NCBI RefSeq assembly: GCF_003182275.1
Contig: NZ_QGTR01000011.1
Span: 1-34,202, forward strand
Origin: Hoeflea marina
GTDB lineage: Bacteria > Pseudomonadota > Alphaproteobacteria > Rhizobiales > Rhizobiaceae
Length of the DNA: 34,202 bases
Direction: 5' to 3'
Positions 1 to 34,202 of the stretch are shown piece after piece. The notes below the pieces were generated by a model that was given only the letters and a program-made list of their open reading frames with translations, was not told where the DNA came from and did no database searches. The translations under genes were made by a program, and so were the position numbers. Each line of letters opens with the position of its first letter. The first letter of the stretch is position 1.

Positions 1-15
1 AGCCGGGGCGGAAAT

Positions 16-136
16 CGCGTCAAGGGATTGAAATTGCTGAATGGGAGTTGTGGAATCGTCCAACAGTTTCGGCCGGATAGGCTCGCCGCTTGCGCTGAGC
101 CCACTCTCCCCCCTTGTGGGGGAGATGTCGGCGCAA
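16..136 (+). repeat. RIME-like dispersed repeat, left copy
   Basis: Bases 21-75 match, in inverted orientation and with scattered mismatches, the stretch at the far right of the window (about 34092-33990). Shared blocks include AATTGCTG, CGTCCAACAGTT and GGGGGAGATGTCGGCG. No coding signal is convincing here. The organisation resembles rhizobial intergenic mosaic elements, which I know from Rhizobiales genomes; the family assignment is inference. Confidence 0.65.
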
Positions 137-225
137 GCCGACAGAGGGGGGCATGCCGCCACGCATCCGGACCATCGGGATATGCGGCGACCGCCCCCTC
201 TGTCACCTTCGGTGACATCTCCCCC
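118..225. repeat. Large inverted repeat of the RIME type
   Basis: The left arm (118-151) starts GGGGGAGATGTCGGCG and ends in a G-run. The right arm (193-225) is its approximate reverse complement, starting GCCCCCTCTGTCACC and ending in a C-run. Each arm contains its own small hairpin (GTCGGC/GCCGAC in the left arm, GTCACC/GGTGAC in the right). The 41-base spacer has no gene. Such nested palindromes are typical of rhizobial intergenic mosaic elements. Confidence 0.75.
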
Positions 226-328
226 GCAAGGCTCCGTGATTCACACATTTCGGAGGTGGCTGGGCATGTTGACAGCGTGGGGCTCAATGACAAGAGCCAG
301 GCGGCGGGCGGCAACAACCCCCTCACCT

Positions 329-369
329 GCAATTTCTAGCGCTTAACTGCGTTAAGACGCTGAAATTGC
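329..369. repeat. Intergenic hairpin element
   Basis: An outer stem GCAATTTC/GAAATTGC, middle stem AGCG/CGCT and inner stem CTTAAC/GTTAAG close a three-base loop, with one-base bulges at 337 and 357. It is followed directly by another inverted repeat. There is no T-tract, so it reads as a repeat-family palindrome rather than a terminator. Confidence 0.65.
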
Positions 370-371
370 TT

Positions 372-441
372 CCTCTCCCACCAAGGGAGAGGGGGGTGCG
401 CCGCGGCTTCCGCGTTTCCACCTCTCCCCTGGTGGGAGAGG
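372..441. repeat. Inverted repeat with CTCTCCCACCA arms
   Basis: Bases 372-391 and 421-441 are near-perfect reverse complements of each other (CTCTCCCACCA versus TGGTGGGAGAG), about 30 bases apart. This is part of the mosaic repeat island at the left end of the window. Confidence 0.65.
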
Positions 442-444
442 ACA

Positions 445-487
445 CAAAATCACAGCCTTGGACCGCAGGGCCAAGCTGTAGATTTTG
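445..487. repeat. Intergenic hairpin element
   Basis: The arms at 445-461 and 471-487 pair through CAAAATC/GATTTTG, ACAGC/GCTGT and CTTGG/CCAAG, with a loop of about nine bases and one bulge. No gene is associated with it. It belongs to the same run of palindromes as the hairpin at 329-369. Confidence 0.55.
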
Positions 488-561
488 TTGGTGAGGGGGT
501 CGGAGGCATCCACAACGTTTCTTGCCTGCAAGCCGTAATCTCCGCGGCCCCGTCACCCCGA

Positions 562-775
562 CCCTTCCTGAGGTGCTTGCGTAGCGAGCTCGAAGGGCCG
601 AGGTCCAGCAGCGCCGCGTCGGCGCGCGGGATGTCGGGGACAGTTTACTTTTGGCAGCGGATCAGGCCTCGGGCACAGTTTCCACAAGTAAACTGTCCCC
701 ACCTCTCATCCGCCGCACCGGCCTTCCCTCGCCCTTCGAGGCTCCCTGCGCTGCGGTCGCTCCTCAGGATGAGGG
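562..775. repeat. Pair of inverted repeat copies flanking a palindrome
   Basis: The left arm (562-597) and right arm (732-775) are diverged inverted copies of one sequence, sharing CCCTTCGAG and CCTCAGGA. They flank the perfect 15-bp inverted repeat at 636-700. Sequences with a CCCTTCGAG...CCTCAGGATGAGG pattern are common intergenic repeats in Rhizobiales. No protein is convincingly encoded between the arms. Confidence 0.55.
636..700. repeat. MITE-like inverted repeat
   Basis: GGGGACAGTTTACTT at 636-650 is repeated as its exact reverse complement at 686-700, with 35 bases between. The 65-bp unit has no coding capacity. Terminal inverted repeats of this kind suggest a tiny non-autonomous mobile element or a remnant of insertion-sequence ends. 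I see no target-site duplication that would prove mobility. Confidence 0.55.
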
Positions 776-864
776 AAGGGGCAGCGCACCCTCCACACCG
801 TCACGCATCACCTCAACTCCACAGCCATGGGCCACCACACCGCTGTGTGAATGCCGTCGACCGC

Positions 865-1380
865 CTATCCGAGCCGCAGCCGCGCCGCGATTGCCCAGTC
901 CTCGATCGGGATCTCCTGGCCGGAGGCGGCCACGACGATGCTATCAAACCGGATCGTCCGACCGGCGAGTTCGGCGTTGAGGCGGGCGATCGCCGGCGGC
1001 TTCTTCTCTTCCGTGACGCCGTAGGCGAGCGAGATGTGCGGCAGGAAGCTGTCGATATCGCCGCGGCCGAACGTGGTCACCGCCGTGCGCTTGAGCTCGA
1101 GCAGCGGCCCCTCTGCGGCAAAGGCCGCAAACAGCGAGCGGAAGAACAGCGGCAGGCCACTCACCGCCGCGACCGGCGCCTCGAAGGCGGCGCGGCCGGA
1201 AAAATCGCGATCGAGCAGTGCCGCGAGCTCGTCGGCCGGCCGCCCCATGTCCTCGACCAGCGTCAGATGCGGGCTGAAGCGCTGCGTGCCGAATTCGTCC
1301 GCCAGCCGCCCGACGATACGGGAGAGCATGGCGTGGTCGGGGTCCGATGGCATCAGCCAGATGGAGTGACAGTGTTTCAT
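865..1380 (-). CDS. 2H phosphoesterase, cyclic phosphodiesterase-like
   Basis: This 171-aa cytoplasmic protein has the two His-x-Thr/Ser motifs that define the 2H phosphoesterase superfamily: H38-L-T40 in a SPHLTL context and H115-I-S117 in a PHISLAY context. In this family the two histidines line a cleft that hydrolyses cyclic phosphodiesters (2',3'-cyclic nucleotides or ADP-ribose 1'',2''-cyclic phosphate). The opening residues (HSIWLMP) and the size fit the CPDase branch rather than the larger RNA 2'-5' ligase branch. I chose ATG at 1380; a TTG at 1437 would add 19 residues of non-family-like sequence. It lies 91 bp downstream of the LacI gene on the same strand, so it may be the last gene of the transport operon. 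Its natural substrate is unknown. Confidence 0.8.
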   Translation of the reverse strand: MKHCHSIWLMPSDPDHAMLSRIVGRLADEFGTQRFSPHLTLVEDMGRPADELAALLDRDFSGRAAFEAPVAAVSGLPLFFRSLFAAFAAEGPLLELKRTAVTTFGRGDIDSFLPHISLAYGVTEEKKPPAIARLNAELAGRTIRFDSIVVAASGQEIPIEDWAIAARLRLG

Positions 1381-1471
1381 TTGCCGGTCCGGGTTCGGGT
1401 GTTCAATGCATTTGGCCCGAAAGTCCTGCAGCTGCAATGGCCGGGCGCCGCGGCAGGCGCGTCAGGCCGCA

Positions 1472-2512
1472 TCATGCGCTCTCGATCGGCCTGACGGTGT
1501 CGCGCACCACCAGCGGCAGTTCGAGTTCGGCGATGATCGGCGGCGCGCCCGGCGAGGACAGCCGCTGCTCGAGCACGCGCATGATCTCGGCTGCCTGCTG
1601 TTCGGCGTCCTGGCGGAAGGTGGTCAGCCGGTAGGCGCCCCACTCGGCTTCCGGGACGTCGTCGAGCCCGATCACCGACAGGTCGGCCGGGATCGAGATG
1701 CCCAGCATGTGGCGCGCATAGTCCATCAGCCCGAAGGCCATCAGGTCATTGACGCAGAACACGCCCTCGATGCCCTTCGACCGCGCCAGCAGCAGCGAGG
1801 CGGCGAAGGTGCCGCCCTGGTAGTCGGTGCGCTCGCCGCGCTCGACCGTCACCTCGAGCCCCATCTGCCCGGCGTGCCGCATGTAGGCCTGTTCGCGCTC
1901 CACCAGGTTGGGGCTGCCGACCCTGGAGGTGATCAGCCCGATCCGGCGCATGCCGCGCGCGGCGAAGATCCGCACCGCCGTTTCCGCCGCGCGGATGTTG
2001 TTGATCCTGATGTGGTCGGGTCCCTCCTCGCTGCGGCCCACCGCGATCAGCGGCTGGCCGTTGCGCTGCGCGAGATCGACGAAGGCCTTCGACGGCATGC
2101 CCGAGAGCATGATCGTCGCCTCGGCCCGGTAGCGCAGCAGCGTGGCATGCGAGGCGCGCGAGGCGGTCTCGCTCTTGTCTGTCGGGATCAGCACCGGCAC
2201 CCGGCCGCTCGCCACCAGAAGACGCGAGATCGCCGAGATCTGCAGCGTCCGGAACGGCGTCTCGGAATCCGCCGCGATCATGCCGACGAGCTTGCTGCGG
2301 TTGGCAAGCAGCCCGCGGGCGAGATCGTTGACCTGGTAGCCGAGTTCCTCGGCGGCCTTCGTCACCTTCGCGCGCGTCGCCTCCGACACGCTCGCCCCGC
2401 GGGTGAAGGTGCGCGACACTGCCGAGCGCGACACGCCGGCTTTCCTCGCCACTTCGTAGGCGCTGATGTAGCGCGGCAGCCCGATGTCGAATGCGTCGTC
2501 CTTCTCCGCCAT
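1472..2512 (-). CDS. LacI-family transcriptional regulator
   Basis: This 346-aa repressor-type protein has an N-terminal LacI helix-turn-helix at about residues 14-40 (YEVARKAGVSRSAVSRTF). The hinge helix pattern is NDLARGLLANRS, followed by a periplasmic-binding-protein-like effector domain to the end (GVFCVNDLMAFGLMD and SVIGLDDVP are characteristic). Its ATG overlaps the stop of the upstream permease gene (ATGA), so it is translated with the transporter operon and is presumably its local, autoregulated regulator. The sugar- or polyol-binding type of effector domain suggests it senses the transported compound or its product. The palindromes at 6628-6641 and 7503-7518 are candidate operators. 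The effector cannot be named from sequence. Confidence 0.92.
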   Translation of the reverse strand: MAEKDDAFDIGLPRYISAYEVARKAGVSRSAVSRTFTRGASVSEATRAKVTKAAEELGYQVNDLARGLLANRSKLVGMIAADSETPFRTLQISAISRLLVASGRVPVLIPTDKSETASRASHATLLRYRAEATIMLSGMPSKAFVDLAQRNGQPLIAVGRSEEGPDHIRINNIRAAETAVRIFAARGMRRIGLITSRVGSPNLVEREQAYMRHAGQMGLEVTVERGERTDYQGGTFAASLLLARSKGIEGVFCVNDLMAFGLMDYARHMLGISIPADLSVIGLDDVPEAEWGAYRLTTFRQDAEQQAAEIMRVLEQRLSSPGAPPIIAELELPLVVRDTVRPIESA

Positions 2513-3321
2513 CAGCGCCCCACCTTGGACAGCACGTCGGCGCGAAGGAACTTCTCGATGACGAACATGAACGCGATCGAGGGCACCAGCAGCACGAGGG
2601 CCGTGATCGAGGCGATCTGGTAATTGCCGCCCGAACCCGCCGTATAAAGCAGCAGCGGCAGCGTGGAAACATCCGGCGCGCCGACGAAATAGGTACCGGT
2701 GAACTCGTCGAGCGATTCCAGGAACACGAAGATCGAGCTTGCCAGCAGCCCGGGTGCGGCGATCGGCAGCGTGACGTCGACGAAGGTCCGCATCGCCGAG
2801 GCGCCGATCGAGCGCGCCGCCTCCTCGAGTTCCCCATCGACCGCGGAGAATGCGGCAGTGGCGATCCACACCGCGTAGACCAGGCCGTGGGTGACATGCA
2901 CCAGGACCACGCCGAGAATTGTCCCGTTGAGCCCGAACTGGTAGAAGATGCGGGCGATGTTGACATAGACCGGCAGGTTCGGAAACGCCTGCGGGATCAA
3001 GAGCAGCAGCAGGATCACCCCGCGCAGCGGCAGCTTCAGCCGCGCCAGCGCATAGCCCGCCGGAATGGCAAGCCCCACCGACACCACCACCGTCAGGCAG
3101 GCGATCATCACGCTGGTCAGCAGCGAGACCGTGGCGTTGCCGCGCGGCGAAAACACCTTGGCCCAGTAGGTAAAGCCGTATTCGAGCGGCAGCGCGTGCG
3201 GAAAGTACCAGCGCTCCGTGACCGCCCACAGCACCAGATTGGTCAGCGGCCCGAAGATGGCGAAGGCCAGCAGGCCAAGGCAGAGTCCGCGCGGGATCCA
3301 TTTGAGGTCGTTCAAAGTCAA
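2512..3321 (-). CDS. ABC transporter permease (second subunit)
   Basis: This 269-aa inner-membrane permease has about six hydrophobic helices. The EAA loop reads EEAARSIGASAMRTFVDVTLP, the contact site for the ATPase in binding-protein-dependent importers of the PotC/FbpB/ThiP superfamily. The start is read as TTG at 3321, which overlaps the TGA of the upstream permease. A GAGGGA Shine-Dalgarno lies six bases before it, and no ATG is available at a sensible position. It forms a heterodimer channel with the product of 3318-4139. Its neighbours show an importer for a small solute, probably anionic or phosphorylated (inference from the linked phosphatase). Confidence 0.88.
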   Translation of the reverse strand: MTLNDLKWIPRGLCLGLLAFAIFGPLTNLVLWAVTERWYFPHALPLEYGFTYWAKVFSPRGNATVSLLTSVMIACLTVVVSVGLAIPAGYALARLKLPLRGVILLLLLIPQAFPNLPVYVNIARIFYQFGLNGTILGVVLVHVTHGLVYAVWIATAAFSAVDGELEEAARSIGASAMRTFVDVTLPIAAPGLLASSIFVFLESLDEFTGTYFVGAPDVSTLPLLLYTAGSGGNYQIASITALVLLVPSIAFMFVIEKFLRADVLSKVGR

Positions 3322-4139
3322 CGGTGTTCCCTCATGGTCTGGCGCAGATGGATCCAGGCCACCACGCTGGTGGTCATGAGCGAAATGACGCCAAGCGCGT
3401 TGGCGACGCCGTAGTCGCCATAGGCGTTGATGCGGAATGCCATGCTGGCGGTGATCATGGTCGGCGACTGGGCGTTGATCATCAGCGGCACCGACAGCAC
3501 CGACATCATGGTGACGAAGCTCAGGATCAGGCCGACCAGCAGCGTCGGCAGCACCTGCGGCAGGATGATCTCGACCAGGATGCGCAGCCGGCTGGCGCCG
3601 AGATTGCGTGCCGATTCGATCATCGCCCGGTCGAGCGAGGCCATGGCGCCGGCGATGAGCAGCGTGACGAACGGGGTCTGCTTCCAGACGAAGGCGATGA
3701 CAATGCCGCGCCAGTCGAGAAAGCTGATCGTCTGGGCGGCGGTCAGGATTCCGCTTTCCATCAGCATCGAGTTCATCAGCCCGTTCTTGGCCAGGAAGGT
3801 GCGCAGGATCTGGCCGACGACGATGAAGGGAATGAACAGAGGCCAGCGGTAGAGCCATTTCAGGATCGACACCGCGCGCGGATTGTTGCCGAGCGTCAGG
3901 TAGCCGCCGATGGCGATCGAACAGAGCCCGATCAGCACGGACGACAGCAGCACGATGACGATCGTGAAGACGATGTCGGAGCTGTAGAGTTCGAAGGCCT
4001 TCTGGAAATTGCCGATGCCGAAATTCCCGTCGACATCAAACGCCCCCGTGATCGAACTCGCCAGAGGCACGATGAACAGCAGCGTCACCACCAGCAAAGC
4101 CGGCGTGACGAGAAGAAGGCCGAGAAACGGAACCGGCAT
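3318..4139 (-). CDS. ABC transporter permease (first subunit)
   Basis: This 273-aa membrane protein opens with a hydrophobic helix (FLGLLLVTPALLVVTLLF). A central EAA loop, IESARNLGASRLRILVEIILP, marks it as a binding-protein-dependent importer permease. The start is ATG 4139, preceded by GGTGATC, which can pair with the 3' end of 16S rRNA; a GTG three codons upstream (4148) is possible. Its stop overlaps the TTG of the next permease gene, so the two are translationally coupled. It sits 90 bp after the binding-protein gene in the order binding protein, permease, permease, regulator. Confidence 0.88.
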   Translation of the reverse strand: MPVPFLGLLLVTPALLVVTLLFIVPLASSITGAFDVDGNFGIGNFQKAFELYSSDIVFTIVIVLLSSVLIGLCSIAIGGYLTLGNNPRAVSILKWLYRWPLFIPFIVVGQILRTFLAKNGLMNSMLMESGILTAAQTISFLDWRGIVIAFVWKQTPFVTLLIAGAMASLDRAMIESARNLGASRLRILVEIILPQVLPTLLVGLILSFVTMMSVLSVPLMINAQSPTMITASMAFRINAYGDYGVANALGVISLMTTSVVAWIHLRQTMREHR

Positions 4140-4229
4140 GGTGATCACCCGAATGCGGTTGGACGGGACAGCCCGCGACCGGCGCGGGATGGGATGCGCC
4201 GCGCCCCGAAGGCCGCGGCGCTGTTGCTG

Positions 4230-5363
4230 TCAGTTGCCGACCTGGCGCTCATAGGCCTCCAGGATCGCGGTGTTGTAGGGCGCGATCGGGAAGGACTTGC
4301 CGTTCTTCGCCAGATCCTCGGGCGAGATGTCGGTGAACAGCTTGTCCCATGTCGCGGCATCAAGCTTCGACTGCACCAGCTGCGCATCGATGCCCGGATA
4401 CCAGTTGAAGCGCTTGACGATGCCTTCGGCCTGCACTTCCGGGCTGGTGGCAAGGTTGACGAACTTCTCCGCCAGGTCCTTGTGGCCGCTCTTTTCCGGA
4501 ATGACATAATGCATCGGCTGGCCGGGCATGCCGGGTGCCGGCAGCACCAGTTTCATCTCCGGCGGCAGCTTGCCGTCGGCCTTCCAGGAATAGAACATGT
4601 CGACCCAGACCGGCCCCATGGAGATCTCGCCGCGGCTGAGCATGTCGAGCGTGCCGGCGTTGCCGGGCGTCAGCGTGGCGTTGGTGGTGAAGTCCTTGAG
4701 GCTGGCGAAGGCGTCGGACCACTTGGCGGTCTCGGCCTCCTCGAAGGGACCGTTCATCAGCTTGTCGGCGTCGCCGGCGAAGGCATAGATCCAGCCCATG
4801 ACGAAGCTCACGCCGGAGGCGCCGCCCTTGATGCCGTTGTAGCCGAACTGCTTGGGATTTTCCTTGGCCCAGGTCGCCAGTTCCTCGTAGCTCCTGGGCG
4901 GAGTGGGGACCAGCGCCGGGTTGTAGGCGAGCGCCGTCTGGCTGGAGAACATCGGCATCACATAGCCGTCGACATTGGTGCCGAGCGCCATCTTCGAATT
5001 GGCGCCGGTGGCAAGCTTGCCGTTCTCGATGTCGCCGCGATAGGCGTCGAGATAGCCCTTTTCGACCATCGGTCCGGCGAACTTCTCGTGCACCACGGCG
5101 ACGTCGGCGTCCCAGGTGCCGACATTGGCCTGGGCCTGGGCGTCGAAGCGCTCGAGGATCTTCTGCGAGCCCGCATCGCCGGGGCCGGTGCCGACGGCGC
5201 GAACGGTGGTTCCCGGGTTCTGGGATTCAAACAGCGGGCCGAGATATTCGTTGACGTAGTCGACCATGTTCTGGTCGCCGGCGGTCAGCACCGTCAGTTC
5301 CTCGGCCAGAACCGGCGATGTGGTCAGTGCAAGCGCGACAAGCGGATAACAGACTTTTCTCAT
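4230..5363 (-). CDS. ABC transporter periplasmic substrate-binding protein
   Basis: This 377-aa exported protein has a signal peptide (MRKVCYPLVALALTTSPVLA, cleavage after about residue 20). The mature part resembles the putrescine/ferric-ion/2-aminoethylphosphonate class of extracellular binding proteins. Recognisable stretches are ELTVLTAGDQN at the mature start, LAYNPALVP in the middle and AEKFVNLATSPEVQ near the end. ATG 5363 has a GGGAG Shine-Dalgarno seven bases upstream. It lies between the ATPase and permease genes of one operon. It captures the solute in the periplasm for the permease pair. The substrate is not determinable by eye; hexose phosphate, polyol phosphate, polyamine and iron are all known in this structural class. 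Confidence 0.85.
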   Translation of the reverse strand: MRKVCYPLVALALTTSPVLAEELTVLTAGDQNMVDYVNEYLGPLFESQNPGTTVRAVGTGPGDAGSQKILERFDAQAQANVGTWDADVAVVHEKFAGPMVEKGYLDAYRGDIENGKLATGANSKMALGTNVDGYVMPMFSSQTALAYNPALVPTPPRSYEELATWAKENPKQFGYNGIKGGASGVSFVMGWIYAFAGDADKLMNGPFEEAETAKWSDAFASLKDFTTNATLTPGNAGTLDMLSRGEISMGPVWVDMFYSWKADGKLPPEMKLVLPAPGMPGQPMHYVIPEKSGHKDLAEKFVNLATSPEVQAEGIVKRFNWYPGIDAQLVQSKLDAATWDKLFTDISPEDLAKNGKSFPIAPYNTAILEAYERQVGN

Positions 5364-5470
5364 CACAAAACTCCCTTTGTGGTTGCCCAATGGCAGATGC
5401 AGCGCGTCGGTCAGGGTCTGACCGCCGTTGACGGCGAGAGCCCTTGCGGGCGCTCACCAGAGTGTGAAAT

Positions 5471-5504
5471 CGGCCGAAAGGCCGCTTCCAGGGCGGTTCC
5501 GCCC
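5471..5504 (-). other. Two hairpins between ATPase and binding-protein genes
   Basis: The 156-bp gap between the ATPase stop and the binding-protein start (5364-5519) contains CGGCCGAAAGGCCG (5471-5484, GNRA-type loop) and GGGCGGTTCCGCCC (5491-5504). There is no T-tract. They may protect or help process the mRNA so that the binding protein is made in excess. This role is inference. Confidence 0.4.
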
Positions 5505-5519
5505 GCTTCCCTCCCCGCC

Positions 5520-6602
5520 CTACGAACGGGGAAACAGATAGAGCCGGTCGTCCCGGATGCGCAGATGCACCGCCGTGCCGGCCTCGAAACAGTGCTCGGC
5601 GTCGACCATGACGGTGCGCTCGCCGAGATGGATGACATGGCGCCAGAGACCGCCGGGATAGCTCACCTGGCCGACCACGCCCTCGAGCTGCAGCACGCCC
5701 GGGCCCGGCTCGCCATCGCTCCCGCGCGCATCGACGAGGCTGATGGCCTCGCTGCGGAAGCGCGCCATGGCGGAACCGCTCGCCAGGTCGCGGCCCTGGC
5801 GGCTCAGCGCGGCGCGGCGGTTGTGCGGCCCTTCGGCGACAATCAACGTTTCTCCACCGGCAAGGACGTCGAGATCGATGACGTTCTCCGCCCCCATGAA
5901 GGCTGCGACGAAGTCCGAGGCCGGCTGGTTGTAGACCTGCTGCGGCGTGCCGACCTGGGCGATCTCGCCGCCATTGAGGATGACGATCCGGTCGGCCATC
6001 ACCATTGCCTCCTCGCGATCATGGGTGACATGCACCGCGGTGATGCCGAGCCGGCGCTGCAGCGCGCTGATCTCGTGGCGGACGGTCAGCCGGATGCGCG
6101 CGTCGAGATTGGACAGCGGCTCGTCGAGCAGCAGGATGTCCGGATTGATCGCCAGCGCCCGGCCGAGCGCCACCCGCTGCCGCTGGCCGCCCGAGAGTTC
6201 GCCCGGCTTGCGCCGGCCGAGCGCGTCGAGCCCCAGCAGCGCCCTGACCTCGGCGATGCGCGCCGCGGCGGCGCCCGCGCCGACCCGGCGGATCTTGAGC
6301 CCGTAGCCGATGTTCTGGTCCACCGTCATGTGCGGCCAGAGCGCATAGGACTGGAACACCAGCGCCATGCCGCGCCTGTCCGGCGGCTCGCGGGTGACGT
6401 CGCGGCCGTCGATGCGGATGGCGCCGTGGCTCGGCGTGTGAAAGCCGGCAATGGTGCGCAAAAGTGTCGTCTTGCCGCAGCCCGACGAGCCCAGCAGGGC
6501 CACGAACTCGCCCTTGGCCACCGACAGGTCGACGCCCTTGAGCACCTCCAGCTCGCCGTAACTCACCCGTGCGCCCGCAACCTCAAGATAACCGCCCAAC
6601 AA
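5520..6602 (-). CDS. ABC transporter ATP-binding protein, PotA/MalK type
   Basis: This 360-aa cytoplasmic ATPase drives the importer. It has Walker A GSSGCGKTT, the Q-loop in LVFQSYALWPHMTV, signature [15 protein letters not shown], Walker B ILLLDEPLSNLD and the switch histidine in HVTHDREEAM. After about residue 240 there is a TOBE-like regulatory domain, giving the usual length of the PotA/MalK/FbpC group. The start is read as TTG 6602, with AGGGAG just upstream; a second TTG at 6599 is equally plausible. The palindrome TGCACAGCTGTGCA lies 26-39 bp before the start, suggesting direct control by the operon's LacI regulator. Confidence 0.93.
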   Translation of the reverse strand: MLGGYLEVAGARVSYGELEVLKGVDLSVAKGEFVALLGSSGCGKTTLLRTIAGFHTPSHGAIRIDGRDVTREPPDRRGMALVFQSYALWPHMTVDQNIGYGLKIRRVGAGAAAARIAEVRALLGLDALGRRKPGELSGGQRQRVALGRALAINPDILLLDEPLSNLDARIRLTVRHEISALQRRLGITAVHVTHDREEAMVMADRIVILNGGEIAQVGTPQQVYNQPASDFVAAFMGAENVIDLDVLAGGETLIVAEGPHNRRAALSRQGRDLASGSAMARFRSEAISLVDARGSDGEPGPGVLQLEGVVGQVSYPGGLWRHVIHLGERTVMVDAEHCFEAGTAVHLRIRDDRLYLFPRS

Positions 6603-6627
6603 TCTGCTCCCTGCCTGATTTCACGGC

Positions 6628-6641
6628 TGCACAGCTGTGCA
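6628..6641. promoter_or_regulatory. Candidate LacI-type operator, copy 1
   Basis: TGCACAGCTGTGCA is a perfect 14-bp palindrome in the 82-bp gap upstream of the ATPase gene. The same 14 bp occur again inside the 16-bp palindrome at 7503-7518. Even-length palindromes near promoters suit dimeric LacI-family proteins, and the operon encodes one (1472-2512). The central AGCT differs from the common central CG of LacI sites, so the assignment is inference. Confidence 0.65.
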
Positions 6642-6684
6642 TCGCGAGCCAGAAGCGCTTTCGCGCCACAGGCATTTCCCCACC

Positions 6685-7470
6685 TCAATCCGCCGATTGA
6701 AGCGATATTCCCGTCGCACGACTGACAAGATCCGCCAGTCCAGGGGCCGCGGCCAGAACGGCGCCGCCCGATTCGAGGCTGCCGTCCCCGAGAAACGCGC
6801 AGACCCCGCCGCCCGCTTCCTCGACCAATAGCAGGCCAATAAGACAGTCCCATGAATTCATGTGGCTTTCCGCATAGGCCTCGTTTCGGCCGTCGGCGAC
6901 ATAGGCAAGACCGAGCGCGCCGGAGCCCGCGCGGCGCACGTTGAAGCCCTGGTCGATCAGCGTCTCGAGAGTGCGGAGATAGGTAGCCTTGGCAATTCGC
7001 GTCGACCAGCCGAGTTCGACTGTCGCCGATTGCGCCGAAACGGCGGATGACACCCGGATCGGCTCGCCGTTCAGCGTTGCGCCCTGCCCCCGGCGGGCGA
7101 AATAGAGATCGCCGGCCGCCGGGTTGCAGATCGCACCGAGCTCGGTCCGGCCATCGTGGACAAAGGCGATGGCCACGCAGAAATGGGGGATGCCGCGGGC
7201 AAAGTTGGCAGTTCCGTCAATCGGATCGACCACCCAGACATCGCCGGATGCGGCGCCGCCGCTCTCCTCGCCGAAGAATCCGTCCTCGGGAAAGGCCGCA
7301 ACAATGCGCTGGCGGATGAAGGCCTCGCACAGGCCGTCGGTTTCGGTCAGGTAGTCCTGCGGACCCTTCATGTCGAAGGGCCGGGCACGGCCAAAGCCGC
7401 GCATCACCAGCGCGCCTGCCTCCACGGCCAGGCCGCGACAGAACGCAGCTCTCTCCTCAAGCCGAGCCAT
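6685..7470 (-). CDS. Inositol monophosphatase family protein
   Basis: This 261-aa cytosolic, metal-dependent phosphatase of the IMPase/FBPase/CysQ fold has GEE (residues 67-69), the signature DPIDGTANF (82-90) and the C-terminal SWDCLIGLLLVEEAGG metal-binding motif. Family members hydrolyse inositol phosphates, sugar phosphates or 3'-phosphoadenosine phosphates using Mg2+. ATG 7470 has a GGGGAG Shine-Dalgarno. It is the first gene of the LacI-regulated ABC transporter operon, which argues for a role in dephosphorylating the imported compound rather than for housekeeping inositol or sulfur metabolism. The gap to the ATPase gene is 82 bp. Which phosphate ester it uses cannot be told. Confidence 0.88.
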   Translation of the reverse strand: MARLEERAAFCRGLAVEAGALVMRGFGRARPFDMKGPQDYLTETDGLCEAFIRQRIVAAFPEDGFFGEESGGAASGDVWVVDPIDGTANFARGIPHFCVAIAFVHDGRTELGAICNPAAGDLYFARRGQGATLNGEPIRVSSAVSAQSATVELGWSTRIAKATYLRTLETLIDQGFNVRRAGSGALGLAYVADGRNEAYAESHMNSWDCLIGLLLVEEAGGGVCAFLGDGSLESGGAVLAAAPGLADLVSRATGISLQSAD

Positions 7471-7502
7471 TCTCACTCCCCGCAGTCTCCTCGGCTTCAG
7501 GA

Positions 7503-7518
7503 TTGCACAGCTGTGCAA
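7503..7518. promoter_or_regulatory. Candidate LacI-type operator, copy 2
   Basis: TTGCACAGCTGTGCAA is a perfect 16-bp palindrome 33 bp upstream of the phosphatase ATG, where it would overlap a promoter or the early transcript. It contains the 14-bp palindrome found before the ATPase gene. Two copies within 900 bp, both at gene starts of one operon, are unlikely by chance. Confidence 0.7.
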
Positions 7519-7614
7519 ATCCGTCAACGTTGAACCAGTCCCGGGATGCTCGCTGCCTCGGCCGGAGCACCTGACCGATAGTCGCTTGGTCGAAATGCGC
7601 GCTCGCGCCGCGTG

Positions 7615-7628
7615 TTCCGCGAGCGGAA
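7615..7628. promoter_or_regulatory. Palindrome TTCCGCGAGCGGAA
   Basis: A perfect inverted repeat (TTCCGC, two-base centre, GCGGAA) lies in the 223-bp gap between the response-regulator stop and the phosphatase start. It is not followed by a T-tract. It could be a second operator for the transport operon. The cognate protein is unknown. Confidence 0.4.
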
Positions 7629-7693
7629 TGCTTACAACCGCACCGGAACTGGATCTCGAAAAATGGCCGACGATCGGCTGCTTCGCGTTGCCG

Positions 7694-9034
7694 TCAATCC
7701 TTCGCAACCGCCCCGCGCAGGCCGAAGCGGCTGAGCTTCTCGTTCAGCGTCCGCCGCGGAATGCCGAGCCGTTCGGCGGCCATCGCGCAGCGCCCGTCGC
7801 AGGCGTCCATGGCGGCGCGGATCTCGGCGATCTCGAAGGCGGCAAGCCGGTCGGGAAGGCTGCTTCCCGCCGTCCCGCCGGAAGAGGCCGGCATGCCTGC
7901 CAGTTCATCGAGGCCGAGCGCGAAGCGCTCCGCCCGGGCTTTCAGTTCGCGCACATTGCCGGGCCAGTCACCGGCGCAAATCGTCGTCTGGATCGCCGCA
8001 CCGATTTCCGGATCGGGCCGGCCGTGGCGCTGCGCCGCCATCCGGGCAAAATGCGTGAACAGCAGCGGGATGTCGTCCTTGCGGTGGCGGAGCGGCGGGA
8101 TCCGGATCTCGGTGCCCGCCAGCCTGTAGAACAGGTCCTGGCGAAAGCCGCCGCCGGCAATCGCCTCGCCCAGATCGGTCTTGGCAGCCGTCACCACGCG
8201 GATGTCCACCCGGCGGGGCACGTTGTCGCCCAGCCGCTCGATCTGCCGCTCCTGCAGCACCCTCAGGATCTTGGCCTGCAGCCCGGCCGGCATCGATTCG
8301 ATCTCGTCGAGAAAGATGGTGCCGCCGTCGGCATATTCGAACTTGCCCTTGCGCTCGGCCTGCGCCCCGGTGAACGCTCCCCTGGCGTGACCGAAGACCT
8401 CGCTTTCGAAGATGCTCTCGGGGATGGCCGCGCAATTGACCGCCACGAACGGCCCCGCGCGCCGCGGACTGCCGTCATGCAGCGCGCGCGCCACCAGTTC
8501 CTTGCCGGTGCCGGTCTCGCCGATGATCAGCACGTCGATGTCGATGGCGGCGAGCGTGGCAATGCGGTCGCGCATCAGCCGCATGGCGGAACTGTCGCCG
8601 ATGATGCCGCCGCTGTCACCGGCCGCCACCAGCCGCTTGAGCCTGGCGATCTCGCGGCCCATCCGCCGCTTGCCAACGGCGCGGTCGAGCACGCTCACCA
8701 GGTGGTCTGCGTCATAGGGCTTTTCGATGAAATCCTCGGCGCCCTGCCGCATCGCGCTGACGGCAAGCGCCACGTCGCCATGGCCGGTCATCAGCACCAC
8801 CGGCAGATCGGGGCGGCCCGCGGTGATGTCGGAGAGCAGCGCCATCCCGTCCCGGCCCGGCATGCGGATGTCGGTGACCACCACGTCGGGATCGGTCTCG
8901 TCGATGCGGCCTGCCACCCGATGCGGATCGGCCACCGCCGTGACCTCGAAGCCGGAGACCTGCAGCCAGTCGCTGGCGGCCGCCAGAAGGTCGGCGTCGT
9001 CGTCGACCAGCAGCACCCTGCCGCGCCCGCTCAT
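7694..9034 (-). CDS. DctD-like sigma-54-dependent response regulator
   Basis: This 446-aa response regulator has three domains. The receiver (1-120) carries acidic residues DDD at 11-13 and phosphoacceptor D55 in VVVTDIRMPG. The AAA+ domain has Walker A GETGTGKE, the sigma-54-contacting GAFTGA loop, Walker B GGTIFLDEI and the WPGNVREL sensor region. A Fis-type helix-turn-helix at the C-terminus ends RLGIPRRTLNEKL. It therefore activates sigma-54 RNA polymerase when phosphorylated. Its ATG overlaps the kinase stop (ATGA), so it pairs with the kinase at 9031-10842. The likely target is the -24/-12 promoter at 14564-14579 in front of the TAXI-TRAP genes of the same gene run. Confidence 0.93.
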   Translation of the reverse strand: MSGRGRVLLVDDDADLLAAASDWLQVSGFEVTAVADPHRVAGRIDETDPDVVVTDIRMPGRDGMALLSDITAGRPDLPVVLMTGHGDVALAVSAMRQGAEDFIEKPYDADHLVSVLDRAVGKRRMGREIARLKRLVAAGDSGGIIGDSSAMRLMRDRIATLAAIDIDVLIIGETGTGKELVARALHDGSPRRAGPFVAVNCAAIPESIFESEVFGHARGAFTGAQAERKGKFEYADGGTIFLDEIESMPAGLQAKILRVLQERQIERLGDNVPRRVDIRVVTAAKTDLGEAIAGGGFRQDLFYRLAGTEIRIPPLRHRKDDIPLLFTHFARMAAQRHGRPDPEIGAAIQTTICAGDWPGNVRELKARAERFALGLDELAGMPASSGGTAGSSLPDRLAAFEIAEIRAAMDACDGRCAMAAERLGIPRRTLNEKLSRFGLRGAVAKD

Positions 9035-10842
9035 TCTGCGGCCACCCGCTGCGGTGGGGCGACGGGCATGCTGACCGTCGCCACCGTTCCGCCGCCGGGT
9101 GCGGACGAGAAGACGATGTCGCCGCCGAACTCAGCCATGATGGCATTGGAGATCGACAGGCCGAGACCGAGGCCCCCGCCGGAGATCTTGGTGGTGAAGA
9201 ACGGCTCGGAGATCCGCGGCATCAGCTCGCGCGAGATGCCCGGCCCGTTGTCGCTCACCCGCACCGTCAGTCGCGCGCCGGCGCTCTCCCGCTCGACCGT
9301 CACCGCGCCCTGGGCTGCGCCCTCGACCGCATCGAGCGCATTGACGATCAGGTTGATCAGCACCTGCTCCAGCTTCACCGCCACCGCCGGCACGAAGGGC
9401 GGCGAGCCCTCCGGCGCGAAATGCGGCGTCACGCCGACGCTGCGGGCGCGCGCCGAGACGACCTCGAGCGCGTTGCGGACCGCCTCGTCGATGTCGACCA
9501 GCGTCAGTTCGGCGGCATCCCTGCGGCCGAAGCTCTTGAGGTGCTTGACCGTGCGCTGCATGCGGCGGATCAGCGCCCGCGCCGCCTTGAGCCTCTCGCC
9601 CACCGGCCCGGCATCGATCTGCCGCGCCAGCGCGTCGGCTGTGGCGAGCGTCGTCTCGAGCGCGGCCAGCGGCTGGGCCACCTCGTGCACGATTGCCGCC
9701 GACATGCGCCCCAGCGCCGCCATCTTCTCGGAATGGATCAACCCCTCCTGGGCGGCGCGCAGGTCGGCCTCGGTGCGGCGGCGGATCTCGTTCTCGCGCG
9801 CCAGTTCGCGGGTGCGCTCGCCCACCATCCGCTCCAGCATGTCGGTCTGTCTCAGTCTGAGCTGGGTGAGCACCCGGCGCTGCCCGAGGTAATGCACGCC
9901 GCCGGCGGCAAGCAGCCCCGAGAGCCCGGCCACCAGCGCCCAGAAGCCGGCCCGGTCGCGCGCCGCGGCGGTGTCGGTGGCCGAGAGGATCAGCCAGCCG
10001 TCCGGATCGACCGGACGAAACCGCGCCAGCAGCCCGGAGCCGCCGGCGCCCGGCGCAAATTCCGTCCCGCCCGCGCCGGCCGGCGCTGCCGCGCTGCCGC
10101 CCTCGAGCAGCGGCCGGGCGCTCGCGAGCTCGATCCCCTCATAGGTGCGCTCCTCGGCGATGCGCGCCTGCGCCTGCGCCGTCAGCGGCGACAGCGGTCG
10201 GTATTTCCAGTCCGGATTGCCCGACAGGAACACCACGCCGTTGCGGTCGGCGATCGCCGTCTGCGCGCCGGCCGCCTGCCATGCTGTTTCCAGCGGCTCC
10301 AGATCGACCTTGGCCACCACGACGCCGATGATGCCGTCCCGGGTCAGGAGCCGCGAGGACAGGAAGTAGCCGGGCCGGCCGGTGGTCACGCCGATGGCGT
10401 AGTAGCGGCCTTCGCCGCCGGCCATGGCGTCGCGGTAATAGGGCCGGAAACTGTAGCTGTTGCCGACGAAGCTGCCGGGCTCGTCGTGGTTGCTGGCCGC
10501 CAGCGTCAGGCCGGCATCGTTGAGCACGTAGAGCTGCGCGGCCCCCGACTGGCCGGCCACCGTCCTGAGATAGGCATTGGCAGCCTCCACCGCGTCCCCG
10601 TCGCCCGGCCGCGCGATCAGCTGCCGGATGCGGGCGTCCTCGCCCAGCACCCGCGGCAGGTAGCGGAAGCGCTCGACCTCGCTCTCGATCGCCCGCTTGG
10701 TGACGATCAGGTTCTGCTCCAGCCCCGCCTGCAGCGCCGAGATGGCGGCGCCATGGGCCACGTACCAGGCAGCCAGCGAAGCGATCCCCGCTGCCGCCAG
10801 CATCAGCAGCGTCAGTCTGCCGTCGCGTCTGTGCATCCGCAT
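9031..10842 (-). CDS. DctB-like membrane sensor histidine kinase
   Basis: This 603-aa inner-membrane kinase has a first transmembrane helix at about residues 9-30 (LTLLMLAAAGIASLAAWYVA). A periplasmic PDC/Cache sensor domain follows, with the DctB-like YYAIGVTTGRPGYFLSSRL stretch. A second helix (FWALVAGLSGLLAAGGVHYL) leads into a coiled coil. The H-box is AAIVHEVAQPLAALE, then the N-box NLIVNALDAVEG, the G1 box VSDNGPGIS, EPFFTTK and the G2 box GGLGLGLSISN. DctB-type kinases sense dicarboxylates or other organic acids outside the cell. ATG 10842 is preferred; ATG 10836 is possible. It follows the DUF1850 gene after 83 bp and probably senses the ligand of the neighbouring TRAP transporter. 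Confidence 0.92.
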   Translation of the reverse strand: MRMHRRDGRLTLLMLAAAGIASLAAWYVAHGAAISALQAGLEQNLIVTKRAIESEVERFRYLPRVLGEDARIRQLIARPGDGDAVEAANAYLRTVAGQSGAAQLYVLNDAGLTLAASNHDEPGSFVGNSYSFRPYYRDAMAGGEGRYYAIGVTTGRPGYFLSSRLLTRDGIIGVVVAKVDLEPLETAWQAAGAQTAIADRNGVVFLSGNPDWKYRPLSPLTAQAQARIAEERTYEGIELASARPLLEGGSAAAPAGAGGTEFAPGAGGSGLLARFRPVDPDGWLILSATDTAAARDRAGFWALVAGLSGLLAAGGVHYLGQRRVLTQLRLRQTDMLERMVGERTRELARENEIRRRTEADLRAAQEGLIHSEKMAALGRMSAAIVHEVAQPLAALETTLATADALARQIDAGPVGERLKAARALIRRMQRTVKHLKSFGRRDAAELTLVDIDEAVRNALEVVSARARSVGVTPHFAPEGSPPFVPAVAVKLEQVLINLIVNALDAVEGAAQGAVTVERESAGARLTVRVSDNGPGISRELMPRISEPFFTTKISGGGLGLGLSISNAIMAEFGGDIVFSSAPGGGTVATVSMPVAPPQRVAAE

Positions 10843-10925
10843 CTCCGCCGCCTCTCCCTCGCCAGCCTCCGCAAGACTAGCCGATCGCCGCGGCCTGGCA
10901 AATCCGTCCCCGGCACACCGTCTGC

Positions 10926-11294
10926 TCATGGGTCGCAGGGCCGGAGCGTGATGCCGTCGCCGGCGAGCGCGCCGAGATCGGTGCACGCCCCGTCATGACA
11001 GAGATGCCAGGCCGACACCGTGGCGCCGGATTGCGCCAGCGACAGGCTCTCGACCGGGGCGAGCCGCGGCGTCCAGACCCACCATCCGTCCCGCAGCACC
11101 GCGCCCTCGCCCGGATCCATGCCGGCGCCGGAGCCCTTGACCGAGGCCTCTGTCAGCGCCAGCCGATCGCCCTCGATCGCCCAGCTCTCGCGCCATTCGG
11201 TCTTTTCCACCGAATGGGTCCAGGACAGGGTGAAGGCGGTGAGCGCGATCGCCGTCATCTTGCCGGCGGCGATCACGCAGAGCGCCGCCGCCAT
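10926..11294 (-). CDS. DUF1850 domain protein, TAXI-TRAP accessory
   Basis: This 122-aa protein has a hydrophobic N-terminal signal or anchor (MAAALCVIAAGKMTAIALTA). The body has the DUF1850 pattern: a SWTHSVEKTEWRESW stretch, followed by the GSGAGMDPGEGAVLRDGWWVW region. DUF1850 proteins are often encoded beside TAXI-type TRAP transporters, and their biochemical role is not established. The ATG shares its A with the TGA of the TRAP permease gene, so translation is coupled. It is probably periplasm-facing and helps the transporter; this is inference from context. Confidence 0.82.
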   Translation of the reverse strand: MAAALCVIAAGKMTAIALTAFTLSWTHSVEKTEWRESWAIEGDRLALTEASVKGSGAGMDPGEGAVLRDGWWVWTPRLAPVESLSLAQSGATVSAWHLCHDGACTDLGALAGDGITLRPCDP

Positions 11295-13396
11295 CAGGCC
11301 GGCTCCGCCACCGCCCGCATCTGCCGCCAGCACAGGAAGGAGAACACCGCCGCCAGCGCGAAGCCGATCTCGTCGGTCACCGGCAGCGACGCCACCAGCG
11401 TGAACGAGGCCGCCAGCGCCAGCAGCCGGAGCGGCCAGCCGAGCGGGCTGCCGAGATAGCCGATCACCACCGCGCCCCACAGCCCGATCGCCAGCACGGT
11501 CTTGGCAACGACATAGATCACCGCCGGGATGTAGCCGATCTCGGCCGCCAGCGGCCCGCCGTCCTGCAGCATCAGCGCCGGCGTGTAGACCGCCATGAAC
11601 GGGATGACGAAGCCCGCCGCCGCCACCTTGATCGCCTCCATCGAGATCTTCAGTCCGCTCTCCCTGGCGATCGGTGCCGCGGCGAAACAGGCCAGCGCCA
11701 CCGGCGGCGTCAGGTCGGCGAGGATGCCGAAATAGAAGACGAACATGTGGCTGACCATCAGCGGCACGCCGAGCTTGAGCAGCGCCGGTCCGGCGATCGA
11801 CGAGGTGATGATGTAGTTGGGGATGGTCGGAATCCCCATGCCGAGCACGATGCAGGTGATCATGGTCAGCACCAGCGACAGGAACAGGCTCTGCTCGCCC
11901 ACAGAGACGATGAACTGGCCGAAGGTGTTGGCGGCCCCCGTCAGCGTCATGGTGCCGATGATGATGCCGACGATGGCGCAGGCGACGCCGACCGGCAGCG
12001 CCGTCTTGGCGCCCTCGGCCAGTGAATCCCGGCAGATGATCAGCGTCTCGCGCCCGCCCTTCGACAGCGCGTTCCAGGCAATCAGCGCCGCCACCGCCGC
12101 CAGGATGACCATGATCCCGACCTTGAAGAACGTGGCAGCGACCACGCCGAGGCAGATCCAGAAGATCACCCTGAGCGCCGGCTGCGAGAAGCCGAGCGCG
12201 ATCGAGCCGCCGAGGATCAGCAGCACCGTCAGCGCCAGCCCGACCGTGCCGGCAAACAGCGGCGTGTAGCCGGAGAACAGCAGATAGACCAGCACGCCGA
12301 GCGGCAAGAGCAGGTACCAGCGCTCGCGCAGCGCCTTGACCGGCGACGGCAGCTCGCTTTTCGCCAGCCCCACCAGATTGTACTTGCCGGCCTCCAGATG
12401 CACCATCCAGAAGGCCGAGGCGAAATAGAGGATGGCCGGGATCAGCGCCGCCTTGACCACCTCGTGGTATTCGACGCCGAGCGTCTCCGCCATGATGAAG
12501 GCCACCGCCCCCATCACCGGCGGCATGATCTGCCCGCCCATCGAGGCCGTGGCCTCGACCCCGCCGGCAAAGGCCGGGCGGTAGCCGAATTTCTTCATCA
12601 GCGGGATCGTGAACTGCCCGGTGGTCACCACATTGGCGACGCCGGAGCCGGAAATCGTGCCCATCAGCCCCGACGAGATCACCGCCACCTTGGCCGCACC
12701 GCCGCGCTTGTGGCCGACGAGACCGAGCGAGACATCGGTGAACAGGCCGATCATGCCGGCCTTCTCCAGGAACGAGCCGAACAGGATGAACAGGAAGATG
12801 TAGCTCGACGACACGAAGATCGGGATGCCGTAGATGCCTTCGGTGCCGTAGGCCATCTGGTCGATGACCTGGGAAAAATCGTAGCCGCGGTGGTTGAGCG
12901 GCGACGGCAGGTGCTGGCCGAACAGGCAGTAGGCGAGAAACAGGCCGGATATGATCGGCAGCGCCGGGCCCATGATCATCCAGCCGGCCAGAAACACCGT
13001 CGCCAGCGCGATCACGCCCATCACCATGTCGCGCGGCAGCGGATCGCCGGCGCGCAGCAGGAGCGGCGTGAACTCGACATACTGGTAGAGCGCCACCGCG
13101 ACGCCGAGCCCGGCGAGCGTCCAGCAGGCGGCCTTGGCGGCGATGCCGTAATGGCGAACCGCGCCGATCAGCGGGAAGGTCAGCAGCATCAGGAAGCCGA
13201 CATGGAAGGCGCGCACGATCTGGCTCGAGAAATTGACCAGATGCGCCGCCGTGGCGATCTGGAACAGCGAGAAGGCGACGGCGATCCAGAACAGGATCCG
13301 GCCTTCGACGCTCGCCGGAAAGCTGGCCGCGAGCGGGTCGTGCAGGTCGAGGTCCGGGGTGTTGGCAGGCTTGGTCTGGGCGGAGTCATGCAGCAT
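11294..13396 (-). CDS. TRAP transporter fused permease (DctQM-type, TAXI class)
   Basis: This 700-aa polytopic inner-membrane protein joins the small (4-helix) and large (12-helix) TRAP subunits in one chain, as is usual for TAXI-TRAP systems. Typical large-subunit stretches are GTISGSGVANVVTTGQFTIP, ATASMGGQIMPPVMGAVAFI and GMGIPTIPNYI. It imports an organic acid or related solute using the ion gradient. I chose ATG 13396, which has GGGAG seven bases upstream; ATG 13429 lacks a ribosome-binding site. It lies 135 bp after the binding-protein gene and overlaps the DUF1850 gene by one base. Confidence 0.94.
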   Translation of the reverse strand: MLHDSAQTKPANTPDLDLHDPLAASFPASVEGRILFWIAVAFSLFQIATAAHLVNFSSQIVRAFHVGFLMLLTFPLIGAVRHYGIAAKAACWTLAGLGVAVALYQYVEFTPLLLRAGDPLPRDMVMGVIALATVFLAGWMIMGPALPIISGLFLAYCLFGQHLPSPLNHRGYDFSQVIDQMAYGTEGIYGIPIFVSSSYIFLFILFGSFLEKAGMIGLFTDVSLGLVGHKRGGAAKVAVISSGLMGTISGSGVANVVTTGQFTIPLMKKFGYRPAFAGGVEATASMGGQIMPPVMGAVAFIMAETLGVEYHEVVKAALIPAILYFASAFWMVHLEAGKYNLVGLAKSELPSPVKALRERWYLLLPLGVLVYLLFSGYTPLFAGTVGLALTVLLILGGSIALGFSQPALRVIFWICLGVVAATFFKVGIMVILAAVAALIAWNALSKGGRETLIICRDSLAEGAKTALPVGVACAIVGIIIGTMTLTGAANTFGQFIVSVGEQSLFLSLVLTMITCIVLGMGIPTIPNYIITSSIAGPALLKLGVPLMVSHMFVFYFGILADLTPPVALACFAAAPIARESGLKISMEAIKVAAAGFVIPFMAVYTPALMLQDGGPLAAEIGYIPAVIYVVAKTVLAIGLWGAVVIGYLGSPLGWPLRLLALAASFTLVASLPVTDEIGFALAAVFSFLCWRQMRAVAEPA

Positions 13397-13531
13397 GTGT
13401 TGTCTCCCGAAACGCTGCAGCAGGGACATCGCGACGGAACCCGGTCAGGGCTCCGTCACTGATGATGCAGGTCAGTCCGGCCGGGGGCGGCGAGCGACTG
13501 AGTGCCGCCCGCCGCGCCCTGGCCGAAGCTG

Positions 13532-14491
13532 TTACATGATGCCCTTTTCCTTGTAGTAGCGCTCGGCGCCGGGATGCAGCGGGATCGGCATGCCGTCCAT
13601 GGCCTTCTCGAGCTTGATCTGCGCCGCTGCCTTGTGGGCGGATTCCAGGTCCGGAAGGTTCTCGAACAGCTGCTTGGTCATCTCGTAGGCGAGATCGTCG
13701 CTGACATCGGAATGGGTGACGAGGAAGTTGACCACCGCCACGGTGCCGACATCGGCATCCTGGCCGGTATAGGTGCCGGACGGGATCGTTGCCGAGATGT
13801 AGGGCGCGCCGAGTTTGGCCACGATTTCTTCCGGCACGGCCACCATCTGGATCTCCACCGAAGTGGACAGGTCTTTGATCGAGGAGACCCCGAGACCGGC
13901 CGACTGCAGCGTCGCGTCGAGCTGCCGGTTCTTGATCAGCTCCACCGATTCGGCGAACGGCAGGTATTCGGTCTTCGACAGGTCGTCATAGGACATGCCG
14001 GCGGCGGCGAAGATCGCCCGGGCGTTGAGTTCGGTGCCGGACTTGGCGGCACCCACCGAGACGCTCTTGCCCTTGAGGTCGGCCAGCGTCTTGATGCCGC
14101 TTTCCTTGGAGGCGACGATCTGGATGTAGTTCGGATAGACGGCGGCGATGCCGCGCAGCTTGTCGAGCGGCGCCTTGAAGCCGGCATCGGCATTGCCTTC
14201 GGCTGCGAGCTTGACCGAATCGCCCAGCGCAAACGCCAGTTCGCCCTTGCCCTGCTGCAAGAGGTTGAGGTTTTCGACCGACGCCTTGGTCGACTGCACC
14301 TGGGTGCGGGCGCCTTCGATCTTCTCGCCGTAGATCGTCGACAGGCCGACGCCGAGCGGATAGTACACGCCGGACGTGCCGCCGGTCAGGATGTTGATGA
14401 ACTGGTCCTCTGCCTGCGCCGGAGCCTGGACCAGGCCCATGGCGCCCGCGGCCAGCATTCCGACAAAAGTTCTGCGTTTGAAAGACGTCAT
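13532..14491 (-). CDS. TAXI-family TRAP transporter solute-binding protein
   Basis: This 319-aa periplasmic binding protein has an N-terminal basic segment and signal sequence (RRTFVGMLAAGAMGLVQAPAQA). The mature start, FINILTGGTSGVYYPLG, is the hallmark of the TAXI family. Further family marks are the Q-S-T-K-A-S-V-E-N-L region and DLKGKSVSVGAAKSGTE. It delivers solute to the fused permease. ATG 14491 has GAGGAG six bases upstream. A perfect sigma-54 promoter lies 73-88 bp before the start, making this the first gene of a sigma-54-dependent operon. The solute is unknown; glutamate and other carboxylates are known for some family members. Confidence 0.94.
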   Translation of the reverse strand: MTSFKRRTFVGMLAAGAMGLVQAPAQAEDQFINILTGGTSGVYYPLGVGLSTIYGEKIEGARTQVQSTKASVENLNLLQQGKGELAFALGDSVKLAAEGNADAGFKAPLDKLRGIAAVYPNYIQIVASKESGIKTLADLKGKSVSVGAAKSGTELNARAIFAAAGMSYDDLSKTEYLPFAESVELIKNRQLDATLQSAGLGVSSIKDLSTSVEIQMVAVPEEIVAKLGAPYISATIPSGTYTGQDADVGTVAVVNFLVTHSDVSDDLAYEMTKQLFENLPDLESAHKAAAQIKLEKAMDGMPIPLHPGAERYYKEKGIM

Positions 14492-14563
14492 GGAATTCTC
14501 CTCAGGTTCAGTGACGTTGAATGGCACGGCGCTCCTCCGCGCCATTTCGTGCCCAGTCAGTCT

Positions 14564-14579
14564 AGCAATTGGCGTGCCA
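14564..14579 (-). promoter_or_regulatory. Sigma-54 (-24/-12) promoter of the TAXI-TRAP operon
   Basis: Read on the minus strand, TGGCACGCCAATTGCT matches the sigma-54 consensus TGGCACG-N4-TTGCW exactly, with GG and GC elements ten bases apart. Transcription would begin near 14553, giving a leader of about 60 bases before ATG 14491. A sigma-54 activator gene (7694-9034) lies downstream on the same strand. Confidence 0.9.
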
Positions 14580-14631
14580 GAAAGCCAAACCCTTGCGTTC
14601 CGGGGCTATGTGCAGAACCGCGTCATAATGT

Positions 14632-14647
14632 TGGCAATATTTTGCCC
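14632..14647. promoter_or_regulatory. Candidate activator-binding site A
   Basis: TGGCAA, four bases, TTGCCC forms an inverted repeat with one mismatch, about 85 bp upstream of the predicted sigma-54 start site. It repeats the arrangement at 14664-14679. The two centres are 32 bp apart, three helical turns, which places them on the same DNA face as expected for enhancer sites of a DctD-type activator. Confidence 0.65.
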
Positions 14648-14663
14648 AAACACAACGATGACC

Positions 14664-14679
14664 TGGCAACATCTTGCCA
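14664..14679. promoter_or_regulatory. Candidate activator-binding site B
   Basis: TGGCAACATCTTGCCA is a perfect inverted repeat of six-base arms around four bases, centred about 118 bp upstream of the predicted sigma-54 start site. It is the better of the two sites. Confidence 0.65.
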
Positions 14680-14764
14680 ATAGCGAAATATTGCAGCCGC
14701 ATTGTCCGCACTGCCGCCCGAACCTGTCTTCGAAATCCCAGGATAAGCTAGAAGCCAATTAGAC

Positions 14765-15064
14765 CTAACGAGATAGTAGGTCTGCTTCCTCTTCTGCCCC
14801 ACTTCGTGCCTTAACGACGAGAACGACACGAGCGCCATAGTTTGGAGATGTCCGTGGCTTAAAATAGCGGCGGACGACTTCGTATACGGTGTGGTTTTCA
14901 GCTAACATTCGATCCGCGCCTCTTGCGACGCCGGGATTCACAATATAATCGCCGATCACAGGAATAGTACCAGCCAGTTCTGGCAGATCGTAGCCTTCTC
15001 TATCATATTCAAAACCACGCTCTGTCTCATGATAGATGACAATGTAGGGTTCAGACATGTCCAT
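14765..15064 (-). CDS. Small hypothetical protein, low-GC
   Basis: This is a 99-aa protein I do not recognise. It starts MDMSEPYIVIYHETERGF, has no signal peptide or membrane helix, and ends in a charged stretch (KARSGAEEEADLLSR). ATG 15064 is preferred because GGAGG lies eight bases upstream; upstream ATGs at 15079 and 15097 have no ribosome-binding site. Its base composition is visibly lower in GC (about half) than the flanking genes, which hints at recent acquisition. The 12-bp palindrome TCTGACGTCAGA at 15103-15114 lies just before it. It stands alone between the sigma-54 control region and the Na/Pi cotransporter gene. I assign no function. Confidence 0.6.
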   Translation of the reverse strand: MDMSEPYIVIYHETERGFEYDREGYDLPELAGTIPVIGDYIVNPGVARGADRMLAENHTVYEVVRRYFKPRTSPNYGARVVLVVKARSGAEEEADLLSR

Positions 15065-15102
15065 ATTCACTACCTCCATTAGGCGATCTACTGTCATCAC
15101 GA

Positions 15103-15114
15103 TCTGACGTCAGA
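15103..15114. promoter_or_regulatory. Palindrome TCTGACGTCAGA
   Basis: A perfect 12-bp palindrome lies 39 bp upstream of the small gene's ATG, beside an A-rich run. It may be an operator for that gene. No cognate regulator is evident. Confidence 0.35.
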
Positions 15115-15194
15115 AAAAATGCAAACCTAAGGCTGTATTTATAGAAGTGCTTTACGACCCACCTAAACGCATCGAGGCGGTATCTGATCAACCC

Positions 15195-16844
15195 TTATGC
15201 CGTCCGCCGCTGCCGCTTCCATTTGGTCTTCGGCACCTCGCCCGAGGCTTTCAGCACCGGATAGGCGATCGAGGTCAGGTGGCTGTTGATGCGCTTGAGG
15301 TCACGCAAAATGTCGAGATGCACCGAGGAGGTGCCGATGGTCTCGGGATTGCCCTCGCCGAGGCGACCGAGATGGGTTTCCACCGAGCGCCGCTCGAGGT
15401 CGCGCACCTCCGCCTTGGCCGAGTAGAGCATGCGGGCGAGATCGACATCGTCGGTGACGAAGGTGTTGACCGCCAGCTCGAAATTCGCCGACACCGCTTC
15501 GTGCAGAGAGCAGATCTCGGCGAAGCCCTGGTCCGAAAAGCTGATCCGCGCCGCCAGCTTCTTGCCCGCCAGGTCCATCAGCCCGCCGTCGATGATGTCG
15601 CCGATATGCTCCATGTTGGCGGTGAAGGCGAGGATGTCGAGCGCCCGCTGCGTCTCCTCGGCGGAGAGCTGTTGCTGCATCACCCGGGCGATGTAGAGCT
15701 TGATGGCGTCGAACAGCCTGTCGACCTTGTCGTCGTTGGCGATCGTCGTCCGCCGCAGCATGTCGTCGTTGTTGCGCAGCACCGGCAGAACGGCGCGCAT
15801 CATGCCTTGCGTGATGTCGGCCATGTTGAGCGCCTCGCGCTTGGCCAGCGCCAGCGCCTTGACCGGATTGTCGATCAGATCCTGGTCGAGATATTTCGGT
15901 TCGAACAGCCCCTCGTCGGCAGCATTGGCAGGCAGCGTCAACCGCGCCAGCCTGACGAGCGCCGGCGCCGCGATCAGGCCTGCCAGCGAGACGGCCAGGT
16001 TGAGCCCGAGATGGAACAGCGCCGGGAACACGGCCATCCCGGCGTAGCTGCCGGCGGCCTCGACGATGATGCCGACCAGCGGGAAGGCGATCGCCACGCC
16101 GAGCACGCGCACCATCAGATTGGCAGTCACCGGCACCCGCGCCTCCAGCCTGGCGCCCCAGTTGGCCACCGCCGGCAGCAGCCCGCTGCCGATATTGGCG
16201 CCCAGCACCATGTAGAGGCCGCTCTCGAGGCCGAGCAGGCCTGAGCCGACGAAGCCGATCGTCAGCAGCACGATGGCGAGGCTGGAATGCGCGAGATAGC
16301 TCATCACCAGCGCCAGCAGCACCAGCAGGAAGGGCTGTCCGGCGAGAATTTCCAGCACGGTGACGAAGCCCTGCTCGTGGCCGAGCACGGCGGCGGTGCG
16401 CGCGATCAGGCTCAGCGCCAGCAGGATCAGGCCGAGCCCGGTCACCGCGCGCATCAGGCTGCGCTTCTTCGTGTCCTCGGTCGACATGAAGCCGAAGACG
16501 CCGACGGCCATGAGCAGCGGCGAGAGAAAGGTGATTTTCTGCGAGGCCACCAGCACCGCCAGCGCGGTGCCGATGTCGGCGCCGAGGATCGTCACCAGCG
16601 CCGTCGTCGCCCCCAGCACGCCCCTGCCCGCGAAGGTCGCGACGATCATTGCCGTGGCCGCGCTGCTCTGCAGCAGCACCGCCACGCCGATCCCGGCGCC
16701 GAAGGCCGGAAGGATGCGCCCCTCGGCACGGCCGGCCCACTTTTGCACCTGGACGCCGAAGGCCCGCATCACCCCGGTGCGCACCATCCGGAGCCCCCAC
16801 AACAGGAGGGCGATGGCGCCGATGAGCTCTGCGAGAAAAGACAT
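15195..16844 (-). CDS. Na/Pi cotransporter family protein with PhoU-like tail
   Basis: This 549-aa inner-membrane protein has the two inverted Na/Pi-cotransporter repeats. The first carries LLQSSAATAMIVATF at about residues 57-71 and the second AHSSLAIVLLTIGFVG. A cytoplasmic helical PhoU-like domain follows from about residue 330 (ALALAKREALNMADITQGM, then LDILAFTANMEHIGDIID). It should import phosphate with sodium, or export excess phosphate, as reported for homologues. ATG 16844 has only a weak ribosome-binding site. It follows the HAD gene by 119 bp, and a Pho box sequence lies in that gap, so it belongs to the phosphorus-acquisition block and may be co-transcribed with it. Confidence 0.9.
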   Translation of the reverse strand: MSFLAELIGAIALLLWGLRMVRTGVMRAFGVQVQKWAGRAEGRILPAFGAGIGVAVLLQSSAATAMIVATFAGRGVLGATTALVTILGADIGTALAVLVASQKITFLSPLLMAVGVFGFMSTEDTKKRSLMRAVTGLGLILLALSLIARTAAVLGHEQGFVTVLEILAGQPFLLVLLALVMSYLAHSSLAIVLLTIGFVGSGLLGLESGLYMVLGANIGSGLLPAVANWGARLEARVPVTANLMVRVLGVAIAFPLVGIIVEAAGSYAGMAVFPALFHLGLNLAVSLAGLIAAPALVRLARLTLPANAADEGLFEPKYLDQDLIDNPVKALALAKREALNMADITQGMMRAVLPVLRNNDDMLRRTTIANDDKVDRLFDAIKLYIARVMQQQLSAEETQRALDILAFTANMEHIGDIIDGGLMDLAGKKLAARISFSDQGFAEICSLHEAVSANFELAVNTFVTDDVDLARMLYSAKAEVRDLERRSVETHLGRLGEGNPETIGTSSVHLDILRDLKRINSHLTSIAYPVLKASGEVPKTKWKRQRRTA

Positions 16845-16917
16845 GGAATGATTGAGCCATTGCTGAAGGGAAAGGAATGTTCATCCTATCACCGCCGATT
16901 CATCCACCGCAACGGCT

Positions 16918-16935
16918 CTGTCACAAAACTGTCAT
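16918..16935 (+). promoter_or_regulatory. Pho box (reversed) upstream of Na/Pi gene
   Basis: CTGTCACAAAACTGTCAT matches the PhoB consensus of two CTGTCAT-type repeats separated by four bases almost perfectly. It lies 74-91 bp upstream of the minus-strand Na/Pi gene, but its repeats read along the plus strand. That is opposite to the gene and to the phnD Pho box at 21449-21466. Confidence 0.8.
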
Positions 16936-16963
16936 AAATATCTCGGACGACGACACAAGCCGC

Positions 16964-17896
16964 TCATATTGTTGGAATAATATAATCGGGGACGATGCCG
17001 GAGCGCTCGATGTAGCGGGCGGGATCGAGCCCCTTGAACAGGCCATGATCCGAAACCAGCACCGTCGACCATCCGGCCGCCGCCCCCCCCAGCACATCGG
17101 TGTGCAGCGTGTCGCCGATCATGCAGATCCGCCGGCGGTCGGCGTGCTGCGGCAGGGCCGCCATCACCAGCTCATAGACCGAGCCGAACGGCTTGCCGTG
17201 AAACTCGACATCGAGGCCCAGATGCTGCGCCAGGCGATGGCCGCAATAGCCCGGTTCCGTCGAGAAGCCGGTCTCGCGCGGCGCCACGATATCCGGATTG
17301 GCGACGATCACCGGCCTTGGGCGCGCCTTCAGCGACGCCTCCAGCAGGGCCTGCCGCTCCGCGGTCCACACCAGCGTCGACAGCAGCAGGAACGCCTCCG
17401 CCCGCTCGTAGGCGGCGGGGTCGTCCTCGAGCGCGATGGCGTCCGGCGCGAGCTCGGCGGGATCGAAGCCGGGCGGCGGCATCACGCACCAGACGCCGCC
17501 GCAGCGCTCCGCCATCACCGTCTCTGCCGCCATGCGGCTGGAGATGATCTCGTCAGGCGAGAAATCGAAACCGAGCTTCCTGAACTTCTCCGGCGCCTTC
17601 GCCGCCGTCAGCGAGGCGCCGTTGGTGACGACGAAGAGCCGCTTGCCCATGGCCCTGAGCCGCGCCACCGCTTCCACGGCCCCGGGAATGGGCTGATCGC
17701 CGACATTGAGCACACCGAAGGCATCGAAGACGAACACGTCGAAGCGGCCGGCCAGCGACACAAGGTCGTCGGCGCCGGCCGCCAGCGCCGGATGGCGCGC
17801 ACCGGGCAGTCGGTGGCGCACATGCTCATAGGCCAGGAACGCCATCTCGCCGTCGAACCGCGGAAAAAGCTCGCCCAGCGGATCGCCGGAGGTCAA
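16964..17896 (-). CDS. HAD-IIA (NagD-like) hydrolase
   Basis: This 310-aa HAD-superfamily protein is of the class IIA type. Motif I is FVFDAFGVL, with nucleophile D58. Motif II is FVVTNGAS (T91), the motif III lysine is in HGKPFGS, and motif IV is MIGDTLHTDVLGG. At D+2 it has Phe60 instead of the usual general-acid Asp, as in a group of alphaproteobacterial HAD-IIA proteins with DxW/F-GVL. The start is read as TTG 17896, which overlaps the phnE stop (TTGA) and has GGAG seven bases before it; ATG 17929 lies inside phnE without a ribosome-binding site. It is the fifth gene of the phn block and so probably releases phosphate from an imported compound (inference). Confidence 0.83.
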   Translation of the reverse strand: MTSGDPLGELFPRFDGEMAFLAYEHVRHRLPGARHPALAAGADDLVSLAGRFDVFVFDAFGVLNVGDQPIPGAVEAVARLRAMGKRLFVVTNGASLTAAKAPEKFRKLGFDFSPDEIISSRMAAETVMAERCGGVWCVMPPPGFDPAELAPDAIALEDDPAAYERAEAFLLLSTLVWTAERQALLEASLKARPRPVIVANPDIVAPRETGFSTEPGYCGHRLAQHLGLDVEFHGKPFGSVYELVMAALPQHADRRRICMIGDTLHTDVLGGAAAGWSTVLVSDHGLFKGLDPARYIERSGIVPDYIIPTI

Positions 17897-18711
17897 ATGA
17901 TCGCTCCGCGCACCTTTGCCGAGACCCATTCGCCGACGACGACGGCAAACAGGATGACGAGGAGAATCAGCGTCACCTGCGGCCAGGCCAGCGTGTTGAG
18001 CGAAGACTGCAGCTGCAGCCCGATGCCGCCGGCGCCGACCAGGCCGAGGACCGTGCTCTCGCGGATGTTGATGTCCCAGCGAAAGACGCTGATGCCGGCA
18101 AAGGCGGGCAGGATCTGCGGCACGATGGCATAGGTCATCACCTGCCAGCGGCTGGCTCCGGTGGCGGTGATCGCCTCCACCTGCTTCTCGTCGATCTCCT
18201 CGATCGCCTCATAGAGCAGCTTGGCGCAGAAGCCGATCGAGCGCAGCGCGATCGCCATCAGCCCGGCAAAGACGCCGGGGCCGACGATGGCCACCAGCAG
18301 CAGCGCCCAGATCAGCGAATTGATCGAGCGGGTGGCGACGATGATGAACAGCGCCACCGGCCTGATGAACAGCGTACTCGGCGTGGTGTTGCGCGCCGCC
18401 AGAAACGCCACCGGAACCGCCAGGAACAAGGCCATGACGGTGCCGAGCGTCGCCATGTTGAACGTGTCCCACAGCGGCCCCCAGAGCTTGTCCATATAGG
18501 ACCAGCGCGGCGGCCAGGCGCGGCCGCCGATGTCGGCTGCAATGCGCGGCGCGTCCCAGACGAAGAACCAGGTGGTGGCCTCGGAGATGCGCTGCCAGCA
18601 CCACATGAAGATGGCGACGGCGGCAAGATAGCTGCCCCAGCGGATGAGCGTCTGGTTGCGGTTGCGCAACTGCCAGACCTTGGCGCCCTTGATGTCAGTT
18701 GAAACCGGCAT
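17893..18711 (-). CDS. phnE: Phosphonate/phosphate ABC transporter permease, second PhnE
   Basis: This 272-aa inner-membrane permease has a long N-terminal segment and about six helices. Its PhnE-type EAA region is VEAITATGASRWQVMTYAI, followed by the near-invariant [15 protein letters not shown]. The ATG shares its A with the TAA of the first phnE. In rhizobia the equivalent phoCDET system carries both phosphate and phosphonates and is induced by phosphate limitation. The two permease genes presumably form a heterodimer. It is followed by the HAD gene with a four-base overlap. Confidence 0.93.
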   Translation of the reverse strand: MPVSTDIKGAKVWQLRNRNQTLIRWGSYLAAVAIFMWCWQRISEATTWFFVWDAPRIAADIGGRAWPPRWSYMDKLWGPLWDTFNMATLGTVMALFLAVPVAFLAARNTTPSTLFIRPVALFIIVATRSINSLIWALLLVAIVGPGVFAGLMAIALRSIGFCAKLLYEAIEEIDEKQVEAITATGASRWQVMTYAIVPQILPAFAGISVFRWDINIRESTVLGLVGAGGIGLQLQSSLNTLAWPQVTLILLVILFAVVVGEWVSAKVRGAII

Positions 18712-19526
18712 TACTGCACCTTTGCCCTGATGATGCCGGAGAGATATTCCAGCGCCATGACGGTGACGATGATGATCAGGAGGATCGCCGCCGCCGTGTC
18801 GTATTCGTAGCGGTCGAACGCCGTGTTCAGCGTCGCGCCGATGCCACCGGCGCCGACCAGGCCGAGAACCGCCGATTCGCGGAAATTGATGTCGAGCCGG
18901 TACATCGACAGCCCGATCAGCCGCGGCATCACCTGCGGCTGCACGCCGTAATTGATCCATTGCAGCCAAGAGGAGCCGGTGGCGCGGATGGCCTCGGCCT
19001 GCGCCTTGCTCATCTCCTCGATGTCCTCGGCAAGCAGTTTCGACATGAAGCCGATGGTGGCAAACGACAGGGTGAGGAAGCCCGCCAGCGGCCCGAAGCC
19101 GAAGATCGCCACCAGCAGGATGGCGACGATGATCTCGTTGAGCGCGCGCGACAGCGAGACGATGGCGCGGCAGACGAGATAGACCGGCAGCGGCGCGATG
19201 TTGCGCGCGGCCCCGAGCCCGATCGGGACCGACAGGCCGATACCGACCACGGTCGAGGTGATGGTGATGATGACGCTCTCCAGAATGCCGGCCCAGATGT
19301 CACCGCCGCGGGAGACGAAATCCGGCGTGAAGAACGCGGTGACAAAGGCCCAGCCGCGGCTCAGGCCCTCGGCAACGCGCGACCAGTTGACGTCGATCGA
19401 GGCGACGGCCAGCACGACATAGGCCAGCGCGCCGATGAACAGGGTCCAGCGCAGCGCCGGGTTGGCAATCAGAGGCGGCTTTTTCCAGGCTTTGCCGATC
19501 CTGTCGTCAAGGGCAACCGCGGTCAT
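18711..19526 (-). CDS. phnE: Phosphonate/phosphate ABC transporter permease, first PhnE
   Basis: This 271-aa permease has a hydrophobic first helix after about residue 24 ([19 protein letters not shown]). Its EAA loop, [19 protein letters not shown], is followed by [16 protein letters not shown], the PhnE-family end motif. The ATG overlaps the phnC stop (ATGA). It forms the membrane channel together with the second PhnE. The short distances and overlaps through phnC-phnE-phnE-HAD indicate one transcript. Confidence 0.93.
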
Positions 19527-20326
19527 GACGCCGCCACGTCCGCTTCGGCGTCTTCCTCGTCATCGACATTGCGGATGGTCGCCTGCCAGTCTTCCTCGCC
19601 ATAGATGCTGGTCAGCACCTCTTCGGACATCTCGGTGGGTTTGCCGTCGAAGGCCAGTTCGCCCGCCTTCAGCCCGACGATGCGTTCGACGAACATCTGC
19701 GCCAGCGCCACATCGTGGATGTTGATGACGGCGGCGAGATCGCGCTCGGCGCACAATTCGCAGATCAGCCGCATGATCTGCCGCGAGGTCTTGGGGTCGA
19801 GCGAGGCGGTGGGCTCGTCGACCAGCAGCAGCCGGGGATTCTGGATCAGCGCGCGGGCGATGCCGACGCGCTGGCGCTGGCCGCCGGAGAGTTCGTCGGC
19901 GCGCTTGTCGGCCATCGCCATCAGGCCGACGCGATCCAGCAGCCGGAACGCCTCATCGACATCCGATTGCGGATACTTGCGCAGGAAGGAGCGCCAGAAG
20001 CCGACATAGCCGAGCCGCCCGGAGAGCACGTTCTCCATCACGGTGAGCCGCTCCACCAGCGCGTATTCCTGAAAGATCATGCCCATCTGGCGGCGCATCT
20101 TGCGCAGTCCGCCGGTGCCGAGAGCGGTGATGTCGGTGCCGTCCAGGATGACGCTGCCCGAAGTGGGTTCAACGAGCCGGTTGATGCAGCGGATCAGCGT
20201 CGACTTGCCGGCGCCGGATGGTCCGATCAGAGCCATGACCTGTCCCTTGGGAATGGTCAGCGTGACGTCCTGAAGCGCCTTGTCGCCGGTGCGATAGGTC
20301 TTGGTGAGTTTCTTGAGTTCGAGCAT
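19523..20326 (-). CDS. phnC: Phosphonate/phosphate ABC transporter ATPase PhnC
   Basis: This 267-aa ATPase has Walker [11 protein letters not shown]-loop [19 protein letters not shown], signature [15 protein letters not shown], Walker [13 protein letters not shown] and a switch histidine in [10 protein letters not shown]. The NVLSGRLG and YVGFWRSF stretches after the Q-loop are typical of PhnC. The C-terminus is acidic ([11 protein letters not shown]), a small extension over many homologues. ATG 20326 gives the canonical [11 protein letters not shown] start. It energises uptake through the two PhnE proteins. Confidence 0.95.
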
Positions 20327-20351
20327 GGGGCCCCGTGGTCGGCAGGAAAGA

Positions 20352-20375
20352 GGCGCCGCGGAGTGCCGCGGCGCC
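20352..20375 (-). other. Perfect hairpin 1 between phnD and phnC
   Basis: The arms GGCGCCGCGG (20352-20361) and CCGCGGCGCC (20366-20375) form a ten-base-pair perfect stem with a four-base loop. There is no T-run on the minus strand, so it looks more like an mRNA-stabilising or attenuating structure than a full terminator. Confidence 0.6.
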
Positions 20376-20386
20376 AGACAGGAAAC

Positions 20387-20414
20387 GACGCAGCGCCGCA
20401 TACGGCGCTGCGTC
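20387..20414 (-). other. Perfect hairpin 2 between phnD and phnC
   Basis: The arms GACGCAGCGCCG (20387-20398) and CGGCGCTGCGTC (20403-20414) form a twelve-base-pair perfect stem with the loop CATA, starting 11 bases past the phnD stop. With hairpin 1 it probably shields the 3' end of a stable phnD message and lowers downstream phnC expression. Confidence 0.65.
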
Positions 20415-20425
20415 CCGGAACCGGA

Positions 20426-21403
20426 TCAGCCGCAGGTGTATTTCACGTCGTTGGCGGTGTCGATCTTGCGCACCACCTCCCAGAAATCCTTGTAGTTCAT
20501 TTCCAGGAACTGGCCTTCGTTGGACTTCTCGAATTCCTTCTGCAGCGACGAGCCTTCCCAGGGGAAGGTCAGGAACGCTTCCTTGATCTTGGCCTGCAGT
20601 TCGGGCTTGAGGTTGTAGACCACGCCGAATCCGGTGGTCGGGAAGGTCTGCGACTTGTAGATCGACTTGACCTGCTCCGGCTTGATCACCTCGCGCTCGA
20701 TCATCCGCGACATGACCGAGTTGGCGATGGCCGCCGCCGGATAGTCCTTGTTGGCCACGCCGAGGATCGAATTGTCGTGCTTGCCGGAGAAGGCCGGCTC
20801 ATAGTCGGTCCCCGCGACCATGCCGTATTCGGACTTGAGCAGCGCCGAGGGAGCCTTGAAGCCGGAATTCGAGGTTTCCGCCGTGAAGGCCAGCGTCTTG
20901 CCCTTGATGTCCTCGACCTTGTCGATGCCGGAGCCCGGATAGGTGATGATCTCCATCTCGTAGCCGAACGAGCCGTCGAGCGACGCCATGATGGTGAAGG
21001 GCCGGAATCCGGCGCAGTTGACCGCCAGCGGATTGGAACCGGTGTTGAAGCCGGAAATGTGCAGGCGGCCCGAGCGCATCGCTTCGATCTGCGCCGCATT
21101 CGACTGCACCGGGAAGAACACTGCCTTCTTGCCGGTGGTCTTTTCCAGATAGGTCAGGAAATCGGCCCAGGCTTCCTTGTAGACCGCGGGGTCCTCCACC
21201 GGCGTATAGGCGAAGATCAGCGTGTCCGGATCAAGCAACTGCGATTCGTCCGTCGGAACATCGGCGATGAGGTCGCCGTCAACGTCACAATAGCGTGTAT
21301 CAAGCGTGCCACGCGGGCAGTCCTGTGCCGCGGCCGTACCAACGCTGAACGCCGAGATCGTCACAATGGCTGCGGCAGACAGCAACAAGTTTTTGATTTT
21401 CAT
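20426..21403 (-). CDS. phnD: Phosphonate/phosphate ABC transporter binding protein PhnD
   Basis: This 325-aa periplasmic protein has a signal peptide (MKIKNLLLSAAAIVTISAF, ending near AAA-Q). The mature N-terminus holds a cysteine pair region (DCPRGTLDTRYCD). The core is PhnD-like: DTLIFAYTPVEDP, AQIEAMRSGRLHISGFNTGS and KGKTLAFTAETSNSG. The final residues also include a cysteine. ATG 21403 has GGAGG seven bases upstream. It is the first gene of the phn block and has a Pho box 46-63 bp before the start. As the binding protein it decides whether phosphate, phosphonate or both are taken up; rhizobial relatives do both. Confidence 0.94.
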   Translation of the reverse strand: MKIKNLLLSAAAIVTISAFSVGTAAAQDCPRGTLDTRYCDVDGDLIADVPTDESQLLDPDTLIFAYTPVEDPAVYKEAWADFLTYLEKTTGKKAVFFPVQSNAAQIEAMRSGRLHISGFNTGSNPLAVNCAGFRPFTIMASLDGSFGYEMEIITYPGSGIDKVEDIKGKTLAFTAETSNSGFKAPSALLKSEYGMVAGTDYEPAFSGKHDNSILGVANKDYPAAAIANSVMSRMIEREVIKPEQVKSIYKSQTFPTTGFGVVYNLKPELQAKIKEAFLTFPWEGSSLQKEFEKSNEGQFLEMNYKDFWEVVRKIDTANDVKYTCG

Positions 21404-21448
21404 GAGTTTTCCTCCCTCAGTTCGTGTCTCCGCCCGGATCGTACATTT

Positions 21449-21466
21449 ATGACACTTTTGTGACAA
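21449..21466 (-). promoter_or_regulatory. Pho box upstream of phnD
   Basis: Read on the minus strand, TTGTCACAAAAGTGTCAT gives two TGTCAY repeats in the same 11-base phase as the PhoB consensus. It is co-oriented with phnD and 46 bp from its ATG. It predicts induction by PhoB under phosphate limitation. Confidence 0.85.
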
Positions 21467-21599
21467 CCGCCAAAATGTTCCATTTTCTGTGGAGAACGAA
21501 ACAAATCTGCCACTGCCCCCGGCATGCCGCATCGGGCGTGCGGGTCGGAGGCTTCATCGGCGCATCCCCATACCCTGGCTGCGGGCCGAGCGGAGCGGC

Positions 21600-22652
21600 T
21601 CAGACGACGGCGGATTCGAGTATCGGCGAGAGGTCGATGTCCGCCTCGAAGCTGCAGCAGATCGCGTGGATCCGGTCGCGCAGCTGCGGCGTGATCGGGC
21701 TTGCGCCGACGGCCGGCCGGCGAAGCTCGTCGGCCGGCTCCAGCAGCGCGTCGGTCAGCAGATCGGCCACGATCGCCTCGTGGCCGATCTGGCCGGCAAT
21801 GCGCCGGGCCAGCTGCAGCGGCTGCGCCAGCATCTCTCCGTCCCCGGAAACCCATACCGGCTCCACCAGCCCCGTCGACTCGCAGCTTTTCCACGAAACG
21901 AAGAAACGCAGCAGCCAGCCGAGACGCAGGTCCGTGAGCATCTCAAGCCGCTCCGCGTCGTCGAGCAGATGGTAATTGCAGGGCAGTCCGTCGGGAACCG
22001 CCGGCGCGTCATCCGCCCTGCCCGCGCGCGCCGCCACGGCGCCGGCGTCGAGCAGCACCAGCTGATCGAGCAGGTTGCGCGTCATCAACACCGGCCGCAC
22101 ATTGAACAGCCGCATCTGCCCGCACAGATAGGGCGTGCACACCAGCGCGTGGCGGGCGACATAGCCGAGCCCGTTCATGCCGCCGCGGATCAGGGCCAGT
22201 TCGTCCGTCTGCTGCTCGATCTGGAACTGGCCGAGGGCGAGGCTCGCCGCGGGGGACAGCGTCGAGGCCGAGAGGTCTGCTTCCGGAAGTCCGATGCCCT
22301 TTCGCAAGGCGCCTGCGAGGAAATCAGCCGCCGGGTCCGGCGCGGCGGCGACGAGCAGGTTGAGCTGGGTCGAATAGCGGCAGCTGAGCTTGGCCCGCAT
22401 CACCAATTCCGAAAACTGGGTCGGTTCCGGCCTCAGCCGGGCCGCGTTCTCGGCACCGATCGGCGGCAGGTAGAACGGGTGCGCCTGCGCCAGCGCCGCC
22501 GCCACCTCCAGCCCGAGGCTTGGCGGAATGCTGAGCATGAACTCGCGGCAGCGCCGGTCGAGCTCGTCGGTGTCGCTCAACAGGGCAATCTGCCGCATGA
22601 AATTGGTAACGTCGCTCTGCACGATCTGTCCTTCGGATGGGGAGGCCGACAT
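21600..22652 (-). CDS. Hypothetical protein, 350 aa
   Basis: I do not recognise this protein family. The 350 residues show no signal peptide or clear membrane helix and are rich in Leu, Ala and Asp. A mid-region cysteine cluster (CTPYLCGQM) and a CNYHLLDD stretch are the most distinctive features. The C-terminus ends CCSFEADIDLSPILESAVV. Codon usage and GC content match the neighbours, and no overlapping frame has a better claim, so it is probably real. The ATG at 22652 has a weak ribosome-binding site. It lies 136 bp after the cyclodeaminase-family gene on the same strand and 196 bp from phnD, beyond the Pho box region. Confidence 0.75.
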   Translation of the reverse strand: MSASPSEGQIVQSDVTNFMRQIALLSDTDELDRRCREFMLSIPPSLGLEVAAALAQAHPFYLPPIGAENAARLRPEPTQFSELVMRAKLSCRYSTQLNLLVAAAPDPAADFLAGALRKGIGLPEADLSASTLSPAASLALGQFQIEQQTDELALIRGGMNGLGYVARHALVCTPYLCGQMRLFNVRPVLMTRNLLDQLVLLDAGAVAARAGRADDAPAVPDGLPCNYHLLDDAERLEMLTDLRLGWLLRFFVSWKSCESTGLVEPVWVSGDGEMLAQPLQLARRIAGQIGHEAIVADLLTDALLEPADELRRPAVGASPITPQLRDRIHAICCSFEADIDLSPILESAVV

Positions 22653-22788
22653 TAGGCCCGCGAACTGGCGCGGAGCTTCCCTTGCAGCGCCTTGCCGCCA
22701 CCGCCGTCGGGATGACGCGGCTCGCGCTCGCCCTGCGTGGGGGCCGCCGGCGCCATCGGCAGCGCCGTCCGGTCAGGCTGCGCCGGCC

Positions 22789-23724
22789 TCAGCCCCTGGC
22801 CAAGGCGCTTGACACCGCATGCGCCACCATGATGTCGAGATGGGCGCCGCCGCCGTTCTTGAACACCGTGATCTCGTCGTCCGACTGCCGGCCGATGCTG
22901 CCCTGCACCAGCGCGTGCATGTCGCCGAGAATGTCGGCGCGGCTGATGGCGCCGCTCCTGAGCGGGATCTCCACCTCGCCGATATGGCCGATGGTGGTGG
23001 CGAAGCTGTCGACGAACAGCCGCCCGCGCCGGAGCGTCGTGTCGTCGGCCTCGCGCATCGCCGGCGTGTAGGCGCCGACCAGGTCGACATGGGCGCCCGG
23101 CCTGATCAGCTCGCCCCTGATCAGCGGCTCGGTTGCCATCGTCGCCGACGAGATCAGGTCCGCCTGCGGCAAGGCCGCATCGAGATCGGCGGCGAATTCC
23201 GCGCTGACGCCGCCGGCACTGATCTCGGCTGCCAGTTCCTCGCCGCGGGCGGCGCTGCGATTCCAGATCAGCACCCGGTCGATGCCCGGCCGCACGGTCC
23301 GGTGGGCGGCGATCAGCTGCCCCGCCATGGCGCCGGCGCCGACCATCAGCATGGTGCGCATGTCCTTTCGGGCCAGGCAGTCGGCGCCGAGCGCCGAATC
23401 GCCCGCCGTCTTCCAGGCGGTCAGATCGACCCCTTCGAGCACCGCCACGACGTCGCCGCGCGCCTCGTCGAACAGCAGCACCTGACCCTGCACCGAAGGC
23501 AGCGCCGGGGTCTGCGACGGATTGTCCGGATAGATCGTCACCGCCTTGGTGCCCGAGGCCAGGCCGGGAATCCAGGCCGTGCGCACCAGCATCTTGCGGC
23601 CGCCATCCTCGACCAGTGCGTCGGCGAGCTTCGCCGGCGCCAGCCGGTGGCCCTGGCGCAACGCCTCGATGATCATCGGCCATGAGCAGACCGATGCGAT
23701 GTCCTTGCCAGTTATGATGCGCAT
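22789..23724 (-). CDS. Ornithine cyclodeaminase / mu-crystallin family protein
   Basis: This 311-aa NAD(P)-binding protein has the family pattern. Early residues AWIPGLASGTKAVTIYPDNP contain the conserved active-site lysine, a Rossmann fingerprint MVGAGAMAG lies near residue 126, and VDLVGAYTPAMREAD falls in the second half. Family members include ornithine cyclodeaminase, alanine dehydrogenase of the archaeal type, and ketimine or delta-1-pyrroline-2-carboxylate reductases. The canonical ornithine cyclodeaminase motifs are not all visible, so an imine/ketimine reductase role is at least as likely. ATG 23724 is the natural start. It is not clearly in an operon with named genes; the unrecognised 350-aa gene follows it. 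Confidence 0.88.
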   Translation of the reverse strand: MRIITGKDIASVCSWPMIIEALRQGHRLAPAKLADALVEDGGRKMLVRTAWIPGLASGTKAVTIYPDNPSQTPALPSVQGQVLLFDEARGDVVAVLEGVDLTAWKTAGDSALGADCLARKDMRTMLMVGAGAMAGQLIAAHRTVRPGIDRVLIWNRSAARGEELAAEISAGGVSAEFAADLDAALPQADLISSATMATEPLIRGELIRPGAHVDLVGAYTPAMREADDTTLRRGRLFVDSFATTIGHIGEVEIPLRSGAISRADILGDMHALVQGSIGRQSDDEITVFKNGGGAHLDIMVAHAVSSALARG

Positions 23725-23822
23725 GCCGGATATGTCCTCGCTGGCGCGGCCGCCGTGCCTGCCATTGGACTACCGGCAGGGGCTGACCGCTGTTGATCCC
23801 GTCCGGGTTAGCGGAAAGCCTG

Positions 23823-23851
23823 CCGTCTTGTCCACCGCTTCGGACAGACGG
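23823..23851 (-). terminator. Hairpin downstream of minus-strand phasin
   Basis: CCGTCT/AGACGG and GTCC/GGAC pair around an eight-base loop, with one bulged T. It lies 40 bp past the phasin stop. The T-tract on the minus strand is very short, so termination by this hairpin alone is uncertain. Confidence 0.4.
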
Positions 23852-23890
23852 GCGTTCCAGGCGGCAGATGCCGCGGGGACCTCGGGCAGC

Positions 23891-24325
23891 TCAGGACTTC
23901 GGCCTGGTCATGATCTCGCGCAAGTCGGCCAGCGTCTGCTGCATCGAGTCCTGCAGCACCTTGAAGGTGTCCAGTCCCGACTTCTGCGCCATCTCGGCGA
24001 TCTCGCTGGTGTTGCGCAGCGTCGCCTCGAAGGTCTTGCGGGCGAAATCGCTCTGCGCCGCCATCACCGATTTCGGCGTCGAATCCTGACGCAGCCGTTC
24101 GGCCATGGTGGAGATCTCGTCGAGCGTCTCCTGCATCATGCCGCGCTGGCGCTTGAGAATCTCGCCTGCCCCGGAGCCGGCCTTGCGGGCCGCCTCGTCC
24201 AGCGCCGCCAGGTTCTTGCGGTGGCGGTCCACAAGTGCTTCCAGTTCCGGGGTCGGCAGTTTCAGGTCCCTGCCGAAATCCATGAAGATCGAAGCAAAGT
24301 CCGGTGCCGGTTCTGTCTTGGCCAT
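23891..24325 (-). CDS. Phasin family protein 1
   Basis: This 144-aa, helix-rich, cysteine-free protein has the phasin pattern: an amphipathic mid-part (RHRKNLAALDEAARKAGSG, then QRGMMQETLDEI) and a long C-terminal helix (FARKTFEATLRNTSEIAEMA). Phasins coat polyhydroxyalkanoate granules and influence granule number and size. ATG 24325 has GGGAG about six bases upstream. It is transcribed away from the second phasin gene, and the two share a 321-bp intergenic region. It resembles the alphaproteobacterial phasin_2 type. Confidence 0.85.
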   Translation of the reverse strand: MAKTEPAPDFASIFMDFGRDLKLPTPELEALVDRHRKNLAALDEAARKAGSGAGEILKRQRGMMQETLDEISTMAERLRQDSTPKSVMAAQSDFARKTFEATLRNTSEIAEMAQKSGLDTFKVLQDSMQQTLADLREIMTRPKS

Positions 24326-24542
24326 GGTGCTCTCCCATTGGTGCGGGCCCACGCCGGCAGCAGGCGGGAATGCCCGCGCCTCGGAGCCTGCGGACAACAT
24401 AGCGCGCCCGACCCGAGGTTCAATCGCCGCAGGCAAGCGGCGGCAACCGAAAGATCAGGCATCGGGCGAGGGTGAAGCCACCGCGTTGCCGCCTTTGCGC
24501 CTTATCCGAAAAACGCCGCCCCCACCCCTTGAAATTCCATAT

Positions 24543-24572
24543 TGCAATGCACAATTATATTGCAGTGCACAA
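24543..24572. promoter_or_regulatory. Two TGCARTGCACAA repeats between divergent phasins
   Basis: TGCAATGCACAA (24543-24554) and TGCAGTGCACAA (24561-24572) are direct repeats 18 bp apart, each preceded by TAT. The core TGCAnTGCA is a short palindrome. PhaR-family repressors of phasin genes are reported to bind TGC/GCA-rich palindromes, so these are candidate PhaR sites. The remainder of 24326-24646 shows no gene. Confidence 0.6.
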
Positions 24573-24646
24573 CGAAATGTGCCATTTCCACCCTGCCCCG
24601 GGTCAATCGAACGGGGCGTGACATTGCTCCAATGAGGATGACCGAC

Positions 24647-25123
24647 ATGACCAGGACCACGAAGACCACCAACGACGCCACCTCCGCCATCAAGAACATC
24701 TTTGACAGCGTCGAGAAGAAGATTGCCGTTCCGGCCGAGACCCGCGAATTCGTCGCCCGTCAGGCCGCTGCCGCCAAGGCCCACGCCGAGACGGCCCATG
24801 CGGGCGCGGCAAGGATGAACGCGGATGCCGAAAAGGCAGCCGTGACGATGTTCTCCCAGTATGCCGCCTTCACCAAGGGCCTGCTCGACCTGACCCACGC
24901 CAACGTCACCCATGCGCTGGCCACCGTCGAGAAGATGTCCGCCGCTTCGTCGGTCAATGACGCCGTCCAGATCCAGGCCGAATATGTCCGCGACGCCGCC
25001 AAGGCGAATTTCGAACACGCCCGCTCGACCGCCGAGATGGCCCAGAAGCAGGCAGCCGAAGCCGCCGCATCGGTTCGCGACGAAGCCACCAAGGCTTTCG
25101 AACTGGCCCGCAAGGCCGCCTGA
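24647..25123 (+). CDS. Phasin family protein 2
   Basis: This 158-aa protein is a typical alphaproteobacterial phasin: alanine- and threonine-rich, almost entirely helical, with no cysteine. Characteristic stretches are EKKIAVPAETREFVARQA at the start, MFSQYAAFTKGLLDLTHANV in the middle and AEYVRDAAKANFEHARSTA near the end. It binds PHA granules. ATG 24647 is favoured because GAGG lies nine bases upstream; in-frame ATGs at 24632 and 24638 are not excluded. The candidate PhaR sites lie 75-104 bp before it, and a hairpin terminator follows. Confidence 0.9.
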   Translation: MTRTTKTTNDATSAIKNIFDSVEKKIAVPAETREFVARQAAAAKAHAETAHAGAARMNADAEKAAVTMFSQYAAFTKGLLDLTHANVTHALATVEKMSAASSVNDAVQIQAEYVRDAAKANFEHARSTAEMAQKQAAEAAASVRDEATKAFELARKAA

Positions 25124-25145
25124 CCGTCAGACCCGGCATGAATTG

Positions 25146-25177
25146 AAGGCCCGGAAGGCATCAGCCTCTCGGGCCTT
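25146..25177 (+). terminator. Rho-independent terminator of phasin 2
   Basis: The outer stem AAGGCCCG/CGGGCCTT and inner stem AGGC/GCCT close the loop ATCA, followed by TTG. It lies 23 bp after the phasin stop. The rest of 25178-25306 holds nothing I can identify. Confidence 0.7.
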
Positions 25178-25306
25178 TTGCCGTCCCGCACCCACCACCC
25201 GGACGGGCGGCGCCGGTTGCCAGAAAACCTGCAGCGGCAGGTAGCAAACACGTTTGATTTCAAGGCACTGCGGTCAATTTTGGAATCATGGCCGCAAGCG
25301 GTTGAC

Positions 25307-25903
25307 TCAAAATCTCAACCCCATCTTGGCGGGATTTGTCGCCGCTGTCGTTTCGACCGCGTCCCCTGTCATCCGCGCCTGGGCGCGCTCCAGGCCATGC
25401 GGCACCTCGATGCGGCCGACGGAGCGATTGCCGGAAAACCGCATCTCGGCGCCATGCCGGCGCGCCAGGGCCTTCATGGCGAGATTGTTCGATCCGGTCT
25501 CCACCAGCATGGCGCCAAGGCCGACGGTTTCCGCCTGCTTCAGCAGTTCCCGGATCAGTGCCGATCCAACGCCCTTGCGGCGCCACTCGGCGGCCACCGA
25601 GAAGGCCGTCTCGCCCTCGCCGTTCGCCGCGGCGTCGCCGCGGTGCAGTTCCGCGACCGCCACCAGACGTCGGCCGTCGAAGGCGCCGACAATGATGGCC
25701 GCCTTCAGGGATCGCTCGATGTAGCCGTCAAGCCAGTGGTCGGAGGTCGTGCCGTTGAAGCGGTCGCGACGGGCGTCGGGGTCCAGCTGATGCAGGTGAG
25801 CCGCAAACGCGGATGCGTCCGCCGGCCGAAGCCGCCGATAGCGCAATGGGTGCGGAACTGAAGCTGCAGGGGTCCAGGGACCAGAAGACAGGTTGCAGAG
25901 CAT
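25307..25903 (-). CDS. GNAT family N-acetyltransferase
   Basis: This 198-aa single-domain GNAT has a first strand YRRLRPADASAFAAHL and motif A FSVAAEWRRKGVGSALIREL, where RRKGVG is the acetyl-CoA pyrophosphate loop. ETGSNNLAMKALARRHGAEM follows as motif B. It transfers an acetyl group from acetyl-CoA to an amine of unknown identity. ATG 25903 is the only good start, with a weak ribosome-binding site. A TGCAATGCACAA motif shared with the phasin control region lies 46-57 bp upstream, suggesting the same regulator. It is divergent from the lipoprotein gene at 26238 with 334 bp between. Confidence 0.88.
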   Translation of the reverse strand: MLCNLSSGPWTPAASVPHPLRYRRLRPADASAFAAHLHQLDPDARRDRFNGTTSDHWLDGYIERSLKAAIIVGAFDGRRLVAVAELHRGDAAANGEGETAFSVAAEWRRKGVGSALIRELLKQAETVGLGAMLVETGSNNLAMKALARRHGAEMRFSGNRSVGRIEVPHGLERAQARMTGDAVETTAATNPAKMGLRF

Positions 25904-25948
25904 GGTCGACTTTCACGGTCATCTCCCGCCGAATCCTCACGCCGAATA

Positions 25949-25960
25949 TTGTGCATTGCA
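25949..25960 (-). promoter_or_regulatory. Third TGCAATGCACAA motif, upstream of GNAT gene
   Basis: The minus strand reads TGCAATGCACAA, identical to the site at 24543-24554. It sits inside a larger inverted repeat, AATATTG (25945-25951) and CAATATT (25962-25968). It is a candidate PhaR-type site over the acetyltransferase promoter. Confidence 0.5.
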
Positions 25961-25984
25961 GCAATATTTTCAAGGCAAAGTTTT

Positions 25985-25999
25985 GTGACAGTCTGTCAC
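25985..25999. promoter_or_regulatory. Perfect 15-bp palindrome GTGACAGTCTGTCAC
   Basis: Seven-base arms around one T lie in the 334-bp region between the divergent acetyltransferase and lipoprotein genes. The half sites recall Pho-box half sites (CTGTCAC) but in inverted arrangement, which PhoB does not use. It is probably an operator for a dimeric repressor. Confidence 0.5.
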
Positions 26000-26154
26000 G
26001 CGGCGGCATTGATCGAAGCGGGCCGCCCGCGTCCCTCCCGCACGCCCTCGGCCACCCTGGTCGGTCGCCTCGCATCTCATCGCGACCTCGTCCCCCAGTT
26101 GGGGGATGCCGCCTGCCGGATCCATCCCTAGGGTCCGATCACGCAGCACTGCAC

Positions 26155-26177
26155 TGACGCCGCCAAGCCTGGCGTCA
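26155..26177 (+). other. Leader hairpin upstream of the lipoprotein gene
   Basis: TGACGCC and GGCGTCA pair around nine bases, 61 bp before the lipoprotein ATG, and could lie in its 5' leader. Another short palindrome, CCCCCAGTTGGGGG, lies about 50 bp further upstream. No riboswitch class is recognisable. Confidence 0.35.
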
Positions 26178-26237
26178 CCGTGATCCACACCTGTCCAGAC
26201 CGATGACCATCGGGGACGCCAGCCACCGGAGCCTTCC

Positions 26238-27296
26238 ATGAAAAAGTTGTTCGTATCCTCCACCGTCCTCGCAGGTCTTGCCATGCTGGCCGGCTGCTCC
26301 CCGTCAGCGGGTGGCGGTGGTGGCGGCGGCACGGCCGTCACCGGAACCCTGCCCATTACCGCCAGCGGCAGGATGCTGGCCTTTCAGGCAACGGCGGACA
26401 CCACGCTCTACGACACCGCTGAACCAGGCGTGCAGAACGCCTACACACAGCTCACAGGGACGACGATGCTCGACAAGTCCGCGCCCGCCGGCATGGCGAT
26501 CTCTGGGTCGGCGGAGGAGGACCCCACGCCCTACGCCAGCCAGGGACCCAACGCGGCGCTGATCACCGCGACATCGGCGGACACCATGGCCGGCGGCACG
26601 GCGCTCAAGGGCATCACCAACGGCAAGGGCAACGTCTATTTCGAGGCAGGCGCCTTCGGGGATCCCCAGGTCGGCACGACCGACGCCAACCTGTCCGCGG
26701 TCGGTGTCTACAACATCTACGAGAACAACCAGCTGGTCGACACCATCGTCATGCAGCACGGCACAACGATCCGCTACGCCGACAGCGGCTCCGGCGGCAA
26801 CGGCAATTTCGGCGTGGGCTATATCGGCAACAACACCACCACCATGCCCGGCTCCGGAACCGCCACCTACAAGGGCTTCTGGGAAGGCGGCGTCGGCGCC
26901 TACGACACCGGCGCGGGCACCGCGCAGATGGGCCTGTCCGGAAAGGTCGCCCTCGCCGCCAATTTCCAGACCGGCAAGGTCTCGGGCGGCGTGACCGACG
27001 CCAGGCTCGAAACCTATGATTCGGGAACGCAGCAACTGGTCAATCTCAACTCTTCGATCACCGGTCTGAAGGTCGACGCCGACATCACCGGCTCCGAATA
27101 TGCCGGCACGGCGACGCTGGTCGATTCCGGCGGCAATGCGGTGGGCACCACGACATCGAACAATCTCATCGGCGCCTTCCTCGGCGACAACGCGGCCGAA
27201 ACCGTTGCCGCCACAGCCATAGAGGGCAGCGCCGAGCTCGGCGGCACGACGCGCAACTACATCCTGACCGGCGTCATCGGCGGCCAGAAGAACTGA
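26238..27296 (+). CDS. TbpB-like surface lipoprotein, Slam substrate
   Basis: This 352-aa lipoprotein has a lipobox LAGC with acylated Cys20 after a short signal peptide. A glycine-rich tether (seven glycines) follows. The C-terminal half has the transferrin-binding-protein-B type eight-stranded barrel pattern: ATYKGFWEGGVGAY, LAANFQTGKVSGGV, then GAFLGDNAAETV and the closing ILTGVIGGQ. ATG 26238 has GGAG six bases upstream. Proteins with this barrel are flipped to the cell surface by Slam, and the next gene encodes a Slam. No TonB-dependent receptor gene is adjacent, so iron or heme capture is not shown; the ligand is unknown. It should sit on the outer face of the outer membrane. Confidence 0.85.
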   Translation: MKKLFVSSTVLAGLAMLAGCSPSAGGGGGGGTAVTGTLPITASGRMLAFQATADTTLYDTAEPGVQNAYTQLTGTTMLDKSAPAGMAISGSAEEDPTPYASQGPNAALITATSADTMAGGTALKGITNGKGNVYFEAGAFGDPQVGTTDANLSAVGVYNIYENNQLVDTIVMQHGTTIRYADSGSGGNGNFGVGYIGNNTTTMPGSGTATYKGFWEGGVGAYDTGAGTAQMGLSGKVALAANFQTGKVSGGVTDARLETYDSGTQQLVNLNSSITGLKVDADITGSEYAGTATLVDSGGNAVGTTTSNNLIGAFLGDNAAETVAATAIEGSAELGGTTRNYILTGVIGGQKN

Positions 27297-27327
27297 CCCG
27301 GCCGATCCTGCCGATACCGGTGCATTG

Positions 27328-28668
27328 ATGTTGAACATGTCTATCCGCCTCCCAAGGCGTTGTCGGACCGCCGCTCTCGCCCTGGTCCTGGCGGGAGCGG
27401 CGGCTTTTTCCCCGGCTTTCGCCGCCGTCCCACTGGGCGATCAGGCCACCTATCTTACCGGCGTCGAGCGGCTGATCGCGTCCGGCGATCTCGCCACGGC
27501 GGAAAAGGCGCTGCTTGGCCACCGCTTCGACGGCGAAGACAACGCCTTCCGTGCCGCCTTCCTGCTCGCCATGGTCAAGGGCCGCACGGGCAGGCTCGTC
27601 GAGGCCGAAAAGCTGTTGCGCCAAATGCTGGCGCAGCGGCCGAACCTGGAGCGGGTCCAACTGGAACTCGCACACGTGCTGGCTGCCCAGGGCCGCAGGG
27701 AGGCCGCCGCTTACCAGTTGCGCAGGCTCGCCGACGCCAGCGGCAACGACCTTGCCCGCAGCGAACTCGAGGGCCTGATCGACCGGATCAATCCGCGCGG
27801 CGGCTGGAGCGCCAACGTGTTCATGACGCTCGCGCCGTCGACCAACGTCAACAACGGCTCGAGAAACACCACCATCCTGGTCGGCGGCCTGCCATTCGCC
27901 ATCGCCGATGACGGCCGTGCGCAATCCGGCATCGGCGCCACCAGCGGCGTCTCCCTCTCCTACGCCCGACCGTTGAGCGAAAAGCTGACGGCCTTCGTCG
28001 CCGGCTCCGCCTCGTTCACGAATTACTCCGGCGGACCCTACGACAAGCCGCTCATCGAACTGCAGGCCGGACTGCGCCATCGCGGCCTGAAGCATTTCCT
28101 CTCCGCCGAACTGCTCGTCGACAAGGTCTGGCTCGGCGGCGACGCCAACAGCCACGGGCTCGGCGGCCGCATCACCGGGCGCTGGAGCGTGGCGCCGAAA
28201 TGGCTGCTGTCGGCCGACACCACTTTCATGAGCCGCTTCGCCGACACTCCCGCCGGCGCCGACGCCAACACCTGGCGCAGCAACACCGCGCTGAGGTTTT
28301 CTCCGAGCATCGCCATGTCCTTCTGGGCCGGTGGCGGATACGAGACCGAGGAGGTCAGGGGGCGACGCTTCTCCTCCTACCGCCAGTGGAGCGGCACGCT
28401 CGGTCACAGCCGCGAGCTCAGCCACGGCATTTCGGTCTCCGCGCAGTTGACCCTCGGCAGCCGCGGCTTTGAGGCCGACTTTCCCGGCATGGGCGAGCCG
28501 CGCCGGGACGAGTTCTACGAACTGCGAGCCACGGTGATGAAGCGCGATTTCCAGATCTTCGGGGTCACGCCGCGCTTCGGCATCAGCTACCTCGACCAGA
28601 CCAGCAACGTCGCGCTCTACGACTTCGACCGATGGAGCGGCGACGTCACCCTGACCCGCGAGTTCTGA
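27328..28668 (+). CDS. Surface lipoprotein assembly modifier (Slam, DUF560)
   Basis: This 446-aa outer-membrane protein has a signal peptide (ALALVLAGAAAFSPAFA). A periplasmic TPR-like helical domain spans residues ~30-150 (TAEKALLGHRF, RLVEAEKLLRQML, RVQLELAHVLAAQGRREAA). A C-terminal barrel begins near GWSANVFMTLAPSTNVNNG and ends with the outer-membrane-protein terminal phenylalanine (TLTREF). Slam proteins move TbpB-type and other lipoproteins across the outer membrane (type XI secretion). It lies 31 bp after its presumed substrate gene on the same strand. I read ATG 27328; ATG 27337 is also possible, and neither has a strong ribosome-binding site. Its stop is 12 bp from the convergent soxA stop. 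Confidence 0.88.
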   Translation: MLNMSIRLPRRCRTAALALVLAGAAAFSPAFAAVPLGDQATYLTGVERLIASGDLATAEKALLGHRFDGEDNAFRAAFLLAMVKGRTGRLVEAEKLLRQMLAQRPNLERVQLELAHVLAAQGRREAAAYQLRRLADASGNDLARSELEGLIDRINPRGGWSANVFMTLAPSTNVNNGSRNTTILVGGLPFAIADDGRAQSGIGATSGVSLSYARPLSEKLTAFVAGSASFTNYSGGPYDKPLIELQAGLRHRGLKHFLSAELLVDKVWLGGDANSHGLGGRITGRWSVAPKWLLSADTTFMSRFADTPAGADANTWRSNTALRFSPSIAMSFWAGGGYETEEVRGRRFSSYRQWSGTLGHSRELSHGISVSAQLTLGSRGFEADFPGMGEPRRDEFYELRATVMKRDFQIFGVTPRFGISYLDQTSNVALYDFDRWSGDVTLTREF

Positions 28669-28680
28669 CGGCGGACGCCA

Positions 28681-31600
28681 TCAGACGCTTGCACCCGCCC
28701 GCGAGAGGCTTTCGGCCAGATCCCGCGCATAGGTGGAGAACACCATCACCTCATAGCTGTCGGCACCGGACGCCGTCAGTTGCACCGGCACATGGCCGAA
28801 CAGCGTCGGGGCGCTCGCTCCAGGGCCGAAGACGTCGAGATCGATGGCCGAATGCTGGGCGATGACCCCGCGTGCCCCCGCCCCCGACAGGCCGATCCGC
28901 ACCCGCGCACCTCCCAGATCGAGGAGCCGTGCACCGGCCGGCAGGTCGGCGGCCAGCCGCTCCCCAAGGTCGGCAAAGCTCTCCCCCGCCCTGCCCACGG
29001 CCAGCACCTGCCCCGGCGCAACGACGCGTGCGGTGCCGTCGCCAAGCGCCCCCGCCTTTGCCAGGGCGGCAAGCCTGGCCGCCGGACTCCTGACGCCGTG
29101 CAGCAGCGCCACCGGCGCGCTCGGCAGCAGCTCCATCCGCGCCGGCGCCTCGATGGACGACGGCAGGTCCTTGAGCAGCATGGAAACGGCCGGCGTGACC
29201 GCCATCACCGGCGCCAGCCGCCGTTCGGGTTCGATGCCGGCATCCGCGACCGGCAGGAACACCGGATCGACGACGCGCGCCTCGGTCTCCAGCCCGCGCA
29301 CCGCGTCCCAGACGACGATGGTCTCGCCGTGGCGATCACGCCCGCGCTTGAGCATGGCAAGCCCGATCGGGCTTTGCAGATGCGGCGACCAGCAGGCGGA
29401 CGCCACATGGCCCTGATCGTTGGCCATCGATGGCGTGGCATTGACCTCGAGCAGATGCGCGCCGGCGAGAATCCGCTGCGTCGGCTTGAGCGGAACAAGC
29501 CCGACCAGTTGCCCCCGGTCCTCGCGCTGCATGCCCTCGCGCGCAAGCATCGCGCGACCGATGAAATCCGCTTTCTTGGCCGACACCATCTTGCCGAGTC
29601 CGAGATCGCCCGGCGTCACCCGTCCATCGATTTCCGCATGCGTGAGAAACCCCTTCTCGATGCGGAGCACATTGAGCGCTTCCAGCCCGTAGGGCGCCGC
29701 CCCGAACGGCTCGCCGGCCGCAAGCAGCGCATCGGCCACCGCCTCGCCGTGCTGGAACGGCACCGCCAGCTCGTAGCCCAGTTCGCCCGAAAACGAGATC
29801 CGGAACAGGCGGGCCTCGAGACCCGAATGCAGCGTCACCGGCCGCGCCGTCATGAACGGGAACGACGCGTCGGAGACATCCTCGGCCACGACGCGGGCCA
29901 CCACCTCGCGGGCGCGCGGCCCGGCGATGGTGATCTGCGCCCACTGGTCGGTCACCGACGCCAGATTGACGTCCATTTCCGGCCACAGCGCCTGCGAACA
30001 GAATTCCAGATGCGCCATGACTTCGCCGGCCGCCGCCGTCGTCGTCGTCACCAGATAGTGGTCCTCGGCGAGCCGGCTCGCCGTGCCGTCGTCCATCAGC
30101 ATGCCGTCCTCGCGCAGCATCAGCCCGTAGCGCGCGCGGCCGACGGCGAGCGTCGACATCGTGCCGGTGTAGACCCGGTCGAGAAACGCCGCCGCGTCCG
30201 CGCCGCTGACGTCGATCTTGCCCAGGGTCGAGGCATCGGAAATGCCGACGCCCGCCCGCACGGCCAGCGTCTCGCGGTCGCAGGCGTCCTTCCAGCCGGC
30301 GTCGCCCTCGATCGGGAAATGCGAGGCGCGCAGCCACTGCCCGGCCTCGATGAACACCGCGCCGTGCCTCTCGGCCCAGTGGTGCAGCGGCGAGCGCCGC
30401 ACCGGCGCATAGTGCGAGCCGACATTCTGGCCGGCCAGCGCGCCGATCGACACCGGCGTGTAGAACGGCCGAAATGTCGTGGTGCCCACCTGGTCCGGGG
30501 TCGTCCCCCGCGCTTCGGCGAGGATGCCGATGGCGTTGATGTTGCCGGTCTTGCCCTGGTCGGTGGCCATGCCGGTGGTGGTGTAGCGCTTGGCGAGCTC
30601 GACATGGCCGTAGCCCTCGCGCACCGCCAGCCCCAGATCGGAGACGGTGACATCGTTCTGGAAGTCGACAAAGGCCTTGGCCTTGGCCTCCTTGACATGC
30701 CACAGCGTCGCAAAGCCCGGTGTGCCGCCGCTGGCTTCGCGGACGGCGGGCAGCGCCGTCTTTTTCGGCTTCCGCCCGAGCGCACCCAGCGCCCGTGTCG
30801 CCGCCGCCACGCCCTCGGCGAGGCAACCGGCGAGATCGAAGCTGCCGTTGGCCGCACCCGCGGCTTCCAGCCCGTCGCGGGGGGCGGGCGGCAGGAACAG
30901 GCCGCGTTCCCCGTCCCAGGCCGGCCGATCGCCGCGCTGGCAGCTCAGATGCACCACCGGGCTCCACCCGCCGGACATGGCGAGGCTGTCAACCGGCACC
31001 GTCTCGGTGCGGCCATTGCCGGTGTTGAGGACATGCACCGCCGCCACCGCGCCGCGGCCGCCGACATCGGTGATGAGGTGGCCCGAGAGCACCCTGAGGC
31101 CCTCCGAGGCGGCCCGGTCCGCCTCCGGAATGTCCTGCCGGCAATCGATGACCGCCGCCACCTCGACGCCAAGCCGCTTCAGGTCCCGCGCCGTCTCGTG
31201 ACCGGACGAGCCGGTGGTGAAGATCGCCGCCCGGGCTCCGGGATTGATCGCCTGGCCGTTGGCCAGACCGCGCATCAGCGAGGCGGTCATCACCCCCGGC
31301 CGATCGTTGTTGCCGAACACCAGTGGTCGCTCCTCGGCCCCCGTCGCCATCACGGCGCGCCTGGCAATCACCCGCCACACCCGCTCGTTGGCGCCGCCGG
31401 CCTCGGCCGGATCGAGCCGCTCGACGGCACCGTAGACGCCGCTGTCATAGGCTCCGAACACCGTCGTGCGCGTGAGCAGCTTCGCCCCCAGCCCCTCGAG
31501 CTCGGCCACGGCATCGGCCACGAATCCGGGGCCGTCGGTCTCTCCGATCTCGACCCGGTCGCGGATCAGCCGCCCGCCGGGGGAAGCCATCTCGTCGCAC

Positions 31601-32187
31601 AGCATCACCCGGGCGCCTGCCCGCGCAGCCACCAGCGCCGCCATCAGGCCGGCCGGGCCGGAGCCGATCACGAGGAGGTCGCAATGCGCCCAGCGCTTGT
31701 CGAAGCGGGCCGTGTCCGGATCGTGCCCGGCCCGGCCCAGCCCCGCCGCGCGGCGGATCACCGGCTCGTAGAACTTTTCCCAGAGCGCCGCCGGCCACAT
31801 GAAGGTCTTGTAGTAGAAACCGGCGCCGATGAAGGGCGAGAGCAGCTGGTTGACCGCGCCGACATCCGTCGCCAGCGACGGCCAGCGGTTCTGGCTCTCG
31901 GCCGTGAGCCCCTCGCGGAGCTCCACCATCGAGGCGCGCAGATTGGGTTCGCGGCGACCTCCGTCGATGACGGTGACCAGCGCGTTCGGCTCCGACGAGC
32001 CGCCGGAGACCAGTCCGCGCGGCCGGTGGTACTTGAACGAGCGGCCCATCAGCCTCACGCCGTTGGCCAGCAGCGCCGAGGCCAGCGTGTCGCCGGCAAA
32101 GCCCTCCAGGCGGCGGCCGTCAAACGAGAAGGAAATGGTCCGCGACCGGTCGATGAGCCCGCCGGAGGAGAAACGCGACGAACTCAT
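28681..32187 (-). CDS. soxA: Sarcosine oxidase alpha subunit fused to gamma subunit
   Basis: This 1168-aa chain starts as SoxA. The N-terminal ferredoxin-like segment is FAGDTLASALLANGVRLMG, and the NAD-binding fold is LLVIGSGPAGLMAALVAARAG at ~170-190. The C-terminal aminomethyltransferase-like folate domain runs to about residue 985 (GRARYGLMLREDGMLMDDG; VLRIEKGFLTHAEIDGRVTP). Residues ~1018-1168 then match SoxG (LLDLGGARVRIGLSGAGARG, AIDLDVFGPGASAPTLFGH, VFSTYARDLAESL). No stop separates them, so the gamma subunit seems fused to alpha. The complex oxidises sarcosine to glycine, yielding H2O2 and 5,10-methylene-tetrahydrofolate. ATG overlaps the soxD stop; AGGA lies nine bases upstream. Confidence 0.92.
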   Translation of the reverse strand: MSSSRFSSGGLIDRSRTISFSFDGRRLEGFAGDTLASALLANGVRLMGRSFKYHRPRGLVSGGSSEPNALVTVIDGGRREPNLRASMVELREGLTAESQNRWPSLATDVGAVNQLLSPFIGAGFYYKTFMWPAALWEKFYEPVIRRAAGLGRAGHDPDTARFDKRWAHCDLLVIGSGPAGLMAALVAARAGARVMLCDEMASPGGRLIRDRVEIGETDGPGFVADAVAELEGLGAKLLTRTTVFGAYDSGVYGAVERLDPAEAGGANERVWRVIARRAVMATGAEERPLVFGNNDRPGVMTASLMRGLANGQAINPGARAAIFTTGSSGHETARDLKRLGVEVAAVIDCRQDIPEADRAASEGLRVLSGHLITDVGGRGAVAAVHVLNTGNGRTETVPVDSLAMSGGWSPVVHLSCQRGDRPAWDGERGLFLPPAPRDGLEAAGAANGSFDLAGCLAEGVAAATRALGALGRKPKKTALPAVREASGGTPGFATLWHVKEAKAKAFVDFQNDVTVSDLGLAVREGYGHVELAKRYTTTGMATDQGKTGNINAIGILAEARGTTPDQVGTTTFRPFYTPVSIGALAGQNVGSHYAPVRRSPLHHWAERHGAVFIEAGQWLRASHFPIEGDAGWKDACDRETLAVRAGVGISDASTLGKIDVSGADAAAFLDRVYTGTMSTLAVGRARYGLMLREDGMLMDDGTASRLAEDHYLVTTTTAAAGEVMAHLEFCSQALWPEMDVNLASVTDQWAQITIAGPRAREVVARVVAEDVSDASFPFMTARPVTLHSGLEARLFRISFSGELGYELAVPFQHGEAVADALLAAGEPFGAAPYGLEALNVLRIEKGFLTHAEIDGRVTPGDLGLGKMVSAKKADFIGRAMLAREGMQREDRGQLVGLVPLKPTQRILAGAHLLEVNATPSMANDQGHVASACWSPHLQSPIGLAMLKRGRDRHGETIVVWDAVRGLETEARVVDPVFLPVADAGIEPERRLAPVMAVTPAVSMLLKDLPSSIEAPARMELLPSAPVALLHGVRSPAARLAALAKAGALGDGTARVVAPGQVLAVGRAGESFADLGERLAADLPAGARLLDLGGARVRIGLSGAGARGVIAQHSAIDLDVFGPGASAPTLFGHVPVQLTASGADSYEVMVFSTYARDLAESLSRAGASV

Positions 32188-32591
32188 TGGCCGGTATCCT
32201 TCATGCTTTTCGTCTTGCCCTTGGTGGTCCTTGTCGCGGTCGGCCTGGCGGCAGCCTCCACCGGCTTCGCCGCAGCCTTGCCCGCAGCCGCCTTGCTTGC
32301 CGCCGGTTTCGCAGCTGCCTGCGCCTGCACCGGCGTCTTCGACGCGTCGCTCACGACGAGCACGTCATGGGAAAACGTATCGCGCTCCACCACCAGCCAG
32401 CGGCGGCAACCGCCCGTATGCTGCCAGTGCTCGCGCATCACGCCGCGGACATTGTCGCGCAGATTGACATAGGCGTGCCAGGCTTCGGGCGCTGCGCCCA
32501 CGGCGGGTCGCATCGGGCCCGCGTCGCCGCGAATGGAAAATTCTTCCTTGGGACGTATGCCGCAATGCGGACAGGTGATCAGGCTTGCCAT
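32184..32591 (-). CDS. soxD: Sarcosine oxidase delta subunit with basic tail
   Basis: This 135-aa small zinc-binding subunit opens MASLITCPHCGIRPKEEF, with the CxxC pair. It carries the SoxD core HWQHTGGCRRWLVVERDT with further metal-binding residues. After residue ~84 comes a tail of about 50 residues rich in Ala, Lys and Pro (AAAKPAASKAAAGKAAAKP), longer than the usual ~90-105 aa subunit. ATG 32591 has a GGAGGGG ribosome-binding site. It lies 12 bp after soxB and overlaps soxA by four bases. SoxD supplies a structural zinc to the heterotetramer. Confidence 0.93.
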   Translation of the reverse strand: MASLITCPHCGIRPKEEFSIRGDAGPMRPAVGAAPEAWHAYVNLRDNVRGVMREHWQHTGGCRRWLVVERDTFSHDVLVVSDASKTPVQAQAAAKPAASKAAAGKAAAKPVEAAARPTATRTTKGKTKSMKDTGQ

Positions 32592-32603
32592 TGTCGCCCC
32601 TCC

Positions 32604-33854
32604 TCAGTGCTGGTTCGGCTGGGCGCCGTGGCCGGTTTCATCGATCGGATAGCCGCGCGCGAAGCGGTCGAGCCGGTAGGCCCTGGTCAGGTCGTGCGGC
32701 GTGCCGGTGGCCAGAAGATGCGCGAAGCACCAGCCCGAGGCGGGCGTCGCCTTGAAGCCGCCATAGCACCAGCCGGCATTGAGATAGAGGTTGTCCACCG
32801 GCGTCCGGTCGATGATCGGCGAGCCGTCCATCGACATGTCCACCACCCCGCCCCAGGCGCGCAGCACCTTGACCCGGGAAACCGCCGGCACCATCGCGAC
32901 GGCCGCCTCCATGACGCTTTCCACCGTCTCCAGATTGCCGCGCTGGGCATAGGAATTGTAGAGGTCGAGCCGGCCGCCGAACACCAGCCCGCCCTTGTCG
33001 GACTGCGACATGTAGAACAGCGCCGCCCCGAAGGTCACCACCTGGTCGATGAACGGCTTGATGCCTTCCGAGACGAAGGCCTGCAGCACCTGGCTCTCGA
33101 TCGGCAGCCGCAAGCCGGCCATTTCCGCCACCCGCGAGGAGTTGCCGGCCGCCGCCAGCCCCAGTTTGGAGCAGCCGATGAAGCCGCGCGTCGTCTCCAC
33201 GCCCTTGACCACGCCGTTCTCGGTTCGGATTCCGGTCACTTCGCAATTCTGGATGATGTCGACGCCGCGCGTGTCGGCCGCCCGCGCATAGCCCCAGGCG
33301 ACGCCGTCATGCCGCGCCGTGCCGCCGCGCCGCTGCAAGAGCCCGCCCTGGATCGGAAACCGCGCATTGTCGAAATTCAGGAACGGCACCATCTCGCGCA
33401 CCTGGGCGCGGTCGAGCAGTTCGGCGTCGTCGCCATGCATCCGCATGGCGTTGCCGCGGCGGGCGAACGCGTCGCGCTGGCCGTCGGAATGGTAGAGATT
33501 GAGCACGCCGCGCTGCGACATCATGGCGTTGAAGTTGAGCTCCTGCTCGAGCCCCTCCCACAGTTTGAGCGAATGCGAGAAGAACGGCTCGTTGCCCTCC
33601 AGCAGGTAGTTGGCGCGCACGATCGTGGTGTTGCGCCCGACATTGCCCGAGCCGATATAGCCCTTCTCGATCACCGCCACATTGGTGATGCCGTGGTTCT
33701 TGGCGAGATAGTAGGCGGTCGCCAGCCCGTGCCCGCCGCCACCGACGATGATGACGTCATAATGCGGCTTCGGCTCCGGCTCGCGCCACGCCGGCTGCCA
33801 CCCGGTGTTGCCCTTGAGCGCCTGGCGGAAGATGTTGAATGCGGAGTATTTCAT
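32604..33854 (-). CDS. soxB: Sarcosine oxidase beta subunit
   Basis: This 416-aa flavoprotein subunit has a dinucleotide-binding motif YDVIIVGGGGHGLATAYYLA at ~32-51 and GSGNVGRNTTIVRANY at ~69-83. The covalent-FMN histidine is in GGTARHDGVAWGYAR (H182). The C-terminal LNAGWCYGGFKATPASGW is the closing FAD motif. It holds the site where sarcosine is oxidised. The start is ATG 33854 (MKYSAFNIFRQ, the family N-terminus). It is the first of soxB-soxD-soxA on the minus strand. Confidence 0.96.
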   Translation of the reverse strand: MKYSAFNIFRQALKGNTGWQPAWREPEPKPHYDVIIVGGGGHGLATAYYLAKNHGITNVAVIEKGYIGSGNVGRNTTIVRANYLLEGNEPFFSHSLKLWEGLEQELNFNAMMSQRGVLNLYHSDGQRDAFARRGNAMRMHGDDAELLDRAQVREMVPFLNFDNARFPIQGGLLQRRGGTARHDGVAWGYARAADTRGVDIIQNCEVTGIRTENGVVKGVETTRGFIGCSKLGLAAAGNSSRVAEMAGLRLPIESQVLQAFVSEGIKPFIDQVVTFGAALFYMSQSDKGGLVFGGRLDLYNSYAQRGNLETVESVMEAAVAMVPAVSRVKVLRAWGGVVDMSMDGSPIIDRTPVDNLYLNAGWCYGGFKATPASGWCFAHLLATGTPHDLTRAYRLDRFARGYPIDETGHGAQPNQH

Positions 33855-33989
33855 GGCCCTGCCCGGTTCGCGGATTCGGCCACAGCAAATGGCCAACCGG
33901 CCGGGAAGTCAACGTGCCCCGGGCCGCGCGCACCGCTTTGTTTAACGATTGCGCGGGGAACGACATTTGTTGGGCGAAAGGCGACGCGG

Positions 33990-34092
33990 GCGCCGACATC
34001 TCCCCCGCAAGAGGGAAACTGGGGTCAGCACCCTGCCGGAACTGTTGGACGGATCCGCAAAGCCCCTCCAGCAATTCCAGTCCCTTGCGGAA
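33990..34092 (-). repeat. RIME-like dispersed repeat, right copy
   Basis: The minus strand of this stretch matches the left-edge repeat: AAGGGA, AATTGCTG, CGTCCAACAGTT and GGGGGAGATGTCGGCG occur in the same order. It lies in the 348-bp non-coding region upstream of soxB. The region from 33855 to about 33990 shows no other feature apart from possible soxB promoter sequence. Confidence 0.65.
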
Positions 34093-34146
34093 ATTTTCGC
34101 CCCTTGCCGTCCACCCCTCGCGCCCCCGTGCCATACTTGCCGCATC

Positions 34147-34194
34147 TTCCGCCAGAACGGATGTTCCGGGGCTACGGACCCCGGGACGGCGGAA
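34147..34194. repeat. Nested palindrome at right edge
   Basis: An outer stem TTCCGCC/GGCGGAA (34147-34153 with 34188-34194) encloses an inner stem CCGGGG/CCCCGG (34166-34171 with 34179-34184). It may be a terminator-like or repeat-family structure of whatever lies beyond the window edge. Confidence 0.4.
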
Positions 34195-34202
34195 GGCGGT
34201 GG

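What the first reader, a model, noticed from the sequence alone, without database searches (positions are those of the whole stretch)
26238..28668. Two-gene Slam (type XI secretion) module in a Rhizobiales-like genome
The sequence shows a lipobox protein whose C-terminal half reads like a TbpB barrel, followed after 31 bp by a TPR-plus-barrel protein matching Slam/DUF560. Slams are best known from Neisseria, Moraxella and other animal-associated gammaproteobacteria and betaproteobacteria, where they export transferrin, hemoglobin or symbiosis-related lipoproteins. Here no TonB-dependent receptor is adjacent and the neighbours are phasins and sarcosine oxidase. The ligand of this surface lipoprotein is therefore open: metal, organic or host-derived.
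Basis: partly seen in the sequence, partly recalled or inferred. Interest (0 to 1): 0.75.

Follow-up and report, generated by a model that had tools for sequence, protein, structure and literature searches.

The report
Type 11 secretion pair in Hoeflea
Two neighbouring genes in a Hoeflea-like bacterium encode a lipid-anchored protein and the outer-membrane pore that very probably flips it onto the cell surface; this is a known kind of system in a little-studied group, and what the surface protein binds is unknown.

Summary
ORF 26238-27296 is a lipobox protein with a TbpB-type barrel (PF01298, E 1.2e-9); ORF 27328-28668, 31 bp downstream, is a full-length Slam/DUF560 protein (PF04575, E 8.8e-19) behind TPRs. 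Predicted folds show an 8-strand barrel and TPRs plus a 14-strand barrel. The Hoeflea-like genome has one match to each family, both here. Among 121 genomes (own included) cargo homologues occur in 9, exactly those with a close Slam homologue, and in 0 of 112 others. It is very likely a type 11 secretion cargo-exporter pair. Slams in all proteobacterial clades are already in print (PMC5449769), so the unusual host is not new. Added here: no TonB receptor found in 41 Slam regions; an outward domain without a Pfam match; and a change of place: other Hoeflea carry the pair near zapA, whereas here that site lacks it and the pair lies between sarcosine oxidase and a GNAT gene. Surface exposure is untested and the ligand unknown; an iron role is not excluded. 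Verdict: real, new member of a known kind, modest interest.

The parts
26238..27296 (+). Cargo gene: predicted surface lipoprotein, 352 aa
   Evidence: ORF; PF01298 E 1.2e-9; homologues in 9 of 121 genomes, always with the close Slam
26238..26297 (+). Type II signal peptide with lipobox L-A-G-C, Cys20
   Evidence: read from the translation; Cys20 invariant in 16 aligned cargos; no signal-peptide program was run
26346..26834 (+). N-terminal (effector plus pedestal) beta domain, residues 37-199, no Pfam match
   Evidence: no family there; strands; pLDDT mostly 70-95, but 53-67 at residues 131-160; mean pairwise identity 0.60 among 8 cargos
26844..27293 (+). C-terminal 8-stranded TbpB-type barrel, residues 203-352 (expected Slam-recognition domain)
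   Evidence: PF01298 at 203-324; eight long strands in the model (counted by eye); Foldseek and profile matches to TbpB, LbpB, hemophilin
27328..28668 (+). Slam / T11SS outer-membrane protein, 446 aa
   Evidence: PF04575 E 8.8e-19, full profile length; conserved in relatives
27442..27789 (+). Periplasmic TPR domain of the Slam, residues 39-154 (seven helices)
   Evidence: TPR families; H39-52 to H141-154
27802..28665 (+). 14-stranded outer-membrane barrel of the Slam, residues 159-446, ending in Phe
   Evidence: 14 long strands, counted by eye; best target-normalised Foldseek match among the 50 shown is OmpG (TMt 0.70)

Best explanation
The two genes are a self-contained type 11 secretion (Slam) pair. 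Inferred from the families: the lipoprotein is exported by Sec, lipidated on Cys20, carried to the outer membrane by Lol, and recognised through its C-terminal 8-strand barrel by the Slam, whose 14-strand pore and periplasmic TPR domain move it to the outer leaflet, where its N-terminal beta domain faces outward. Shown here: domains, predicted folds, gene order, strict co-occurrence, broadly agreeing trees. Not shown: surface exposure, ligand. For the ligand (my odds about 0.4) I think a surface-binding or adhesion role more likely than iron capture, because no TonB receptor was found near the Slam regions examined and the N-terminal domain is about as conserved as the barrel. The confidence below is for the cargo-exporter pair only.
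For: Family matches over curated cut-offs. In an 11-member set, 10 of 11 cargos match PF01298 at E 0.1 and 11 of 11 exporters match PF04575 at E 0.01. Folds: TPRs plus 14 strands (pLDDT 81.8), 8-strand barrel (pLDDT 81.9), PDB matches to TbpB, LbpB, hemophilin and NHBA and profile matches to TbpB E 6.6e-17 and hemophilin E 5.5e-7. Co-occurrence: cargo in 9 of 121 genomes (own included), the same nine that have a close Slam; 0 of 112 others (Fisher p 9e-14, not corrected for relatedness). Lipobox protein directly upstream of the Slam in 15 of 17 named loci. Trees.
Against: The TPR_Slam match is below its curated cut-off. Whole-chain TM-scores of the cargo are low (TMq 0.23-0.33 for the TbpB-, hemophilin- and fHbp-type matches, best TMt 0.59 for NHBA), so only the barrel is clearly matched. 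No solved Slam is among the 50 PDB matches shown of 1,475. In 8 of 20 further Slam regions of the order no barrel protein was found. Absence of nearby TonB receptors does not exclude an iron role: the genome has three elsewhere. No localisation data.
Confidence: 0.87

Rival explanations
1. Same export mechanism, but the cargo is a haem or metal capture protein (lipidated, hemophilin-like), handing its ligand to one of the TonB receptors encoded elsewhere.
For: Hemophilin is among the fold and profile matches; published group 2 haemophilin-like cargos are mostly lipidated (65 of 72, PMC12282271 section 15); three TonB-dependent receptors exist in the genome.
Against: No receptor found in the window or 40 other Slam regions; the cargo's only His (in HGTTIRY) is not kept in the Rhizobium albus relative, though haem can be held by other residues; the hemophilin match spans profile positions 159-329, mostly barrel.
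Confidence: 0.2
2. The exporter is a Slam-family protein but the neighbouring lipoprotein is not its cargo and stays periplasmic.
For: Adjacency alone does not prove transport; no experiment.
Against: Complete co-occurrence, lipobox protein upstream in 15 of 17 named loci, barrel of the type shared by known cargos.
Confidence: 0.06
3. The TPR-barrel protein is a polysaccharide exporter (PgaA, BcsC, PelB type) rather than a protein translocon.
For: Top Foldseek hits include BcsC and PelBC; weak NCBIfam matches to PgaA and BcsC, both in the TPR part.
Against: The PgaA score is far below cut-off (19 against 367 bits); PF04575 covers the whole barrel; 14 strands; no synthase or glycosyltransferase among the 12 other window genes run against Pfam, of 25 called besides the pair.
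Confidence: 0.02

Closest known systems
Slam1-TbpB of Neisseria meningitidis (T11SS subcluster 1A)
   Same: TPR plus PF04575 barrel exporter; lipidated cargo with a C-terminal TbpB_B_D barrel
   Different: This cargo has one barrel, not two lobes; no TonB-dependent receptor found nearby; alphaproteobacterial host
Lipidated haemophilin-like cargos (group 2 of PMC12282271, section 15)
   Same: Lipidated, single barrel behind a beta domain
   Different: N-terminal domain has no Pfam match; no receptor found beside it; haem binding untested
NilB-NilC of Xenorhabdus nematophila
   Same: T11SS exporter with a surface lipoprotein (abstract start of PMC9100927 in listing)
   Different: Sequence relation not tested here; the host role of NilC cannot be carried over
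Marine cluster 3 T11SS of Rhodobacteraceae with DUF1194 partners (PMC12282271, section 17)
   Same: T11SS of Alphaproteobacteria
   Different: Partner here is a TbpB_B_D lipoprotein, rare in cluster 3 (8 of 145 loci); the habitat of this genome is not known from any call

Membership tests
Slam / T11SS outer-membrane protein (PF04575) | Full-length DUF560/SlipAM barrel | tested here: met
   E 8.8e-19, profile 1-288 of 288, 68.5 bits over cut-off 22
Slam / T11SS outer-membrane protein (PF04575) | N-terminal TPR domain | tested here: met
   TPR families by E-value and seven helices; the specific TPR_Slam model and the general TPR models are below their curated cut-offs in this protein
Slam / T11SS outer-membrane protein (PF04575) | 14-stranded barrel | tested here: met
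   14 long strands in the AlphaFold2 model
Slam / T11SS outer-membrane protein (PF04575) | Moves a cargo protein to the surface or medium | not testable with these tools
   needs an experiment
T11SS lipidated cargo (TbpB_B_D) | C-terminal 8-strand TbpB_B_D barrel | tested here: met
   PF01298 E 1.2e-9, eight long strands
T11SS lipidated cargo (TbpB_B_D) | Signal peptide with lipobox | tested here: met
   LAGC at 17-20; Cys20 invariant in 16 of 16 aligned; by eye, no signal-peptide predictor
T11SS lipidated cargo (TbpB_B_D) | Encoded beside its exporter | tested here: met
   31 bp upstream; strict co-occurrence
TbpB/LbpB/hemophilin iron-capture cargo | TonB-dependent receptor in the locus (frequent, not universal) | tested here: not met
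   none found in the window or in 40 other Slam regions (limits of the scan in the report)
TbpB/LbpB/hemophilin iron-capture cargo | Binds transferrin, lactoferrin or haem | not testable with these tools
   needs binding assays

The most novel reading that the evidence does not exclude
Hoeflea and relatives carry a distinct lineage of type 11 secretion whose surface lipoprotein has an undescribed N-terminal domain and serves a purpose other than iron or haem capture, such as attachment to algae or other surfaces, and which moves as a two-gene cassette between chromosomal sites (from the zapA/5-formyl-THF cyclo-ligase site to the sarcosine oxidase-GNAT site, or the reverse).
Probability: 0.35. 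Interest if true: 0.55.

Novelty: new member of a known kind. Interest (0 to 1): 0.36.

Why it matters
According to PMC12282271 (abstract) only seven T11SS exporters, all from the animal-associated cluster 1, have verified cargo. A compact two-gene pair from a genus with cultured strains (named strains), with no iron receptor found beside it, would be a clean test of whether Slams outside animal-associated bacteria use the same barrel signal, and of what such surface lipoproteins do when no host iron is at stake.

Tried and rejected
Polysaccharide exporter: rejected on family match and context. Iron-capture operon: no receptor found nearby; one search ran a first version of that scan in which, by my mistake, one of the three receptor queries was left out and a neighbouring gene used instead, so one search replaces it. 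Mobile element at the edges: the repeat search of 25850-28900 showed no repeats bracketing the pair and its G+C (0.65-0.69 in 600-base windows) resembles its flanks (0.61-0.74). A terminator-like hairpin 40 nt into the Slam gene (27368-27403) looked like an attenuator between cargo and exporter, but of 12 relatives 10 showed none and 2 a weak one, so I do not claim it. The first genome-contig scan, with the single protein, found nothing; the scan with the alignment found 17 loci. Paper searches for Slam with DUF560 or hemophilin and alphaproteobacteria and for surface lipoprotein assembly modifier with Rhizobi gave 0 papers; Hoeflea with lipoprotein and outer membrane gave one unrelated paper (listing); some searches listed the T11SS papers used here and unrelated ones. 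The library is open-access only, so absence is weak evidence. The class survey of PF01298 (29 of 385 genomes) is background only. The NCBIfam, PDB single-sequence and Slam-profile PDB searches added nothing beyond TPR matches.

Full report
Observation. The first starts MKK, has a hydrophobic stretch and L-A-G-C at residues 17-20, then a Gly-rich linker. Pfam finds one family in it, TbpB_B_D at 203-324 (E 1.2e-9), and in the second SlipAM/DUF560 over the whole profile (E 8.8e-19) behind TPR repeats. The Slam-specific TPR model scores below its cut-off in this protein, though it matches 11 of 11 aligned homologues at E 0.01 or better.

Folds. Models from 16-sequence alignments have mean pLDDT 81.9 (cargo, pTM 0.80) and 81.8 (Slam, pTM 0.72). 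Counting long strands by eye, the cargo ends in eight (208-223, 232-242, 247-260, 276-284, 287-295, 304-315, 321-334, 337-351) and the Slam has seven helices followed by fourteen strands. Foldseek places the cargo with TbpB, LbpB, hemophilin, NHBA and factor H binding protein, with low whole-chain TM-scores. A profile search of PDB sequences gives TbpB at E 6.6e-17 and hemophilin at 5.5e-7, mostly over the barrel. The Slam model matches OmpG (TMt 0.70) and TPR-barrel exporters such as BcsC. The 60 PDB sequences shown (of 88) for the Slam profile match its TPR part.

Which organism. The window lies in a genome of 5.26 Mb in 20 contigs. Named relatives of the pair are Hoeflea (six loci: L081-L085, L092), Rhizobium albus (L080), and more distantly Nitratireductor, Mesorhizobium, Chelativorans, Aestuariivirga and unnamed Hyphomicrobiales. 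I infer a Hoeflea-like member of the Rhizobiaceae; no 16S test was made.

Pairing. The genome has one PF04575 and one PF01298 match, both here. Among 121 genomes (own and 120 relatives) a Slam homologue at E 0.001 or better occurs in 21, nine of them close (E 8e-91 or better, own included). Cargo homologues occur in exactly those nine and in none of the other 112. In the genus, 8 of 18 genomes have the pair and 10 lack both; two of the ten are only 75-77% complete. In the 17 named loci a lipobox protein lies directly upstream of the Slam in 15; L088 begins at the Slam, and in L096, the weakest, none was found. In both trees the window protein groups with the Hoeflea and R. albus proteins (100/100 for the Slam, 100/99 for the cargo). 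The Slam tree puts the window next to the Hoeflea set (96/94); the cargo tree leaves its order with R. albus open, and its deep forks are weak.

Wider survey. PF04575 is in 22 of 297 genomes of the order, 20 over the cut-off. In 20 regions fetched from that search (L116-L135) a profile of our cargo barrels found a barrel protein in 12 and none in 8. Of the 8, L128 and L134 are short contigs, L126 has an upstream lipoprotein ending in a similar way (as L041), in L131 my profile found no Slam either, and L129, L132, L133 and L135 are plain misses. Of the 12, L118 carries the same protein as L087, which was in the profile. Four more were scanned in that call: L140, L142 (same protein as L089) and L044 (a fragment) with a barrel, L141 without. 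Eight others (L086, L087, L089-L091, L093-L095) match by construction.

TonB receptors. The genome has three, on other contigs, two of them beside genes that look by eye like ABC transporter parts. With the three as queries and as a profile, 0 of 41 sequences fetched around a Slam match (the window, L080-L096, L116-L135, L140-L142) contained one. Limits: three of the 41 are under 5 kb, several are the same locus fetched twice (such as L087/L118 and L089/L142), the profile's control hits are its own three inputs, and of the single queries only two of the three found each other, so distant receptors could be missed. By contrast PMC5449769 reports receptors in 120 of 185 Slam clusters (passage) and PMC12282271 TonB C-terminal domains by 364 of 1,111 cluster 1 queries (passage).

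Place in the chromosome. In five of the six named Hoeflea loci (L082-L085, L092) the pair lies between a 5-formyl-THF cyclo-ligase gene and zapA, in some with further genes in between; L081 shows zapA only. Pfam confirmed these genes in L084; in the others I matched the start of the translation by eye. In the window's genome cyclo-ligase (Pfam) and zapA lie about 0.66 kb apart without the pair (L136). Here the pair lies between sarcosine oxidase alpha and a GNAT gene. Of 17 other genus genomes, 12 have a sarcosine oxidase alpha of 69-71% identity with the GNAT homologue 0.18-4.8 kb away on the same contig; none of the 12 holds the pair there, and seven of the 12 have it elsewhere. So the pair has changed place or was gained separately. 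Its Slam is 37-41% and its cargo 49-53% identical to the six Hoeflea ones, against about 70% for sarcosine oxidase, which fits separate gain or fast divergence. Both sites happen to adjoin folate one-carbon genes (the oxidase has a GCV_T folate domain); PMC12282271 reports one-carbon genes near T11SS genes in general (sections 14 and 17). With two sites this is an anecdote.

Conservation inside the cargo. Among eight Hoeflea-type cargos (window, R. albus, six Hoeflea) the mean pairwise identity is 0.60 for residues 37-199 and 0.65 for 203-352. The outward domain is thus not strongly variable, unlike host-facing effectors under immune pressure (that comparison is recalled, not measured). Invariant stretches include VYF and TTIRY.

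Literature. Seen: PMC8406197 (passages), PMC12282271 (outline with abstract, passages, sections 14, 15, 17), PMC5449769 (passages, section 12); other papers in search listings only. PMC5449769 states that Slams are found in all clades of Proteobacteria. PMC12282271 describes Sphingomonas cargos with several TbpB barrels; that Sphingomonas is an alphaproteobacterium is recalled, so TbpB-type cargos of that class are in print. The terms Alphaproteobacteria and Rhizob do not occur in the main text of PMC12282271 or PMC8406197; supplements and figures were not seen, so whether this clade is in their network is not known.

Verdict. A real, well-supported type 11 secretion pair; new member of a known kind. 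What remains open is surface exposure and the ligand.

Noticed in passing
24543-24575 and 25945-25965: A TTGCA-n-TGCA type site stands by the phasin gene and upstream of the GNAT gene; a similar site stands by the GNAT start in 13 of 15 relatives (L097-L111 except L102, L103). The loose pattern hits the window 19 times, so it is not specific by itself. It may be a PHA-regulator (PhaR) site; that name is recalled.
   Followed up: partly
25985-25999: Short palindrome GTGACA-GTC-TGTCAC between the GNAT gene and the lipoprotein gene, possible operator (read).
   Followed up: no
27368-27403: 14-pair G+C-rich hairpin followed by CTTTTT, 40 nt inside the Slam gene; terminator-like, but of 12 relatives 10 show none and 2 a weak one.
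   Followed up: yes
L130 (G127:C1:1568900-1581800): One Slam with four barrel-type proteins upstream of it (two of the ORFs as called overlap), a possible multi-cargo locus.
   Followed up: no
L125, L127: Slam loci with two tandem barrel proteins, one with and one without a lipobox by my simple pattern.
   Followed up: no
L080 (Rhizobium albus) 2310-9323: The pair directly follows genes that look by eye like an ABC ATPase and a large permease, and a CrtC/Lipocalin_9 protein (Pfam).
   Followed up: no
L084 9244-11139; similar starts in L081, L085, L092: In several Hoeflea the gene after the Slam encodes a LuxR-type DNA-binding domain fused to an alpha/beta hydrolase (Pfam on L084 only; the others by eye).
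   Followed up: no
L140 (G313:C1:660000-674000): One genus member has a second, divergent Slam with its own lipobox barrel protein.
   Followed up: no
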